From positions 186,001 to 250,000 of the forward strand of contig NZ_LR130575.1 in assembly GCF_900625025.1 (NCBI RefSeq): a stretch of DNA of 64,000 bases. Direction: 5' to 3'. The DNA comes from Lachnoclostridium sp. Marseille-P6806. Its GTDB lineage: Bacteria; Bacillota; Clostridia; Lachnospirales; Lachnospiraceae. The notes under the pieces were generated by a model, which saw only the letters and a program-made list of their open reading frames with translations, was not told the origin of the DNA and did no database searches. The position numbers were made by a program, and so were the translations under genes. Positions 1-64,000 of this stretch are shown here, one piece after another (the stretch's first letter is position 1; every line of letters begins with the position of its first letter).

Positions 1-1023
1 TATCCGATTTATGAGACGGCACTCTATGAGGGGCTGATTGCGCTGGGATATGCAAAGACCTCACTCTTCACATGGAATTCATATTATTCCGGAGACGGTA
101 TATTACGCGCACTTATTAAAAGGGCGGAGATCAAGGCGTCATATGGATTCATTGCAGCAAGAATAAATAAAGAGCTTCTGGAATACTGTGTCCGGATTCA
201 TCCTGCTCTGGTTTTTCTTTATACCTGCCGTCTGATTTATCCGGAGACGGCAAAGCGGATACATGACATGGGGATATGTCTTGTGAGCTATTGTAACGAT
301 AATCCGTTCTCGGATTATTTTCCCTCGTATTTTTGGAGAAATTATATCAGGGCACTACCGTATTGTGACATCAATTACGGATATCGAAAGGAAAACTTGG
401 AGGATATTCGGAAGAAAACAGGGAGAGCGGGAAAGCTGCTGCGATCCTATTATATTGCGGGCAAAAATTACCCGTGCATGGAAAAGGAGCTGCTTCCAGA
501 TACGCCAGAGGTCATATTCCTCGGGCATTATGAGGATGATTACAGGAAAGAATATCTGGAGGCGCTGCGGGAGGCCGGTATTACGGTAGGACTTCCGAAG
601 CAGGAGTTCTCTTCATGGGCAGAGGGCAAAAAGGGGATTATCCTGCTGGAGGATACGCGAAGACTGTACAATAATTATCTGTGCAGCTGTAAGGTTCCGA
701 TTACCTTTCTTTCTACACTGAACAGGGATACGTATACCAGGCGCTGTTTTGAGATCCCCGCGGCAGGAGCGCTTCTTTTCAGCTTATATACAGAAGATCT
801 GGCATCTCTTTTCGACGAAGACAAGGAGGCGGTTTTTTTTCGAGGGAAACAGGATTTTATTCAAAAGCTGCAATATTACCTGGTGCATGACGAGGAACGG
901 AAACGCATCGCAGAGGTGGGCCGGCAGAGAATTCTGAAAGATGGCCATGAGGTAAGAGACCGGGCAAAGCAGATCCTGAGAGACGTCGGTGAGCTGCAGC
1001 AGAAAGGGCGCGGAAAAGAGTGA
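1..1023 (+). CDS. CgeB-like glycosyltransferase, 5' partial
   Basis: The reading frame is open from the first base of the window, so the N-terminus lies upstream. The visible 340 residues resemble the CgeB / family-1-like glycosyltransferases often found in Firmicute polysaccharide loci. Features seen are a mid-protein stretch with SYCNDNPFSDYFP followed by a helical segment, and near the C-terminus the block RRCFEIPAAGALLFS. That block matches the 'R.fE..a.G' signature of the C-terminal Rossmann domain that binds the sugar nucleotide. An internal ATG at 268 exists, but coding similarity continues upstream of it. The stop overlaps the GTG start of the next glycosyltransferase, so the two are translationally coupled. 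The acceptor and donor sugars cannot be told from sequence. Confidence 0.75.
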   Translation, partial: YPIYETALYEGLIALGYAKTSLFTWNSYYSGDGILRALIKRAEIKASYGFIAARINKELLEYCVRIHPALVFLYTCRLIYPETAKRIHDMGICLVSYCNDNPFSDYFPSYFWRNYIRALPYCDINYGYRKENLEDIRKKTGRAGKLLRSYYIAGKNYPCMEKELLPDTPEVIFLGHYEDDYRKEYLEALREAGITVGLPKQEFSSWAEGKKGIILLEDTRRLYNNYLCSCKVPITFLSTLNRDTYTRRCFEIPAAGALLFSLYTEDLASLFDEDKEAVFFRGKQDFIQKLQYYLVHDEERKRIAEVGRQRILKDGHEVRDRAKQILRDVGELQQKGRGKE

Positions 1024-2180
1024 GGCTTGTCATTATCAATTCTGTGTATGGTTATGGCAGTACCGGAAGAATTTGTGCGGCACTTGCAGAGGAGTACAGA
1101 AAAAAGGGCTATGAGGTCAGAGCGGCCTATGGTCGGAGCATGTCCGGAATGGTGCAACCGGAAGCGGAGACGGTTCGCATCGGAACGGATGCAGATGTAC
1201 GCCTGCATGGAGTTCTCACACGACTGACAGATCGCCATGGACTTGGTTCAGCGAGGGCGACGCGGAAATTTCTTCACTGGCTCGATGATTTTGCACCGGA
1301 TGAGCTCTGGCTTCATAATCTTCATGGCTATTATATTCATTATGAGCTTCTCTTTGCGTGGATAAAAAAACACCCGGGTCTTCGTGTGACGTGGACCTTA
1401 CATGACTGCTGGGCCTTTACCGGACATTGCTCACATTTTATGGCGGCAGACGGAGGACGCGAATGCGCCAAATGGAAGACCGGGTGCTCCTGCTGCCCGG
1501 CGAGGAAAGAGTATCCGGCGAGTCTGATGCTCGATCAGAGCCTGAGTAATTACATGCGAAAGAAAGCGGCATTTAGCGCTGTGGGCGGACTGCATCTGAT
1601 TGTTCCGTCGAAATGGCTCAGAGATCAGGTGAAGCAAAGCTTTCTCGGCGGATATCCTGTCGAGGTCTGCTATAACACGATCAATAAAGATGTTTTTCGC
1701 CCGCGCGGCAGCGATTTCCGAAAACATTATCATTTGGAAGACAGAATCATGATTCTGGGTGTGGCGAGCGTCTGGTCAGATAAAAAGGGTCTGGATGATT
1801 TTGTCCGTTTAAGTCGTTTTTTGGGAAACGAGGCCGGCCGTTTCTGCATTGTTCTGGTAGGTATCCCGAAAGAGCTTGCCAAGGTGCTCCCTCCGGACAT
1901 TCTTTGCATCGGGCGAACGGAAAGCGCAGAGACACTGGCGCAGATTTATTCTGCGGCTGATATATTTGTGAATCCGACCAGGGAAGATAATTATCCCACG
2001 GTGAATCTGGAGTCAGAAGCCTGCGGAACGCCGGTGATCACTTATGATACAGGGGGGTGCCGCGAAACGCTGCATCTGCCGGAGAGCTCAGCCATCAGGC
2101 CGGAGTTCGGTGCTCTTGTGGAGGAACTGGAGCATAGGTACGGAGTTCTTACTTTATCTTGTTCGAAAACAGAACAGTAA
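1020..2180 (+). CDS. GT4-family glycosyltransferase, shortened C-terminus
   Basis: This is a 386-residue cytoplasmic glycosyltransferase of the GT-B fold. The start is a GTG overlapping the previous stop. The N-terminus (INSVYGYGSTGRI) is the acceptor-side Rossmann domain of WcaC/Wzx-locus type GT4 enzymes, and HNLHGYYIHYELLF and TLHDCWAFTGHC are typical of this subgroup. The nucleotide-sugar site is NPTREDNYPTVNLE (the EX7E-like motif) followed by GTPVITYDTGG. After that motif the family normally continues with a helical tail; here the last ~25 residues (VLTLSCSKTEQ) look unrelated and the gene stops where the AT-richer patch begins. I infer that the true tail was lost in a rearrangement. 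The catalytic motifs are intact, so activity is possible. Confidence 0.85.
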   Translation: MRLVIINSVYGYGSTGRICAALAEEYRKKGYEVRAAYGRSMSGMVQPEAETVRIGTDADVRLHGVLTRLTDRHGLGSARATRKFLHWLDDFAPDELWLHNLHGYYIHYELLFAWIKKHPGLRVTWTLHDCWAFTGHCSHFMAADGGRECAKWKTGCSCCPARKEYPASLMLDQSLSNYMRKKAAFSAVGGLHLIVPSKWLRDQVKQSFLGGYPVEVCYNTINKDVFRPRGSDFRKHYHLEDRIMILGVASVWSDKKGLDDFVRLSRFLGNEAGRFCIVLVGIPKELAKVLPPDILCIGRTESAETLAQIYSAADIFVNPTREDNYPTVNLESEACGTPVITYDTGGCRETLHLPESSAIRPEFGALVEELEHRYGVLTLSCSKTEQ

Positions 2181-2233
2181 AAAGGAACGCGATGAGATGA
2201 TAGGGAAAGCTAGAATGTTTTTGGGATAGAGGT

Positions 2234-3149
2234 ATGGGGAAGTACATTGACGATATGGTAAGAATTCCTGCACTGGAAGCAGGTGATAAGCTATATCACG
2301 ATACTTCTGCGGCAGGATTAAAGGGGATTACTGAGGGCTGAGGGAAAATTCTGGGCGACGGAAAGGCATTTTTTGAATGATCCGACGGAATTTCAAGTGG
2401 CGACAGAAATATTCGAAGAGATTATTCGTAAGCATATAAAGAGCAAATCTGGAACATATAAATTTGTCAGAAAGTTTAAAAAATTCATCGAAAAGGACAG
2501 TTCTCTAGATCATATGAATTCTGAAAGAAAACTGAGTGGGGAATATGTAATTTCGTTTTCGTTGAAAGAGGACAGTCCGCTTATGTGGTCTGAATTTTCG
2601 GATTTCTATGGATACTGTATTCGATTTGATTTTGAAAAAATGTATAAAGCCATGGGTGGGCAATTCATATTCCATGGCAAGGTTATATATGATCATGATG
2701 AACAGATACAGATTGCCCCAAAGGCTCTGAAAACGTCGCTGTTTTGCTCTGAAGAATATCCTGCTATTGTGGATTGGGTAAGTTTGGAGTCAGCAGAAGA
2801 TGAACAGATGGATCGCATGGCAGACTGGGCATCGGCTATCTGTATGCTTTGTAATATGTTTTTTAAGAAGAAATGCTTTGAGGGCGAGGCTGAATATCGT
2901 TTTGTATTTATGGAATTGCATGAGAAAATCGGCGGAAAAATGGATTCCTTGCCTATACGGTTCAGAATACGTAATGAGAGTCTTGTCCCTTACGTAGAGA
3001 AAGCATTATCGGATATTTCCTGCATTGAGTCGGTTACGGTGGGACCTAAGAACAACACTGATATTTCAATAGAGGGATTGAGATGGTTTTATCGGAGCAA
3101 GCACTTGGAGGTTGAGATCAAACGGTCAGAGATGCCGCTGCGGTATTGA
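2234..3149 (+). pseudogene. DUF2971-family gene, frameshifted
   Basis: Two reading frames together encode one DUF2971-type protein. Bases 2234-2338 (ATG at 2234) encode the family's N-terminal hallmark KLYHDTSAAGLKGI, then run into TGA. The next frame resumes with LRAEGKFWATERHFLNDPTEF, the second family hallmark, and continues to an ordinary C-terminal end (SEMPLRY) at 3149. Removing a single base near 2330 joins both hallmarks in register, so I read this as a one-base insertion. A TTG at 2373 could restart translation, but it lies inside the conserved FLNDPTEF block. DUF2971 proteins are of unknown function and are common in defence and mobile regions. Base composition is clearly more AT-rich than the flanking polysaccharide genes. 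It could be a sequencing error rather than a true pseudogene. Confidence 0.72.
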
Positions 3150-3351
3150 AAAAAGAGGTCATGCGGGAGCACAGAGAACTTTTAAAAATTCGGAAAAGAT
3201 CGGTTTCTAGTCCGATGGATAAAGTTGAATAAAATGCAAAAAAAGATGATTAAATCACTCGGAATAATGTAAATTTTATGATAATGTTGCATTAAACGCG
3301 CTGATGTGTTTTTATAGAATAAATTATTCTTATACAGAAAGGCATCGCGGA

Positions 3352-4647
3352 ATGTATCGGAAGATCTATGAAAGGTTGAAAGAATGGAAAAATAGCAAAT
3401 ATCGTAAGCCACTTATTCTGCAGGGACCGAGACAGGTTGGAAAAACGTATTCCGTGTTGGAATTCGGAAGACTTGAGTATGAGCAGGTGGCTTATTTTAA
3501 CTTTCAGACCGATCAGAAACTTCTGCAGACCTTTGAGGAAAGCCTGCATCCGGATTATCTAATTCCGCTGCTTTCGAGAATTGCGAAAGTGACAATTACT
3601 AAGGGGCAGACTCTGATCGTGTTTGACGAGGTGCAGCTCTCGGAACGTGCACTGACGGCGCTGAAATATTTCTGTGAGGCCGCGCCGGAGTACCATGTCA
3701 TAGCCGCTGGAAGTTTGCTTGGCGTTGCCGTCAATCGGGAACAGTTTTCGTTCCCTGTCGGTAAGGTTGATATATTGGATATGTATCCCATGGACTTTGG
3801 GGAATTTCTGCTTGCGATGAGAGAAGAAGAACTCCGTAAAGAGATTGCGGAGCACTATGCCTCCGATGAGCCAATGCCGCTGGTGTCGCATGATGCGGCG
3901 ATGCAGATGTACAGGGAATATCTTGTTGTGGGCGGTATGCCGGAATGTGTCGGCAAATATGCTGCTACAAAGGATTTTGTCCTGATCAGACAGACGCAGG
4001 ACGAAATCCTGACTGGATATATGAATGATATGAGCAAATATAACAAGAATACGGAAATACAGAAGACGAGGCTTGTTTATAACTCGATCATCGTGCAGCT
4101 GTCCAGAAAAAATACGCGCTTTCAATATAAGCTTGTGAGAAAGGGGGGACGTGCCTCCGAGCTGGAAAATGCCATTGAGTGGCTTGTGCTGTCAGGAATT
4201 GTTTCCAGAATTTACTGCATTGACAGGGCGTGGAAACCACTGGAGAATTACAAGAACATAGACGCTTTCAAAATCTATATGTCTGACACCGGACTGCTGT
4301 GCGCAAAGCAGGACGTGGTTCCTGACGACGTGCTGTATATGACCTCTGAGTTGGATGAGTTCAAGGGAGGTATGACAGAGAATTATGTCAATTGTCAGCT
4401 TGCGGCAAATGGTTATCGAAGCTATTGCTGGTCGCCCGATTCGAATACGGAGGTAGATTTTGTAATTCAGAAAGCCGGAAAGATTATACCGCTTGAGGTC
4501 AAGGCGGGGGAAAATGTCGGAGCAAGGAGCCTGAAAAAGTATATGGATATGTATACCCCGGAATATGCGATCCGTCTGTCTGCGAAAAACTTCGGTTTTG
4601 ATGATGGGAAAAAGAGCGTGCCGCTCTACGCCACATTTTGCATCTAA
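3352..4647 (+). CDS. AAA ATPase with DUF4143 C-terminal domain
   Basis: A 431-residue protein of the widespread AAA_14/DUF4143 family. The Walker A motif GPRQVGKT is at residues 25-32 and Walker B TLIVFDEVQ at about 84-92; the DUF4143 half carries SPDSNTEVDFVI and PLEVKAG, which resemble a PD-(D/E)XK nuclease-like core. I chose ATG 3352 over the upstream ATG 3304 because AGAAAGG sits about eight bases before it and family members begin MYRKIYERL-like. The function of the family is not settled; members are found in many copies in anaerobe genomes and are often near mobile or defence genes. It shares the AT-richer composition of the neighbouring DUF2971 pseudogene, and together they look like an accessory insertion between polysaccharide genes. 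In the 200 bases upstream (3150-3351) I see no gene. Confidence 0.85.
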   Translation: MYRKIYERLKEWKNSKYRKPLILQGPRQVGKTYSVLEFGRLEYEQVAYFNFQTDQKLLQTFEESLHPDYLIPLLSRIAKVTITKGQTLIVFDEVQLSERALTALKYFCEAAPEYHVIAAGSLLGVAVNREQFSFPVGKVDILDMYPMDFGEFLLAMREEELRKEIAEHYASDEPMPLVSHDAAMQMYREYLVVGGMPECVGKYAATKDFVLIRQTQDEILTGYMNDMSKYNKNTEIQKTRLVYNSIIVQLSRKNTRFQYKLVRKGGRASELENAIEWLVLSGIVSRIYCIDRAWKPLENYKNIDAFKIYMSDTGLLCAKQDVVPDDVLYMTSELDEFKGGMTENYVNCQLAANGYRSYCWSPDSNTEVDFVIQKAGKIIPLEVKAGENVGARSLKKYMDMYTPEYAIRLSAKNFGFDDGKKSVPLYATFCI

Positions 4648-4737
4648 ATGCAGGGCTGGCAAAATTTGTTTTTTGTTTTATCATATCATTCATAAAAACT
4701 CATTTTTTGAATTTCATGAAAATGTACGGTGAGAATT

Positions 4738-6534
4738 ATGGAAACAACAGCACTTACCAAATATGAGCAGGACGTTCTTTTGTCTCTGTTTACAGAACGC
4801 TATGAGACGCAGCGCATTCTGTCGGAGCGGACGGGCTTTTCCATCGGCATTGTGAACCGCGCGCTGAAGCGGCTGAAAGCGGCCGGCTGTCTCAACGAGG
4901 ACATGGAGCTCACGGCGCGCGCGCGCGAAATGCTGCGGGCGGGCGCGCCGCGAGCTGCGGTCATTCTGGCGGCGGGCTACGGCATGCGGATGACGCCGGT
5001 CAGCATGGAGCTGCCCAAGGCGCTGCTCCGTGTGAAAGGGGAGGTTCTGATCGAGCGGATCATACGTCAGCTTCACGAGGCAGGCATTTACGATATTTCT
5101 GTCGTGGTCGGCTTCATGAAAGAGCGCTTTGAATATCTGATCGATGAATTCGGTGTCTCTCTGATTGTGAATTCGCTTTATTCCGTCCGGAATAATCTGT
5201 ATTCTCTGAGCCTTGCGGCAGCCCGGATCGGCAATACCTACATTATTCCGGCGGATATACGGGCGGAGCGCTCCCCCTTTTCCAAAGCAGAGGCGTATTC
5301 ATGGTATATGATTTCAGAAGCTCCGGACCGGGACAGCTCTGTCCGTTTGACGAGGGGACAGGAGCTGGAGGAGACGGACGGCAGAGACGGCAGCGGGAAC
5401 CGGATGATCGGGATTGCTTATCTGGAGGGCGGGACGGCGGACAGGGTCCGTGCCAGAGTGGAAGCGATGGCGGAAGATCCCCGTTTCGATGACTGCTTCT
5501 GGGAGGAGGCGCTGTATCCGCCCCGCGCCGATCACCGCCGCCCGCGCAGGATGGAGCTCTGGGGGAAGCTCGTGGATGAGGAGGCTGTGATTGAGATCAA
5601 TACCTGCGAGCAGCTGCGGGAGCTGGATGCCGCCGCAGAGGCTCTCAGGTCGCGCGCCTTTTCGACGCTTGCCGGAATTTTTCATGTGCCGCCCGAGGAG
5701 ATCAGGGACATCGACGTCCTGAAAAAGGGAATGACGAACCGCTCCTTTCTGTTTTCCTGCGGCGGCGTGAAATATATTATGCGCATTCCCGGAAAGGGGA
5801 CGGAAAAGCTGATCGACAGAGAGCAGGAGGCGGCGGTCTACCGCGCGATATCCGGGCGCGGGCTGTGCGATGATCCGGTTTATATCGATGCTCGCACCGG
5901 CTATAAGGTGACGCGTTACCTGCCCTCGGTGCGAAGCTGCGATCCGCATTCAGAGGAGGATCAGAGGAAAGCGATGGCCATTCTTCGCAGGCTCCATGAG
6001 ATGAAGCTCAGCGTGGATCACAGCTTTGATCTGTTTGCGCAGATGGAGCGCTACGAGGCGCTGTGGGGCGGAGAGGCGTCGGTTTTCCGCGATTACGAGA
6101 GAACGAAGAGGCAGGTGCTGTCGCTGAAAGACTATATCGCCTCCTGTCGGCCGGAATATGTGCTTTCGCATATTGACGCGATACCGGATAATTTTCTTTT
6201 TTATGCGGATGAAGCCGGAGAGGAGCGGGTTCAGCTCACCGACTGGGAATACGCGGGGATGCAGGATCCGTATGTGGATATCGCCATGTTCTGCATTTAC
6301 AGCGCGTACAGCCGGGAGGAGAGCGATCATCTGATGGAGCTTTACTTCGGCGGAGACTGCGGGCCGGCGATACGGGCGAGAATATACTGCTACATGGCGG
6401 CGGGGGGACTTCTCTGGTCGAACTGGTGCGAGTACAAACGCTCGCTCGGGGTGGAGTTCGGGGCGTATTCGCTGATGCAGTACCGCTATGCCAAGGAATT
6501 TTACCGTCATGCCGCAAGGCTGATACAAGGCTGA
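4738..6534 (+). CDS. HTH / LicC-like cytidylyltransferase / LicA-like choline kinase fusion
   Basis: A 598-residue three-domain protein. Residues 5-60 form a MarR-like winged helix (SERTGFSIGIVNRALKRL). Residues ~67-290 are a nucleotidyltransferase with the pyrophosphorylase signature ILAAGYGMRMTP and MELPKALL, as in LicC phosphocholine cytidylyltransferase. Residues ~300-595 are a choline/ethanolamine kinase-type fold with Brenner motif HIDAIPDN and metal motif DWEYAG, as in LicA. Together they would phosphorylate choline (or a related alcohol) and activate it as the CDP derivative. A GTG at 4729 is an alternative start, but GGTGAG precedes ATG 4738. A BCCT carrier follows after 15 bases and a LicD transferase lies in the same locus, which supports phosphocholine decoration. 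The substrate is inferred, not shown. Confidence 0.85.
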   Translation: METTALTKYEQDVLLSLFTERYETQRILSERTGFSIGIVNRALKRLKAAGCLNEDMELTARAREMLRAGAPRAAVILAAGYGMRMTPVSMELPKALLRVKGEVLIERIIRQLHEAGIYDISVVVGFMKERFEYLIDEFGVSLIVNSLYSVRNNLYSLSLAAARIGNTYIIPADIRAERSPFSKAEAYSWYMISEAPDRDSSVRLTRGQELEETDGRDGSGNRMIGIAYLEGGTADRVRARVEAMAEDPRFDDCFWEEALYPPRADHRRPRRMELWGKLVDEEAVIEINTCEQLRELDAAAEALRSRAFSTLAGIFHVPPEEIRDIDVLKKGMTNRSFLFSCGGVKYIMRIPGKGTEKLIDREQEAAVYRAISGRGLCDDPVYIDARTGYKVTRYLPSVRSCDPHSEEDQRKAMAILRRLHEMKLSVDHSFDLFAQMERYEALWGGEASVFRDYERTKRQVLSLKDYIASCRPEYVLSHIDAIPDNFLFYADEAGEERVQLTDWEYAGMQDPYVDIAMFCIYSAYSREESDHLMELYFGGDCGPAIRARIYCYMAAGGLLWSNWCEYKRSLGVEFGAYSLMQYRYAKEFYRHAARLIQG

Positions 6535-6549
6535 TAAAGGAGATGAGCC

Positions 6550-8070
6550 ATGTCTGATGAGAAAAATAGGAGAGCGGGGGGGCGTATCGACTGGCTGATC
6601 ACACTTCTCCCCATGCTCTCGATTACACTGCTCGGCGTCCTGTTTTTCCTGTTCCCCGCGGGCGCCAATCGTGTGCTGGGGGATATCCGCACATTGCTCG
6701 GCGATACGTTCGGGGTATATTATCTTGCCGTCGGTGTGTTCATCTTATCCGTGACGCTCTATATGGCGTTTTCAAAGTACGGGAACATTGTATTGGGAGA
6801 ACCGGGAGAGAAGCCGAAGTATTCTTTCTTTACATGGGGCGCGATGATGTTCACCTGCGGGCTTGCCGCCGATATTCTGTTCTATTCGTTCTGCGAGTGG
6901 ATTCTCTACGCCGCGGATCCTCATATCGGCGAGCTCGGCAGCATACAGGACTGGGCGAGCGTGTTTCCGCTGTTTCACTGGAGCTTTATTCCGTGGGCGT
7001 TTTATCTGGCGCTGGCGGTGGCGTTCGGCTTCATGCTGCATGTGAGGAAGGGCAGCAGGCAGAAGTATTCCGAGGCCTGCCGGCCGCTGCTCGGCAGGCT
7101 TACGGACCGGTGGCCGGGGCGGCTCATTGACCTGCTGGCGGTGTTTGCGCTGATCGCGGGCACGGCGACGACGTTCAGCGTGGCGACGCCGCTGATGGCG
7201 GGCGCGATCGGAGAGCTGTTCCATGTCCCGCTCGGCAGAACCGCAGTGACGGTGCTGATACTTCTGGTTACCTGTGTGATTTATACGTATTCGCTGCTCA
7301 AGGGAATCCGCGGGATCAGTATTCTCGCAAAAGGCTGCATTTATCTTTTCTTCGCGCTTCTTATCTATGTTCTGCTGCTTGGAGGGGAGACGCGCTATAT
7401 TGTGGAAACGGGATTTTCGGCCATGGGCCGGCTTTTTCAGAATTTTATCGAGCTTGCGACCTTTACGGATCCGCTCCGCACAACCGGGTTCCCGCAGAGC
7501 TGGACCATCTACTACTGGGCCTACTGGATGGTCTGGTGCGTGGCGGCACCGTTCTTTATCGGGAGCATATCGAGGGGGCGCACGATCCGGCAGACGGTGC
7601 TCGGGGGCTACGGCTTCGGCGTGGGCTCGACGCTGATCAGCTTTATCATTCTGGGAAATTATTCGATGGGAAAGCAGCTCTCCGGAGCCTGTGATTTCAT
7701 CGCCGCATATCGCGAAAACGGCGATCTCTATGAGATCATCATAAGCATGATCCGGACACTTCCGTTTCCCGCGCTGGTTCTGGCGCTTCTCCTTGTCACC
7801 ATGATCGCGTTCTACGCGACCTCCTTTGACTCGATCGCGCTGATCGCGTCCTGTTACAGCTACCGGCGTCTGGAAGAAAACGAGCAGCCGGACAGACGGA
7901 TTGAGCTGGCTTGGTGTATACTGTTAATAGTGCTGCCGATCGCGCTGCTCTTTTCCGAGAGCTCGATGAGCAATATCCAGTCGGTGAGCATCATTGCGGC
8001 ATTTCCGATCGGGATCGTGATGCTGCTGATCGTGTTCAGCTTTTTTAAGGATGCGAAGCGATATCTCTGA
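6550..8070 (+). CDS. BCCT-family transporter (choline/betaine type)
   Basis: A 506-residue polytopic membrane protein with about twelve hydrophobic segments. The BCCT signature is visible as YYWAYWMVWCVAAPFF followed by GSISRGRTIR, where the GRT element is characteristic of the family. BCCT proteins import quaternary amines such as choline, betaine or carnitine, coupled to sodium or proton gradients. AAGGAG at 6537-6542 precedes the ATG by seven bases. Its position directly after the choline kinase/cytidylyltransferase fusion suggests that it supplies choline to that pathway, taking the place of LicB, which in classical lic loci is a DMT-type permease. Hairpins follow the gene. An osmoprotectant role is possible, but the neighbours argue against it. 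Confidence 0.9.
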   Translation: MSDEKNRRAGGRIDWLITLLPMLSITLLGVLFFLFPAGANRVLGDIRTLLGDTFGVYYLAVGVFILSVTLYMAFSKYGNIVLGEPGEKPKYSFFTWGAMMFTCGLAADILFYSFCEWILYAADPHIGELGSIQDWASVFPLFHWSFIPWAFYLALAVAFGFMLHVRKGSRQKYSEACRPLLGRLTDRWPGRLIDLLAVFALIAGTATTFSVATPLMAGAIGELFHVPLGRTAVTVLILLVTCVIYTYSLLKGIRGISILAKGCIYLFFALLIYVLLLGGETRYIVETGFSAMGRLFQNFIELATFTDPLRTTGFPQSWTIYYWAYWMVWCVAAPFFIGSISRGRTIRQTVLGGYGFGVGSTLISFIILGNYSMGKQLSGACDFIAAYRENGDLYEIIISMIRTLPFPALVLALLLVTMIAFYATSFDSIALIASCYSYRRLEENEQPDRRIELAWCILLIVLPIALLFSESSMSNIQSVSIIAAFPIGIVMLLIVFSFFKDAKRYL

Positions 8071-8090
8071 TTCTGTCTTTCGGGAGAATA

Positions 8091-8127
8091 GTGTGAAAAA
8101 TCACGCTGATGCGCTGATTTTTTACAC
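8091..8127 (+). terminator. Hairpin after the BCCT gene
   Basis: A 13-base inverted repeat (arms 8091-8103 and 8115-8127, one G-U pair, 11-base loop) ending in a run of six T's within the right arm. The A-rich left and T-rich right arms could terminate transcription in either direction. It lies 20 bases after the BCCT stop codon and separates the phosphocholine pair from the epimerase operon. Confidence 0.6.
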
Positions 8128-8199
8128 GGCTATTTGTGCCGAAGCCCAAATAGCCCCTGATCGCAGCAGCAAAACCGCCTGCGCGGATTTTGCGCTGCG
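8128..8199. repeat. Two further stacked hairpins before the epimerase gene
   Basis: Immediately after the first hairpin lie a perfect 9-base inverted repeat (GGCTATTTG 8128-8136 with CAAATAGCC 8147-8155) and an interrupted stem (CGCAG/CTGCG, GCAAAA/TTTTGC and CCGC/GCGG between 8162 and 8199). In addition CCGAAGC near 8139-8145 can pair with GCTTCGG near 8215-8221. No credible gene fits here. It could be a structured leader of the following operon or a small palindromic intergenic repeat. Confidence 0.5.
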
Positions 8200-8232
8200 T
8201 GCCTCGCACAAAGTGCTTCGGTATGGGGAATT

Positions 8233-9459
8233 ATGTCAAAGAATTATTTTGCGGATAACGGAAAACTGAAGCTCCTCATCATTGTCGGCACCCGTCCGGA
8301 GATCATCCGTCTCTCGGAGGTGATCCGGAAATGCCGGCGCTGCTTCGATACGGTGCTGGCACACACGGGGCAGAATTATGACTACAATCTGAACGGCATC
8401 TTTTTTCATGATCTGGAGCTGGCGGAGCCGGAGGTGTATCTGAACGCGGTGGGAGCCGATCTCGGAGAGACGATGGGAAATATCATCGCGTATTCCTATC
8501 GGCTGATGCGGGAGCTCCGCCCGGATGCCGTGCTGGTGCTGGGCGATACCAATTCCTGTCTCTCGGTGATCAGCGCGAAGCGTCTGCATATTCCGATTTT
8601 CCATATGGAAGCGGGCAACCGCTGCAAGGACGAATGTCTTCCGGAGGAGACGAACCGGAGAATCGTGGACATCATTTCCGACGTCAATCTGGCGTATTCC
8701 GAGCATGCGCGGCGATATCTGGCGGACTGCGGACTGCCCCGGGAGCGCAGCTTTGTCACGGGCTCCCCGATGGCGGAGGTGCTCCGCAGAAATCTGCCCG
8801 GCATCGAGGCGAGCGACGTGCATCAGCGGCTTTCGCTGGAGAAAGGCAGATATATCCTCCTGTCCGCCCATCGGGAGGAGAATATGGATACCGAGGCAAA
8901 TTTCCGTTCTCTGTTCACGGCGGTCAACCGGATGGCGGAGAAATACGATATGCCGATCCTTTACTCCTGCCATCCCCGCAGCAGAAAGCGTCTGGAGGCG
9001 TCGGGCTTTGCGCTGGATGAGCGCGTGATCCGCCATGAGCCGCTGGGCTTCCACGATTACAACTGTCTGCAGCGGCATGCCTTTGCGGTGGTATCGGATT
9101 CCGGGACGCTGCCGGAGGAGAGCAGCTTCTTCCTCAGCATCGGGACGCCCTTTCCGGCTGTGTGCATCCGGACGAGCACCGAGCGCCCGGAGGCGATGGA
9201 AAAGGGCAATTTTGTTCTGGCAGGAATCCGTACGGAATCCCTCCTGCAGGCCGTGGACACGGCGGTCCTGATGAACCGAAGAGGCGACTGGGGCGCGCCG
9301 GTGCCGGACTATGTGGATGAAAACGTCTCGGATAAGGTAGTGAAGATCATCCAGAGCTACACGGAAATCGTGAACCGCGTGGTATGGAGAAAGCCGGCGG
9401 AGGAATGCAGTCAGCAGCAGGAGGCTGCGGAACAGGAGCGTGCGGCATGGGTATTCTGA
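8233..9459 (+). CDS. wecB: Non-hydrolysing UDP-HexNAc 2-epimerase (WecB/CapG-like)
   Basis: A 408-residue cytoplasmic epimerase of the GT-B-like UDP-GlcNAc 2-epimerase family. Seen motifs are VGTRPEIIRLSEV at the N-terminus, HTGQNYDYNLN, LGDTNSCLSV, FHMEAGNRC with PEETNRRIVD, LSAHREEN, and the SDSGTLPEES block that binds UDP. The wording of the DTNSCLSV and MEAGNRC blocks is closer to the CapG/FnlC type that makes UDP-N-acetyl-L-fucosamine than to WecB making UDP-ManNAc. The CapE and CapF partners are not in this window, however, so the exact product is open. The C-terminal ~25 residues after WRKPAEE are a Gln/Glu/Ala-rich tail that overlaps the next gene. It supplies an activated amino sugar to the glycosyltransferases downstream. 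Confidence 0.88.
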   Translation: MSKNYFADNGKLKLLIIVGTRPEIIRLSEVIRKCRRCFDTVLAHTGQNYDYNLNGIFFHDLELAEPEVYLNAVGADLGETMGNIIAYSYRLMRELRPDAVLVLGDTNSCLSVISAKRLHIPIFHMEAGNRCKDECLPEETNRRIVDIISDVNLAYSEHARRYLADCGLPRERSFVTGSPMAEVLRRNLPGIEASDVHQRLSLEKGRYILLSAHREENMDTEANFRSLFTAVNRMAEKYDMPILYSCHPRSRKRLEASGFALDERVIRHEPLGFHDYNCLQRHAFAVVSDSGTLPEESSFFLSIGTPFPAVCIRTSTERPEAMEKGNFVLAGIRTESLLQAVDTAVLMNRRGDWGAPVPDYVDENVSDKVVKIIQSYTEIVNRVVWRKPAEECSQQQEAAEQERAAWVF

Positions 9460-11486
9460 TTCCGCTGCCGATCGCGCTGGTGATGGCGCGCCGGTGCCGC
9501 AGGAGCATGGCGGAGACGCTTCCGGTCACGCATATCCTGATGATTTTCTGCCTCTTTTTCTCCGGTGTTCTGGGAAGCTTTCTGCCGGGGCTGTGGCTCC
9601 TCTGCGTGGGCTCGGGGCTCTGCCTTTTGTATCTTGCATGGACCTGGCTTCGGGAGAAAGCGGCTCCGGCAGAGGGAGCGGGGGCTGATCTTGCGCTGTA
9701 TTTCCTGTATGCGGCGATCTTCATGGCGTTCAGCTACGGGCGCTCGATCAACGACAGCGATGAATTTGCGCACTGGGCGCTGGCCGTCAAGGACTATTAT
9801 CAGTATCATCGCTTTTCAAATATTTTTCCGGCGACGGATATGTCGCCGACCTATCCTCCGTTCACGACGATCTGGGAATATTTTTATACCCGGACATGGA
9901 TTACGTATTCCGAGGGCTTTTCCTATCTGGGGCTGCAGATGCTGATGGTGTCCCTCATGCTGCCGGGACTGCGCGGGGGACAGCGCGAAAATAGAAATAG
10001 AAATGAAAATGGAATGGTCCGCACCGCGGTTTTTGTGCTCGGATCGCTCCTCCTGCCGCTCATGTCCTATGCGGACGGCTTTACGACGCTTCTGCCCGAT
10101 ACCTTTGCCGGGATTCTGTCGGCGTATATTTTCTGGATGTTTTATCGTGCCGAGACCGATGCCTCGCCGCGCTTTTATGAGGCGGGGGCGATGCTCGGGA
10201 CGGCGGCGCTGGCTGTTTCAAAGAACAACGGCACGGTGCTCTGCGCGGCGCTTGTCGGAGTCCTGCTCTGTGCCCGCGCACGGCGCCATCTTGCGGCAGG
10301 ACGCCCGTTTTCGGAGTATCTCCGGGGGACGCTGGGGTATCCTGCGGCGTTTTCCGCCGGATACTATTCATGGAAGTGCTATCTTTACTGCTCGAACGGG
10401 CAGGGCCCTGTCTGGCGGGGGATGGTTCGGTATACGGGCAGAGTGCTTCTCATCATTCTGGTATTTGAAGTGCTGTCGTGGATTTTTGCCCGGCTTTTTT
10501 ACCGCTGCCGCAGGCACAGGTGGGGGCTTGCCGCCTTGGGAGCTTCCGGCGCGCTTTCCTATCTTGCGGTGCTTCTGCTTGCGGTGCGGCATTATCAGAT
10601 GCCGGCGCACTATGTCAGAGCTGTCTCCAGCATGTTTCTGAAGCACTTGTTTCTCACGGAGAGAAACAGCATCGGAAATCTTCTGCCGGTGTCTCTTTGT
10701 GCGTTTCTGATCCTCTCGGCGCTCGGCATCGCAGCCTTTTTTGCCGTGCAGAAGCGGACGGTAGCCGCACAGGAGACGCCCGGGACGGGAGAGGAGGCGG
10801 CGGATGCGGAGGCAAAGCGCCTGTTTCTTCTTGCCTATCTGATGATCGGGCTGTATCTGGCGGTGCTCCTCATCATGTATATTATTTCCATCGGCCCGTC
10901 CAATGGAATGAGCATCTGGCTGCCGTCCTTTCACCGCTATCTTGTCCCCTGCATGACCATGCTGATGCTGATCGGCCTGTATCTTGTTCTGGACCGGTAC
11001 CGGGGAGGGGGCAGGGCCTTTTATGCGCTGCTCGCGGCGGTGATCGTGCTGTGCTCCGACCCCGGAGCGGTCGTCTCGCTGGTTCTTGACAGAGAGCCGG
11101 AGACGGTGTACTGGGCGATCCCTCACTCCGGGATTGCGCTGTCTTCCGGGGACCGCTTCTATCTGATCGATCAGGACTGGGACAATCCGGATCAGTGGCG
11201 GCAGTTCCATTACTGCGTGTGGCCCGGGCGGGGGATTTTCACGCCGGAGGGACGTCTTCGGGAGGACGGAGCGGAGGACGGGGCAAAGATCACAGTCTCG
11301 GCGCTCCGCAGCGATATCCTTGCGCAGGACTGCAATTATGTCTATATCAACGAGCTGGAGGATGCCGAAGAAGTCAGACGGCGCTATGGGGAGCTCTTTG
11401 CGGCGCCCGGCGAGATCGGCGACTGCACGCTGTTCCGGGTGACGCAGGAGGACGGCAGGGTGATCCTTAAGCGGATCGGGCAGTAG
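9447..11486 (+). CDS. Polytopic GT-C-like membrane protein
   Basis: A 679-residue integral membrane protein with more than ten hydrophobic segments and a soluble C-terminal part. An early loop contains SINDSDEFAHWALAVKDYY, an acidic pair after the first membrane helices as in GT-C lipid-linked sugar transferases, followed by PTYPPFTTIWEYFYTR. I chose ATG 9447, preceded by CAGGAGC, because an upstream in-frame ATG (9384) lies inside the epimerase and would add a Gly-rich non-membrane leader. The gene overlaps the epimerase by 13 bases. An Asn/Arg-rich AT patch near 9985-10015 encodes a short charged loop. It may be a polyprenyl-phosphate-sugar dependent transferase or a polymerase; the family is not certain. 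Confidence 0.65.
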   Translation: MGILIPLPIALVMARRCRRSMAETLPVTHILMIFCLFFSGVLGSFLPGLWLLCVGSGLCLLYLAWTWLREKAAPAEGAGADLALYFLYAAIFMAFSYGRSINDSDEFAHWALAVKDYYQYHRFSNIFPATDMSPTYPPFTTIWEYFYTRTWITYSEGFSYLGLQMLMVSLMLPGLRGGQRENRNRNENGMVRTAVFVLGSLLLPLMSYADGFTTLLPDTFAGILSAYIFWMFYRAETDASPRFYEAGAMLGTAALAVSKNNGTVLCAALVGVLLCARARRHLAAGRPFSEYLRGTLGYPAAFSAGYYSWKCYLYCSNGQGPVWRGMVRYTGRVLLIILVFEVLSWIFARLFYRCRRHRWGLAALGASGALSYLAVLLLAVRHYQMPAHYVRAVSSMFLKHLFLTERNSIGNLLPVSLCAFLILSALGIAAFFAVQKRTVAAQETPGTGEEAADAEAKRLFLLAYLMIGLYLAVLLIMYIISIGPSNGMSIWLPSFHRYLVPCMTMLMLIGLYLVLDRYRGGGRAFYALLAAVIVLCSDPGAVVSLVLDREPETVYWAIPHSGIALSSGDRFYLIDQDWDNPDQWRQFHYCVWPGRGIFTPEGRLREDGAEDGAKITVSALRSDILAQDCNYVYINELEDAEEVRRRYGELFAAPGEIGDCTLFRVTQEDGRVILKRIGQ

Positions 11487-11583
11487 CAAAGCCGAGCGGG
11501 CGACTTGTATATCCGGTGATGCCGGTATCATGACGCGGGGGTTGGCAGAGTATTTCTTGCGGAGAGAAAGGAAAGCGCGCGCT

Positions 11584-12726
11584 ATGCAGGAACACGCTTT
11601 TGACAGGGAGGACAGCCATGTCATGAAAGGCATCGGCATTGTCCTGATGCTGATGCACCATCTGTGGGGATTCCCGGATCGAATCGCGGGCGGCGGGCTT
11701 CGCTCGCTCCTTACATTCGGCGATCAGAGCGCGGCGGTCTATCTGGGGACGTTCGGCAGGATCTGCGTGTCACTGTTCTTCTTTCTGGGCGGCTACGGGC
11801 TGGCCTGCCGGTACAGAGGCCGGCGCTTTGATCTCATCGGGAGAATACGGGGCCTCTATCTCTCTTATTGGAAAGTTTTTCTGATTTTCATTCCCATTGC
11901 GTTCCTGTTCTTCCGGCATCAGCCGGTCTACTGCGGGAATGAGGGAATCTGCAGCCGCTATGCGGTGTTCAGCCGGGAAGAGCTGTTTCAGAACTTTCTG
12001 GGGCTCAGTACCTCGTACAACGAGGAGTGGTGGTTTCTCCAGAGTTATGTCGGAGCGATCATTCTGTTCCCCGTGATCCGTTTCCTCTGCGACCGGTTCT
12101 CTGCGGCGGGGGCCTTTGCGCTCACGCTGGCGGCGTCGGTTCTGATGCAGAACGTTTTTCCGGCGCTCGGGAATCTGTCCTCACTGGGTTCTCCGAACGG
12201 CAATTATCTGTATTATGCGCTTCTGGGGCAGGGCGGGCCGCATTTCATCTGCTTCTGGATGGGGGTGCTGATGGCAAAGGACGGCCTCCTGCTCCGGCTG
12301 CGGGCTTCCATGGAGAGCCATGCGCTCCTGCGGCCCCTGCCGGAGCTGCTCCTTATCGCGGGGATCGTGTATCTTCGCGAGTCCGGGCCGGGCGATACGC
12401 TGGATTTTCTGTATGTGCCCGTTCTGACGGTCGTGTCGCTCGATCTGCTGCGAAAACTCTCGCCGCTTCGCCGTGTTGCCCGGCGTCTCGGAGAGGAAAG
12501 CACAAATATGTGGCTTATTCATACCTTTCTTTGCTATTATTTCTATCAGACGGCCCGGCTCGTCGCCGCGCCGGGATGGGCGGTGCCGTCTCTTGCGATA
12601 CTGGTGGCGGCGAGCTATGCGTGCGCTGCCGCGGTGACATATTTCTGGAGGCTTGCAGGACGGATATCCGGGGCGGCCCGAAAGACGCCGATGAACAGGA
12701 AAGAGGGATCATGCTTGCAAAAATAG
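11584..12726 (+). CDS. Acyltransferase-3 family membrane protein
   Basis: A 380-residue membrane protein of the acyltransferase-3 (OafA/NodX-like) family, which usually O-acetylates cell-surface sugars. The start region HVMKGIGIVLMLMHHLWGFP carries the family's His-rich first membrane helix; FFFLGGYGLACRYR and the ten or so further hydrophobic segments agree. I prefer ATG 11584, which has AAAGGAAAG upstream, over ATG 11530, which would add a basic leader. The last 16 bases overlap the start of the ABC flippase. It sits between a GT-C-like protein and the flippase, so it probably acetylates the repeat unit before or during export. The acyl group and target sugar are not visible. Confidence 0.82.
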   Translation: MQEHAFDREDSHVMKGIGIVLMLMHHLWGFPDRIAGGGLRSLLTFGDQSAAVYLGTFGRICVSLFFFLGGYGLACRYRGRRFDLIGRIRGLYLSYWKVFLIFIPIAFLFFRHQPVYCGNEGICSRYAVFSREELFQNFLGLSTSYNEEWWFLQSYVGAIILFPVIRFLCDRFSAAGAFALTLAASVLMQNVFPALGNLSSLGSPNGNYLYYALLGQGGPHFICFWMGVLMAKDGLLLRLRASMESHALLRPLPELLLIAGIVYLRESGPGDTLDFLYVPVLTVVSLDLLRKLSPLRRVARRLGEESTNMWLIHTFLCYYFYQTARLVAAPGWAVPSLAILVAASYACAAAVTYFWRLAGRISGAARKTPMNRKEGSCLQK

Positions 12727-14471
12727 GATATATTCTCACAGCAAGGGAAAAGCGGAGACTGGTGCTGATGTTTTTCATGGTGGCGGTCGGCAGTGCGCTG
12801 GAGCTTCTGGGCGTCACGATTTTCATGCCGTTTATTGAAATCATCACCGATCAGAGCAAGATCCACAGCAACCGGTATCTCCGCCTGCTGTATGAGCGGC
12901 TGGGCTTTCACGAGGCGACGGGCTTTCTTGCGGCGCTGGCGGGCTTTATTATCTTTATCTATATCGTAAAAAACGCCTATCTGATTTTTGAGAAGAACAT
13001 CCTGTATAAATTCACCTACGGGATCCAGCAGCGAATCTCCGTGAGCCTCCTGTCGGCCTATATGAAAGAGCCCTACACCTTTCATCTCAATAAGAACATC
13101 GCCGTGCTGCAGAGAAGTCTTCAGGAGGACACCGATCAGTTCACGAAAGCGATCAATCATGTGATCGAGCTCAGCATCGAGCTGCTGGTGTGCACGGTGC
13201 TCGGCGTTTATCTCTTCATTGTCAGCAAATCCATCACCATCATCGTGCTGGTGATTCTTGTGGTGTTGGTGGGCGGCTTTACGCTCCTCACAAAGAAAAT
13301 CACAAAGGCGCTGGGACTCCAGAATCAGAAGCTCAAGGCGGAGCTGTATCAGGGGATGAATCAGGCGCTCGGCGGCATCAAGGAGGTCAAGGTTCTGGGA
13401 CGGGGAGACTTTTTTATCGATCGCTACCGGAGGACCTTTGACGAGTTCATCCGGGGACAGAGGAAGACGAGGCTTCTCGGCATCCTGCCGAAATACTGCG
13501 TGGAGGCCACCTGCATGACGGGGCTCCTCGCGGCGATCATTGTGAAGCTCTATTTCGGGCAGAAAGATCTGATCGCGTTCATCCCTCAGCTTGCGGTCTT
13601 TGCGGTGGCGGCGTTCCGCATGATGCCGTCTGTGGGGCGGATCAACGAGTATATTACCTATATTGTCTATGAAACGTCGTCGGTGGATCTGGTATATCAT
13701 GATCTGCGGGATATCGAGCAGCTTGATCTGGATCAGAGCGTCCGGGACGAGAGCTGGAAGCTGAAAGACCGGATTGCGGTCCGCCATGTGAGCTATCACT
13801 ATCCGGACATTGAGGAATGTGTGATCGAGGATGCGAGCTTCGATCTGCAAAAGGGGAAAACCATCGCCTTTGTCGGCAGCTCAGGGGCCGGAAAAACCAC
13901 GATGGCGGATATTATTCTGGGGCTGCTGGTTCCGCAGAAAGGGCATATCTATGCGGATGATCTCGATGTGATGAAGAACCTCCGCACATGGCAAAAGGAG
14001 ATCGGCTATATTCCGCAGGTGATCTACCTGTCCGACGACACCATACGCAACAATATCGCATTCGGCGTTCCGGAGGAGGAGATCGACGAGGCGAAAGTGC
14101 AGGAGGCGGCGGAGAAAGCGCAGCTCTCCTCCTTTATCGAGACGCTTCCGGACGGCTTTGACAGCTATGTGGGGGACCGGGGCGTCAGACTGTCCGGCGG
14201 ACAGCGGCAGCGCATCGGCATTGCCAGAGCGATGTATCACGATCCGGAGGTGCTGGTGCTTGACGAGGCGACATCTGCCCTTGACAACGAGACGGAGAAC
14301 GCGGTCATGGAGTCCATCGACCGGCTGCGCGGACAGAAGACCCTGCTCATCATTGCGCACCGTCTGTCGACGATACGGAATGCGGACGTGATTTACGAGG
14401 TCAGCGGGGGCCGGGTGACGGAGCGCACGAAAGAGGAGGTTCTCGGCGGAGTGCCGGGAGGAGAGGTTTGA
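12711..14471 (+). CDS. ABC transporter, PglK/MsbA-type flippase (fused permease and ATPase)
   Basis: A 586-residue half-transporter. About six membrane helices (first: GSALELLGVTIFMPFIEII) are followed by a nucleotide-binding domain with Walker A GSSGAGKTT near residue 387, Q-loop IPQVIYL, signature LSGGQRQRIGIARA near 493, Walker B VLVLDEATSALD near 513 and H-loop IAHRLST. The N-terminal wording is typical of WlaB/PglK-like transporters that flip lipid-linked oligosaccharides across the membrane. The frame is open much further upstream, but AGGAAAGAGGG precedes ATG 12711 and the upstream part is out-of-frame acyltransferase. In a locus that also has a Wzy-like polymerase, this is the only dedicated flippase within the gene cluster itself. 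Confidence 0.9.
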   Translation: MLAKIGYILTAREKRRLVLMFFMVAVGSALELLGVTIFMPFIEIITDQSKIHSNRYLRLLYERLGFHEATGFLAALAGFIIFIYIVKNAYLIFEKNILYKFTYGIQQRISVSLLSAYMKEPYTFHLNKNIAVLQRSLQEDTDQFTKAINHVIELSIELLVCTVLGVYLFIVSKSITIIVLVILVVLVGGFTLLTKKITKALGLQNQKLKAELYQGMNQALGGIKEVKVLGRGDFFIDRYRRTFDEFIRGQRKTRLLGILPKYCVEATCMTGLLAAIIVKLYFGQKDLIAFIPQLAVFAVAAFRMMPSVGRINEYITYIVYETSSVDLVYHDLRDIEQLDLDQSVRDESWKLKDRIAVRHVSYHYPDIEECVIEDASFDLQKGKTIAFVGSSGAGKTTMADIILGLLVPQKGHIYADDLDVMKNLRTWQKEIGYIPQVIYLSDDTIRNNIAFGVPEEEIDEAKVQEAAEKAQLSSFIETLPDGFDSYVGDRGVRLSGGQRQRIGIARAMYHDPEVLVLDEATSALDNETENAVMESIDRLRGQKTLLIIAHRLSTIRNADVIYEVSGGRVTERTKEEVLGGVPGGEV

Positions 14472-14504
14472 ACGTCCTGCTGATGCAGTCCTTTCAAACT
14501 CCGG

Positions 14505-14557
14505 CCCCGGTGCGGGGCACCGGGGCGCAGATCGCATCGGCGAATCTGAAATTCGCC
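14505..14557. promoter_or_regulatory. Two GC-rich hairpins in the licD leader
   Basis: Between the ABC flippase and licD lie CCCCGGTG (14505-14512) pairing with CACCGGGG (14518-14525), and GGCGAAT (14539-14545) pairing with ATTCGCC (14551-14557). Both stems are perfect. No T-run follows, so termination is unlikely; an effect on mRNA stability or on licD expression is possible. Confidence 0.45.
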
Positions 14558-14577
14558 TCGCGGAAAAGAGGAGAAGC

Positions 14578-15429
14578 ATGAAAAAGCTGAGCATAGAGGA
14601 GGAGCAGTCAATTCAGCTTGAAATGCTGGATTATCTGGACGCCGTCTGCCGGGAGGAGAAGATTCCGTATTATCTGGCATATGGAACGCTGCTGGGAGCG
14701 GTCCGCCACGAGGGCTTTATCCCGTGGGACGACGACATCGATCTGTTTATCCGCCGCACGGATGCGGAGCGTCTTGCCGAGGCGGTGAAGCGCCGCCCGG
14801 ACCCGCGCTTCTTCTTTCAGGACGAGCATACGGATCCGTTCTATCTGTACCCGGGGATGTTCCGGCTGTGCCGGGACGGGACGCTGAAAATGCCGGAGAC
14901 GTACTGGGATGCGCCGTTTCACAAGGGAATGTATCTGGATATTTTTGTGCTCGACGAAGCGCTGGCCGACCGGCAGCGCGACCTCGCGGCCTATCGGCGC
15001 TGCGCTCTGGCAAAAGTTCTCCTCCGGACAAGGTTCAAGAAATTCCGTGAAAATACCAGCCTCAGGGGAGCGGCGGCGTGGATGCTGGCCCACACACTTC
15101 CGTACGGCATGCTGCAGCGTTATGCCGTGCGCCAGATTACGGGGAGAAAAGGCCGAAGAGATGAGGAGACGCTGATCACCTACCTTGGCATGGAGGACGA
15201 TCCGGCGGAGGGAATCTGCCCGTCTTCGTGGTTCGCACGGACGGAGGAGGTGAATTTCTGCGGCAGGCGCTGCCCGGCGCCGGCCGGAGCGCATGAATTT
15301 CTCCGCTTTCTGTACGGGGATAACTATATGACCCCGGTAAAGACAAAGGATCATTTCTATCCGGCGTATCTTCTGGACGAGGAAGAAAGAAAGAGCTTCG
15401 AGAGGGCGGAATGGGGAGCAGACGGTTGA
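14578..15429 (+). CDS. licD: LicD-family phosphotransferase
   Basis: A 283-residue cytoplasmic protein with the LicD nucleotidyltransferase-like core. The diagnostic block YLAYGTLLGAVRHEGFIPW followed by DDDIDL holds the metal-binding aspartates. LicD enzymes transfer phosphocholine (or in relatives ribitol-5-phosphate, glycerol phosphate or similar) from the CDP-activated form onto a sugar. AGAGGAG precedes the ATG. Its role fits the upstream kinase/cytidylyltransferase fusion and the BCCT carrier: import, phosphorylate, activate, then attach. The stop overlaps the next gene by 19 bases. The exact headgroup remains inferred from these neighbours. Confidence 0.9.
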   Translation: MKKLSIEEEQSIQLEMLDYLDAVCREEKIPYYLAYGTLLGAVRHEGFIPWDDDIDLFIRRTDAERLAEAVKRRPDPRFFFQDEHTDPFYLYPGMFRLCRDGTLKMPETYWDAPFHKGMYLDIFVLDEALADRQRDLAAYRRCALAKVLLRTRFKKFRENTSLRGAAAWMLAHTLPYGMLQRYAVRQITGRKGRRDEETLITYLGMEDDPAEGICPSSWFARTEEVNFCGRRCPAPAGAHEFLRFLYGDNYMTPVKTKDHFYPAYLLDEEERKSFERAEWGADG

Positions 15430-17327
15430 AGCAGAGAAATACGGCGATGAACCTCGTCAAGGCGCTGGCGATGTTCATGATCTTTGCCATTCATTGTCCG
15501 TTCCCCGGCGTGTTCGGCGAGTATCTGAAATCGGTGGCAAGCTATGGGGTTCCGCTGTTTTTTGCCGTCTCCGGATTTTTCAGCGCCGGCGTGAGCGGAG
15601 CGGGGCTGAAACGGCGCATGGGACGGCTCTTTCGGTGGATTGTTCTGTACAATGCCGTCTATCTGGTCTGGGACGTTCTGTATTACCGCGCGCAGGGCGT
15701 GGCTCCCGCAGAATTTCTCTCCTCCGTGTTCTCTCTGAAAAAGCTGGCGGTCATGCTGCTTCTCAACGAGTCACCGGTCCGGGGACATCTGTGGTTTCTG
15801 GGGGCTCTGCTGTACTGCTATGCGGCGAAGCTCCTCTTTGAAAAGCTGTCCGGCGGGCAGGCGTGTCCTGCGCGGCTCATGGCTCTCCTGACCGGGCTCC
15901 TCCTTGCGGCGAACATCGCGGGCTCTCTGCTTCTCCTGCATACGGGGAGAGGCGACAAGATCGCAAGCTACATACGCAACTGGGCCCTCGACGGCCTCCC
16001 GTTCTTTATGCTGGGAGAGCTTCTGGGAAGAAACGAGGCGAGGTTTCGCCGGATTCCGAGGCCGGAGCTTTTTTTTCTCGCGCTGCCGCCGGTCATTGTC
16101 CTGAACCTGCTGGAAACCGGACCGGCCGGTCAGGGGAGGGTGGTCTATGCCGCGACGGTGCTGCTGGTGGCGCTGCAGCTCATACTGGCGGCGGCCTTTT
16201 CCGGGCGCCGCTTCGGGGCGGGGCTTAAAAGGCTCGCGGCATATGCCGATCGCCTTGCGCTGTCCATCTATATTTTTCAGATCATGGTACTCAAGACGAT
16301 GGAGCTGTTCCCGCGGGCGGATCGACTTCTGAAAGAGGCCGCGGGCGGCTGGCTGCGGACGATTGTCCTGTTTGCGCTGACAGTTCTCGTGGCCTGCGCA
16401 GCGGACGGAGCGGGCAGGATGATAAAAAAGGAAGAGATCAAATTACAGAAAGAGAAAATCAAGCGGTGCATCGCGCGGCTTAGCTTTGCATGGAACCGCC
16501 GCTTTCGGAAAGCCGGGGCTCTGCGCGTGGAGAGCATCGGCGACACCATAAAACGGGTCGGAGAAGAGGAGCGTAGTCTTGTCCGCTTCGGCGACGGCGA
16601 GCTGCAGCTTATCCGCGGGCGCTCCATTCCGACGCAGGCCTATGATTCGGTGCTGGCGGGACGCCTTGCCGGGCTCCTCGCCTGTCCGGAGGAGAAGCTG
16701 GTGGTCGCGATTCCGCAGATTTTTGACGACCTCTCGCTGTTTGTTCCGGCCTCCCGTACGTTCTGGATGGATCATCTGCTGTTCTGCCGCCGGTATTATG
16801 AGCGCTTCTGCCGCCGGGACAGGGTGTACGGAAACGCCTTTTTTTCCCGCTGCTATCTCACGGTGCAGGACCGGACGCCCTGCGAGCGCTGGTTTCGGGA
16901 TATCCGCCGCCTGTGGGCCGGGGCGGAGCTCGTCGTGGTAGAGGGGGAGCGGTCGCACAACGGCGTCGGCAACGACCTCTTCGGGGAGGCGCGCCGGGTG
17001 AGGCGCATTCTCTGCCCGTCGGTCAATGCGTTTGCCGTGTATGACAGAATTTTGAAAGCCTGTCTGGAACAGCCGGAGGGGACGCTCTTTCTTCTCTCCA
17101 TCGGCGCGGCGGCAAAGCCGCTTTCGTATGACCTCTTTCAGAGCGGCTTCCGCGTGATCGACATCGGCAACATGGACGGGGAGTATGAGGCGTTTCTGCA
17201 CGGCGTCGGGGGCAAAAACGAGCTGTCCGCGGACAAGTATGAGCTGCGCGGGAGGCAGGCGCATGTGAAAGCCGGATACGGCGCGTACTGGGATGAAATT
17301 GTGTGCAGGGTCACGCCCGGAGAATAA
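15411..17327 (+). CDS. Acyltransferase-3 fused to GT-D (DUF1792) glycosyltransferase
   Basis: A 638-residue two-domain protein. Residues 1-340 are an acyltransferase-3 membrane domain (FMIFAIHCPFPGVFGEYL, then YGVPLFFAVSGFFSAG, about ten helices). A charged linker (about 340-365) leads to a soluble domain of the DUF1792/GT-D type: RFGDGELQLIRG near residue 391 holds the DGE (DXE) metal motif, YGNAFFSRCY, VVVEGERSHNGVGNDLF and IDIGNMDGEYEAF match the known family blocks. GT-D enzymes act in glycan extension on bacterial glycoproteins and polysaccharides. The junction is in frame with no disruption, so I read a genuine fusion that could couple sugar addition with acylation at the inner membrane face. 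The two activities are family inferences. Confidence 0.85.
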   Translation: MGSRRLKQRNTAMNLVKALAMFMIFAIHCPFPGVFGEYLKSVASYGVPLFFAVSGFFSAGVSGAGLKRRMGRLFRWIVLYNAVYLVWDVLYYRAQGVAPAEFLSSVFSLKKLAVMLLLNESPVRGHLWFLGALLYCYAAKLLFEKLSGGQACPARLMALLTGLLLAANIAGSLLLLHTGRGDKIASYIRNWALDGLPFFMLGELLGRNEARFRRIPRPELFFLALPPVIVLNLLETGPAGQGRVVYAATVLLVALQLILAAAFSGRRFGAGLKRLAAYADRLALSIYIFQIMVLKTMELFPRADRLLKEAAGGWLRTIVLFALTVLVACAADGAGRMIKKEEIKLQKEKIKRCIARLSFAWNRRFRKAGALRVESIGDTIKRVGEEERSLVRFGDGELQLIRGRSIPTQAYDSVLAGRLAGLLACPEEKLVVAIPQIFDDLSLFVPASRTFWMDHLLFCRRYYERFCRRDRVYGNAFFSRCYLTVQDRTPCERWFRDIRRLWAGAELVVVEGERSHNGVGNDLFGEARRVRRILCPSVNAFAVYDRILKACLEQPEGTLFLLSIGAAAKPLSYDLFQSGFRVIDIGNMDGEYEAFLHGVGGKNELSADKYELRGRQAHVKAGYGAYWDEIVCRVTPGE

Positions 17328-17364
17328 TTCCCTGCCGCGCATGGCGGAGAAATAAGGAGTGCAT

Positions 17365-18510
17365 TTGCGTATTTTGTATATTGCGCCGCGGTATCACACC
17401 AATCAGACCGCGGTCATTCACGGCTGGCAGCTTCACGGAGACGAGGTCTTTTTTCTCGCGCGTGCGGTCGGGCCGACGGAGGATCACCGCTTTCTTGTTC
17501 CGGATATCATCCCGTATTCGCCGCTGTTCCTCGCCGTGGAGCGGCTCTATGAGGCGCTGCATCAAAGGAGCGAGAGCGCGCACGACATCGGTCTTCATTA
17601 TGGCTTTCCCTCACCGCCGAGGGTCCGTGCCTATATCCGGGAAAAGAAGCCGGATATTGTGGTGCTCCGGGAAAAATCGGTATACTCCATGATCTGCTAT
17701 TCCATATGCAGGTGGCAGGGGATCCGGACGGTCATCTATAATCAGACGCCGCTGCTTCTGGAAAAGGAAAAGCTCCGTCGCGGGCCGCTGCACCGCCTCG
17801 TGGACCGGCTTACGCCGGCGCGGCGCTTTACGCCGGTGCGTTCGCTGGGCGGCACGGAGAATAAGGAAGCGGATCCCCATGCGTTCTTTGTCCCGTTCAT
17901 CGCGGAGCCGATGTGTGCGCCGGGGGAGCGCCGGTACATGCCGGAGGGCGTCGTGAGGCTCCTCGATATCGGGCGCTTTGAGAGCCGGAAAAACCATCTT
18001 CTCATGCTCCGGGTCTTTGAGAGGCTCCGGTGGGAGCATCCCCGGCTTCACCTCACGATCGTGGGGGAAATATGCCGGGTGCAGTATCAGGAATACTATG
18101 ACGCGGTTCTGCGCTTCATCGAGGAGCACGCGCTCGGAGAGTGCGTTTCGGTAAAGAAGAATCTGAGCACGGAGCAGATGGCGGAGGAATACCGCCGGAC
18201 GGATCTCTATGTGCTCCCGAGCACGGGGGAGCCGGCCGCGATTTCGCCTCTCGAAGCGATGTCATACAGCATTCCGGCGGTGTGCAGCGACGGCAACGGG
18301 ACGGCCGACTATATTCTTCCCGGAAAAACGGGGGACATCTTCCGCGACGGCGACGAGGAGGATCTGTATGAGAAGCTCTCGGCCATTCTGCGGGAGCCGG
18401 AGCGGATCCCTGAGCTCGGCCGGGCGGCCTATGAGCACATTTGCAGGGACTACTCCTTTGCGGCGTATTATGATGCGCTGATGACATGGTATGAATCGGA
18501 TGCGGAATGA
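17365..18510 (+). CDS. GT4-family glycosyltransferase
   Basis: A 381-residue GT-B enzyme. The start is TTG at 17365: AAGGAG at 17354-17359 lies five bases upstream, whereas the GTG at 17359 would overlap that ribosome binding site. The N-terminal domain begins LRILYIAPRYHTNQ-like. The C-terminal domain has LDIGRFESRKNHLLMLRVF, then STEQMAEEYRRTDLYVLPS and EPAAISPLEAMSYSIPAV, the EX7E-type donor site, and GTADYILPGKTG. It is a retaining glycosyltransferase that should add one sugar of the repeat unit. It overlaps the next GT4 gene by 20 bases. The donor is unknown. Confidence 0.88.
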   Translation: MRILYIAPRYHTNQTAVIHGWQLHGDEVFFLARAVGPTEDHRFLVPDIIPYSPLFLAVERLYEALHQRSESAHDIGLHYGFPSPPRVRAYIREKKPDIVVLREKSVYSMICYSICRWQGIRTVIYNQTPLLLEKEKLRRGPLHRLVDRLTPARRFTPVRSLGGTENKEADPHAFFVPFIAEPMCAPGERRYMPEGVVRLLDIGRFESRKNHLLMLRVFERLRWEHPRLHLTIVGEICRVQYQEYYDAVLRFIEEHALGECVSVKKNLSTEQMAEEYRRTDLYVLPSTGEPAAISPLEAMSYSIPAVCSDGNGTADYILPGKTGDIFRDGDEEDLYEKLSAILREPERIPELGRAAYEHICRDYSFAAYYDALMTWYESDAE

Positions 18511-19672
18511 GGACGGGAAAAGAAAACTGAGAGTTCTTGCGCTGATCTGGAGCATGGGGGACGGCGGGGCGCAGCAGGTTCTCCTCAATCACCTGCGCGC
18601 CTTTAGCGGGGACGACGCGATCGACTTTCACGCGGCGGTGTTCTGCGGCCCGCAGGAGAACCGCTACTGCGAGGAGATACGCCGGAACGGGTATCCGGTC
18701 GACTTTCTGGGAAATCCGAGGAGCCGTCTGTCCGTGCCGTTTCTCCGGTGGCCGCTGAACCGGCTGGCGGCCCGCCGGGCGTGGGAGCGTTACCTCCGGG
18801 ATTTTCAGCCGGATGCGGTGCATGTGCATATCTCCGGCCTGCTTGCGGATGTTCTTGTGCCGGTCTGCCGCGCCGGTATTCCGCTGCGCTTCGATTCTCT
18901 GCACAGCAGTCCGTACCGCTATCGCGGGCGGGAACTGCGCGCGATTCAGAGAGCCTTTCAGAGAGAGCGCTTTGTGGGTCTTTGCCTGAATGAGCGGCAG
19001 GCCGCGCAGGCCGCGGAATATTACGGCATGCGCCGCTTTGAGATTCTGCACAACGGCATCGACATGGCGGCGATTCGGAGCCGCCTCCTGCCGCGGGCGG
19101 AGGCGCGGCGAAGCCTCGGGCTTCCGGAGGAGGCGTGCGTTCTTGCCGGCGTGGGACGGCTCGATCCCGTGAAAAACTACCCGTTTATGCTGGCGGTTTT
19201 CCGGGAGGTCCGGCGGCGCAGGGAGGATGCTCTTCTCGTGATTGCGGGGGACGGGCCCGAGCGGGAACGGCTCCGGGAGCTTGCGCGGGAGCTGGGGCTG
19301 GAGCAGGCCGTGCGCTTCCTCGGAAACCGCAGGGATGTCGTCCCGGTATACTGCGCGGCGGATCATTTTCTCATGACCTCGGACAGCGAGGCCTCGCCGC
19401 TGGCGCTGCTGGAGGCGCAGTGCTGCGGTGCGCACTGCGTCGTATCGGAGGGCGTGCCGGAGGAGAGCGTGATTTCGGACGGCGTGTATCGCTTTGTGTC
19501 CGGCGAGATGAGGCCGGAGCGCTGGGCGGAGGCCGTCCTTGGAAGCGAGGTCAATACAAGGCCGCGCTTTACGGCGGAGGACTATGATATCCGCACGGCG
19601 GCCGCGCAGCTTCGGCGCTGCTACCTGAAGCACTGGGAAGAATATCAGAGGAGACGGGAGCTTGCAGAATAA
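18491..19672 (+). CDS. GT4-family glycosyltransferase
   Basis: A 393-residue GT-B glycosyltransferase. IWSMGDGGAQQVLLNHLRAF near the N-terminus is the glycine-rich acceptor loop common in capsule and EPS GT4 enzymes; FDSLHSSPYR and LHNGIDMAAIR follow. The donor-binding half has VGRLDPVKNYPFMLAVF, IAGDGPERERLRE, FLGNRRDVVPVY and EASPLALLEAQCCG, the EX7E motif. It is coupled by overlap to genes on both sides and is part of the same repeat-unit assembly operon. The predicted protein is cytoplasmic or membrane associated with no signal peptide. The sugar specificity cannot be assigned. Confidence 0.9.
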   Translation: MNRMRNEDGKRKLRVLALIWSMGDGGAQQVLLNHLRAFSGDDAIDFHAAVFCGPQENRYCEEIRRNGYPVDFLGNPRSRLSVPFLRWPLNRLAARRAWERYLRDFQPDAVHVHISGLLADVLVPVCRAGIPLRFDSLHSSPYRYRGRELRAIQRAFQRERFVGLCLNERQAAQAAEYYGMRRFEILHNGIDMAAIRSRLLPRAEARRSLGLPEEACVLAGVGRLDPVKNYPFMLAVFREVRRRREDALLVIAGDGPERERLRELARELGLEQAVRFLGNRRDVVPVYCAADHFLMTSDSEASPLALLEAQCCGAHCVVSEGVPEESVISDGVYRFVSGEMRPERWAEAVLGSEVNTRPRFTAEDYDIRTAAAQLRRCYLKHWEEYQRRRELAE

Positions 19673-20642
19673 GATGGACAGACAGCGCTGCTTCATGATT
19701 TCGGTGGATACCGAGGGGGATGATCAGTGGGACAATCAGCATGAGATCACGACGGAGAATGCCGCGTTTCTCCCGCGCTTTCAGGAGCTGTGCGAAGCGC
19801 ACGGACTGAAGCCGGTCTGGCTCACCACCTACGAGATGGCGCAGGATCCGGCGCTTGTGGACTTTCTTGCGGACCGGCAGGAGAGAGGACGGTGCGAGGT
19901 GGGCATGCACCTCCATGCGTGGAGCACGCCCCCGGAGGCGCCGCTTGCGCGGAGCACGCCGGCGCGGGAGTTTCTCATTGAATATCCGGAGGAGGTCATG
20001 GAGGCCAAGATCCGCACGATGACGGAGTGCCTCACGGCGCGCTTCGGCGTGCGCCCGGTTTCCCACCGGAGCGGGCGCTGGATCATGGACGAGCGCTATT
20101 TCCGTCTGCTCAGGCGCTTTGATTATCTGGTCGACTGCTCCGTGACACCGCTGGTTTCATGGGAGAAAACGCAGGGCGCGACGGGGCGGGGCGGCTGCGA
20201 TTACCGCGGGGAGAGTCTGCTTCCCTATTTTCGGAACGACGGCATTCTGGAGATTCCGGTCACGATACGCAGGCTCCGTTTTCTCGACCGCGCGCGGATC
20301 CGCTCTCTTCATTCCGCGCTGCGGGAGCTCCGGAATCTGGCGACGGGCGTAGCGCAGTGGCTCCGTCCCTTTGACGTATATTCGGAGCAGGGGATGCTGA
20401 CGCTCCTTAACAATCTGGAGCGCAGCGAGCCGGACAGCGACCTGCTGTTCACGCTTCATTCCTCGGAGCTGATGCCGGGCGGCAGCCCGTCCTTTCCGGA
20501 CGAGGCGTCGATCGAGGCGCTGTACCGGGAGATGGAGCAGGTGTTTTCGCGGGCGGAACGCGCAGGGTACCGGGGCGTGACCATGCGGGAATATTATTCG
20601 ATGAAACAGAGGGAAAGGGAGAGCCATGTACAGGGTAGATAA
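19662..20642 (+). CDS. NodB-like polysaccharide deacetylase family protein
   Basis: A 326-residue protein starting at TTG 19662 (AGGAG about ten bases upstream). MISVDTEGDDQWDNQ holds the aspartate pair of the NodB homology domain, and VGMHLHAWSTPP the H-x-H metal ligands; SHRSGRW further on corresponds to the motif-3 Arg/Trp region. There is no signal peptide or membrane segment, so if active it would work on a cytoplasmic, lipid-linked or nucleotide-linked substrate. Similar proteins occur in many surface-glycan loci without a proven activity. It overlaps the GT4 gene upstream by 11 bases and the LicC-like gene downstream by 17 bases. Deacetylation of an N-acetyl sugar is the likeliest role. 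Confidence 0.75.
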   Translation: MQNKMDRQRCFMISVDTEGDDQWDNQHEITTENAAFLPRFQELCEAHGLKPVWLTTYEMAQDPALVDFLADRQERGRCEVGMHLHAWSTPPEAPLARSTPAREFLIEYPEEVMEAKIRTMTECLTARFGVRPVSHRSGRWIMDERYFRLLRRFDYLVDCSVTPLVSWEKTQGATGRGGCDYRGESLLPYFRNDGILEIPVTIRRLRFLDRARIRSLHSALRELRNLATGVAQWLRPFDVYSEQGMLTLLNNLERSEPDSDLLFTLHSSELMPGGSPSFPDEASIEALYREMEQVFSRAERAGYRGVTMREYYSMKQRERESHVQGR

Positions 20643-21513
20643 CGCCGTGATCCTCGCGGCAGGGATGTCCAGTCGCTTTGCCCCGCTCTCCTATGAGCGC
20701 CCCAAGGGGCTCGCGGAGGTAAGAGGGGAGCGCCTCATTGAGAGGCAGATCAGACAGCTCCGGGAGGCAGGCATCCGCGATGTTTTCATCGTGACGGGGC
20801 ATCAGGCGGAGCAGTTCGATTATCTGCGCGGGAAATACGGCGCGACGCTCCTCTATAACAGCGAGTACCGCGCGCGGAACAACCATTCGTCCATTTATGC
20901 GGCGCGGGAGGTTCTTGGCGGCAGCTATATCTGCTCGGCGGATGATTATTTTACGGTTTCTCCCTTTGCGGCAAAGGAGGAATGCAGCTATTATGCCGCG
21001 GTGTACGCAGAGGGAGAGACGCAGGAGTGGTGCCTTACGGCGGATGCCGGGGGATATATCCGCTCTGTCCGGATCGGCGGCCGCGATGCGTGGTACATGC
21101 TCGGACAGGCGTTCTGGGACGGGACGTTCACCCGGCGCTTTCTGGAAATCCTCGAGGAGGTCTATGACCGGGAGGAGACGAAAGGAAAGCTCTGGGAGAG
21201 CATCTACGCGGAGCATCTTGACGCGCTGCCGATGAAGATCCGGAAATATCCGCAGGGGCAGATCATGGAATTTGATACGCTCGATGAGCTGCGGGCCTTT
21301 GATCCCAGCTATGAGGACGACACCCGCTCGGAGGTCTTCCGGGACGCGGCCCGCCGCCTCGGCTGCCGGGAGAGCGAGCTCCGCGCGGTTCTGCCGCTTT
21401 TGGGGGAGGACGGTGAAGCCGCGGGCTGCTCCTTTTCGGCCCGCGGACGCCGGTATGAGTACCGCTATGAGGGAAAGCGCCTTGCAGAGGCACCCGCGGG
21501 AGGGACGGCTTGA
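20626..21513 (+). CDS. LicC-like nucleotidyltransferase with a kinase-head remnant
   Basis: A 295-residue protein. Residues 1-235 are a phosphocholine cytidylyltransferase-type NTP transferase: VILAAGMSSRFAPL, YERPKGLAEV, VTGHQAEQFDYL and an ICSADDYF metal site. After EFDTLDELRAFDPSY, residues ~236-290 (RLGCRESELRAVLP, then GCSFSARGRRYEYRY) line up with the first strands of the kinase domain in the 4738 protein (IFHVPPEEIRDIDVL, then SFLFSCGGVKYIMRI). The rest of the kinase is absent. It therefore looks like a shortened copy of a LicC-LicA fusion. It may activate the same or a different phospho-alcohol for LicD. It overlaps both neighbours. Confidence 0.82.
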   Translation: MYRVDNAVILAAGMSSRFAPLSYERPKGLAEVRGERLIERQIRQLREAGIRDVFIVTGHQAEQFDYLRGKYGATLLYNSEYRARNNHSSIYAAREVLGGSYICSADDYFTVSPFAAKEECSYYAAVYAEGETQEWCLTADAGGYIRSVRIGGRDAWYMLGQAFWDGTFTRRFLEILEEVYDREETKGKLWESIYAEHLDALPMKIRKYPQGQIMEFDTLDELRAFDPSYEDDTRSEVFRDAARRLGCRESELRAVLPLLGEDGEAAGCSFSARGRRYEYRYEGKRLAEAPAGGTA

Positions 21514-22685
21514 CTGGTCAGAAAAAAAACATTCTGTTCTTTACCCATCATCTGGGGCACGGAGGCGCGGAGAAAGCGGTCCGCACGCTGGCGCGGTATT
21601 TTCACGGGCAGGAGGGCTACGAGAGCTATGTCTGCGTCGTCTACGACGATCCGGAATTTCACGGTGAGGTGGACAATCTCATCGTGATGGAGCACCGCTC
21701 CCGCCCCGAAGACGGAAAAATGCGAAAGGCCTGCCGCGTACTGCTTCAGATCGCGGAGCTCCGGCGCATCAAGAGGCGCTATGCCATCGACTGCTGCATC
21801 AGCTTTCTTCCGGGAGCGGATCTCATCAACGTGAGCTCCGGGGCGGGGGAGAGGCAGATCGTCTCGGTGCGGAACCGGGAGTCCCTGTTTGTCAGTTCGG
21901 TTTTCAAGAAATGGTACGTGCAGTATTCCTACCGCCGCTGCGATCATATTGCCGCGGTGACGGAGCTGGTGCGCCGGGACTGCATGAAATGCTTCGGCGT
22001 TCCGGAGAACCGGATCACGACGATCCACAACGCCGTCCCGGAGCTCCGCCGCGGAGGGGAACCGCTCCCGGAGGAGGAGCGGCGGATGGAAGAGGAGGCG
22101 GAGCGCTTCTGCCGCGGGCATGAGGTGTTTGTCAATGTGGCGAGACTCGCGCCGGAAAAGGGGCAGGACACCCTGCTCCGGGCGCTGGCGGCCGCATGCC
22201 GGACAAGACCGGGGCTGCGCCTTATGATCCTCGGGGAGGGCCCCCGCCGGGAGGAGCTTACGCGGCTCGCCTCGCAGCTCGGCCTTTCGGAGCAGGTGCT
22301 TTTTGCGGGGAACCGTCGGGCTCCGCAGCGCTTTCTGCGCATGGCGGACGTCTTTGTGCTCTCCTCCGTGGTGGAGGGGATGCCGAACGCGCTGCTGGAG
22401 GCCATGCAGTGCGGACTTCCCTGTATTTCCACGGAATGCGGCGCGCGGGAGATTCTTGCTCCCGGAACGGACTGCGAGGAGACGGCAAAGACGATGGATA
22501 TCGCGGAGTACGGGATCCTCGTTCCGGTCGGCGAGGAGACGGCGCTTGCCGGCGCGATGCTCCGCATGCTGGAGGAGCCGGCCCTGCGGGAGCGCTTCCG
22601 GGAGAGGGCGGCGGATTGTCTCCGGCCGTTTGCAACGGAAGCGGTCGGGGCGCAGTGGGCGGATGTCATCGAGGGACGGGTATGA
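21510..22685 (+). CDS. GT4-family glycosyltransferase
   Basis: A 391-residue GT-B enzyme starting at TTG 21510, which overlaps the preceding stop (TTGA); GGGAGGG lies upstream. FFTHHLGHGGAEKAVRTLAR is the N-terminal glycine-rich motif typical of GalNAc- or Glc-transferring GT4 enzymes in EPS loci. The C-terminal half carries FVNVARLAPEKGQDTLLRAL, LGEGPRREELTRLA, LFAGNRRAPQRF and SVVEGMPNALLEAMQCGLP (EX7E), then STECGAREIL. No membrane segments. The ATGA overlap with the next GT2 gene indicates coupling. The donor sugar is not determined. Confidence 0.9.
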   Translation: MTGQKKNILFFTHHLGHGGAEKAVRTLARYFHGQEGYESYVCVVYDDPEFHGEVDNLIVMEHRSRPEDGKMRKACRVLLQIAELRRIKRRYAIDCCISFLPGADLINVSSGAGERQIVSVRNRESLFVSSVFKKWYVQYSYRRCDHIAAVTELVRRDCMKCFGVPENRITTIHNAVPELRRGGEPLPEEERRMEEEAERFCRGHEVFVNVARLAPEKGQDTLLRALAAACRTRPGLRLMILGEGPRREELTRLASQLGLSEQVLFAGNRRAPQRFLRMADVFVLSSVVEGMPNALLEAMQCGLPCISTECGAREILAPGTDCEETAKTMDIAEYGILVPVGEETALAGAMLRMLEEPALRERFRERAADCLRPFATEAVGAQWADVIEGRV

Positions 22686-23608
22686 CGGCGATGCGGACAG
22701 GTTTTCTTGCAATTCTCACCCCGAGTTATGAGAGGGCGGACCGCCTGCCGAAGCTCTATGAGTCGCTGTGCCGCCAGAGCGATCCGGATTTTGTCTGGGT
22801 CGTGGCGGACGACGGGAGCACGGACGGGACCGGACGGCTGATCCGGGGATGGCAGGAGGAGGGACGGCTTGATATCGAGTACCTCTTCAAGGAAAACGGC
22901 GGCAAGCACACCGCGCTGGCGCTGGGGATCCGCCGCATCGCGGCGCTGGGGGCACAGCTGACCTTTATTGTCGACAGCGACGACTGGCTCACGGAGGATG
23001 CGGTGGCCTCGATCCGGGCGATGCAGGGCAGGGAATGGACGTCGGAGCGGCGCATCGGCGGGTTCTGCTTTCTCCGCAGGGGGAGCGACGGAACGATCAA
23101 CGGGGGCGCGTTCCCGCAGGATATCATGACGGGGAACTACACGGAGCTCAGGATCAACCGGGGCGATCTCGGGGACAAGGCGGAGGTCTACGATACGCGC
23201 GTTCTGGAGGAGTACCCGTTCCCGTGCTTTGGAGAGGAGCGCTTCCTCCCGGAGGATGCGGTCTGGATCCGGATGGCCGCGCGCTATGACATGGTCTTTG
23301 TCAATCAGGCGATATACTACTGCGACTATCTGGAGGGGGGGCTTACAAGATCCGGCAGACGGATGAAGCTCCATTCGCCCTGCGGGATGATGTATCGCTC
23401 CGCCGGGTATCTCGAAAACCCGCGCGTGAACCGGAGGACGCGCCTGAAAATGCTGCTCCTCTGGCACATCTACCACAGCTTTGCCGTGAAAAACGGGATG
23501 GACGCCGAAACAGAGAGGCTCTGCGCGGTGCGGAAGAATTTCTGGTTCTATCTGCTGCTTCTCCCGGGGAGGCTTCTCGGCCTTGTATGGAAATGGAAAT
23601 ATGCGTGA
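22682..23608 (+). CDS. GT2-family glycosyltransferase
   Basis: A 308-residue GT-A enzyme. The frame is open upstream, but the true start is ATG 22682, which overlaps the previous stop and follows GAGGGACGGG. ILTPSYERADRLPKLYESL and VVADDGSTDGTG are the nucleotide-binding N-terminal blocks, and IVDSDDWLTEDAV carries the DXD metal motif; LPEDAVWIRMA is the catalytic-base region. It is an inverting transferase acting at the cytoplasmic membrane face. The C-terminal ~60 residues are basic and hydrophobic and may bind membrane. It precedes the Wzy-like polymerase by overlap. Confidence 0.9.
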   Translation: MTAMRTGFLAILTPSYERADRLPKLYESLCRQSDPDFVWVVADDGSTDGTGRLIRGWQEEGRLDIEYLFKENGGKHTALALGIRRIAALGAQLTFIVDSDDWLTEDAVASIRAMQGREWTSERRIGGFCFLRRGSDGTINGGAFPQDIMTGNYTELRINRGDLGDKAEVYDTRVLEEYPFPCFGEERFLPEDAVWIRMAARYDMVFVNQAIYYCDYLEGGLTRSGRRMKLHSPCGMMYRSAGYLENPRVNRRTRLKMLLLWHIYHSFAVKNGMDAETERLCAVRKNFWFYLLLLPGRLLGLVWKWKYA

Positions 23609-25286
23609 AACGAACATGATGCAAAAAACGGAGGGCTGTACGCCGGAGGAGCTTCTTTTTTATATCTATTTTGCCGTTATGCTGCTCTGCAAGGGGCTCG
23701 GGCTCGTGGACGGGCCGCTGTACCGGCTGTGTCTTGCCGGCAGCTCTCTTCTGGTGCTGGCAAAGCTCCTCGTGGATAAGTATACGGCGGCGGAATATGC
23801 GCTGTCTGTGCTTCTTCTCGCGCTCGGGGCGGCCGTCATGCTGAGCTCGCACAATCAGGGTGTGCTCCTTTGCGTGCTCCCCGTCGTCGCGATGAAGCAC
23901 ATCGACCTGCGGCGCTGCTGCAGGGAGGCGGCGCTGTTCTGGGGAGGAGCGTTTGTTCTTCGGGTCCTGACGCAGCTTGCCGGTCTCGGAAGTCGCGATT
24001 TTGTGATCCATGACAAGCTTCGTCTGGGCTATGTCATACGCTGGGCTCTCGGCTACTCGCATCCGAACGTTCTGATGATCGCCTATGTGGTGCTCCTGTT
24101 CTATCTGGGGTGCACGCTGCGTCCGGAGGGGCGGGAGCTCTGGCGTTTTCTGACCGCGGCGCTCCTTGGCGGCGGCTATATTTTCCTGTATTCCCTGAGC
24201 GTTACCGGCCTCCTGTTTCTCTTCATTTTTCTTGCACTGGCATTCCTCTTCGATGCGGTTCGCCGCCGTGAGGAGAGGGTGCAGAGCGGGCGGCAGGGGA
24301 CAGGCCACCCGTCGGCGCTTCTTGCCGCAGAGCGCCTGCTGATCCGGCTGGTGTTTCCGGCGGCCGCCGGCATCTCGGTGATAGGGCCGCTGACGTTTAA
24401 GGGGCGTCTCTTTGATTTCTTCAACCGGCTCCTCAATACCCGCTTCTTTTTGTCGAAGTATATGCTGACGCGGGAAAATCTGTCGCTTTTTGGCAGGGAT
24501 CTCTTTGACGCGACGCTGACGCTCGACTGCTCCTACACGAATCTTCTCATCAGCGGCGGAAGTATCGCCTTTGTATTGATGGCGGCCGCTTACCTGCTTC
24601 TCATCCATGATATGATAAAGGATATGGATACGGCGGAGGGGTGCTTCGCCATGGCGGGGACGCTGGCGCTGCTCGTCGCGGGGATGTCGGAACCTTTTCT
24701 CTTCAATACCTCCTTTAAGAATGCGACGCTGCCGTTCATGGGCTGTTATCTGTACCGCCGCCTTGCCCGCTCCGGCGGGAGGGAGTACCGGATCATCCGG
24801 CTTCCGGAGATGCTCCGCGCCCTGATCCGGAGGAAAACGGCAGAGCTCTCCGTCTGGATCATGAAAAAACAGCTGCGGCTCCGCGATGCGGCGCTGCGTC
24901 TGCGTGCGGCGCTTCTTCGGAGGAAAGGAGCTGCGGCGGCGCTTTTCCTCGCGGGGGCGCTCTGCGGTGTCTGGGCAGGGCTCTGCCTCGTCCGGGTTCC
25001 CTCCGTGGTTTACGCGCCGCGGAGCAGCAGCACGGCGGACGATACCAGAAAGAATCTTTATTTTACGCGGGAACAGGTCGCCGCGCTCGAGCAGACGCAG
25101 GGAGCGGCGGTTCTCGGCTACCGGGATGAAATGACGCCGATGCAGGAATTTGCGGATCCCGGACTGGCGCGTATGGAGAGACTCCGGGCCGCGGGGAGTC
25201 TGGCTCTTGCCGGGGGCTGCGCGGGGCTTCTTATCACGGGAATCTGTCCAGCCTGTCCGCGCCGCAGGACCCGGAGAAAATCGTGA
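23583..25286 (+). CDS. Wzy-like polysaccharide polymerase
   Basis: A 567-residue polytopic membrane protein. About ten helices are followed by a long basic cytoplasmic stretch (roughly residues 400-455) and two more helices flanking an extracytoplasmic loop at the C-terminus. GYVIRWALGYSHPNVLM and FGRDLFDATLTLDCSYTNLL resemble the conserved blocks of Firmicute capsule polymerases, where a HPN motif sits in a large outer loop. The start is uncertain: ATG 23583 overlaps the GT2 gene by 26 bases, and ATG 23601 is an alternative; neither has a strong ribosome binding site. The C-terminal double-helix extension is unusual for a polymerase. Confidence 0.68.
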   Translation: MYGNGNMRETNMMQKTEGCTPEELLFYIYFAVMLLCKGLGLVDGPLYRLCLAGSSLLVLAKLLVDKYTAAEYALSVLLLALGAAVMLSSHNQGVLLCVLPVVAMKHIDLRRCCREAALFWGGAFVLRVLTQLAGLGSRDFVIHDKLRLGYVIRWALGYSHPNVLMIAYVVLLFYLGCTLRPEGRELWRFLTAALLGGGYIFLYSLSVTGLLFLFIFLALAFLFDAVRRREERVQSGRQGTGHPSALLAAERLLIRLVFPAAAGISVIGPLTFKGRLFDFFNRLLNTRFFLSKYMLTRENLSLFGRDLFDATLTLDCSYTNLLISGGSIAFVLMAAAYLLLIHDMIKDMDTAEGCFAMAGTLALLVAGMSEPFLFNTSFKNATLPFMGCYLYRRLARSGGREYRIIRLPEMLRALIRRKTAELSVWIMKKQLRLRDAALRLRAALLRRKGAAAALFLAGALCGVWAGLCLVRVPSVVYAPRSSSTADDTRKNLYFTREQVAALEQTQGAAVLGYRDEMTPMQEFADPGLARMERLRAAGSLALAGGCAGLLITGICPACPRRRTRRKS

Positions 25287-25336
25287 AAACGCAATGACAA
25301 CAGAGATGTGGTAAGGAGCGCGGAAAAGAGGAAAGC

Positions 25337-26950
25337 ATGAAAATCGGAAAGCCGGTGAAAACCGCCGGAACGGAGGTCCTTGCCGCCGTTCTCCTCTGGG
25401 GGATGCTGGCCGGGGCGGTCATATGGTTTCTGTATCCGGTGTTCTTTGCCTTTCCGGCGGAGGATGACTATTATTATGCCGTTTTGCTGCTCCGCCGGCT
25501 GCGCGCGGGGGCGGCTCTCCCCGGCGCGGTTCTTTCGTCCGTCGCGGAGACCTATATGACGTGGCAGGGGAATTATTTTTCCTTTCTCGTCATCTATCTG
25601 CTTGCGGCGGCAGACGGGCTGCATCCGGCGTGGGTGAGGCTCTTTCTTGCCGTCAGCATTTTGATCTTTTTCGGCGGCCTCCTTGCGCTTCTCAGGGAGC
25701 TTCTGCGGCTTCTCGGGGGGGGGCGGACCGGGGGGCTGCTCCCGCTCGCGGCGCTGTGCCTCATCGTGACAGGCCTCAACCGGGCGTCCCCCGGTGAGGC
25801 GTTTTACTGGCAGAATGCGGTCTGTGTGTATACATTCCCGTTCGCGCTGTCCCTTTGGGGACTGGCCTTTCTGCTCGCGTATCGGAGAACGGGCCGCCGC
25901 GCCGCCCTTGCGGGGAGCGCTGCGGCAGGGGTCTGCGCCGCGGGAGGCTCACTGATGATTGCGGGCTTTGCAAGCGGAGCCTGTCTGTTTGTTCTGCTCG
26001 CATCCCGGTATTCTGCATGGCGGAAACAGAGGCGCGCATCGCACCGAAGTGCGCCGCCGTTTCCCGGAGCGGGGGCGGCGAAACCCGGACCTGCGGAAGA
26101 AAAAAGCGCCGGAGCGCGCCGCCTCTGGCTGCCGTTTGTCTTTGCCTTTACGGGCTCCGCGATCAATGCGGCGGCGCCGGGGAATTTCCTGCGGCAGCGT
26201 GAGATTTCGTCACAGGGCGTGGAGCCGCTCCGGGCGCTTGGCGATACGGCGCAGGCAATTTTGCCGAGGATGAGCTGGGCCCTTCGCAAGGGCTATCTGA
26301 TCCCGATTCTTTTCCTTCTGCTGGCGGTGCTGCTCCGGAGGCGGGAGAGGGGGACGGACGAGCGCCCGCAGGGAGGCTTTTCTCCGCTTCTGTGGTGGGC
26401 GGGAGGCTTTGCGGTTCTGTTCGTGACGGCCTTTCCCGTGATTCTCGGCTACGGCAGCGCAGAGATCACGCCGTGGCGCTTCTGCACGGTCTTTGACCTG
26501 CTGTTTGCGCTGTATTTTGTCGTGGGCGCCGTCTGCACGGCGCTCCCTGCTTTGGAGAAATCCCTGCGGGGACGGCGGGGAGCTGCGGTCTGCCTTGCGC
26601 TCGCGGTGCTTTCGCTGGGGCTCGAATACGGTTATGCCGGCACGGGAGAAATGGCCATCCGAACGACGCTCTATGAGGCGAGACGGGGGATTCTTGCGGA
26701 ATATCGGGAGAGCGAGCAGCGGATCCTCGATGCGATGGAAGCGCTGCCGGCTCACAGGGACGTAGTGATCCTGGGGAGCCGGTACGAGTGCTTTACGCTG
26801 AAGCACACGCAGCTGTCAGAGGATCCGGACTACTGGACGAACCGGGCGATGGCCGAATATTTCGGATGCCGCTCGGTGACGCTGCTCCCGGAAAACGGAG
26901 ACGGCGGGGACGGAAGCGAAGCGGAAGACAGAAAGGAAAGAGGCGAATGA
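25337..26950 (+). CDS. DUF6056-like GT-C membrane protein
   Basis: A 537-residue integral membrane protein with about twelve hydrophobic segments. The first outer loop has FAFPAEDDYYYAVLL, followed by ETYMTWQGNYFSFLVIY; this acidic pair plus 'W.G.Y' pattern is that of DUF6056 proteins, a GT-C-like group common in Gram-positive glycan loci. NRASPGEAFYWQNAVCVY is the second family block. GAGGAAAGC precedes ATG 25337. The C-terminus is a soluble acidic tail rich in Glu, Asp and Gly. I infer a lipid-linked sugar transferase, but no activity is established for the family. It overlaps the next gene by ATGA. Confidence 0.68.
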   Translation: MKIGKPVKTAGTEVLAAVLLWGMLAGAVIWFLYPVFFAFPAEDDYYYAVLLLRRLRAGAALPGAVLSSVAETYMTWQGNYFSFLVIYLLAAADGLHPAWVRLFLAVSILIFFGGLLALLRELLRLLGGGRTGGLLPLAALCLIVTGLNRASPGEAFYWQNAVCVYTFPFALSLWGLAFLLAYRRTGRRAALAGSAAAGVCAAGGSLMIAGFASGACLFVLLASRYSAWRKQRRASHRSAPPFPGAGAAKPGPAEEKSAGARRLWLPFVFAFTGSAINAAAPGNFLRQREISSQGVEPLRALGDTAQAILPRMSWALRKGYLIPILFLLLAVLLRRRERGTDERPQGGFSPLLWWAGGFAVLFVTAFPVILGYGSAEITPWRFCTVFDLLFALYFVVGAVCTALPALEKSLRGRRGAAVCLALAVLSLGLEYGYAGTGEMAIRTTLYEARRGILAEYRESEQRILDAMEALPAHRDVVILGSRYECFTLKHTQLSEDPDYWTNRAMAEYFGCRSVTLLPENGDGGDGSEAEDRKERGE

Positions 26951-28179
26951 AGCACACGGAAAAACAGAATCAAAGACCGGAGGAACGGGCTGTTTTTCCG
27001 GTCGACAGGGCCGTTTTTGCGCTGCTCGACCGGTATCTCTTTCCTATTGCCGCACTGTTTCTTTTCATAGGCTCTCTGTATATCCGCCGCTCGATGATCT
27101 ATTTTGCTTCGGGCGACTATCTGGACTGCATCGTGGTGTGGGTTGAGCAGTACCGGGCTCTGGGACTGCGGCAGGGGCTTGCCTCGACCATCGGGGATTA
27201 CTATGTGCCGTATAATCTGATCCTTGCGCTGGCGTCCGTATCCGGGCGGGAGCCCTACGCGGTGGTGGGAGGCTTTTCCGTTCTCATGGAATACGTCGGG
27301 GCGGGAGCGGCGGCGGGGATATGCCGCGGCCTCCTAGAGGAAAAGGGGGTAACGCATGCGCGGCGTCTGTCCGTCCTTGCGGCGCTCGCCCTGCTCTACA
27401 TTCCGGAGGCGGCGATGAACGGGGCGCTCTGGAAGCAGTGCGACGCGGTGCACACCGGCTTTATTCTGGTCAGCCTCTATTTCCTCCTCCGGGAGAGGTA
27501 TTCGCTCAGCTTTGCCTTTCTTGCGCTCGGCTTTGTGTTCAAGCTGCAGACGCTGTTTGTGCTTCCGTTTTATCTTATATTCTATGCGGTGCGGCGGCGC
27601 TTTTCGATTCTGCAGTTCCTCTGGCTCCCGGCGATGTACCTGCTTGCGGGGCTTCCGGCCATTCTCCTCGGACGAGACGCGGCGCAGACCTACGGCGTCT
27701 ATTTCTCGCAGACGGGACACTATCAGCTGATGACGCTGAACGCGCCGAATATCTGGAGCTTTGGCATGACGGATTATCCGAGCCTCAAGAGCTTTGCGCT
27801 GGTGCTGACAGCGGCGGTGTTTGCCTGTATGCTTATATTTATTGCGGGGCACGCGGAGAGGCTTTGGGGCGAGCATTGCCTGCTGCTCGCCGGCTGGTCG
27901 GTCATGACCTGCTTCATGTTTCTCCCCGCGATGCACGAGCGCTATGATTATGCGGCGATTGTGCTCCTTACGGCCTATGCGCTCCTATTTTGCAGGAAAA
28001 TGCTGATCCCCGCGGCAGGAATGATCGTCTGCGGGATGGTATCCTACGGCAATGCGCTGTTTGCTTCGGAGGCCGGCATCGGGCTTCTGCCGTTTGCGGC
28101 GCTCTACTGCGCCTGCTGGGCGGCGGTCACCGCGGGGATGATACGGATTTTCGGTCGGAGAGATGAGAATGCAGAGTAA
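26947..28179 (+). CDS. GT-C-like integral membrane glycosyltransferase
   Basis: A 410-residue polytopic protein. The frame is open upstream, but the true start is ATG 26947, preceded by AAAGGAAAGAGG and overlapping the previous stop. After the first helix comes FASGDYLDCIVVWVEQYRAL, an early loop with Asp residues as in PMT/ArnT-like mannosyltransferases, and IGDYYVPYNLILAL. Further along, LKQC-like features (GALWKQCDAVHTGFILVSLY) match the 'W.Q.D' loop of GT87/GT39-type enzymes. About ten helices. It probably uses a polyprenyl-phosphate sugar on the outer face. The sugar is unknown. Confidence 0.68.
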   Translation: MKHTEKQNQRPEERAVFPVDRAVFALLDRYLFPIAALFLFIGSLYIRRSMIYFASGDYLDCIVVWVEQYRALGLRQGLASTIGDYYVPYNLILALASVSGREPYAVVGGFSVLMEYVGAGAAAGICRGLLEEKGVTHARRLSVLAALALLYIPEAAMNGALWKQCDAVHTGFILVSLYFLLRERYSLSFAFLALGFVFKLQTLFVLPFYLIFYAVRRRFSILQFLWLPAMYLLAGLPAILLGRDAAQTYGVYFSQTGHYQLMTLNAPNIWSFGMTDYPSLKSFALVLTAAVFACMLIFIAGHAERLWGEHCLLLAGWSVMTCFMFLPAMHERYDYAAIVLLTAYALLFCRKMLIPAAGMIVCGMVSYGNALFASEAGIGLLPFAALYCACWAAVTAGMIRIFGRRDENAE

Positions 28180-29773
28180 TGTACTGGAATGGCTGGACCG
28201 CACGGCGGACCGGCAGGCGGAAAAAATATGCTACCGGGATGATCGGGAGAGCATCACGTTTGCGGAAGCAAGACAGGAGGTGCGGCGCATGGGCGAGGCG
28301 CTCGCGGAACGGCTCGAAAGCGGAAGCGGAGGCGACGGGTCGGCGCTTGAGGTTTCGCCCGTGGCGGTGATGCTGGGCCGAAGCGTGCGCACGATTCTCG
28401 GCTATCTTGCGGTGGTGTATGCGGGGCACTGTTATGCGCCGGTCGACGCGGCGCTCCCCGCGGAGCGCATACGGAGCATGCTGGATACGCTCCGCGGCGC
28501 TCCGGTCCTCACGGACAGGGAGCACGCCGGGGTTCTGAGGCAGCTCGGGTTTACAGGGACGGTGCTGCTCATGGAGGAACTGGCAGCGGGATGCGAAAAG
28601 GCAGGATGCAAAGAAGCGAACATCAAAGAAGCGAATAGCAAAGAAGCGGAAGCCGCGGGCGGCGGGACAGGACTCTCTCTCGCGCGGGGGCGTTCGGCGT
28701 CTGACCCGCTCTATATCATCTTCACGTCGGGATCGACCGGCCGGCCGAAAGGGGTTATCACCGCGCATGCCTCGCTCATGAACTACATCGAGGCCTACCG
28801 GGAGGTCATGAACATCGGCGCGGACGATATTCTCGGCAATCAGTCGCCGCTTGACTACATCGCGGCGATCCGGGACATCTATCTGCCGCTTCTTACGGGC
28901 TGCTCGAGTTATCTCATCCCGCGGGAATATTTTATGGAGCCGGAGAGGCTCTTCGACTGTCTTGAAAAGAACAGGGTCACGGCCGTGGGGTGGAGCGTTT
29001 CCGCGTTCACGGTGCCGGCGGCGCTCGGGGCCTTTGCGGAGCCGGGCGGTCTGCGGCTCTCCGCGCTCCGCAAAATCTGCTTTTCCGGTTCTGTCATGCC
29101 GGGCAGGGTGCTGCGCCTGTGGCAGACGGCGCTCCCGTGGGCGCGCTTTGTAAATCAGTACGGGCCGACGGAGGCGACGGCCTCCTGCACCTATTATCCG
29201 GTCGATCATCCTGCCGGGGAGGACGAGACGCTTCCCATCGGCGTCCCCTACCGCAATTACCGGGTCTTTCTCCTTGGAGAGGACGGACGCGCCGTCCCGC
29301 AGGGGGAGGAGGGCGAGATCTGTGTCGGAGGGCCGGTGCTGGCGCTCGGCTATTATAATGATCCGGATCGGACAGCGCGGGACTTCATTCAGAATCCGCT
29401 GAACCGGAGCTTTTTTGAACGGATCTACCGGACCGGAGATTACGGCGTTTTCCGTGCGGACGGGATGCTCGAATTCCACGGGCGCAGGGACAGGCAGATC
29501 AAGCACATGGGGCACCGCGTCGAGCTGGACGAGATCGAGACGGCCGCCATGAAGCGGGACGGCGTCGGCGAGTGCGCGGCTCTGTATCAACCGGATAAGG
29601 AGATCATCTATCTGTTCTATACCGGCAGCTTATCGCCCCGCGAGGTCATTCTGGGGCTGCGGGAGAGCCTGCCCGGCTTTATGGTTCCGCGGAGGGTAAA
29701 GCAGCTTGGCGCGCTGCCGAAGCTCCCGAACGGAAAGACGGATATGGCGGCCCTCCGGGAGCGCATGCGATAA
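28169..29773 (+). CDS. DltA-like amino-acid adenylating enzyme (AMP-binding)
   Basis: A 534-residue ANL-family enzyme that should adenylate an amino acid and load it on a carrier protein. Core motifs are all present: A3 IIFTSGSTGRPKGV, A4 SPLDYIAAIRDIYLP, A5 NQYGPTEATAS, A7 YRTGDYG, A8 GRRDRQIKHMGHRVELDE and A10 LPKLPNGKTD with the catalytic lysine. Length and C-terminal architecture match D-alanine ligase DltA. ATG 28169 is preferred over ATG 28163 because CGGAG at 28156-28160 is then eight bases away. A loop near residues 147-161 is a three-unit repeat. A carrier protein, a PLP decarboxylase, an SGNH protein and an MBOAT follow. The amino acid is not predictable by eye. Confidence 0.88.
   Translation: MQSNVLEWLDRTADRQAEKICYRDDRESITFAEARQEVRRMGEALAERLESGSGGDGSALEVSPVAVMLGRSVRTILGYLAVVYAGHCYAPVDAALPAERIRSMLDTLRGAPVLTDREHAGVLRQLGFTGTVLLMEELAAGCEKAGCKEANIKEANSKEAEAAGGGTGLSLARGRSASDPLYIIFTSGSTGRPKGVITAHASLMNYIEAYREVMNIGADDILGNQSPLDYIAAIRDIYLPLLTGCSSYLIPREYFMEPERLFDCLEKNRVTAVGWSVSAFTVPAALGAFAEPGGLRLSALRKICFSGSVMPGRVLRLWQTALPWARFVNQYGPTEATASCTYYPVDHPAGEDETLPIGVPYRNYRVFLLGEDGRAVPQGEEGEICVGGPVLALGYYNDPDRTARDFIQNPLNRSFFERIYRTGDYGVFRADGMLEFHGRRDRQIKHMGHRVELDEIETAAMKRDGVGECAALYQPDKEIIYLFYTGSLSPREVILGLRESLPGFMVPRRVKQLGALPKLPNGKTDMAALRERMR
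28607..28651 (+). repeat. Three 15-base tandem units inside the adenylating enzyme
   Basis: Three consecutive 15-base units sharing CAAAGAAGCG encode GCKEAN, IKEAN and SKEAE in a solvent-type loop between the N-terminal region and the A3 motif. In-frame copy change would alter only loop length. Confidence 0.75.
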
Positions 29774-29831
29774 AGCGGGAGCGCATGCAGTAAGGGAGCG
29801 CATGCGGTAAAGCGGGAAAGACTGCGGTAAA
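29757..29831 (+). repeat. Imperfect 17-20 base tandem repeat at the end of the ligase gene
   Basis: Units begin GGGAGCGCATGC and end in TAA or TAAAGC: 29757-29776, 29777-29793, 29794-29813, with a degenerate fourth unit 29814-29831 (GGGAAAGACTGCGGTAAA). The first unit contains the ligase stop codon, so the repeat grew from the gene's own 3' end. It separates the ligase from the carrier-protein promoter. Confidence 0.8.
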
Positions 29832-29834
29832 ATA

Positions 29835-29866
29835 TTGCCGTGCGGGAGACGGCGGCATGCTATAAT
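29835..29866 (+). promoter_or_regulatory. Extended -10 promoter for the carrier-protein operon
   Basis: TGCTATAAT (TATAAT at 29861-29866) is a perfect extended -10 element. The best upstream hexamer, TTGCCG at 29835-29840, is at a long 20-base spacing, so the promoter probably relies on the extended -10. It lies 50 bases before the carrier-protein start. Confidence 0.6.
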
Positions 29867-29916
29867 GATCGGGAATTCAGAACGCATAGAAATTCGTTGC
29901 AGTGGAGGATAAGTCA

Positions 29917-30147
29917 ATGAGAGAAGAGCTTCTGGAAATTCTGCAGGATGTCCGGCCGGATGTGGATTTTGAGAAAGAGCAGAAACTGATCGGCGACGGG
30001 ATACTGGAATCCTTTGATATCATTTCTCTGGTTTCGGAGCTGAATGACGCGTTTGACATCGAGATCACGCCGAGGGAGCTTAAGCCCGAGAACTTCAACA
30101 GTCTTGACGCGATGCTGGCGCTGATCCAGAGACTGCAGGAGGAGTGA
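29917..30147 (+). CDS. Acyl/peptidyl carrier protein (DltC-like)
   Basis: A 76-residue acidic carrier protein. GGAGG eight bases upstream fixes the start at ATG 29917 rather than the GTG at 29902. The phosphopantetheine attachment site is Ser32 in GDGILESFDII, the DltC-like 'ES.D' form of the usual 'DS' motif. Four predicted helices and an overall negative charge fit. It would receive the aminoacyl group from the ligase upstream and present it to the decarboxylase and then to the MBOAT at the membrane. The stop overlaps the start of the decarboxylase (TGATG), giving tight coupling. It has its own promoter upstream. Confidence 0.9.
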   Translation: MREELLEILQDVRPDVDFEKEQKLIGDGILESFDIISLVSELNDAFDIEITPRELKPENFNSLDAMLALIQRLQEE

Positions 30148-31346
30148 TGGGCGCGGCGGTGATCGGCGCGGCGCCGGAGACGCCGGCCTATATACTGGAC
30201 GAAGCTGTGTTCCGGCGGCGGGCCGCCGCGGTCAGCGCAGCCTTTGAGGGGCGCATCCCGCTTGTCTACTCCATCAAGGCCAACGCCTTTTTGCTGCATG
30301 CGCTGCCGGAGGAGCTGAGACATGTGGAGGTATGCAGCCCGGGAGAGCTGGCGCTCTGTGAAAGGCTCGGCGTCGCCCCGGAGAAAATCATTTATTCCGG
30401 TGTGATGAAAGAGGCGGAGGATATCGCGCGGGCGATCCGGTACGGCGCGGATATTCTGACGGCGGAGAGCCCGGAACATTACCGCCTCATCTGCGAGCAG
30501 GCGGCCGCCGCGGGGATTACGGAGGATCAGCCGCTTCGCCTGCTTCTGCGGTTTACCAGCGGAAACCAGTTCGGGATGAGCGGGGAGGAGCTCTGCCATA
30601 TTGTGAAGAACCGGCGGGAGCATCCGGAGCTTGCGCTGATTGGAATTCATTATTATTCGGGGACACAGAAAAAGCTGCGTCAGATCGAGAAAGATCTGGC
30701 GCGGCTTGAGGCGCTTCTGACCTCGCTCAGGGAGGAAGCGGGCTTTGAGGCGGCGCTCGTCGAATACGGACCGGGGCTTCCGGCCGATTATTTTGAGGGA
30801 ACGGACCTGGGCGCGGCGGCGCTCGCGGAGGAATGGGAGATGGGGGCGCTGCGCGATGCGGCGGCGCGGCTTCTCCCCTTTGCGGGAAAATATCCGCTGT
30901 CCGTCGAACTGGGACGTTTTCTGGCCTCGCCCTGCGGAGAATATCATACAGCCGTCCGGGATATCAAGCGGAACGACGGGACGGATTATGTGATCTTGGA
31001 CGGAGGCATCCATCAGCTCCGCTATTACGGGCAGACCCTGTCCATGCAGGTTCCGGAGCTTCATGTGCTCCGGAACGGCTGCGAGGCGGAGAGCCCGGCG
31101 GAGCGGAGGCCGTACTGCCTTTGCGGGAGCCTGTGCACCGTAGCGGATGTCCTCGTCCGCGAGGCACAGCTCCCGACGCTCGCTGCCGGGGATGAGCTGG
31201 TGTTCGGCCGCTGCGGGGCCTATTCGCTGACGGAGGGCTCGGCGCTGTTCCTTACAAGGCAGCTTCCCGCCGTCTATCTGCGGCGCGCGGACGGCACACT
31301 TGAAAGAAAGCGGGCGATGACGGAAACCTGTGCGCTGAATGCCTGA
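30147..31346 (+). CDS. Fold-III PLP decarboxylase (DAP/ornithine type, possibly carrier-dependent)
   Basis: A 399-residue PLP enzyme of the alanine-racemase-fold decarboxylase group. Lys44 in YSIKANAF forms the Schiff base. LIGIHYYSGTQ replaces the usual HIGSQ block, VEYGPGLPADYF replaces the GGG phosphate loop, and CGSLCTVADVL plus GRCGAYSLTEG form the C-terminal active site. These substitutions are shared, as far as I recall, with enzymes like BtrK that decarboxylate an amino acid while it is thioesterified to a carrier protein. The gene overlaps the carrier-protein stop, which supports such a role here. AGGAGG precedes ATG 30147. Free diaminopimelate or ornithine decarboxylation is the alternative. 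Confidence 0.82.
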   Translation: MGAAVIGAAPETPAYILDEAVFRRRAAAVSAAFEGRIPLVYSIKANAFLLHALPEELRHVEVCSPGELALCERLGVAPEKIIYSGVMKEAEDIARAIRYGADILTAESPEHYRLICEQAAAAGITEDQPLRLLLRFTSGNQFGMSGEELCHIVKNRREHPELALIGIHYYSGTQKKLRQIEKDLARLEALLTSLREEAGFEAALVEYGPGLPADYFEGTDLGAAALAEEWEMGALRDAAARLLPFAGKYPLSVELGRFLASPCGEYHTAVRDIKRNDGTDYVILDGGIHQLRYYGQTLSMQVPELHVLRNGCEAESPAERRPYCLCGSLCTVADVLVREAQLPTLAAGDELVFGRCGAYSLTEGSALFLTRQLPAVYLRRADGTLERKRAMTETCALNA

Positions 31347-31360
31347 GCCCGGTGTGATGA

Positions 31361-32647
31361 ATGAACGGAACTGAGAAACTGAAAAAACTGCTTCGCGCGG
31401 CTTTGTTTATCTGTATTCTGCTGTCGGCGGAATTTGCTGCGAGATATGCCATGAGCGACGACCGCTATGCGGTCTCGCGTTTTATGCTGCATGAAATGTA
31501 CACCGGCGAGGAGGATATCGACGCACTGTTCATCGGCGCGTCGCATGTGCAGCTCGCCTTTGATACCGGTCTTCTGGATGAGCTGCTGGACGGGGAGACG
31601 TTCAATGCGGGCAGCTCCATGCAGAACCTCGGGACAAGCTATGCGCTGCTTCGGGAGATCGGCGCGCATCACCGGCTAAAGCGCGTTTATGTGGATCTGG
31701 ATCCGTCGATGCTGCTCTCGGACGATGTCAGTCTGGAGAGCATTTTTGCGATATCGGACTATATGCGGCCCTCTTTCCGGAAGCTCGGGTATCTGCTTGA
31801 TGTCACGCCGGAGGGGAACCTCATGAATACGCTCATGCCCTTTGGAAAGGGACGGAGCTATCGGAAAGAGCCGGCTGCGGTGCTGGAAAACCTCCGCTAC
31901 AAGCTGTCCGGGGACTATCTTCATTACCGGGAGCCGGACGGCTCGTATGCCGGCAAGGGGTATATCGCGAGCCGCGTCCGTCTTCCGGGCGACAGCTTCG
32001 GGACGGGAGGCAGCTTGTCCCCGCTGTCCGGCAGGATCACGGAGCGGAATCTTGCCTATCTTGAAAAAATCATCCGCTACTGCCGTAAGGAGGGGGCGGA
32101 GCTCTCCTTTGTGGTCGTCCCCATGTCGGATTTCCTGCTTCTGGGAGAGGGAAATTATGACAGCTATGCCGCGGAACTTCGGGAGGCTCTCGCGGGGAGC
32201 GGCGTCCCGCTCTATGACTTCAATCTCATGAAGCCGGAATATCTCGATCTGCGGGAACAGCGGTATTACTCGGATATGGAGCATCTGAACCGGGGGGGTG
32301 CGGAGCGCTTTGCCGCGGCCTTTGCCGCGCTGGTCCGGGGAGACGCGCCGGCAGAGGATATGTTCTTTGGCTCTTACGGGGAAAAAATACAGGAAGAGAC
32401 AGAAAACGGAGATCAGAGCTACTACGGCGTCGCTCTTCAGTCGGAGGAGCACGGCTTCCGGCTCACTCCGGTCGCGGCCTGCACGGAGGAGGAAAGAGCC
32501 CGCATCCGCTACCGTGTGCGCTATGATGCGGAGGGAGATTATATCACCGCGGAGCTGGACGGAACGATACTCGGCGAGAGCTTTGTCGGCGCGGAGGAGA
32601 TCAGCGGTGAGAACCGTTTCCTTGGAGAGGAGGGCGCGGCGCCATGA
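31361..32647 (+). CDS. DltD/AlgX-like SGNH-fold membrane-anchored protein
   Basis: A 428-residue protein with one N-terminal membrane anchor (LLRAALFICILLSAEFAA) and an extracytoplasmic SGNH-type domain. LFIGASHVQLAFD holds the catalytic serine in the GxSH form seen in DltD, and YYSDMEHLNRGGAERF the Asp-His pair. DltD-like partners take the acyl group released outside by an MBOAT and place it on the polymer. The C-terminal ~80 residues (after EDMFFGSY) form an extra beta-rich segment. The ATG overlap with the MBOAT gene indicates a functional pair. The ribosome binding site is weak (GGTGTGA). Confidence 0.85.
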   Translation: MNGTEKLKKLLRAALFICILLSAEFAARYAMSDDRYAVSRFMLHEMYTGEEDIDALFIGASHVQLAFDTGLLDELLDGETFNAGSSMQNLGTSYALLREIGAHHRLKRVYVDLDPSMLLSDDVSLESIFAISDYMRPSFRKLGYLLDVTPEGNLMNTLMPFGKGRSYRKEPAAVLENLRYKLSGDYLHYREPDGSYAGKGYIASRVRLPGDSFGTGGSLSPLSGRITERNLAYLEKIIRYCRKEGAELSFVVVPMSDFLLLGEGNYDSYAAELREALAGSGVPLYDFNLMKPEYLDLREQRYYSDMEHLNRGGAERFAAAFAALVRGDAPAEDMFFGSYGEKIQEETENGDQSYYGVALQSEEHGFRLTPVAACTEEERARIRYRVRYDAEGDYITAELDGTILGESFVGAEEISGENRFLGEEGAAP

Positions 32648-34188
32648 GCATCACCTCTCTGCCATTTTACCTTTTCGTCTTTTTATTGCTCGCGCTGTAC
32701 TACACCGCGGGTCGGCATTTTAAGTGCCAGTGGGGGATTCTTCTTGCTGCAGGAATGCTTTTTTATGCGTATTCCGGAGGCAGGAACATCGCCCTGATCA
32801 TCTTCACCGCGGGCTCCTGCTGGTGCGGCGGGCTGTGGCTCGAGCGCTTTGATGCGGGAACAGGAAGCGCAGCCGGGGAAAATGAGAGCCGGGAGCTGCG
32901 GAAGCGGAGAAAGGAGCGTCTACGGAGACGGAAAAAGCTCCTGCTGATGCTGCTTCTCCTTTTGAATCTCGGTATTCTTGCCGCTTTGAAATACTGGAAG
33001 CTCGGAAGGCTCGGCATACTGCTCCCTCTGGGAATTTCTTTCTATACCTTTCAGTCGCTCGGATATCTCCTTGATATCTATTACGGGAGATGCCGGGCGG
33101 AGAGGAACTTCCTCCGGTTTCTCCTGTTTGTTTCCTTTTTCCCGCAGCTTCTTCAGGGTCCCATCAACCGCTATGATGCGATGAAAGAGTCCCTCTTTTC
33201 GGAGCACAGCCTGTCGTGGGACGAGCTGAAGCGCGCCGTGCTGCAAATCGGGTTCGGCCTTGTCAAAAAGCTGGCGGTGGCCGATCTCCTCGCGCAGCCG
33301 GTCGCGGATGTTCTGGACGGGGATGTCTCCGGCCGCTCCGGCGCGCTGATCGCCTTTGCGGTGCTCCTTTATTCCGCGCAGCAGTACTGCGATTTCTCGG
33401 GAGGAATCGACGTCGTCATAGGGGTGTCCCGTCTGTTCGGCGTGACGATGGCTCCGAACTTCCGCCAGCCCTATATGGCGGTGTCTCTGGCGGATTTCTG
33501 GCAGCGCTGGCACATTTCCCTCGGCGCATGGATGAAAGACTATGTGTACTATCCGTTTGCCCTGAGCAAAACGGCGCAGCGGCTGCAAAAGCGGGCGGCA
33601 GGGCGCTTCGGGCGGCGGATGGGCCTTGTACTCGTCGGCGCTCTGGGAAATCTGCTGGTGTTTTTCCTCGTCGGGCTGTGGCACGGGGCGGAGCTTCATT
33701 ATATTCTCTGGGGGCTGTATAATGGACTCATCATTGCGCTGGGAACGCTGCTGGAGCCGGCCTTTGCGGGCTGGAGAGCGCGGCGCGGCATAGCGGACGG
33801 CGCGGCGTGGCTCCGGGGCCTGCGCATTGTCAGAACCTTTCTCATTGTCAATATCGGCTGGTATTTTGACCGGATCGCCGACGCGGGCATGGCCTTTGCT
33901 GCGCTTCGGCAGACGGCGGTGCATTTTTCGGCGGCGCCGTTTCTGCCGCAGTACCGGACGCTTGTCGGGGAGGACCTCTCCGGACAGAAAATCGTCCTTG
34001 CGGCGGCGGGACTTCTGCTGGTGCTGGCGCACAGCATACTGCGTGAGAGGAAAACGGATGCGGCGGCGCTCCTCCTGCGCTGTCCTGTCGTTCTGCGCTG
34101 GGGTTTTTATTACGGCATGATTCTGCTGATTCAGATCGCCTGTGATATCAGCTCCGGGGCGGCGCCGTTTTTATATGCGTATTTCTGA
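32644..34188 (+). CDS. MBOAT acyltransferase (DltB/PatA-like)
   Basis: A 514-residue integral membrane protein of the MBOAT family. LPLGISFYTFQSLGYLLDIYY, FFPQLLQGPINRYD, SLADFWQRWHISLGAWMKD and GLWHGAELHYILWGLYNG are the consecutive family blocks; the His of GLWHGAE (about residue 347) is the conserved catalytic residue. MBOATs of this type carry an acyl or aminoacyl group from a cytoplasmic carrier protein across the membrane. It is coupled by ATGA overlap to the SGNH protein and follows the ligase, carrier and decarboxylase, giving a complete Dlt-like path. The transported group is inferred from these neighbours. Confidence 0.92.
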   Translation: MSITSLPFYLFVFLLLALYYTAGRHFKCQWGILLAAGMLFYAYSGGRNIALIIFTAGSCWCGGLWLERFDAGTGSAAGENESRELRKRRKERLRRRKKLLLMLLLLLNLGILAALKYWKLGRLGILLPLGISFYTFQSLGYLLDIYYGRCRAERNFLRFLLFVSFFPQLLQGPINRYDAMKESLFSEHSLSWDELKRAVLQIGFGLVKKLAVADLLAQPVADVLDGDVSGRSGALIAFAVLLYSAQQYCDFSGGIDVVIGVSRLFGVTMAPNFRQPYMAVSLADFWQRWHISLGAWMKDYVYYPFALSKTAQRLQKRAAGRFGRRMGLVLVGALGNLLVFFLVGLWHGAELHYILWGLYNGLIIALGTLLEPAFAGWRARRGIADGAAWLRGLRIVRTFLIVNIGWYFDRIADAGMAFAALRQTAVHFSAAPFLPQYRTLVGEDLSGQKIVLAAAGLLLVLAHSILRERKTDAAALLLRCPVVLRWGFYYGMILLIQIACDISSGAAPFLYAYF

Positions 34189-34211
34189 CGCGGGAGGAAA
34201 ATGAGGCGGAT

Positions 34212-34619
34212 ATGAACCGAAGACGGATAGGGATCTGCACCGCCCTGATCCTGATGGCGTTTGCTCTCTCGAAGAGCCCGTGGTATGCAGGGTATATGGC
34301 GGAGGCGGAGCGGCTGGGCTGCGCCGGCGCGCGGGAATGGATCGCGGAGCGCTACGCTGCTGCGGCGGAGGCGGAATGGGCGGAGGGCGAGAATGTTTCC
34401 CCGGAACAGGCGATGGAGCTCCTTGGCGAGGTGCTGCAGACCTCCTTTGACGGGAGAAGCATTGAGCTGGACAGAGAGAACGGAACAGCGGGAGGGCTCT
34501 GCCGCGGCGGCGGGACGTTTTTCTTTTCTTTCGATTCCGACCTGCGCCGCCTTTCGGTGCGCTGCGGTCTTGGGGAGCATGGGGACGGAACAGGAGAACA
34601 GGCAGGCAATGAGGAATAG
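34212..34619 (+). CDS. Small anchored protein of unknown function
   Basis: A 135-residue protein I do not recognise. An N-terminal hydrophobic helix (ICTALILMAFALS) after basic residues suggests a signal anchor, followed by an Ala/Glu-rich helical region and a beta-rich part with GGGTFFFSFDSDLRRLSV, ending in an acidic Gly/Glu tail. It starts 23 bases after the MBOAT stop and overlaps the next gene, so it belongs to the same transcript. It may be an accessory factor of the acylation system; codon use agrees with the neighbours, so I take it as real. Confidence 0.6.
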   Translation: MNRRRIGICTALILMAFALSKSPWYAGYMAEAERLGCAGAREWIAERYAAAAEAEWAEGENVSPEQAMELLGEVLQTSFDGRSIELDRENGTAGGLCRGGGTFFFSFDSDLRRLSVRCGLGEHGDGTGEQAGNEE

Positions 34620-36915
34620 GGTCATAAGAGTGACGGAACTCCTGCTTGCGGCGGCGGAGCTGCTTTTTTTGCTTGTCACCGCGCGGGCTTTTCTCGTCCG
34701 GACGGAGGAGCACCGCTTTTTGCAGGAGGATATGGAGCTGCAGCGGGAGGGCGTGGAGACGCAGCCTGCCTTTTATGTCGACGATTCCTTTGACGGCATG
34801 GGCCGCAGCATAGTGAGTCCCGTGATGGAGCTGGACCGGGGAATCTATGCCGTGACGGTGGAGTATCTCACGGATAATCCGGAGGACGGGAGAACGGGGG
34901 TCTGGTCCGTCGCGGAAGGCGGCAGCGCCGTTAAATCCGACGAGAACCGTCTTCCCGCGCAGGGAAATACGCTCCGCTACCGGGTGTATGTTTATCAGGG
35001 AAAGCAGTCCGTCTGCATCCGGAATTATATTCACGACGACCGGGAAAATTATCTGCTGATTCACGCGGTCACCGTGACCTATCTGCGAAAGCTGTCGGCC
35101 GCATATGCGCTGGTGCGGCTCCTGTTTTTCTTCCTGCTTCTGGATCTGCTGCTCTATTTTTTCGTCGTCCGCGGGAGAAGAACGAGGGGGCTTCTGAGGA
35201 AAAACGCGCTGGTGACCGTCGTGTTGGCCGCGGTGCTGTTTCTTTCGCAGTATGCACTGCTTGTCGATTACATTCCCTACGGGGATGATCTGATGTATCA
35301 CGGCTATCGGCTGCAGCAGCTCGGGGAGGGACTGAAAAACGGATATTTCCCGGTGCGTCTGCAGCCCGGGTGGATGAATGGCTACGGCTATGCTCCGGGT
35401 ATCTTCTACGGAGATCTATTCCTGTATCCGGCGGCGCTGCTCTCGGCCTGCGGGGTTCCCACGGCGTCATGCTACCGGCTGTACATTCTGCTCTGCAACG
35501 CGGCGACCGCAGGCGTTTCCTATTTTGCGTTCCGGAAGATGAGCGGGCGGAAAATAACCGCGCTGCTTGGTTGCGTTCTGTATTCCCTCTCCATGTACCG
35601 CCTCGCAAACCTGTATACCCGGGCAGCGGCGGGAGAGTTTACCGCGATGATATTTCTCCCTCTTCTGGTGCTTGGCTTCTGGACGCTCTGCGCCGGGGAG
35701 GAAGAGGACAAGGCTGCGGCGAAGCGGCCGGATACGGCGGGCTGGCTGTATCTCACGGCCGGAGCGACGGGGGTTCTGGAGTCGCACATGCTCAGCGTGC
35801 TGATGGTGGCTCTGTTCGGGCTGCTGTTTGGGATTCTTGCATGGAAAAGAATGCTCCGGAGACGGACGCTGCTTTCGCTGGGAAAGTTTGTCCTTGCCAC
35901 GCTGCTGCTGAATGCCTCGTATATCGTCCCGTTTCTTGATTATTACATTCATCTTGATATCCGGAACTCCCATATGGTGAGGAACCTCGCCGGGCGCTCC
36001 ATCCAGATCGCGGATCTGTTCGCCGTGTTCCCGCAGACCTCCGGTGTGTCGGAGAGAACGCCGTTTACGCTGGGGCTGGCGCTCGGGGCCTGCGTTCTGC
36101 CGGCTGTTCTGATGCTGCTTCTGCGTGCGTTCGGAAAAAATCAGGGCCTCGTCCGAAGCGTCCTGTGTCTGAATGCACTGGCGCTTTTGATGTGCACAAG
36201 AGCGTTTCCTTATGAGTGGATCCGCAGCAATGTGCCTCCGCTCTATCATGTGCTGCAGAATCTTCAGTATCCTTGGCGGCTGCTGGAAATTGCGACCATT
36301 CTTTCCGTCACGCTGTTTGTGTACGCCATGCCGCATTTTGAGGACCGGTACGGGAGGAGCTGCCTGCTGATCGCAGGAGGGTTTCTCTGCATGACGGCCG
36401 TCTATCAGGGCGTGTCCTATCAGAGCGCCTTTCTGAATGAAAATCCGCGGGAGGAGACTCTCTATTATTTTTCGGACAGCTTCTGTCAGTCCGGGGGCGA
36501 GTACCTCCTCGAGGGGACCAATGTGGAAAGGCTGAAAACCGATACGGCGGTCCGGGCCGTCCGGGAGGGAGCGGTTCTTCTTGGATCCGTGGGACGAAAA
36601 GGGCTTTCCATGGAGGTGGAGGCGGAGAATCTGACCGATCAGGAGGAGACCGTCGAATTTCCGCTTTTTGCCTATCCGGGGTATCGCGCGGAGGAGGCCG
36701 GAACGGGGCTTCGGCTCGAGACGGGAGAGGGGGACAACCATCGCGTGGCGGTGCGGATCCCGGCGGGTTTTCAGGGCAGGATCCGGGTGTTCTTTCAGGA
36801 GCCGGTGCTGTGGAGGGCGGCGGAGTTGCTGACGCTTGCGGCGTGGATTGGAGGAATCGTATATCTGAAACGGGTCCGAAAGTGCAAAATTGTAGAATCC
36901 GTAGAAATTCATTGA
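34609..36915 (+). CDS. Large GT-C-like membrane protein (6-PTPS-related type)
   Basis: A 768-residue protein with an N-terminal helix, an extracytoplasmic domain of ~120 residues, a multi-helix membrane core and a C-terminal outside domain. DYIPYGDDLMYHGYRLQQL and PGWMNGYGYAPGIFYGDLFL are the Asp-rich loop and the 'GYg.P..Yg' block found in the 6-pyruvoyl-tetrahydropterin-synthase-related membrane proteins, a GT-C-like family. The frame is open far upstream, but ATG 34609 fits the overlap with the small protein; ATG 34579 is an alternative. It likely acts on lipid-linked or polymeric sugar outside the membrane. Its stop codon overlaps the rny promoter. Confidence 0.66.
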   Translation: MRNRVIRVTELLLAAAELLFLLVTARAFLVRTEEHRFLQEDMELQREGVETQPAFYVDDSFDGMGRSIVSPVMELDRGIYAVTVEYLTDNPEDGRTGVWSVAEGGSAVKSDENRLPAQGNTLRYRVYVYQGKQSVCIRNYIHDDRENYLLIHAVTVTYLRKLSAAYALVRLLFFFLLLDLLLYFFVVRGRRTRGLLRKNALVTVVLAAVLFLSQYALLVDYIPYGDDLMYHGYRLQQLGEGLKNGYFPVRLQPGWMNGYGYAPGIFYGDLFLYPAALLSACGVPTASCYRLYILLCNAATAGVSYFAFRKMSGRKITALLGCVLYSLSMYRLANLYTRAAAGEFTAMIFLPLLVLGFWTLCAGEEEDKAAAKRPDTAGWLYLTAGATGVLESHMLSVLMVALFGLLFGILAWKRMLRRRTLLSLGKFVLATLLLNASYIVPFLDYYIHLDIRNSHMVRNLAGRSIQIADLFAVFPQTSGVSERTPFTLGLALGACVLPAVLMLLLRAFGKNQGLVRSVLCLNALALLMCTRAFPYEWIRSNVPPLYHVLQNLQYPWRLLEIATILSVTLFVYAMPHFEDRYGRSCLLIAGGFLCMTAVYQGVSYQSAFLNENPREETLYYFSDSFCQSGGEYLLEGTNVERLKTDTAVRAVREGAVLLGSVGRKGLSMEVEAENLTDQEETVEFPLFAYPGYRAEEAGTGLRLETGEGDNHRVAVRIPAGFQGRIRVFFQEPVLWRAAELLTLAAWIGGIVYLKRVRKCKIVESVEIH

Positions 36916-36940
36916 CTAAATCGGTTAATAAATCTATTAT
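36912..36940 (+). promoter_or_regulatory. Sigma-A promoter for rny
   Basis: TTGACT at 36912-36917 and TATTAT at 36935-36940 are separated by exactly 17 bases. The -35 box overlaps the stop codon of the preceding membrane protein. A leader of about 130 bases then runs to AAGGAGG before rny; no gene is seen in it. Confidence 0.75.
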
Positions 36941-37077
36941 ATAAGAGATGCGGCATCATCTGACGGTCACTGTATATTGTGGTATCTGCTTTGCCTGAGG
37001 CGATATCATGTTGATATGCGGGTGTCCGGGGAGCGAGGCTGCACAATGACAATTTTATAAGGAGGTGCTCCTGTATC

Positions 37078-38628
37078 ATGCTGGAAATTATCATCGCTAC
37101 AGTGATAGTTTCCCTGTTGATCGCGGTCCCTGTGACCTTTGTGCTCGCCCGCAATTACGTCAGAAAGCAGAATGACGAAAAGCTCGGCAGCGCGGAGGAA
37201 AAGGCGAGAGCGATCATCGACGAGGCACTTACGACTGCGGAGACGAAGAAGCGCGAGGCGCTTCTTGAGGCGAAAGAGGAGAATATCAAGGCCAGAAACG
37301 ACCTTGAGAAAGAAATCCGGGATCGCCGCGGAGAGGTTCAGCGCAATGAACGCCGTGTCCAGCAGAAGGAAGAGGCCATCGACAGGAAGTCGGATACTCT
37401 GGAACGCAAGGAACAGAGTCTGGCTTCCAGGGAAGATTCACTTCACAGAAAGCAGGAAGAAATTACCAGAATCCATGAGCAGAAAGTACAGGAACTCGAA
37501 AGAATTTCAGGTCTGACCTCCGAACAGGCAAAAGAATATCTGCTCAAAACTGTTGAAGAAGATGTAAAGCACGATTCCGCCATCATGATCAAGGAAATGG
37601 AGGCGGAGGCAAAGGAAGAAGCGGACAAGAAAGCAAGGGAATATGTGATCGCGGCCATTCAGCGATGCGCGGCAGATCATGTTTCCGAGGCGACGATCTC
37701 TGTCGTGCAGCTTCCGAATGATGAGATGAAAGGCAGAATCATCGGCCGTGAGGGGCGCAACATCCGCACCCTCGAGACGATGACCGGCGTCGATCTCATC
37801 ATCGATGACACCCCTGAGGCAGTCGTTATTTCCGGCTTTGATCCGATTCGCCGCGAGACGGCCCGAATCGCCCTCGAAAAGCTGATTGTGGACGGAAGAA
37901 TCCATCCCGCCAGAATCGAGGAGATGGTCGAGAAAGCAAAAAAGGAAGTGGAATCAAAGATCAAGGAGGAGGGCGAGGCGGCGACGCTTGAGGTCGGTGT
38001 GCACGGCGTCCATCCCGAGCTCGTAAGACTTCTTGGAAAAATGCACTACCGCACCAGCTACGGACAGAATGCGCTCAAGCATTCCATCGAAGTAGCGCAG
38101 CTCTCCGGACTCCTTGCCGGAGAACTCAGTCTGGACGTCCGCATGGCGAAGCGCGCAGGCCTCCTGCACGATATCGGCAAGGCGGTGGATCATGAGATGG
38201 AGGGCTCTCACGTACAGCTCGGCGCAGATCTGTGCCGCAAGTACAAGGAGAACCCGATTGTCATCAATGCCGTCGAGTCCCACCACGGGGATGCGGAGGC
38301 CACCAATCTCATTTCCTGCATCGTGCAGGCGGCGGACACGATTTCCGCAGCCCGTCCCGGTGCAAGAAGAGAGACGCTGGAGACCTACACGACCAGGCTC
38401 AAGCAGCTTGAGGATATCACCAACAGTTTTAAGGGAGTTTCTAATTCTTATGCCATTCAGGCAGGCAGAGAAGTTCGCGTCATGGTAGTTCCTGAGCAGA
38501 TCAGTGATACTGATATGGTTCTGCTCGCCCATGATATTTCCAAGCGCATTGAGGGCGAAATGGAATATCCGGGGCAGATCAAGGTCAATGTGATCCGCGA
38601 ATCGCGGGTTACGGACTACGCAAAGTAA
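37078..38628 (+). CDS. rny: Ribonuclease Y
   Basis: A 516-residue endoribonuclease that starts decay of many mRNAs in Firmicutes. An N-terminal membrane anchor ([20 protein letters not shown]) is followed by a long coiled coil rich in Glu, Lys and Arg (residues ~30-200), a KH domain with [20 protein letters not shown], and an HD domain with the metal motif [12 protein letters not shown] near residue 363. The length matches the family (about 520). AAGGAGG lies upstream of ATG 37078. It is a single-gene unit with its own promoter upstream and a hairpin with a T-run downstream. Confidence 0.98.
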
Positions 38629-38642
38629 AAAGCAAGAGGAGA

Positions 38643-38680
38643 GGGCGGTTTGCTGTGAACGTGCGGCAGCCGTCTTTTTT
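38643..38680 (+). terminator. Terminator after rny
   Basis: GGCGG followed by TTTGCTG pairs with CGGCAG and CCGTC (one G-U pair and one bulge), with six T's at 38675-38680. It ends before the AGAGG ribosome binding site of aroF. Confidence 0.75.
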
Positions 38681-38698
38681 GTAAGAGAGGAAACCGGG

Positions 38699-39727
38699 AT
38701 GTCCTTTATTTATAATCAGAAGCTCCCCACGCCGGAGGAGATACAGGAAGTGCTCCCCATGTCCACGGAGCTGAAAGAGCAAAAGCGCAGGAGAGACGCG
38801 GAGATCGCGGCGGTGCTGACAGGGAAAAGCGACCGCTTTCTTGTGATCACAGGGCCCTGCTCGGCCGACAACGAGGATGCGGTCTGCGATTATGTGAGCC
38901 GTCTTGCACGCGTGAACGACAGGGTGAGCGACAGGCTCATTCTGATTCCGCGCGTATATACGAACAAGCCCCGCACGACCGGCTCGGGATACAAGGGGAT
39001 CGCCTCGCAGCCGGACCCGGAGGCAAAGCCGGATCTGCGGGCCGGTCTGATTGCCATGCGCCGGATGCACATCCATGCCATCGAAGCGTCGGGAATGACT
39101 GCGGCGGACGAGATGCTCTACCCGGAGAACTGGGGCTATGTGGAGGATATGCTTTCCTACGTGGCGATCGGCGCGCGCTCCGTGGAGGATCAGCAGCACC
39201 GCCTTACGGTCAGCGGCTTTGATGTCGCCTCGGGCATGAAGAATCCGACCTCCGGTGATGTGACGGTCATGCTGAACTCGGTGTATGCGGCGCAGCATCC
39301 GCACAGCTTCACGTACCGGGGCTATGAGGTGAGAACCTCCGGCAATCCCCTCGCGCACACAGTGCTGCGCGGCTCGGTCAACGCCTACGGGCGGAATTAT
39401 CCGAACTATCACTATGAGGATATCATGCGGCTGTATGAGCTCTATGCGGAGATGGACCTCGCTAATCCGGCCTGTGTGATCGACACCAATCACTCCAACT
39501 CGGGCAAGCGCTTCGGGGAGCAGATCCGTATCGCGAAAGAGGTGATGCACAACCGCAGGATCAGCCGGGAAAACCACGAGCTGGTGAAAGGGCTGATGAT
39601 CGAGAGCTATATCGAGGAGGGGACGCAGCGGATCGGCGAGGGCGTCTACGGGAAGTCGATTACAGACCCCTGCCTCGGCTGGGAGGATACGGAGAGGCTG
39701 ATTTACAGCATTGCGGAGCAGTGCTGA
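38699..39727 (+). CDS. aroF: 3-deoxy-7-phosphoheptulonate (DAHP) synthase, type I
   Basis: A 342-residue enzyme that condenses phosphoenolpyruvate and erythrose-4-phosphate, the first step of the shikimate pathway. The AroFGH-type motifs LVITGPCSADN, IPRVYTNKPRTTG and GYKG, KNPTSGD, and VIDTNHSNSGKR are all present with the metal-binding His and Cys residues. The length agrees with the AroFGH family. AGAGG precedes the ATG. Which aromatic amino acid inhibits it cannot be read off reliably; I use aroF in the general sense. It stands alone, between the rny terminator and the glgA promoter. Confidence 0.95.
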   Translation: MSFIYNQKLPTPEEIQEVLPMSTELKEQKRRRDAEIAAVLTGKSDRFLVITGPCSADNEDAVCDYVSRLARVNDRVSDRLILIPRVYTNKPRTTGSGYKGIASQPDPEAKPDLRAGLIAMRRMHIHAIEASGMTAADEMLYPENWGYVEDMLSYVAIGARSVEDQQHRLTVSGFDVASGMKNPTSGDVTVMLNSVYAAQHPHSFTYRGYEVRTSGNPLAHTVLRGSVNAYGRNYPNYHYEDIMRLYELYAEMDLANPACVIDTNHSNSGKRFGEQIRIAKEVMHNRRISRENHELVKGLMIESYIEEGTQRIGEGVYGKSITDPCLGWEDTERLIYSIAEQC

Positions 39728-39753
39728 CGGGAGCGGCCGAAGTGAGCTATAAT
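39724..39753 (+). promoter_or_regulatory. Probable promoter for glgA
   Basis: TATAAT at 39748-39753 with CTGACG at 39724-39729 and an 18-base spacer. The -35 box overlaps the aroF stop codon. Confidence 0.55.
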
Positions 39754-39766
39754 AAGAGCGGTGTCC

Positions 39767-39787
39767 AACGGCAGCGTCGCTGCCGTT
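39767..39787 (+). promoter_or_regulatory. Perfect hairpin in the glgA leader
   Basis: AACGGCAGC (39767-39775) pairs perfectly with GCTGCCGTT (39779-39787) around a three-base loop. It may be the aroF terminator (only a short T-rich tail) or an attenuator in the glgA leader just after the predicted +1. Confidence 0.5.
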
Positions 39788-39821
39788 TGTCTCAGTCAGC
39801 CGGTAATGGGGGAGGTCAGGC

Positions 39822-41267
39822 ATGAAGAATATACTTTTTATTGCGTCCGAGGGAGTTCCGTTCATCAAGACCGGGGGACTTGCGGATGTCGTGGGGTCTC
39901 TTCCGAAAGAGCTGGATGCACGGTATTATGATGTGCGCGTCATACTGCCGAAATATTCCTGCATGAAGCCGGAGCTGCGGGACAGACTCGAATACATCAC
40001 CAGTTTCTACATGGATTTCAACTGGAAAAACGAGTATGTCGGCCTGCTGAAAGCAAAGGCGGACGGCATCACCTATTATTTTATCGACAACGAGCACTAT
40101 TTCACCAGCTTCAAGCCCTATACCGAGGATCCGCTCTGGGAGATCGAGCGCTTTGCCTATTTTTCCAAGGCGGCGCTGAGCGCGCTCCCGGTTCTGGATT
40201 TCCGGCCGGATCTGATTCACTGTCATGACTGGCAGACCGGCCTTGTTCCGGTTTATCTGAAAGAGCGCTTTCAGGAAAATCCGTTTTTTCAGAGAATCCG
40301 TACGGTGATGACGATTCATAATCTCAAATTTCAGGGGCGCTGGAATGTGAAAGAGGTGGAGGAGATCACCGGACTGTCCGGGTATTTTTTCTCCCCGGAC
40401 AAGCTGGAATTTCACAAGGATGCGGATCTTCTGAAAGGGGGTCTGGTCTACGCGGACGCCATCACGACGGTCAGTCCGACCTATGCGCAGGAGATCCGGA
40501 CGGAATTTTACGGAGAGGGGCTCGACGGCCTGCTGAACGCCCGTGCAGGCGATCTGCGGGGCATCATCAACGGCATCGACTACGACAGCTTTGATCCCGA
40601 GAAAGACGCGCTGATCGCAAAGCCCTACAATGCCGTCAATTTTCGCAAGGAAAAAATAAAGAACAAGCGCGCGCTGCAGGAGGAGCTCGGCCTTGCGCGC
40701 GACGATAAGACCATGATGATCGGGATGGTTTCAAGGCTCACGGATCAGAAGGGCTTTGACCTCATCGCCTATGTCATGGAGGAGCTCTGCCGGGATGCGG
40801 TGCAGATCGTCGTGCTCGGGACAGGCGAGGAGCGCTATGAAAATATGTTCCGCTACTTTGACTGGAAATATCAGGACAAGGTCTCGGCGAACATCACCTA
40901 CAACGAAGCACTGTCGCACAGGATATACGCGGCCTGCGACGCCTTTCTGATGCCGTCTCTCTTTGAACCCTGCGGCCTGTCGCAGCTCATGGCGCTCCGC
41001 TACGGGACGATTCCGATCGTGCGTGAGACGGGCGGCCTGAAAGACACCGTGGAGCCCTACAACGAGTATGAGGGGACGGGCACCGGCTTCAGCTTTACCA
41101 ATTACAATGCCCATGAAATGCTCCGCACCATCCGCTACGCGGAGCAGATCTACTACGACCGCAGGCGCGAGTGGAACCGGATGATCGACCGCGCCATGGC
41201 TGCGGATTTCTCATGGAAGAAGAGCGCCGTGAAGTATCAGGAGATGTATGACTGGCTGATCGGCTGA
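39822..41267 (+). CDS. glgA: Glycogen synthase (ADP-glucose type)
   Basis: A 481-residue GT5 starch/glycogen synthase adding glucose from ADP-glucose to an alpha-1,4 glucan. FIKTGGLADVVGSLPKEL holds the ADP-glucose-binding KTGGL motif; HCHDWQTGLVPVYLKERF, the IINGIDYDSFDPEKD block and PSLFEPCGLSQLMALRYG (EX7E) with RETGGLKDTV follow in the expected order. Length is normal for the family. GGGGGAGG lies upstream of the ATG. No other glycogen genes are adjacent in this window, so regulation with them cannot be judged. Confidence 0.97.
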   Translation: MKNILFIASEGVPFIKTGGLADVVGSLPKELDARYYDVRVILPKYSCMKPELRDRLEYITSFYMDFNWKNEYVGLLKAKADGITYYFIDNEHYFTSFKPYTEDPLWEIERFAYFSKAALSALPVLDFRPDLIHCHDWQTGLVPVYLKERFQENPFFQRIRTVMTIHNLKFQGRWNVKEVEEITGLSGYFFSPDKLEFHKDADLLKGGLVYADAITTVSPTYAQEIRTEFYGEGLDGLLNARAGDLRGIINGIDYDSFDPEKDALIAKPYNAVNFRKEKIKNKRALQEELGLARDDKTMMIGMVSRLTDQKGFDLIAYVMEELCRDAVQIVVLGTGEERYENMFRYFDWKYQDKVSANITYNEALSHRIYAACDAFLMPSLFEPCGLSQLMALRYGTIPIVRETGGLKDTVEPYNEYEGTGTGFSFTNYNAHEMLRTIRYAEQIYYDRRREWNRMIDRAMAADFSWKKSAVKYQEMYDWLIG

Positions 41268-41308
41268 GCGCGCAGCGGAAAAGGAAAGGAAGCAGGGGAA
41301 TCGGCCCT

Positions 41309-43003
41309 ATGGCAAAACGGATCAATCGGGATTCTCTTCGGCTCCGGGATCATAACGGGAGCGGTCAGCTTGCGCTGCAGGCGGGTATTCTTGCGGCGGC
41401 CTCGATTGCGGTGCGCATGATAGGGCTCCTCTATCAGTCGCCTCTGACGGCGATCATTGGGGATGAGGGGAACGGCTATTACAGCCTTGCCTATAATATT
41501 TACACGATCATTCTTCTGATCTCATCGTACAGCATTCCCTCTGCGATTTCCAAGATCATGGCACAGAAGCTGGCTCTGGGAGAGTACCGGAATGTCCAGC
41601 GTATCTTCCGCGTGTCTCTGGCCTATGTCTGCGTGATCGGGACGGCCTGCGGCCTGTTCATGTACTTCGGGGCATCCCTCCTTGTGGGCGCCGGCTCGGT
41701 GCCGGTGCTCCGCGTTTTCGCGCCGACCATCTTTCTTTTCGGCATTCTGGGGGTGTTCCGGGGGTATTTTCAGGCGCACTCCTCCATGCTGCAGACCTCT
41801 ATCTCGCAGATCATCGAGCAGATCATGAACGCGGGAATGTCCATTCTCGCGGCGTGGCTCCTCATGCAGCGCGTGCGGGGGGCGGATCACACGACGCAGG
41901 CCGTGTACGGCGCGGCGGGGAGCGCGCTGGGAACCGGCTGCGGCGTGCTGGCGGGGCTCCTGTTCATGCTCTGGGTCTATTATCTGAGCCGCCGCCGGAT
42001 CCGGCGGCGCTGCGAGAACGACAGCACCGGGAGGGAGGACGCCTACGGGACAATTCTCCGCACGGTGATGGCGGTGGTGACACCGTTTGTTCTTTCGAGC
42101 TTCATTCTCAATCTTACGACTTCTCTCAATCAGACCATCTATACCAGAATATTCACGAGTGCGCGCGGCCTCGACGAGGCGGCGGTCACGATGGCTTACG
42201 GCATTTTTTCCCGCAAGGCGACGGTGATCACGAATATTCCGATTTCGATTGCGACGGCGACCTCGGCGGCGGTGATTCCGAGCATTTCCTCCTCCTTTGC
42301 GGGCGGAGACAGGAGAGAAACGCTGCGGCGATGCCGGAGCGCCGTGCGCCTGACCGCGTTTGTCGCGCTGCCCAGTGTGGTGGGACTCATGGTGCTGGCG
42401 GAGCCGATCACCATGCTGCTCTTTCCGCAGAGGGCGTCTTTGGAGCAGGCCTCATGGCTTCTCGCCGCGCTCGCTGTCACGGTGTTCTTTTATTCCATCT
42501 CGACGGTGACGACGGCGATTCTGCAGTCGACGGAACATATGCGGCTGCCGCTTGTCAGCGCGGTGCTTGCTCTGGTGATACAAACGGCGGTGCTCATCGT
42601 GCTGCTGCTTTTTACCCGGGCGGACGTCTATGCCCTCGTGATCGCCAGTGTGGTCTACTCGGTTCTCATCTTTGCGGCCAATGAATTTTTTATCCGGAAA
42701 TACCTTGGCAGGCATGCCTTTCCGTCGTACCGGAGCTATGGGAGGACGCTCATCTCGGCGCTGATCATGGGAGCGGGAGCGTTCAGCAGCTACCGTCTGC
42801 TCTGCTTTGTCCTCGGGCTGCTTGGTATGGAGGAGACGCGTTATCTGACCAACCTGCTGGCGCTGCTGCCGGCTCTTGTGATCGCTGTTTTTCTGTACGG
42901 CTTTATGCTGGTCAGAACCGGAGCAATCAAAGAGGCGGATCTTCTGAGCATGCCGAAAGGCAGCTCGCTGATCCGCCTCATGAAGCGTCTGCGATGGATA
43001 TGA
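41309..43003 (+). CDS. SpoVB/YtgP-type lipid-linked polysaccharide flippase
   Basis: A 564-residue membrane protein of the MOP/MVF flippase superfamily with about fourteen helices. AGILAAASIAVRMIGLLYQ, then DEGNGYYSLAYNIYTIILLI and SYSIPSAISKIMAQKLALG, are characteristic of the SpoVB/YtgP branch, which moves lipid II or related undecaprenyl-linked sugars across the membrane and includes the MurJ homologue of Bacillus. A basic N-terminal tail of ~20 residues precedes the first helix. GCAGGGGA lies upstream of ATG 41309. It follows glgA by 41 bases and faces the minus-strand SGNH gene. Whether it serves peptidoglycan or another polymer is open. Confidence 0.88.
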   Translation: MAKRINRDSLRLRDHNGSGQLALQAGILAAASIAVRMIGLLYQSPLTAIIGDEGNGYYSLAYNIYTIILLISSYSIPSAISKIMAQKLALGEYRNVQRIFRVSLAYVCVIGTACGLFMYFGASLLVGAGSVPVLRVFAPTIFLFGILGVFRGYFQAHSSMLQTSISQIIEQIMNAGMSILAAWLLMQRVRGADHTTQAVYGAAGSALGTGCGVLAGLLFMLWVYYLSRRRIRRRCENDSTGREDAYGTILRTVMAVVTPFVLSSFILNLTTSLNQTIYTRIFTSARGLDEAAVTMAYGIFSRKATVITNIPISIATATSAAVIPSISSSFAGGDRRETLRRCRSAVRLTAFVALPSVVGLMVLAEPITMLLFPQRASLEQASWLLAALAVTVFFYSISTVTTAILQSTEHMRLPLVSAVLALVIQTAVLIVLLLFTRADVYALVIASVVYSVLIFAANEFFIRKYLGRHAFPSYRSYGRTLISALIMGAGAFSSYRLLCFVLGLLGMEETRYLTNLLALLPALVIAVFLYGFMLVRTGAIKEADLLSMPKGSSLIRLMKRLRWI

Positions 43004-43044
43004 GACAGGAGAGCAGGGGAGTGTAAAAAATTTCCGCCGTCTCC

Positions 43045-44181
43045 TCAGTTTCTTGTCAGGGTACTGAAATCAAGCTCGTCGAGGTTTTTGCCCTCCTCCA
43101 CGGAATAGCCCATTTCCCGGAGGATGATGCGGCAGACCGCCTGCGCGTACATGCGGCGTCCGGCGGCGTTCATGTGAATGCCGTCCAGCAGATACTCGTC
43201 ATAGTTGGCGTTGGTGATGCCGCTGACATCATAGGCGTCAAAGCAGTCCACGCCGAGCTTCTGCGTCAGGCTCTCGACTGCCCCGGCGTAATCGGCCAGA
43301 GTGGCATAGCCGTTGCTGACCATATTGGAATCGCCCTGCAGCGACCGGTTGTTGGACTTATTGAATACTGCGTAGGTGGGCGTGCAGATCAGAATTTTCG
43401 CATTCGGGTAGGTGTCTTTCAGAACCGTGACGGCATTGGTGATCGCTCCGGTGTAGGAGTAGGGGTCCGCATTATATGCACCCACATGCGGGTGCTTTGC
43501 CAGAAAATCGTTGACGCCGTATTCGATCACAAACACATCTGTCTTGGAAAAATCACATTCCGAAAACTGTCTGTGCGCCTCAAAGCCGTCAAAGAAGCTG
43601 TCGTTCACCTTTCCGGCGACGGCTCTGGCGATGCCGAGCCCGCAGCGGGCATTCCAGTTCTCATCGCTGGTATTGTCCACCTTGTCGAGGGAAAAGGTCG
43701 TTCCGCCCATGGAGAGATTGTACACATCCGCCTGCAGGTAGTGCATGACGAGATAGGCGATCCCGGTGTCGTCGCGGAAGTTGTCGAGCTGGCTGTCCCC
43801 GAGGAAGACGACCTGCAGCTGCTGGCCGTTTTTGTTTGTGACATAGCCGTCAAAGCTGGGCCTCTCGGATTCCTTGTTTTCCGTCGGCTCGACCTCGGGC
43901 TCGATCAAGTCATGTTCATCCGCGACAATGACTTCTGTCTTTGCTGTATCTGCGTTCTCGCCCTCGGCTTCTGCCGTCTGCTCTGCCGAAGGCGTTTCCT
44001 TGTCCGTCTCTTCTTCGGCAGCGGTGGTTCCGGCCGAGGCCTCCGTGTTTTTGGGGGGCTCGGAAGCGGAGCCGGCGTCCTTTTTGCTGCTGCCCAGGGC
44101 ATAGCCTGCAAGAAGCGCGGCGCACAGCGCAAGAGCGGCAATACAGGACAGCATGATATTCTGCTTTGTTTTCTTATTCAT
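43045..44181 (-). CDS. Membrane-anchored SGNH/GDSL hydrolase with low-complexity linker
   Basis: A 378-residue protein on the minus strand. An N-terminal helix (IMLSCIAALALCAALLAGYAL) anchors or exports it, then a ~75-residue Glu/Thr/Ala-rich linker without order, then a SGNH hydrolase domain: VVFLGDSQLDNF (block I serine), YGVNDFL (block III) and DGIHMNAAGRRMYA (catalytic Asp and His). AAGGAG seven bases before ATG 44181 decides the start over an upstream ATG at 44208. It probably removes ester groups from a cell-surface polymer, but the substrate is unknown. A TATAAT -10 element precedes it. It is convergent with the flippase gene. Confidence 0.86.
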   Translation of the reverse strand: MNKKTKQNIMLSCIAALALCAALLAGYALGSSKKDAGSASEPPKNTEASAGTTAAEEETDKETPSAEQTAEAEGENADTAKTEVIVADEHDLIEPEVEPTENKESERPSFDGYVTNKNGQQLQVVFLGDSQLDNFRDDTGIAYLVMHYLQADVYNLSMGGTTFSLDKVDNTSDENWNARCGLGIARAVAGKVNDSFFDGFEAHRQFSECDFSKTDVFVIEYGVNDFLAKHPHVGAYNADPYSYTGAITNAVTVLKDTYPNAKILICTPTYAVFNKSNNRSLQGDSNMVSNGYATLADYAGAVESLTQKLGVDCFDAYDVSGITNANYDEYLLDGIHMNAAGRRMYAQAVCRIILREMGYSVEEGKNLDELDFSTLTRN

Positions 44182-44222
44182 AGCTTGTCTCCTTGGATTC
44201 GGATACATTTCCGAATGCCTGT

Positions 44223-44251
44223 ATTATAACACCGCAGGGCGGATGTGTATC
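44223..44251 (-). promoter_or_regulatory. Promoter for the minus-strand SGNH gene
   Basis: On the minus strand TATAAT (44228-44223) follows GATACA (44251-44246) with a 17-base spacer. The -35 box overlaps the end of rqcH. About 40 bases separate it from the start codon. Confidence 0.6.
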
Positions 44252-46085
44252 AGGAAGATATGACTTCTTTGATTCCCGAAATATCCGTCCCTGCCATCAT
44301 GGAATAGTTGCTGTGGTAGATGACGAAGCCCGGGCGGGAGCCGGCGGGCTTTTTCACCTCGCGGCGAAGAAGATAGTCGATCTCCACGCGGCCCTGCGTC
44401 CGGCCGCTGGAATAATAGGCGGCGAGAGCGGCGGCCTCCTCAAAGGTTCTGTCGGGAATTTCCTCCATTTTCTGTCCGTTTGTCTTCAGAATCACATGGG
44501 AGCCGGGCATGTCGTTCGCATGGAACCAGATGTCATTTCCTCCGGCGAGCCGGAACGTGAGCGCGTCATTCTGCAGATTGTTCTTTCCGACATAGATGTC
44601 ATACCCGTCGCTGCTCCGGTAATGGAAAGGATGGCTCTGCGGTGCGCGCGTCTTTTCTTTTTTGGCGCCTTTCCCGGTCTTTGCCGCGCGGCTCCGGTGA
44701 AGCAGGCCGCTTTTTTCGAGCTCCTCCCGAATCTCGGAAAGAGAGGCCTCGTCGGCGGAGAGCTCAAGGGAAACTTGTATATTCTGAAGCTGAACGATTT
44801 CGGCCTGCGTGTCTTCAAGGAGCGGCAGCAGCGCGTCGGCGGTCCGTTTCAGTTTATTGTAGCGGTCGAAGCAGCGGCGCGCGTTGGCGGAGACGGACAG
44901 CGCGGGATCAAGCGGGACGGTGAGCTTTTCGCCGGTATAATAATTGTCGAGTACGGCGGAGCGGGAGCCCTCCGGGATGTTGTAGCCGTAGGCGTTCAGA
45001 AGCTCGCCGAAGATCCGGTATTTATCCCGCTTTTCCGTATCTTTCAGCTGTTTTGTCTGGAGCTCGTGCTTGTGGAGATCCCGCTCAAGGAGGGTCTGCA
45101 CGGTGCGGCGAAGATCGGCGGTACGCTGCCGGATCCGTGTGAATTTGTTTTTTTCGCCGTAGTAAAATTCCAGCAGCTCCGACATGCTCTCAAAGCGGCG
45201 CGAGGCGGCAGGGCTGTCCGTTTCGGCAGCGCTCTCCACGGAGAGCAGGGAAAAGGGAGAAAAAGCGGACGGCCGGAACGCGTCGGCGCTTCCCGGAAGC
45301 GCCTCCCGCACACCGTAGACGGTCGGCTCGAAATCCCCGTTTTGAATCGCTGTCCGGAGGGCGCAGAACGCGGCCCAGAGGCGGTCCTTTTCCTCCCGCG
45401 TCATTTCGCCCGCACAGAGATCGTGTTCGATGCCGGCGCGGAAAACCAGCTCCTCTCCGGTGATATCAGAGAAGCCGGTGTAGCTTCTGACGAGGAGCGC
45501 CGCGGGCGGCCGCTCGCTGTTCAGCATGGCGTAAAAAGCAGGCTCCGTCTCGGTGAGCGCGTCGCGCTTGTTCTGGGTGTCCGGGACGAAGTAGGGTCTT
45601 CCGGGCAGCACCTCGCGGACGGAGCTCACCATGGAGGAAACTCTTTTGATGCTGTCTACGATTTCTTCATGCTCATCGAGGAGAATGAGATTGCTGTACT
45701 TGCCCATCAGCTCCAGCACAAGCGTATGAAAGCAGAGATCGCCCATCTCGTTCCGGTGCTCGATGCGGAAACGCAGAATGCGCTCAAGACCGGGCTGCGA
45801 GACCGACGATATCTTTGCATTTGAAAGATGCTTGCGCAGAAGCATGCAGAATGCCGGGGCCTGCGCCGGCGAGGGCTTTGCGAGCTCCGTAAAGTAGCAC
45901 AGTGGAAGAGAGGCGTCCGCCGAGAGCAGAAGCCGGAGCTGGCCGCCGCCGCGGGATATCTCGGGGCGGATGGTGAGAATGATCTCGTCGCTCTCGGTCT
46001 GCGCGATTTTATAGATCCGTCCGCCGGTCACTCTGTCGGAAATCTCACGGCAGAGGGCGGCAACGGTAATACCGTTGAATGCCAT
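44250..46085 (-). CDS. rqcH: RqcH (NFACT protein, Rqc2 homologue)
   Basis: A 611-residue protein that binds stalled 50S-peptidyl-tRNA complexes and directs C-terminal alanine tailing for degradation. MAFNGITVAALCREISDRV is the NFACT-N start; two helix-hairpin-helix and coiled-coil regions occupy the middle (~residues 230-430); the C-terminal NFACT-R domain has DGYDIYVGKNNLQND, NDIWFHANDMPGSHVIL and a SSGRTQGRVEIDY segment. AGGTG upstream supports ATG 46085 rather than the ATG nine bases earlier. Length is slightly above the usual ~570-590. It lies alone on the minus strand with the SGNH gene downstream. Confidence 0.96.
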   Translation of the reverse strand: MAFNGITVAALCREISDRVTGGRIYKIAQTESDEIILTIRPEISRGGGQLRLLLSADASLPLCYFTELAKPSPAQAPAFCMLLRKHLSNAKISSVSQPGLERILRFRIEHRNEMGDLCFHTLVLELMGKYSNLILLDEHEEIVDSIKRVSSMVSSVREVLPGRPYFVPDTQNKRDALTETEPAFYAMLNSERPPAALLVRSYTGFSDITGEELVFRAGIEHDLCAGEMTREEKDRLWAAFCALRTAIQNGDFEPTVYGVREALPGSADAFRPSAFSPFSLLSVESAAETDSPAASRRFESMSELLEFYYGEKNKFTRIRQRTADLRRTVQTLLERDLHKHELQTKQLKDTEKRDKYRIFGELLNAYGYNIPEGSRSAVLDNYYTGEKLTVPLDPALSVSANARRCFDRYNKLKRTADALLPLLEDTQAEIVQLQNIQVSLELSADEASLSEIREELEKSGLLHRSRAAKTGKGAKKEKTRAPQSHPFHYRSSDGYDIYVGKNNLQNDALTFRLAGGNDIWFHANDMPGSHVILKTNGQKMEEIPDRTFEEAAALAAYYSSGRTQGRVEIDYLLRREVKKPAGSRPGFVIYHSNYSMMAGTDISGIKEVISS

Positions 46086-46205
46086 AGAAATCACCTCATG
46101 GAAAGGACTGCTGCCTGCGGCAGCGTTCGACTGCCTTGCGACCCGGATTACGATCTAAAATGATACGCCATCGCCGGGAATAACACAAACGCAACGTGGA
46201 CCGCA

Positions 46206-46577
46206 TTGATGTTTGAGGACCGCACGATTTTACTCTGGACATATAATCTGGAAACGCTGTTGGCTGAGAAACTGGAAACGATTATGGCACGAGGGACAGC
46301 AAACACAAGAATGCGTGATTTCTACGATATTCATGTCATTAGTCGGCAGGAGCCTTTGAACCCGACAATCCTTAAGCAAGCCCTTTTTGCCGCGAGCAGT
46401 AAACGGAATACCACAGATCAAATCAATAATTTCAGGAGCATTCTGGTGAATGCAGAATCAGACGATGCTATGAGGAGACAGTGGGAAAACTTCCGGAAAG
46501 AATCTTTCTTTATTGATGAGCTGATGTGGGATGAAGTCATGGAAAGTGTAAAGCTGCTGGCAGAGTCAGTTCTATGA
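46206..46577 (+). pseudogene. AbiEii-type toxin fragment, N-terminus missing
   Basis: A 123-codon open frame whose sequence LFEDRTILLWTYNLETLLAEKLETIM-like start and RGTANTRMRDFYDIHVI block match the C-terminal half of AbiEii/AbiGii nucleotidyltransferase toxins. The catalytic N-terminal half is missing: the frame upstream closes with TGA at 46161 and holds no nucleotidyltransferase motif. No ribosome binding site is seen before the TTG at 46206. No AbiEi antitoxin gene is adjacent. I read it as the remnant of an abortive-infection toxin-antitoxin pair. Composition is more AT-rich than the flanks. Confidence 0.78.
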
Positions 46578-46640
46578 GACTCATGAGGTGGGGCCTGCTG
46601 ATAAAAATCAAGTATGAGATCAAGCGAGAAAGTAAATTTC

Positions 46641-46669
46641 TTGACGCGGCCCATGGCGGCACCTATAAT
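46641..46669 (+). promoter_or_regulatory. Near-consensus sigma-A promoter for yicC
   Basis: TTGACG (46641-46646) and TATAAT (46664-46669) with exactly 17 bases between. It lies about 50 bases before yicC and is among the strongest-looking promoters in the window. Confidence 0.85.
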
Positions 46670-46720
46670 TCAATATGTATGTCCGCAGGATAATCATATG
46701 ATACAGGAATAAGGAACACC

Positions 46721-47617
46721 ATGATCAGGAGCATGACCGGCTTCGGCCGCAGTGAGATCAGCCGGGACGGCCGCCGGGCAGCGGCGGAAATCCGTACGGT
46801 CAATAACCGCTATCTGGATCTCTCGATCCGGATGCCGAGAAAGCTGAATGCCTGTGAACCGCAGATTCGCAATGAGCTGAAAGCGTATTTGCGCAGAGGC
46901 AAGGCAGAGCTTTCCATTACATATGAGGATCTGTCGGACGCGGGGGTTTCTGTCCGCTACCACAGGGAGGTTGCGGCAGAATATGTGAAATATCTGCATC
47001 AGATGGGAGAAGATTTTGATCTGGATAATGATATCCGGGTCTCCTCCCTGTCGCGTTTTCCGGAGATATTCACGATCGGAGAGAGCGCTGCGGCAGAGGA
47101 TGAGGAGCTTTGGCCCCTGCTCCGGGAGGCGGTCTGCGGTGCGGCGGCGGAGCTTTTGCAGGCAAGAAGCCGCGAGGGAGAGTTCCTGCAGCGCGATCTG
47201 CTCGGAAAGCTCGGGGAAATGAGCGCCTGCGTCGCTTTCATTGAGGAGAAGTCGCCGGATATCATCGCGGCCTATCGGGAGAAGCTGACGCGAAGAGTGC
47301 AGGAGCTTCTCAGCGATGCCGGGGTGGAGGAAAACCGGATTCTGCAGGAGGTTGTGATCTATGCGGATAAAATCTGCGTGGATGAGGAGCTGGTGAGGCT
47401 GAGAAGCCATATCGGGGCGATGGAAACTGCGCTGCGGAACGGAGACGGCGGCACCGGCGACGGAATCGGCCGACGGCTCGATTTTCTCGCACAGGAGATG
47501 AACCGCGAGGCTAATACCATACTCTCAAAAAGCGATGATCTGGAAGTCTCGGATCGAGGGATTATACTTAAAACTCTCATTGAACAGATCCGCGAACAGG
47601 TTCAAAACGTGGAATAG
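46721..47617 (+). CDS. yicC: YicC-family endoribonuclease
   Basis: A 298-residue protein of the YicC/YloC family, whose members have endoribonuclease activity. MIRSMTGFGRSEIS is the family start, with NNRYLDLSIRMPRKL and the C-terminal DUF1732 segment RRLDFLAQEMNREANTILSK and SDRGIILKTLIEQIREQVQNVE. The length is typical. A near-consensus promoter lies just upstream. In many Firmicutes yicC is followed by remA and gmk; here a structured spacer takes the place of remA. Confidence 0.95.
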   Translation: MIRSMTGFGRSEISRDGRRAAAEIRTVNNRYLDLSIRMPRKLNACEPQIRNELKAYLRRGKAELSITYEDLSDAGVSVRYHREVAAEYVKYLHQMGEDFDLDNDIRVSSLSRFPEIFTIGESAAAEDEELWPLLREAVCGAAAELLQARSREGEFLQRDLLGKLGEMSACVAFIEEKSPDIIAAYREKLTRRVQELLSDAGVEENRILQEVVIYADKICVDEELVRLRSHIGAMETALRNGDGGTGDGIGRRLDFLAQEMNREANTILSKSDDLEVSDRGIILKTLIEQIREQVQNVE

Positions 47618-47621
47618 CATC

Positions 47622-47811
47622 AAGCCATGCACCTCCCGGCATTCGGGTTCACCGGTCGAGTGCTCGCACTCAAGCCGGCGGACCCGAATGCAGGGAGGTA
47701 TACGGCGCGAGCCGTCCATCGAGCGGAGCGCTCCGCGCCGCGAGATGGTTCATGGCTTGTCGGCATGAACCGAGCGAATCAGGGAGCGGAGCGCTCCGCG
47801 CCGCGAGATGG
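47622..47811. repeat. Nested palindromes and a 28-base direct repeat between yicC and gmk
   Basis: Arms AAGCCATG (47622-47629) and CATGGCTT (47751-47758) enclose an inner hairpin in which CCTCCCGGCATTCGGGT (47633-47649) pairs with ACCCGAATGCAGGGAGG (47682-47698), one mismatch, itself holding GAGTG/CACTC and CCGG pairs. A 28-base unit starting GAGCGGAGCGCTCCGCG is repeated at 47721-47748 and 47784-47811; each copy contains the 14-base palindrome GCGGAGCGCTCCGC. GGTTCATG (47747-47754) also pairs with CATGAACC (47764-47771). A short open frame here has no family features. It is a structured intergenic element or leader of gmk. Confidence 0.7.
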
Positions 47812-47839
47812 CTGATAGATGACAGTGGGAAAGGAACAC

Positions 47840-48496
47840 ATGGCGGAAAAAGGAAGTCTTGTAGTCATATCCGGTTTTTCCGGCGCAGGAAAGGGTACGG
47901 TCGTAAAGGAACTGGAAAAGCTCGGCGGTAATTACTGGACATCGGTTTCCATGACGACGCGCCGCCCCCGTCCCGGCGAGGAGGAGGGGCTCTCTTATTA
48001 TTTTGTCACCCGGGAAGAGTTTGAAAAGACCATTGAGGAAAACGGCTTTCTTGAGTATGCGGCCTTTGTCGACAATTATTACGGAACGCCGCGAAAATAT
48101 GTCGAGGAAAAGCTTGCGGAGGGGCGGGACGTCATTCTTGAAATCGAATCGAACGGCGGCTCGCAGGTCAAGACGTTTTTTCCGGAGGCCATTCTGATTT
48201 TTATCACCGCGCCGAGCGCCGGCGAACTGGCGCAGCGTCTCCGGGGGAGAGGCACAGAGGCCGCGTCGGTGGTCGAGGGGAGGCTTCGCAAGGCTCGTGA
48301 GGAGTCTTTTATTATTGATCAGTACGATTATCTTCTGGTCAATGAGAACGGAAAGGCGCGTGAGTGCGCAGAGCAGATCCATGAGATCATCAGAAAAGAC
48401 CGATACGCGCCGCGGCGTCAGCAGGCGTTTATCCGTAAGCTGCAGGACGGCTTTGCAGAGCTGATCGAACGGCATCTGCAGGAAAACGGACCGTAA
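47840..48496 (+). CDS. gmk: Guanylate kinase
   Basis: A 218-residue enzyme converting GMP to GDP with ATP. The P-loop GFSGAGKGT (Lys18) is at the N-terminus, TTRRPRPGEEEG is the GMP-binding block, with FLEYAAFVDNYYGTPRKYVE and VILEIESNGG following. GGAAAGGA upstream supports ATG 47840 rather than ATG 47819, which would add seven residues. The usual QGA element after 'ILEI' reads SNGGSQVK here, a small departure. Slightly longer than the typical ~205 residues because of a C-terminal helix. rpoZ follows within 60 bases. Confidence 0.96.
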   Translation: MAEKGSLVVISGFSGAGKGTVVKELEKLGGNYWTSVSMTTRRPRPGEEEGLSYYFVTREEFEKTIEENGFLEYAAFVDNYYGTPRKYVEEKLAEGRDVILEIESNGGSQVKTFFPEAILIFITAPSAGELAQRLRGRGTEAASVVEGRLRKAREESFIIDQYDYLLVNENGKARECAEQIHEIIRKDRYAPRRQQAFIRKLQDGFAELIERHLQENGP

Positions 48497-48553
48497 CGGA
48501 ACAGAAATACAAGAGAATCACAGCAGACAGGCAACAAGAGGAGAAAACAGACA

Positions 48554-48964
48554 ATGAACATGCTGCATCCGAATTATGTGGAACTGATGAAGGTCGTCAA
48601 TCAGGAGGTCGAGGAGGGAGAGGAGCCGATTATCAGCAGCCGCTATTCGGTCGTCATGGCGGCGGCCAAAAGAGCCCGTCAGATCGTCCTTGGCGCGGAG
48701 CCGCTTGTGGAGGCGGACAGCAAGGTGAAGCCGCTCTCCGTAGCGGTCAACGAGCTGTGGCAGGACAAAATCAGTATTCTGCCGAACGATGGCGGCGATC
48801 TGGAGGATTACGGCGTGACCTATCAGTCCGGAAAAATTGTTTCGGTCTCGGAGGATGATCTCAATGAGGATCTGGAGCCGGATGTGTCCGAGGACGAGGA
48901 GCTCGACAGGGAAGAACTGCGTGAGGAGGACGATGCCATCGCGGAGAACGTGGATGCCAACTGA
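48554..48964 (+). CDS. rpoZ: RNA polymerase omega subunit with long acidic tail
   Basis: A 136-residue omega subunit. Residues 1-75 are the family core (MLHPNYVELMKVVNQ, then ISSRYSVVMAAAKRARQIV and KPLSVAVNELWQDKI), which wraps the beta-prime C-terminus. The remaining ~60 residues form an acidic tail (SEDDLNEDLEPDVSEDEELD and more Asp/Glu), absent from the ~65-90 residue omega proteins of many bacteria. GAGGAG lies upstream; an ATG at 48560 is an alternative start. It is in the usual gmk-rpoZ order. Confidence 0.93.
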   Translation: MNMLHPNYVELMKVVNQEVEEGEEPIISSRYSVVMAAAKRARQIVLGAEPLVEADSKVKPLSVAVNELWQDKISILPNDGGDLEDYGVTYQSGKIVSVSEDDLNEDLEPDVSEDEELDREELREEDDAIAENVDAN

Positions 48965-49018
48965 GAATCGGGCCGTTTCGCTCTGCCGGAACGAGGCGCT
49001 TCGGCATGAGGAATTTGT

Positions 49019-50458
49019 ATGAAGATTTACTTTGTCTCTCTCGGCTGTGATAAAAATCTTGTCGATGCCGAAAAAATGCTTGGCAGTCTCGCAGAGCATG
49101 GCCATAGCTTTACCGATGATGTGGAAGCAGCAGATATTGCCGTGGTCAATACCTGCTGCTTTGTTAAGGATGCGCAGATGGAGAGCGTTCAGGTGATTCT
49201 CGAGATGGCGGAACGCCGCCGCGCGGGGTCCCTTTCCGCCCTCATCGTAGCCGGCTGCATGGCGCAGCGCTACCGGGATGAAATCCGCAAAGAGGTTCCG
49301 GAGGTCGATGCGGTCATCGGCACCTCGGCCATCGATGCCATTGTCCGCGCAGCGGAGGACGTGACGGGGGACTTATCCCGGGACAGCACGCCGGGAAGCG
49401 GGAACAGCTTATCCCGGGAAGCGTTGCCCGCCGGGACAAAGAGCGCTTCGGAGCGGATTTACATGCAGCCGCTGGACCGGCCGGAGCATGGCGGCCAGAA
49501 ACGGATTCTTACCACCGGGGGACACATCGGATATCTTAAGATCGCGGAGGGCTGCAGCAAATGCTGTACCTACTGTGCCATTCCCAGCTTCCGTGGGCCG
49601 TATCGGAGCGTGCCGGAGGAGGAGCTTCTGACGGAGGCGCGCGCGCTGGCCGCGGAGGGCGTGAAAGAGCTGATTCTTGTCGCGCAGGAAACGACGGTCT
49701 ACGGAACGGACCTTTACGGAGAGAAAAGGCTGCCGGAGCTGCTGCACGCGCTTTGCCGGATCGAGGGCTTTCGCTGGATACGGATTCTTTACTGCTATCC
49801 GGAGGAGATTACGGACGAGCTGATTGAGACGATGGCATCGGAGCCGAAGATCGTTCATTATCTTGATATGCCGGTTCAGCACGCCTCGGATGAGGTTCTC
49901 CGGCGCATGGGAAGAAGAACGAACCGCAGGGAGCTTGAGGACATCATCGGGAGGCTCCGGGAGAGGATTCCCGATATCTGCCTCCGGACGACGCTCATCA
50001 CAGGCTTCCCCGGAGAGACGGAGCAGGATCACCGGCGTCTTCTGGCCTTTATCCGCAAAATGAAATTTGACCGTCTCGGCGTCTTTACGTATTCTAAAGA
50101 GGACGGTACGCCCGCGGCAAAGCTCCGGCCGCAGATACCGGCTCGGGTGAAAAAGCAGCGGCAGAAAGAGATCATGCTGCTCCAGCAGGAGGTTGCGTTC
50201 CGGAAAGCCCGCCGGATGAAAGGGCAGATCATGGACGCGATGATCGAGGGGCGCCTTGCAGACGACGGAACGGTCGGGAAACGGGCGGACCGGTGGCATG
50301 AGGTTTATACCGCACGTACCGGACGTGACGCGCCGGAGGTGGACGGCATTCTGTTCATCGAGACGGAGCCGGGAAAAGAGTTCGTGACGGGCGATTTTGT
50401 CAGGGTGCGCATCACGGGCTCGGAGGGCTATGATCTCATTGGAGAACCGGCGATGTAG
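49019..50458 (+). CDS. rimO: Ribosomal protein S12 methylthiotransferase RimO
   Basis: A 479-residue radical-SAM methylthiotransferase acting on an aspartate of ribosomal protein S12. The N-terminal UPF0004 domain has SLGCDKNLVDAE, NTCCFVKDA and IVAGCMAQRY with its three cluster cysteines; the radical-SAM motif is KIAEGCSKCCTYCAIPSFRG; the C-terminal TRAM domain starts near residue 405. SLGCDKN and the CxxxCxxC order favour RimO over MiaB. A linker of ~25 residues after VRAAEDVTG is Ser/Gly/Pro rich and contains a short internal DNA repeat. ATGAGGA lies before ATG 49019. Confidence 0.95.
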   Translation: MKIYFVSLGCDKNLVDAEKMLGSLAEHGHSFTDDVEAADIAVVNTCCFVKDAQMESVQVILEMAERRRAGSLSALIVAGCMAQRYRDEIRKEVPEVDAVIGTSAIDAIVRAAEDVTGDLSRDSTPGSGNSLSREALPAGTKSASERIYMQPLDRPEHGGQKRILTTGGHIGYLKIAEGCSKCCTYCAIPSFRGPYRSVPEEELLTEARALAAEGVKELILVAQETTVYGTDLYGEKRLPELLHALCRIEGFRWIRILYCYPEEITDELIETMASEPKIVHYLDMPVQHASDEVLRRMGRRTNRRELEDIIGRLRERIPDICLRTTLITGFPGETEQDHRRLLAFIRKMKFDRLGVFTYSKEDGTPAAKLRPQIPARVKKQRQKEIMLLQQEVAFRKARRMKGQIMDAMIEGRLADDGTVGKRADRWHEVYTARTGRDAPEVDGILFIETEPGKEFVTGDFVRVRITGSEGYDLIGEPAM

Positions 50459-50498
50459 AAACAGGACGTCCGGCTCTGCGGAAAGGGAGGAGTATTCT

Positions 50499-51035
50499 AT
50501 GAATCTGCCGAACAGGCTCACGGTTTTCCGTGTGATTCTGATACCGTTTTTTGTTTTCTTCATGCTGGCTCCGGTTGGCGGGGCCTATGCCGGATGGATC
50601 GCGCTTGCGATTTTTGTGATCGCAAGTCTCACGGATCTTCTGGACGGACAGATCGCCCGCCGGTGTAATCTGGTCACGGATTTCGGCAAGTTTATGGATC
50701 CGCTGGCGGATAAGATGCTGGTGATATCGGCCATGGTCTGCCTCGTGGAGCTGGGGAGGATTCCGTCATGGATCGTGATCATCATCGTGTGCCGTGAATT
50801 CATCATCAGCGGCTTCCGGCTGATCGCGGCGGAGAAGGGCGTCGTCATTGCGGCAAGCTACTGGGGCAAATTCAAGACGGTCTTCCAGATGGCAATGGTG
50901 ATTCTTATGATTGCCGATCTTGCGCCGCTCCGCATGCTGACCCGTATTGTCATGTGGATTGCGCTGGCGCTTACGGTGGTCTCTCTGGCGGATTATCTTG
51001 TCAAAAACAGAGCTGTTATGTCGGATGTGAAATAA
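50499..51035 (+). CDS. pgsA: CDP-diacylglycerol-glycerol-3-phosphate phosphatidyltransferase
   Basis: A 178-residue membrane enzyme making phosphatidylglycerol phosphate. The CDP-alcohol phosphotransferase signature appears as DLLDGQIARRCNLVTDFGKF and MDPLADK (D-G-x2-A-R-x8-G-x3-D-x3-D). About five helices. AAAGGGAGG eight bases upstream fixes ATG 50499; the frame is open further upstream only because it runs through rimO. rimO-pgsA adjacency is common in this group of Clostridia. Confidence 0.95.
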   Translation: MNLPNRLTVFRVILIPFFVFFMLAPVGGAYAGWIALAIFVIASLTDLLDGQIARRCNLVTDFGKFMDPLADKMLVISAMVCLVELGRIPSWIVIIIVCREFIISGFRLIAAEKGVVIAASYWGKFKTVFQMAMVILMIADLAPLRMLTRIVMWIALALTVVSLADYLVKNRAVMSDVK

Positions 51036-51057
51036 ACCGTTCCGGCAGGGTGTATGT

Positions 51058-51528
51058 ATGCGTAAATTAGTAGGACAGATCGTAAAGTTCGGTGTGGTCG
51101 GGGTGATCTGCTTTTTTATTGATTACCTGATCGGTCTTGCGGCGGTCAATCTGATTCTCCGTTTCCGCCTTTTCGGGGAGAGCTCCTTTATCATAGGCTC
51201 GCAGATCGGCGCGGCGCTCGGCTTTGCGGTGTCGGTCGTCGTCAATTATATTCTCAGCTTCAAATTTGTGTTTGCCCGGCGGGAAGAGATGGATCGCCGT
51301 GCAGAGTTTATAATTTTTCTCGTACTGAGCGTGATCGGTCTCGGAATCAATCAGCTCATCATCGGGATCGCGACCGGGCCGCTGTACAGCGGCGTGCGCT
51401 GGCTCAGGGAAACGCTGGGGTACAGTATGATGTACACCGGTGCGAAGATTCTGGCAACCGCCGTGGTCATGGTCTATAATTTTGTGACGAGAAAAATATT
51501 TCTGGAGCAGAAAAAAGCCGCGCAGTGA
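51058..51528 (+). CDS. GtrA-family membrane protein
   Basis: A 156-residue protein with four helices, beginning LVGQIVKFGVVGVICFFIDYL, with ALGFAVSVVVNYILSFKFVF and the end YNFVTRKIFL, the classic GtrA pattern. GtrA proteins are thought to help flip polyprenyl-phosphate-linked glucose or other sugars for surface decoration. It may serve the GT-C-like proteins downstream of thiN or those in the first half of the window. It follows pgsA by 22 bases and ends at a strong hairpin, so the rimO-pgsA-gtrA transcript probably stops here. Confidence 0.9.
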   Translation: MRKLVGQIVKFGVVGVICFFIDYLIGLAAVNLILRFRLFGESSFIIGSQIGAALGFAVSVVVNYILSFKFVFARREEMDRRAEFIIFLVLSVIGLGINQLIIGIATGPLYSGVRWLRETLGYSMMYTGAKILATAVVMVYNFVTRKIFLEQKKAAQ

Positions 51529-51558
51529 ATAAGGAATTTCAGGGATCGTGATGTCCCC

Positions 51559-51603
51559 AAAAGCAGCGGCACAGTCGTATTTCGTGACTGTGCCGCTGCT
51601 TTT
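51559..51603. terminator. Strong bidirectional terminator
   Basis: AAAAGCAGCGGCACAGTC (51559-51576) pairs perfectly over 18 bases with its complement at 51586-51603, which ends in TTTT; the loop is nine bases. It is the longest perfect hairpin in the window. Confidence 0.92.
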
Positions 51604-51948
51604 GAGCTTTCAGAGGAGTGGTGTATTACAAAAAATCATTTTTGCAATCCTACACATATCGTTCCGAATTGCATGATATCCATATTGTGACTCTCCATAA
51701 AGAGCAGTCCTTTCATCATAAGCTCTGCACAGAAACACATATTTTTTGCCGCCCGTGCAATCGTCAAAGCCGGCAACAAAAGTTATATATCTCCTATGAG
51801 CGGGTATATCGGGTATATATTGATAAATATTGTAGCACAGATCAGGAATATGATTGATAATGAAAATACGAATGATATTCAAAGCGGCATAGAGCGTATG
51901 CAGCTATTGACAGAGAAATAAATTATTATGATATGAGGGAAACGGTTC
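51604..51948 (+). other. AT-rich gene-poor stretch with a possible gene remnant
   Basis: This 345-base stretch is clearly more AT-rich than its neighbours. A frame at 51691-51921 stays open for 76 codons and ends ...SGIERMQLLTEK, with a plausible alternating hydrophobic segment (MSGYIGYILINIVAQIRNMI), but it lacks an upstream start codon and ribosome binding site; an ATG occurs only at 51796. I do not recognise the sequence. It could be the tail of a degraded gene. Other short frames here show no family features. Confidence 0.3.
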
Positions 51949-52683
51949 ATGGACGGCAGAAACGGGAAATGTATTCTGATGTGCGCCGGCGCATTTGTGC
52001 CGATGGAGATCGATGTGGAGGAGGCGGATACGGTCATCGCGGTGGACGCCGGTCTGCGCTATCTTGAGATGCTGGGAATTCGCCCCGACTATCTGATCGG
52101 GGATTTTGATTCCATGCAGGAGACCCAGTTCCGGACGGTGATGGAGTTTATGGAATATTCTCCGGAGCGCGTCATCCGTCTTCCGGTGGAAAAGGACGAC
52201 ACCGATACGATCTATGCTCTGAAATTCGGTATGGAGCTGGGGTACCGCAGATTTTTCCTCTATGGAGCCATGGGAGCGCGTCTGGATCATACGGTGGCGA
52301 ATCTGCAGACGCTCCTCTATGCAAAGCAGCACGGTGCGGACTGTTATCTTCTGGACGAACGCTGCATGGCCTTTGTGATTGCGGAGGAGACAAAGCGCTT
52401 TGCCAAGAGACTGACCGGAATGTTCTCTTTGTTTGCCATAAGTGATCGATGTGATGATGTCACCATCACGGGAATGCATTATAATCTGGAGCATGGAACG
52501 CTGACCAATGCGTTTCCGCTGGGCGTCAGCAATGAGTTTGACCCCGGGGCGGAGGACGGAACCGGTCATGGTGCGGCGGTGACGATCGGCCGGGGGACGG
52601 CGCTTGCGATTGTCACCTATGAAGTGGAACCGAAAACAAGGCCGGGGGAAAAACAGGAGACGGAAAGAGGTCAGTTATGCTGA
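51949..52683 (+). CDS. thiN: Thiamine pyrophosphokinase
   Basis: A 244-residue enzyme transferring pyrophosphate from ATP to thiamine. CAGAFVPMEIDVEEADTVIA and AVDAGLRYLEMLGIRPDYL begin the catalytic domain; IGDFDS and EKDDTDTIYALKFG carry the Mg-binding aspartates; GARLDHTVANLQTL is the thiamine-site block. The C-terminal thiamine-binding domain ends in a Gly/Lys/Glu-rich tail. ATGAGGG lies before ATG 51949. It overlaps the next membrane-protein gene by seven bases, an odd partner with no clear thiamine link. Confidence 0.95.
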   Translation: MDGRNGKCILMCAGAFVPMEIDVEEADTVIAVDAGLRYLEMLGIRPDYLIGDFDSMQETQFRTVMEFMEYSPERVIRLPVEKDDTDTIYALKFGMELGYRRFFLYGAMGARLDHTVANLQTLLYAKQHGADCYLLDERCMAFVIAEETKRFAKRLTGMFSLFAISDRCDDVTITGMHYNLEHGTLTNAFPLGVSNEFDPGAEDGTGHGAAVTIGRGTALAIVTYEVEPKTRPGEKQETERGQLC

Positions 52684-54503
52684 TGGTGCTTCTCAGCTGG
52701 GTCTATATCGGAATATTCTGCCTGACGGCGGGAACGGCTGTTTTTACCCTGATCGAGAGAATGACGGGAGTGAGAGCCGCTGGCTTCCGTTCGGTCACGG
52801 CGACGGTGATGTGCGGGCTGACCGCGCTTACGGTCGCGGCGGAATGGTTCAGTCTCTTTGCCGGGATCGGAGCGCTCTGTCATCTTGCGTTTCTTTCTCT
52901 TCTTCTGCTGTGCGTGATTTTCTCACGAAAACTGCGCGGAGAACTGCGGGAGAGGGCGCGGCGGGTGATCCGTCTCATGCGGCTCCGGGAGGGCGCGTTC
53001 TGCGTTCTTCTGCTTTTTGTGATTGCTTTTTTCTCCTCACGGGGAAGCTTCCACACGGATACCAATATTTACCACGCGCAGGCGATCCGGATCATCGAGG
53101 AGTATGGAGCCGTCCGGGGAATTGCCAATCTGCAGCTTCATTTCGGCTACAACAGCGCCTATCTTGTGCTCTGCGCGTTTTTTACGCTGCGCTGGCTGCT
53201 GCCGCAGGCTCTGCACACAGTCACCGGATTTCTTGCGGCGCTGCTTCTGTGCTATGCCTGCCGGGGATTGCTCCGTTCGGTGCGGAGCAGGGGGCTGCGC
53301 GCGTCGGACGGAGCGCGGACGGCCCTGCTTTTCTATGTCATGACCAATCTGACGGGGCTGATGTCGCCGGCGACGGATTACGGTACGCTGCTGTTTGTGC
53401 ATTATCTCCTGTGTGCGTGGCTGGAGCTGAAAGAGAGGGAGCAGGCGGCAGGAGCCCCGGCCGCCCGGACGGAAAAGGCGAGCGGGGACGAGCTCCCCTC
53501 CTACTGTGCGCTCTCGGTGCTCGCGCTGTTTGCCGCCGGTTTGAAGCTGTCGTCTGCGCTGCTTTCCCTGCTTGTGCTTTATCCGGTCTGCATCGGCATC
53601 AGGCGGAGAAAAGGAAAGTGGCTCGTGCCGTTTTTTCTTATGGGAATGGTCAGCTTCATTCCTTTCCTTATCCGGAATGTCGTGCTGTCGGGCTGGCTTG
53701 TGTACCCCTTTGAGGCGCTGGATTTCTTTTCCGTGCCGTGGAAGGTGCCGGCCGAATATTCCCGGGTGGATTCTGCGCAGATCAAGGTATGGGGGAGATG
53801 CCTCTATGATACGGCGCTTGCTGACACGCCGTTGCGCGGATGGCTGCCGGTCTGGTGGGAGGCGCAGCCGCACTATGCGCAGATGCTGATTTATGCGAAT
53901 TTCCTGTCCCCGGTGCTTCTGGCTTCGGCTTTTTTTCTGCGGCTTCGCCGGATACGGCAGGAAAGGCGCGGGGGGACGGCGGACAAAGCGGCCGGCGGAG
54001 AACGGATTTTTCAGGGAAGCCTTGCGGTTTATCTGCTTGCGGTGACGGCCTCCATGGCGCTCTGGTTTTTTACAGCACCCTTTGTCCGGTATGGACTGGC
54101 TTTTCTCCTGACGCTTCCGCTGGTTTCCGCAGGGGATTTTATCGAAGAGCTCCGCGGTACGCCGGGGACGCTGTGGCGGATTCCGGGCGTGTTTGCCGCC
54201 GTGTGCACCGGGATCTGCTTCGGCGCGTGGATTGACAACTATGCCATGGATGCGCTGGTATTTATCAAGGGAAATCTGGCAGAGCCCTATTATGTTGTAC
54301 AGAAGCCGTTTGAAAACCGGCCGGAGGAGGCGATTGCCCTTACCGGCGCTTCGAAGGCGGGGGAGGGCGGCATTGTCGTCTACTGTCCTCTGGAAGAGGA
54401 AATGAACAGCTATTATGTCTTTCCGAGCTCGGCATACCGTTTCATGATCGACCGGACGGAGCCGATGGGAGAGACGGTGAGGGATGGCTTCCGGGCAAAG
54501 TGA
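52677..54503 (+). CDS. LIC_10190-like GT-C membrane protein
   Basis: A 608-residue polytopic protein with twelve or more helices. FHTDTNIYHAQAIRIIEEYG and VRGIANLQLHFGYNSAYLVL match the 'D...YH.q.i.W..E.g.v.GlaNLh.rfG.NS' pattern of the LIC_10190 family, a GT-C-like group found near surface-sugar genes. The ~60-residue C-terminal part is soluble and outside. The ATG overlaps thiN by seven bases. It is likely to use a polyprenyl-linked sugar. It may work with the following membrane protein and GtrA. Confidence 0.72.
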   Translation: MLMVLLSWVYIGIFCLTAGTAVFTLIERMTGVRAAGFRSVTATVMCGLTALTVAAEWFSLFAGIGALCHLAFLSLLLLCVIFSRKLRGELRERARRVIRLMRLREGAFCVLLLFVIAFFSSRGSFHTDTNIYHAQAIRIIEEYGAVRGIANLQLHFGYNSAYLVLCAFFTLRWLLPQALHTVTGFLAALLLCYACRGLLRSVRSRGLRASDGARTALLFYVMTNLTGLMSPATDYGTLLFVHYLLCAWLELKEREQAAGAPAARTEKASGDELPSYCALSVLALFAAGLKLSSALLSLLVLYPVCIGIRRRKGKWLVPFFLMGMVSFIPFLIRNVVLSGWLVYPFEALDFFSVPWKVPAEYSRVDSAQIKVWGRCLYDTALADTPLRGWLPVWWEAQPHYAQMLIYANFLSPVLLASAFFLRLRRIRQERRGGTADKAAGGERIFQGSLAVYLLAVTASMALWFFTAPFVRYGLAFLLTLPLVSAGDFIEELRGTPGTLWRIPGVFAAVCTGICFGAWIDNYAMDALVFIKGNLAEPYYVVQKPFENRPEEAIALTGASKAGEGGIVVYCPLEEEMNSYYVFPSSAYRFMIDRTEPMGETVRDGFRAK

Positions 54504-54569
54504 AGAACTTCCGCACGGTCCACAGTCTCCGGCCGCGCCGACAGAGAAAGGACGGGACAGGGTACGGAT

Positions 54570-56381
54570 ATGAAAAGCGTTTTCGGAGGAATGTCAAAGC
54601 TTATTGCCGTTTTCTTTCTGATCATCAATGCCGTTCTGTTTGTCCGGTCGCTGTTTTGTTACCGGAGCGTCAATTTTCTAAGCTATGAGCTGATGACGGC
54701 CCCGGTGTACCGCAGCCCTCTGGCAGTGCTTCCTGCGCTCGTGCTTTTTGCCGCAGCGCTGCTCCTCCTGCGCGGTGTTCCCCTCCGGGCGGCGCGGTGC
54801 CTGGTTCTGCTGGAGGCGGCAGCGGAGTTTTGTCTGGCGCTCCTTTGGTGCAAGCTGAATACCTATCCGGCGCTTTCGGATCAGAAGACCGTATGGGCGA
54901 ACGCGGGGCTCATTGCGACGGGCTACGGGCCGCATTTTGATGCGGAATATTACAGCTTTTATCCGCATCAGCGAAGCATGACCATGGTCTTTTCGTGGCT
55001 GATTAAAATGACGGGGCGGGAATCGGAGGCGCTTCTCAATGTGGCCAATGCCGCTGGTGCGGCTCTGATTGTCGTGATGACGGCGCTTCTTGTAAAGGAG
55101 CTTACGGGGGAGGAACGGCTCGCTCCTGCGGGGAGCACGCTGGCGTTCAGCTTTGTCTCCTTATTGTTGTACTGCTCATATATCTACGGAACCGTACTCA
55201 GTCTTACCTTTGCGGCATCGGGCTTCTGGTTTGCTCTGCGGCTTCGGAGAGCATTTATGCGGGGAAAGCTTCCGCGTCTCCGCTTTACTCTTGATGCGCT
55301 CGGGGCGGCCGGGAGCCTTGCATTGTCCTGCGCGCTGTATTCCTCCATGCGGATTGCGGTGCTCGCGGCGGTTATCTTTCTTGTGTCCGCGCTGCTCCCG
55401 GAGCTGCACAGGGAGCGCGCCGGAAATGCCGGAGAGGAAAGCCGGGGGCTTGTTTCCGGCCGGCTTTTTGCTGCTTTTGCCTCGCCCATGCTGATACTTC
55501 TGCTGTCCCTGGGACTGCCGGGGCTGGCTGCTTTGCAGTTTGATCGATGCACCGGTTACCGGAGCAATGGCGGTTTTCCAGTCTCGACATGGGTCAGTAT
55601 GGGGATTTCGTCCAATGCCGCAGATCCGGAGAGCATTCCCGGGGGTTATGACAAGAGTCCGGTTCGCCTCTATGAGGAAACGGGAGGGGATATGGAGCAG
55701 ATGGACCGGATTGCGAAGGAACGCATCCGGACGGTGCTTGCGGAATATCGGAGCGGAGAGCGGTCGGCGGATTTTTTCCGCAAAAAGCTTGAATATGAAT
55801 GGCTGGACCCCTGGTTCGGAGGGGCCCAGATGACCTGCTCGCTCTGGATGGGAGATGACTTTCCGATCAGCGCGGCTTTCCGGGCGCTGCTGACCGGCCC
55901 CGTGATGCCGGCCCTGCAGGGCTTTCTTGCCATTCTTCTCTCTTTTGTTTATGGTATGGCGGCGGTGAACGCGCTGTTTCAGCTCCTTGACCGTTCGGCG
56001 GAGGGGATGCCGGCGGATTTTCTGCCGGAGCTGTATTTTCTCGGCGGTTTTCTGTTTCAGATTGTATGGGAAGCAAATTCCCGATATTGCCTGCCGTACT
56101 ATGTCCTGCTTTTCCCTCTGGCGCTCCACGGACTGGAAAGGCTGCGGACAGCTTTTTTTCATCACGGCAAATTTCATCATGGCGGTTTCCGCCGTGGCGG
56201 TTCCCCTAAGTTGAATCATCCCGGCCGATGTAGTAGAATAAGCCCGGTTTCCATTCGTGAAACCGGATTTATGCTTGCGATTGTGCGCCGCGTATGTTCT
56301 GCGGCGGGTGAATGGAGCGCGCTGCGGCAGGAAGCGTCTGCGCGGCGGTTTCAGAACAGAACGAAGGAGAGATATTTATGA
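54570..56381 (+). CDS. GT-C-like membrane protein with a read-through-like tail
   Basis: A 603-residue membrane protein with about eleven helices. ATGYGPHFDAEYYSFYPHQRS is an early Asp-containing loop followed by the 'YPHQ' element seen in PMT-like GT-C transferases, and WEANSRYCLPYYVLLFPLAL is the typical last-helix region ('ARY.lP..P'). After that, the last ~75 residues (from HHGKFHHGGFRRGG on) are basic, repetitive and overlap a promoter-like sequence and a hairpin of gpmI, so the original stop was probably lost. The ribosome binding site is weak. It overlaps the gpmI start by ATGA. Confidence 0.68.
   Translation: MKSVFGGMSKLIAVFFLIINAVLFVRSLFCYRSVNFLSYELMTAPVYRSPLAVLPALVLFAAALLLLRGVPLRAARCLVLLEAAAEFCLALLWCKLNTYPALSDQKTVWANAGLIATGYGPHFDAEYYSFYPHQRSMTMVFSWLIKMTGRESEALLNVANAAGAALIVVMTALLVKELTGEERLAPAGSTLAFSFVSLLLYCSYIYGTVLSLTFAASGFWFALRLRRAFMRGKLPRLRFTLDALGAAGSLALSCALYSSMRIAVLAAVIFLVSALLPELHRERAGNAGEESRGLVSGRLFAAFASPMLILLLSLGLPGLAALQFDRCTGYRSNGGFPVSTWVSMGISSNAADPESIPGGYDKSPVRLYEETGGDMEQMDRIAKERIRTVLAEYRSGERSADFFRKKLEYEWLDPWFGGAQMTCSLWMGDDFPISAAFRALLTGPVMPALQGFLAILLSFVYGMAAVNALFQLLDRSAEGMPADFLPELYFLGGFLFQIVWEANSRYCLPYYVLLFPLALHGLERLRTAFFHHGKFHHGGFRRGGSPKLNHPGRCSRISPVSIRETGFMLAIVRRVCSAAGEWSALRQEASARRFQNRTKERYL
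56211..56266 (+). promoter_or_regulatory. Promoter and hairpin in front of gpmI
   Basis: TTGAAT (56211-56216) and TAGAAT (56234-56239) are 17 bases apart. Just after lies CCGGTTTC (56244-56251) pairing with GAAACCGG (56259-56266). Both sit inside the tail of the preceding membrane-protein gene, about 110 bases before the gpmI start. Confidence 0.6.
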
Positions 56382-57949
56382 CAATGGAACACAGACCGGT
56401 TGTTCTTCTGATCCTTGACGGCTATGGCCTCAGCGATGAGAAAGAGCACAATGCAGTGGCGCTGGCAAATACGCCGGTGATGGACGAGCTCGAGCGGAGC
56501 TGTCCCTTTGTGAAGGGCTATGCGAGCGGCATGTCGGTCGGACTTCCCGACGGGCAGATGGGCAATTCGGAGGTCGGCCACATGAATATGGGGGCGGGCC
56601 GCATCATTTATCAGGATCTGACTCGGATCACCAAGGAAATTCAGGACGGGGATTTTTTCCGGAATCCGGAGCTGCTGGCGGCGATGGAGAATGTGAAGAA
56701 GACCGGCGGCGATCTTCATCTGTTCGGGCTTCTCTCGGACGGCGGCGTTCACAGCCACAATACGCATGTCTATGCTCTGCTGGAAATGGCGAAGCGTGAA
56801 GGCCTCTCGAACGTCTATGTGGACTGCTTCCTCGACGGCCGCGACACGCCCCCGAAGAGCGGCGTGGATTTTCTTGCGGCGCTGGAGAAAAAAATGGCGG
56901 AGATCGGCATCGGACAGATCGCGATGATCAGCGGACGCTACTATGCCATGGACCGGGACAATAACTATGACCGTGTGGCGATCGCCTATGATGCGCTGAC
57001 AAAGGGCGAGGGCGTAACGGCGGCATCCTCAAAGGAAGCGATCGAGCAGTCCTATGCAAAGGATGAGACGGATGAGTTCGTGCGGCCGACCGTGATCATT
57101 CGTGCGGACGGAAGCCCGCGTTCCGTGATCAAGGACGGGGACTCCGTGATTTTCTTTAATTTCCGCCCGGATCGTGCCCGTGAGATCACGCACTGCTTCT
57201 GTGATGATGCCTTTGATAAATTCGACGCGCTGGAGAGAGGCCCGCGCGGCCGCCGGCCGGAGGTCTGCTTCGTCTGCTTCAAGGATTACGACCCGACGAT
57301 CCCGAATAAGAGCATCGCGTTCAAGAAGGTCGAGATCAGGAATACGTTCGGCGAGTGGCTGGCGGCAAAGGGCTACACGCAGCTTCGCCTCGCGGAGACG
57401 GAGAAGTACGCGCATGTCACATTCTTCTTCAACGGAGGGGTGGAGGAGCCCAATCCGAATGAGGATAGGATTCTTGTCAATTCGCCCAAGGATGTTCCGA
57501 CTTACGATCTCAAGCCGGAGATGAGCGCGCCGGAGGTCTGCGATCATCTGGTCGAGGCCATCGGCGGCGGAAAGTACGATGTGATCGTGTGCAATTTTGC
57601 AAACCCCGATATGGTCGGACACACCGGCGTCGAGTCGGCGGCGATCAAAGCGGTCGAGACGGTCGACGAGTGTGTCGGCCGGGCCGTCGCGGCGGTAAGA
57701 GAGCAGAACGGCGTGATGTTCATTCTCGCGGATCACGGCAACTGTGAGAAGATGTGGAATGAGGAGACGGGCGCTCCGTTCACGGCGCACACCACGAATC
57801 CGGTTCCGTTTATTCTGGTGAATGCGGACGAGGGGACGACGCTCCGTGAGGGCGGTGTTCTGGCGGATGTGGTGCCGACGCTGATCGAGCTCATGGGAGA
57901 GGATCAGCCGGAAGAAATGACCGGCAGGAGCCTCCTTGTGAAGCGCTGA
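56378..57949 (+). CDS. gpmI: 2,3-bisphosphoglycerate-independent phosphoglycerate mutase
   Basis: A 523-residue Mn-dependent glycolytic enzyme interconverting 3- and 2-phosphoglycerate. LLILDGYGLSD holds the first metal aspartate, QMGNSEVGHMNMGAGR the catalytic Ser64, LLSDGGVHSH, CFLDGRDTPPKSG, GRYYAMDRDNNYDR and NFRPDRAREI bind substrate, and ILADHGNCEKM is the C-terminal metal site. Length is close to the usual ~510. GAAGGAGAG precedes ATG 56378; the frame is open a little upstream but lies inside the previous gene. It is monocistronic with a hairpin-plus-T-run terminator. Confidence 0.98.
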   Translation: MTMEHRPVVLLILDGYGLSDEKEHNAVALANTPVMDELERSCPFVKGYASGMSVGLPDGQMGNSEVGHMNMGAGRIIYQDLTRITKEIQDGDFFRNPELLAAMENVKKTGGDLHLFGLLSDGGVHSHNTHVYALLEMAKREGLSNVYVDCFLDGRDTPPKSGVDFLAALEKKMAEIGIGQIAMISGRYYAMDRDNNYDRVAIAYDALTKGEGVTAASSKEAIEQSYAKDETDEFVRPTVIIRADGSPRSVIKDGDSVIFFNFRPDRAREITHCFCDDAFDKFDALERGPRGRRPEVCFVCFKDYDPTIPNKSIAFKKVEIRNTFGEWLAAKGYTQLRLAETEKYAHVTFFFNGGVEEPNPNEDRILVNSPKDVPTYDLKPEMSAPEVCDHLVEAIGGGKYDVIVCNFANPDMVGHTGVESAAIKAVETVDECVGRAVAAVREQNGVMFILADHGNCEKMWNEETGAPFTAHTTNPVPFILVNADEGTTLREGGVLADVVPTLIELMGEDQPEEMTGRSLLVKR

Positions 57950-58044
57950 TTCCGGCGACACTGATCCGAAAGACTTTATTTTTATAGAAGAAAGAACTGC
58001 CGGCAGCCCGGTGAAACGATCACAGCGGCTGTCCGGGAAAGAAA

Positions 58045-58086
58045 AGCTCTCTGTATGCTCCGATGTGAGGATACAGAGGGCTTTTT
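58045..58086 (+). terminator. Terminator after gpmI
   Basis: AGCTCTCTGTAT (58045-58056) pairs with ATACAGAGGGCT (58071-58082), one G-U pair, followed by a T-run to 58086. Confidence 0.85.
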
Positions 58087-58126
58087 GATGCGAAATGGAG
58101 GCTGATGGGCGATTTTTATGATGTGC

Positions 58127-58181
58127 TTGCATATTATTGGAATTCTGTTATGATTATGTGTACTAGGACAACTAATACACG
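58127..58181 (+). promoter_or_regulatory. Promoter and GntR operator of the YtrA-type operon
   Basis: TTGCAT (58127-58132) and TATGAT (58150-58155) have a 17-base spacer. Directly after the -10 box lies the inverted repeat GTGTAnTAG-n5-CTAnTACAC (58159-58181), which matches the dyad type bound by YtrA-subfamily GntR regulators. Its place at the +1 site suggests autorepression of the operon. Confidence 0.78.
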
Positions 58182-58219
58182 CAAGACGTATGCTGTTTTA
58201 CGGAAAGGAGGCCGTGCAA

Positions 58220-58600
58220 ATGTCGATTCGACTGAACTATCAGGACGGTCGGCCTATTTACGAGCAGATTGTTGAGGAGTATAAACGTCTGATTCTGAAA
58301 GGAGTGCTGCTACCGGACGAGCAGATGCCGTCGGTGCGGAATCTTGCGGTGGAGCTTTCCGCGAACCCGAATACCGTACAGAAAGCCTATACAGAGCTGG
58401 AGCGGCAGGGCTTTCTGTATGTGGTCAAGGGGCGCGGCAATTTCATCAGCGGGGACAGCTCTCTGCGGGAGGCCAAGAAACGGGAGATGCAAAAACAGCT
58501 GAATCGTCTGCTGGAAGAGGCGGACGAGCTGGGAATCGCAAGAAGCGAGCTGCTGGAGGGAGTTCGGCAGCATGCAGGAGGATTGGATTGCCATGATTGA
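58220..58600 (+). CDS. GntR-family regulator, YtrA subfamily
   Basis: A 126-residue repressor. The winged-helix GntR domain has RPIYEQIVEEYKRLILKGVL, LPDEQMPSVRNLAVELSANP and NTVQKAYTELERQGF, then a short C-terminal helix pair for dimerisation, the size expected for the YtrA subfamily. AAAGGAGG nine bases upstream fixes ATG 58220; an upstream ATG (58190) would add ten residues. It overlaps the ABC ATPase gene by eight bases. The dyad just upstream is its likely operator. YtrA regulators usually respond to cell-wall antibiotics or compatible stress, which is an inference here. Confidence 0.94.
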   Translation: MSIRLNYQDGRPIYEQIVEEYKRLILKGVLLPDEQMPSVRNLAVELSANPNTVQKAYTELERQGFLYVVKGRGNFISGDSSLREAKKREMQKQLNRLLEEADELGIARSELLEGVRQHAGGLDCHD

Positions 58601-59498
58601 TATGATTGATCTGGAGAAAACATTCGGCGGAATCAAGGCCGTCAATAAGGTCTCTCTGCAGATCAGAGAGAAAGAGGTATTCGGCCTCATCGGGACGAAC
58701 GGGGCAGGAAAATCCACACTGCTTCGCATCATTGCCGGTGTGCTGCGCCCGGATGCGGGGACGGCTCTCGTGGACAGGGAGCTCGTCTACGACAATCCGG
58801 GGATAAAGGAGAGGATGTTTTTCATTGCGGACGAGCCTTACTTTTTCGCGAATGCGACCGGTGAGGACATGAAGAACTATTACAGCAGCGTCTACACGAC
58901 CTTCGACAGAGGGCGCTTTGACCGCCTCATGAAGGATTTCGGTCTGGAACCGCTGCGGCGCATCGCCAATTATTCCAAGGGAATGAAAAAGCAGCTTGCG
59001 GTGATCTGCGGGATCTCGGCGGGCACGAAATACCTGTTCTGCGACGAGACCTTTGACGGTCTTGATCCGGTCATGCGGCAGGGTGTCAAGTCCATTTTTG
59101 CGGCGGATATGTCGGAGCGGGGGCTGACGCCGGTCATTGCGTCGCACAATCTCCGGGAACTTGAGGACATCTGTGATCATGTAGGACTCCTCCATCAGGG
59201 CGGCGTGCTTCTCTCCGAGGATATGGAGGCCATGAAGCTGGGGATCCAGAAAGTGCAGTGCGTGTTCCGCAGCGATCAGGATGCGGCCGCGGCGCTGGAG
59301 GGGATCGAGGTGATGAACCATGAGACCCGCGGCAGGCTGCATACCATCACCGCAAGAGGAACCAGAAGTGAAATTCAGGGACATTTTCAGGGAGTGGAGC
59401 TGACGTTCTTTGAGGTTCTGCCGCTCACTCTGGAAGAGGTATTCATCAGTGAAACGGAGGTAGTCGGCTATGACGTTAAAAAGTTCATCCTCAGCTAA
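58593..59498 (+). CDS. ABC transporter ATP-binding protein (YtrB-like)
   Basis: A 301-residue ABC ATPase. IDLEKTFGGIKAVNKVSLQI begins the domain; Walker A is GLIGTNGAGKST; the signature reads NYSKGMKKQLAVICGI, a departure from LSGGQ that is common in YtrB/EcsA-like exporters; Walker B YLFCDETFDGLDPV and the switch His in IASHNLRELEDICDH follow. About 80 extra residues at the C-terminus form the domain typical of this subgroup. ATG 58593 overlaps the regulator stop; an ATG at 58572 is possible. It pairs with the permease downstream. Confidence 0.93.
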   Translation: MIDMIDLEKTFGGIKAVNKVSLQIREKEVFGLIGTNGAGKSTLLRIIAGVLRPDAGTALVDRELVYDNPGIKERMFFIADEPYFFANATGEDMKNYYSSVYTTFDRGRFDRLMKDFGLEPLRRIANYSKGMKKQLAVICGISAGTKYLFCDETFDGLDPVMRQGVKSIFAADMSERGLTPVIASHNLRELEDICDHVGLLHQGGVLLSEDMEAMKLGIQKVQCVFRSDQDAAAALEGIEVMNHETRGRLHTITARGTRSEIQGHFQGVELTFFEVLPLTLEEVFISETEVVGYDVKKFILS

Positions 59499-61722
59499 TT
59501 TGATTCGTCACGGGGGGAGCGTGACGCAGCGTGAAATCACGCGCAGACGGGTGTGGCCCGCGGCTCTCTCGGCTCTGTTCTACCTTATTTACAATGTAGC
59601 CGGCGTGGTCATGGTGCTGACCCGCACGCGGACGTTCGCACAGATGTACAGTTACAGCGAGACGCAGATTCGTGAGGAGATGGAGGGCTCGGTCAGCCGG
59701 CTCCTCGGGCTTCGCCAGCAGGGGTATCTCTTTGTTATTCTTCTTGCGGTTGTGCTCGCCATTCAGGGATTCTCGTGGCTGGATTCCCGGCAGAAGATCG
59801 ATTTCTATGAGAGTCAGCCGATTTCCCGCAGAACAAGATTCCGTGCGCTGTTTGTCAACAGCTTTCTCATCTTTGCCGTGCCGTATCTCGTGACGCTGGT
59901 TATCGGTATCGCTATTGCGTCCGCCATGGGCGCGATGGAGGGGAGCATCCTGCTCGAGATCGCCTATGTATCGCTCCGGCTGATGATACTCTTCCTTGCG
60001 GTGTATGCGATAGCGGTGCTTGCGACGATACTTACGGGACACGTCATTGTGGCGGTCATAGCGGCGGCGGTTCTTCTCTTTTATGAGCTGGCGCTGTGCT
60101 TTGTTCTGCGGCAGTATATGTCCGCTTTCTTTGCGACCTATTACTACAACAGAAGCGCGCTTCTGCCGAAGCTGTCTCCGATTTTTAACTATCTCAGAAT
60201 CGTGAATACGAGTTCTTCGTTTTTGAGGACGCCGGTAATGGACGCCGGATTTTACTACGGAAGCTATTCTGGTGCTCTTACGATGGGAGAGCTGCATCGT
60301 TATCTGAAAGCGGGCATTCCGGGAGACATCGTGAGCGTCCTGATTTTTCTTGCCGTCGTCGGCCTTGCATATCTCTGTTACAGACGCCGCGGCAATGAGG
60401 CCGCAGGGACGGCGGTTCCTTTCGCATGGGTTCGCATCACGGCAAAGCTGGCGGTTTCGGTGCTCGGCGCTCTGATGACAGGGCTGATGGTTCTGGTGGT
60501 ATTTGAGGCGAGCCGGAGCCGTGAGGTAATGATCATTCTTGTGGCGTCGATGCTTTTTGCGGCGGCGGTGATCTGCTGCGTCATGCAGATCATCTATGAA
60601 TTCAACTTCCGCGCCGTGTTCCACAGCGCATGGATGATCGCCGCGGCGGGGATGCTTACCGTCGCCGTGTTCTGTGTCTTCCGCTATGATTTGGTCTGCT
60701 ATGACAGCTTTCTGCCGGATCCGGATAAGGTCGGGAGCGCGGCGTTCATGCCGCAGGAGTACGCCTCTGCGTATTTTGACGAGGACGGCAGCCCGGTCTA
60801 CGATACGGATCGCTATTTCAGTGACAATATGTTTCTTACGGATGTCACGGCGGTGGAGGCTGTCGCAAGGATCGCGCAGGAGTATACCGTTGAAATGAAA
60901 GCAGCTGCGCCGGGAACGGAGTCGGAGGGAGGCTATCCTGCTGTCATTCTCTACCGCATGAAAGACGGCAGGAAGATATACCGCTCTGTCACGGTGCCGC
61001 TTACCATCGACGAGGGACTGATGAATGCGGTGGTCGGAAGCCGGGAGTTCCGGACGGCCTATTTCTCCTGCTACGGCGACGATGCGATGATGGAAAAGAC
61101 CAAAGCGGGAACGATGGTATACAGCAACGGGCACGGCAATGTTTCCGCAAAAGATACCGACTATCCGGAGTTCCGCGAGGCCTACCAGAGAGATCTGGAG
61201 CATTTTGACTATACAGTGGCGCGCGATACGGAGATTGTCGGAACCCTCTCCCTGAACCGGACGCCGGGGGCGGTGACGGACAGATCGTACGGCGGATATT
61301 ATACAGAGACGTTCCCGATCTACGAGTCCTTTTCCCATTCGGTCGCATGGCTGAAAAAGGCGGGGCTGTGGATTGAAACGGAGCTGAATGCAGAGGATGT
61401 GATCAGCATCGCCGTGACCAATTATCACAGCGAGGTCTATGAGGACAATCCGTCCTATGTCGGAGAACCCACGGTTTCCAAAATTTATACGGATACCGGA
61501 AAGATCCGGCAGCTTCTGAAAGTGATCAAGGCTCCCGGCAGCTTTTCGCGCTACTGGAAAGGGGAGGATCAGGCAGACTACGACTATGATGTTCAGGTGA
61601 CCATCGATCCCGAGAAGAACCGGAACAGCAACAGCGCCTACATCAACAATAATGTCTATTCGTATCAGTTCATGGCGAACGAGGTTCCGTCCTTTGTGGA
61701 GAAAGATACGGCGCTCCGCTGA
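59470..61722 (+). CDS. ABC transporter permease (DUF6449-type)
   Basis: A 750-residue protein. About eleven helices fill residues 30-420: LDSRQKIDFYESQPISRRTR after the second helix is the ABC-2-like coupling block, and AFPYLVTLVIGI-like helices follow. The last ~320 residues form a large outside domain (from DLVCYDSFLPDPDKVGS on), the arrangement of DUF6449-containing permeases in Lachnospiraceae. CGGAGG precedes ATG 59470, and the gene overlaps the ATPase by 29 bases. The pump probably exports or senses a cell-envelope compound; the substrate is unknown. Confidence 0.85.
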   Translation: MTLKSSSSANLIRHGGSVTQREITRRRVWPAALSALFYLIYNVAGVVMVLTRTRTFAQMYSYSETQIREEMEGSVSRLLGLRQQGYLFVILLAVVLAIQGFSWLDSRQKIDFYESQPISRRTRFRALFVNSFLIFAVPYLVTLVIGIAIASAMGAMEGSILLEIAYVSLRLMILFLAVYAIAVLATILTGHVIVAVIAAAVLLFYELALCFVLRQYMSAFFATYYYNRSALLPKLSPIFNYLRIVNTSSSFLRTPVMDAGFYYGSYSGALTMGELHRYLKAGIPGDIVSVLIFLAVVGLAYLCYRRRGNEAAGTAVPFAWVRITAKLAVSVLGALMTGLMVLVVFEASRSREVMIILVASMLFAAAVICCVMQIIYEFNFRAVFHSAWMIAAAGMLTVAVFCVFRYDLVCYDSFLPDPDKVGSAAFMPQEYASAYFDEDGSPVYDTDRYFSDNMFLTDVTAVEAVARIAQEYTVEMKAAAPGTESEGGYPAVILYRMKDGRKIYRSVTVPLTIDEGLMNAVVGSREFRTAYFSCYGDDAMMEKTKAGTMVYSNGHGNVSAKDTDYPEFREAYQRDLEHFDYTVARDTEIVGTLSLNRTPGAVTDRSYGGYYTETFPIYESFSHSVAWLKKAGLWIETELNAEDVISIAVTNYHSEVYEDNPSYVGEPTVSKIYTDTGKIRQLLKVIKAPGSFSRYWKGEDQADYDYDVQVTIDPEKNRNSNSAYINNNVYSYQFMANEVPSFVEKDTALR

Positions 61723-61727
61723 CCGTC

Positions 61728-61756
61728 TTGTCACGGGGAAAAGGATATGATATCAT
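61728..61756 (+). promoter_or_regulatory. Promoter for secG
   Basis: TTGTCA (61728-61733) and TATCAT (61751-61756) are 17 bases apart, starting five bases after the permease stop. About 75 bases of leader precede secG; no tRNA fold was found in it. Confidence 0.72.
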
Positions 61757-61834
61757 AACAACCGTTGCAGAGCGGAGGTATCGGAAAACAATTGCGTTGC
61801 GTGCCTGCGGCTTGTCTGCGGGCGGGAGAGAAGC

Positions 61835-62107
61835 ATGGGCGTTATTCGTTGGGTCTTTACCATTTTGATGATTTTGGACGGCGTCGCGCTGGCGTCTGTC
61901 ATTCTGTTTCAGCAGGGGCGGGATCAGAATCTGGGGGCTATCAGCGGTGCGGCGGAGATGATCGCGCAGTCGGCGATCGGCGGCGAGGATAAGTCGAAAA
62001 GCGTATGGAAGCGGCGCACACCGGAGGCAAGGCTCAAGAAAGCCACGGTCGTTCTGTCTGTCTGTTTCTTTGTGTTCGCGATTCTGCTTAACATGAAGTT
62101 GTTCTGA
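61835..62107 (+). CDS. secG: Preprotein translocase subunit SecG
   Basis: A 90-residue protein with two helices. IRWVFTILMILDGVALASVI is the first, followed by the conserved loop LFQQGRDQNLGAISGAAE (family 'QQGKGAGLGAAFGG' type) and the second helix VVLSVCFFVFAILLNMKLF. SecG stimulates SecYEG-mediated export by topology change. GGGAGAG precedes ATG 61835. It has its own promoter and ends at a hairpin terminator before rnr, the usual secG-rnr order. Confidence 0.93.
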   Translation: MGVIRWVFTILMILDGVALASVILFQQGRDQNLGAISGAAEMIAQSAIGGEDKSKSVWKRRTPEARLKKATVVLSVCFFVFAILLNMKLF

Positions 62108-62128
62108 GGTTCGGATCAACGCTTGTCC

Positions 62129-62160
62129 GGCGCCCTTTCGAGAGGAGAGGGCGCCTTTTT
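62129..62160 (+). terminator. Terminator after secG
   Basis: GGCGCCCT (62129-62136) pairs perfectly with AGGGCGCC (62148-62155), followed by TTTTT. Some read-through into rnr is likely because no separate promoter is obvious there. Confidence 0.88.
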
Positions 62161-62206
62161 CACTTTGCCGGCCGCGGACGGGAATACAGCGGCGTGAGGA
62201 GATTTT

Positions 62207-64000
62207 TTGCGAGGGCGGAAAAAAGCAGAGTATAATACGGAGCGCCGCTATACCGGCGTGTTCCAGAGCAATATCCGGGGCTTCGGCTTCGTTGTGGTGG
62301 AAGGGCTGGAGCAGGACCTTTTTGTCCCTGCGGGCCGGACGGGAAATGCGTTTTACGGCGACACGGTGGAGGTCCGCGTTCTCGGGGAAAAGGGAGGAAA
62401 ACGGCAGGGCCGGGAAAAGCACCGGACGGAGGCGGAGATTCTTCGCATTGCGGAGCACGGTGTCACGCGAATTGTCGGAACCTTTCGCAGGGACCGCGGG
62501 CACGGCTGTGTGACGCCGGACAACAGCCGCATTCCCTTTGATTTTCATGTGGCGGGAAAAGACAGCGCAGGCGTGGCGGACGGCGACAAGGTCGTGCTGG
62601 ACATCACGGATTACGGCTCCCCCGCAAGGAGTCCGCGGGGGCGGATCACGGAGGTGCTCGGTGCAGCGGATGCCCCCGGCGTGGATATTCTGTCGATCAT
62701 ACGGGCGAATGGCCTGCCGGAGGAATTTCCGGAGGAGGTCCGCAGGGAGGCTCAGCGTGTGCCCCGCTCTCTTGGCCCGTCTGCTCCGGACGGCCGGGAG
62801 GATCTGCGGCGTCTTACCATGGTGACGATCGACGGGGAGGACACAAAGGATATCGACGATGCGGTGTCTCTTGAAAGGACAGAGGACGGAGGCTGTGTGC
62901 TCGGCGTGCACATCGCCGATGTCTCGCATTATGTGACGGAGGGAAGCGCGCTGGACGCAGAGGCCGCGGAGCGGGGAACCAGCATTTATCTTGCGGACCG
63001 CGTCATTCCGATGCTTCCCCGTGAGCTTTCCAACGGGATCTGCTCCCTGAATGAGGGAGAGAATCGCTGTGCGCTGAGCTGCATCATGTATTTCGATGCG
63101 GCGGGAAACCGCACCGGTTTCCGCATCGCGGAGTCTGTTGTGAGGATAGACGTCCGCTGCAGCTACAACGGGGTGCAGAGGCTTTTTGACAGCGGTGATG
63201 CCTCGGAGCTTCGGCTTCGACTTGAGGGGCAGCACGGCGGCTCCGCCTATCGCGGAGAAAAAACGGCGCTCACGCGGATTGCGAGAATGCTGCGCAGAAT
63301 GAGAAAGCTCTCCGCCGTTCTGACAAGGAAAAAAGAACAGAGAGGAGCGATTGATTTCGCTTTTCCGGAGGCGAAAATCATCCTCGATTCCAAGGGGCGG
63401 CCGACAGACATTCGTCCCGGGGAGCGGAGCGAGGCGACGGAGCTGATCGAGAATTTTATGCTGGCGGCCAATGAGTCGGTGGCGGAATTCTGCTCAGGGA
63501 AAGAGCTTCCCTTTGTCTACCGGAGCCACGGAGCGCCGGAGCCGGAGAAAGTCCGGGGGCTCCTTGATTTCCTGCGGGGCACGGGACTGGCAAAGCCGGG
63601 AGAGGACAGCGTCTCCTCCGGGATATCGCCGGAGCGCATCTCGCCCCTGCAGGTTCGCCGGATCCTTGAGGAGGCCCGCGGGACGGCGGCGGAGGCCACG
63701 CTGAACCGGATGGCGCTCCGCAGTATGCAGCAGGCGAGATACACGACGGAGTGCGAGGGACATTTCGGACTGGCACTCCGGTATTACTGTCATTTCACCA
63801 GCCCGATCCGCCGCTATCCCGATCTGCAGATTCACCGGATCATAAAGGAATTTCTGCATGCGCAGGCGGCGGGAAGAAAAAAACTTGCGCCGGAAAGAAC
63901 GGAGCACTACCGCGGGCTTCTGGGAGATGTTGCGCGCCGATCCTCGAACCGGGAGCGCCGTGCCGACGACGCGGAGCGGCAGACGGAAAAGCTGAAAAAG
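62207..64000 (+). CDS. rnr: Ribonuclease R, 3' partial, lacking the N-terminal helix-turn-helix
   Basis: The frame runs from TTG 62207 (GAGGAG five bases upstream, TGA in frame at 62195) to the window end, 598 codons. Two cold-shock domains (RYTGVFQSNIRGFGFVVVEG and IVGTFRRDRGHGCV) precede the RNB exoribonuclease domain with its metal site DGEDTKDIDDAVSLE near residue 208, GVHIADVSHYV, IPMLPRELSNGICSLNEGEN and HFTSPIRRYPDLQIHRI. The C-terminal S1 domain should lie beyond the window. The winged-helix domain at the front of many RNase R proteins is absent. It degrades structured RNA 3' to 5' and, with SmpB-tmRNA, defective mRNA. Confidence 0.95.
   Translation, partial: MRGRKKAEYNTERRYTGVFQSNIRGFGFVVVEGLEQDLFVPAGRTGNAFYGDTVEVRVLGEKGGKRQGREKHRTEAEILRIAEHGVTRIVGTFRRDRGHGCVTPDNSRIPFDFHVAGKDSAGVADGDKVVLDITDYGSPARSPRGRITEVLGAADAPGVDILSIIRANGLPEEFPEEVRREAQRVPRSLGPSAPDGREDLRRLTMVTIDGEDTKDIDDAVSLERTEDGGCVLGVHIADVSHYVTEGSALDAEAAERGTSIYLADRVIPMLPRELSNGICSLNEGENRCALSCIMYFDAAGNRTGFRIAESVVRIDVRCSYNGVQRLFDSGDASELRLRLEGQHGGSAYRGEKTALTRIARMLRRMRKLSAVLTRKKEQRGAIDFAFPEAKIILDSKGRPTDIRPGERSEATELIENFMLAANESVAEFCSGKELPFVYRSHGAPEPEKVRGLLDFLRGTGLAKPGEDSVSSGISPERISPLQVRRILEEARGTAAEATLNRMALRSMQQARYTTECEGHFGLALRYYCHFTSPIRRYPDLQIHRIIKEFLHAQAAGRKKLAPERTEHYRGLLGDVARRSSNRERRADDAERQTEKLKK

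Follow-up and report, generated by a model that had tools for sequence, protein, structure and literature searches.

A Dlt-like gene cassette with a BtrK-like decarboxylase in Lachnospiraceae: a candidate route to amine decoration of a surface polymer

What might a pyridoxal phosphate (PLP) decarboxylase do inside a gene set that otherwise resembles the Dlt system? D-alanine esters on teichoic acids modulate the charge of the cell surface and how cells respond to cationic peptides, and a different amine, made on the carrier protein itself, would alter that chemistry. The question is raised by a 64,000-nucleotide stretch (C2:186001–250000, contig NZ_LR130575.1) of the 3.13 Mb genome of Lachnoclostridium sp. 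Marseille-P6806, referred to below as the window, in which an earlier note had described a ligase, a carrier, a decarboxylase, an SGNH protein and an MBOAT protein. We put at roughly two in three the probability that this cassette couples Dlt-like aminoacyl decoration to decarboxylation on the carrier, whereby an acid would be loaded, trimmed while carrier-bound and passed to a surface polymer.

Gene content and distribution of the cassette

All five genes are present on the plus strand in the claimed order, between 28163 and 34188 (Table 1), although the ligase start proposed earlier, 28169, lies two codons inside the reading frame that opens at 28163. The decarboxylase does begin on the carrier stop codon, its ATG at 30147 overlapping the stop as TGATG (GTG at 30144 is an alternative start), and the MBOAT start similarly overlaps the stop of the SGNH gene (ATGA). 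The carrier has an alternative start at GTG 29902, and a Met stands at the position of 29917 in 77 of 137 relatives.

Table 1. Genes of the window that are discussed in the text
Feature	Position	Strand	Properties
Nucleotidyltransferase/choline-kinase fusion, LicC/LicA-like	4729..6534	+	NTP_transf_3 44.6 bits, Choline_kinase 53.2 bits
BCCT (betaine/carnitine/choline) transporter	6550..8070	+	Pfam BCCT 407.7 bits
LicD family protein	14578..15429	+	Pfam LicD 114.9 bits
Adenylating ligase, DltA/NRPS A-domain superfamily	28163..29773	+	536 aa; Pfam AMP-binding 209 bits
Carrier protein	29917..30147	+	PP-binding 22.1 bits (cut-off 20.8)
Fold-III PLP decarboxylase, BtrK-like	30147..31346	+	Pfam Orn/DAP/Arg decarboxylase, both domains
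SGNH protein, putatively DltD-like, membrane-anchored	31361..32647	+	428 aa; Ser61, His308
MBOAT O-acyltransferase, DltB-like	32644..34188	+	514 aa; MBOAT 94.3 bits; His347 in GLWHG

Four of the five proteins (ligase, carrier, decarboxylase and MBOAT) match Pfam families above cut-off. Pfam and NCBIfam scans gave no match for the SGNH protein; its structure model (pLDDT 79.5), compared with the PDB by Foldseek, has DltD as its top matches (E 1.4e-7, with a TM-score of about 0.4 that speaks for likeness of fold only), and from this model we identify it as a probable DltD-like protein. The expected functional residues are well conserved: the phosphopantetheine serine of the carrier (30010–30012, Ser37 counted from GTG 29902) in 137/137 relatives, Ser61 and His308 of the SGNH protein in 104/106 and 106/106, and His347 of the MBOAT in 107/107.

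Searching 299 genomes of the Lachnospiraceae with the decarboxylase (E up to 1e-20) returned a relative in 60 of them. The weakest of these (locus L093, genome G108), whose decarboxylase groups with BtrK and whose ligase code is unlike the others, was retained in the counts below. These rest on 141 loci, namely the 60 family regions, 80 named loci (out of at least 556 matching stretches) and the window, and the 61-locus and 80-locus sets overlap in part (for example, L034 and L096, the latter from Agathobacter ruminis, have identical decarboxylases). Within 7 kb of the decarboxylase we found a carrier in 137 loci, a ligase in 134, an MBOAT in 112 and an SGNH gene in 108. Thus, the expected co-occurrence of decarboxylase, ligase and carrier outside the window genome is borne out, whereas the conserved five-gene order holds less steadily: 29 of the 141 loci lack a nearby MBOAT gene and 33 an SGNH gene, partly owing to contig ends, and this makes ligase, carrier and decarboxylase the steadier unit. 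Several loci with at least 7 kb of flank on either side hold that trio only.

A phylum-wide search at the strict limit of 1e-70 matched 4 of 398 genomes, two of them from the same family, the genome of the window included. Among the matches listed, the cassette decarboxylase also occurs in other families of Bacillota and in Actinomycetota; since the set recurs there and across many genera of the Lachnospiraceae, the cassette is more than a chance arrangement. Within the genus of the window, 12 of 25 genomes have a decarboxylase match, but the others share at most 44% identity with the protein from the window, as against 53% for L034 from another genus, which suggests exchange of the cassette between lineages. 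We regard the five cassette genes as confirmed to be real, coupled and conserved.

The ligase pocket, the cargo and the order of steps

In a register taken from the printed LgrA alignment, the pocket of the window ligase contains Ile233, Ala234, Arg237 and Ser308, which we take, by conversion of LgrA to GrsA numbering, to be GrsA positions 235, 236, 239 and 301. The 130 ligases of at least 450 aa, out of the 134 loci with a ligase, comprise 72 of a DK subtype (Asp at 233, Lys at 237), 57 of an IR subtype (Ile and Arg) that includes the window, and one outlier, L093. Gene order follows subtype: ligase-carrier-decarboxylase in 57/57 IR loci and 0/72 DK loci, the decarboxylase coming directly after the ligase in 70 of the latter 72. 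There are thus two old lineages, each combining a type of ligase with a gene order and, to some extent, with particular residues of the decarboxylase; the decarboxylase motifs themselves are nearly identical across both. That the ligase loads an amino acid, as had been proposed, agrees with the predicted pocket, which favours an acidic one.

An alpha-decarboxylase requires a free alpha-carboxyl, so the loaded substrate must hang by its other carboxyl. In the scheme that we consider probable, the ligase would adenylate the side-chain carboxyl of Asp or Glu and load it onto the carrier, with the pocket Arg (Lys in the other subtype) gripping the free alpha-carboxylate. The PLP decarboxylase, acting by analogy with BtrK and VinO, would then strip the alpha-carboxyl on the carrier, so that Asp would end as a beta-alanyl and Glu as a 4-aminobutyryl thioester. 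The MBOAT and the DltD-like SGNH protein would pass the group, as in Dlt, to hydroxyl groups on a glycopolymer of the cell surface, which would gain positive charge. For carrier-bound decarboxylation, BtrK is a precedent (PMC7857480), and in the VinN-VinL-VinO system the acid is loaded as a beta-amino acid and decarboxylated on the carrier (PMC11284099).

Which amine results is a more delicate matter. The combination of Asp233 and Val234 in the DK type suggests loading of Asp and a beta-alanine product, whereas the loss of Asp233 in the type found in the window would allow Glu and hence 4-aminobutyrate (GABA). A GABA thioester is prone to cyclise, which favours beta-alanine. Bulkier residues occupy GrsA 236 and 301 in VinN, whose substrate 3-methylaspartate is loaded as a beta-amino acid, and A236V was present in all sequenced variants of TycA turned to a beta-amino acid (both from PMC11253843). 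The 301 position is Ser or Val in 130/130 decarboxylase-linked ligases; positions 236 and 301 are Val and Ser in the DVK ligases and Ala and Ser in the window type. For the cassette of the window, we tentatively name beta-alanyl, at slightly under even odds, with GABA a possible though weaker candidate and some other group unlikely. The earlier suggestion of a GABA-type group on the carrier thus stands, by analogy, as regards an amine product, but GABA loses its place as first choice, beta-alanine being at least as likely.

How tightly the pocket is tied to the decarboxylase can be gauged from control ligases, gathered with an upstream paralogue (with no decarboxylase beside it) and the DltA model; 56 regions were fetched from the matches, and most hold ligase, carrier, MBOAT and SGNH genes without a decarboxylase. 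In a count of 186 ligases of at least 430 bits and 420–800 aa, with the additional DltA-type ligase of each of L133 and L138 set aside, a basic residue (Lys or Arg) at 237 (GrsA 239) and Ser or Val at 308 (GrsA 301) occur together in 130/130 decarboxylase-linked ligases; among the 56 with no decarboxylase near, both are found in 12, the basic residue alone in 20 and neither in 24. These counts are not independent, since the linked ligases fall in few groups of the ligase tree. In this tree, built from all ligases with other codes and a sample of 45 that are either decarboxylase-linked and of DK/IR type or else DVK/IAR, the linked ligases reduce to a DK/IR clade (SH-aLRT 89), L072 and the pair L155/L173, which leaves three supported independent pairs in favour of the link and none contrary, too few for significance. 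Judging from the same tree, the presence of the decarboxylase has changed several times.

A sister class, with the pocket Asp-Ala-Lys (DAK; Gly at 308 in 19/25), has the same Lys and is found next to aspartate-family racemases, and this connects the Lys with an acidic substrate. The DAK ligase has a racemase gene for a neighbour in 11 of its 22 ligase-centred loci, an arrangement that none of the other pocket classes shows; the racemase profile was built from three loci where the gene had already been noticed, and 8 of the 11 matches came later. Three of the racemases were scanned and score above the cut-offs of both the asp_race subfamily and cysteate racemase. The loci concerned (L264, L265, L266, L278–L280, L282, L283, L287, L293 and L306) are DAK four-gene Dlt-like cassettes with an aspartate-racemase-family gene and perhaps represent a D-aspartyl or D-cysteyl-sulfonate ester system.

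Two further arrangements were observed. In L133 and L138, both from Pseudobutyrivibrio, a ligase of the DltA clade and a second carrier lie a few kb past the trio, so that one locus may hold two aminoacyl systems. Upstream of the window on the same contig (L176:9726–11276) another adenylating ligase, with pocket S-M-F, stands alone; the genes after it resemble those of a cytidylyltransferase, an aldolase and a TPP enzyme, and neither a carrier nor an MBOAT was found within 6.5 kb of it.

The same genes and the same surface product would be expected if the free acid were decarboxylated first and the finished beta-alanine or GABA loaded afterwards, and IdnL3 of incednine biosynthesis does act on a free acid before loading (PMC11284099). 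We nevertheless consider this order unlikely. An amine without a second carboxyl needs no basic residue in the pocket, and seven DVK ligases sit in complete four-gene cassettes that have no decarboxylase nearby, the genomes of four of these ligases giving no match at E 1e-20; their persistence shows a ligase independent of the decarboxylase and fits loading before decarboxylation. In addition, BtrK, FigC, SbnH, AcsE and MccE all act on conjugated substrates, according to PMC7857480.

The target polymer

Loading followed by decarboxylation on the carrier says little by itself about where the group goes. Around the cassette there are also genes for a glycosyltransferase, an epimerase and a flippase-like protein, and upstream lies one for an initiating-transferase-like protein (recognized by eye). 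The likely target, on this context, would be a surface glycopolymer with phosphocholine. As for the locus at large, the choline-kinase/nucleotidyltransferase fusion, the BCCT transporter and the LicD protein at 4729–15429 point to a phosphocholine-type decoration there.

The group might instead go to a lipid, a peptide or a small molecule, with the MBOAT and SGNH proteins serving other cargo, as could be read from the loci with long flanks that contain only the trio and from the similar trios that butirosin and vicenistatin biosynthesis use for small molecules (PMC7857480 and PMC11284099). That reading appears slightly less probable still than loading of the finished amine, given an MBOAT in 112/141 and an SGNH gene in 108/141 loci, the same partners in the four-gene sister cassettes and the position of the window cassette among polymer genes.

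The decarboxylase and known systems

Counted from 30144, the decarboxylase has Lys45 and the motifs DGGIHQ and GSLCT (Cys331). Among relatives with solved structures, BtrK (about 27% identity) comes first in the sequence comparison (7.2e-22), followed by SbnH and diaminopimelate (DAP) decarboxylases; in the fold comparison DAP decarboxylases head the list, differing from BtrK by about one Z unit. The motif table separates the groups more clearly: 29/29 cassette decarboxylases have CT at the cysteine loop and QFG and lack both the RPxxY and the CE of DAP decarboxylases, whereas LysA-type proteins have CE in 9/9 rows and RPxxY in 8/9. CT is found in BtrK and seven others of its group, and BtrK also has QFG. 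In a tree that took in 29 of the 141 cassette decarboxylases, the cassette rows form one clade (100/99) and the LysA rows another (100/97), with BtrK and the exosortase-type rows on the cassette side, away from LysA; own_C4_dec appears as a long branch where the BtrK group joins, which leaves the exact sister relations unsure. Sequence, tree and motifs thus uphold the analogy with BtrK put forward earlier, and the enzyme does not group with DAP decarboxylases.

That the enzyme is a free DAP, lysine or ornithine decarboxylase which lies in a Dlt-type operon by chance is highly improbable, for all the shared Pfam families, the 133.4 bits with the lysA model (cut-off 297.9) and the order of the structure list, in view of the missing motifs, the separate clade, the linkage to ligase and carrier and a LysA-type gene elsewhere in the genome (C2:281232; 274.7 bits, also below that cut-off).

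Two relatives deserve mention. The decarboxylase frame of L072 (6213–9557) extends to 1114 aa and takes in a low-complexity linker, a transmembrane segment and, by eye, a transglutaminase-like end; it is either a fusion or a frame error. MT836540.1 (hit H31), an unannotated 15 kb faecal record filed as phage and possibly a bacterial contig, encodes a decarboxylase relative with 35% identity.

With the Dlt system (DltA-DltC-DltB-DltD) the cassette has in common the ligase, the carrier, the MBOAT and the DltD-like SGNH protein and, probably, the way in which a carrier is loaded and its group handed across the membrane, but it has the additional decarboxylase. True DltA proteins make up a separate clade in the ligase tree, and their pocket reads D-L-M or D-L-A against I-A-R in the window (GrsA 235, 236 and 239). 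All scores with Dlt models are below cut-off: 220.3 (559.85) and 230 (476) bits for DltA, 36 (68) and 21.9 (52.35) for DltC and 168.6 (375) for DltB; no DltA above cut-off was found in the genome of the window.

From the BtrI/BtrK pair of butirosin biosynthesis, which turns a glutamyl carrier into a 4-aminobutyryl carrier, the cassette differs in its Dlt-type membrane partners and in that no antibiotic genes were seen in the window; it shares the CT and QFG motifs, the side of the tree and a carrier partner. Like BtrK and VinO, the enzyme is a fold-III PLP decarboxylase without DAP motifs that has a dedicated carrier and ligase. VinN-VinL-VinO of vicenistatin and related pathways likewise comprise a stand-alone ligase, a carrier and a PLP decarboxylase, but in VinN a loop is shortened by one residue and carries an Arg at GrsA 331; the window family lacks this feature and has Arg or Lys at GrsA 239 instead. 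The gap is absent from the ligases of the window and of L044 and present, with the Arg, in 5/6 plasmid-locus ligases; such short loops occur in ligases beside related decarboxylases on plasmids of Sinorhizobium, Paracoccus, Shinella, Streptomyces and Rahnella, so that the window family seems to do the same job by another pocket.

The exosortase A-associated ligase (TIGR03098) and decarboxylase (TIGR03099) form the same trio beside glycosyltransferases, as in Sinorhizobium meliloti, and Paracoccus has it without the exosortase name. These ligases have the VinN-like short loop and branch separately in the ligase tree, and no MBOAT is annotated in the two stretches from these organisms. The window proteins score below cut-off with both models (179.3 against 592.35 bits for TIGR03098, 137 against 478.45 for TIGR03099). 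By these tests the cassette, which on its sequence appears to work like Dlt with a BtrK-type step added, is in none of the Dlt, LysA, VinN or exosortase families. For every step, as for the polymer target, we infer the chemistry by analogy with these systems.

The literature that we searched yielded no work on such surface chemistry, and beta-alanyl or GABA esters on a polymer would add a new type of surface decoration. What is new here is that residues of the ligase pocket are linked to the neighbouring decarboxylase; this link predicts the cargo and, if true, would make other cassettes readable from sequence. We suggest, tentatively and at somewhat less than even odds, that the Lachnospiraceae and their kin carry modular Dlt-like cassettes in which the pocket and an accessory enzyme set the cargo: beta-alanyl or GABA with a decarboxylase, a D-aspartyl-type group with a racemase, and other groups with other pockets. 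If an amine other than D-alanine is made on the carrier and attached, surface charge and recognition in many gut anaerobes would rest partly on unexplored chemistry, and if the modular reading is true, the surface polymers of gut bacteria would bear an exchangeable aminoacyl code.
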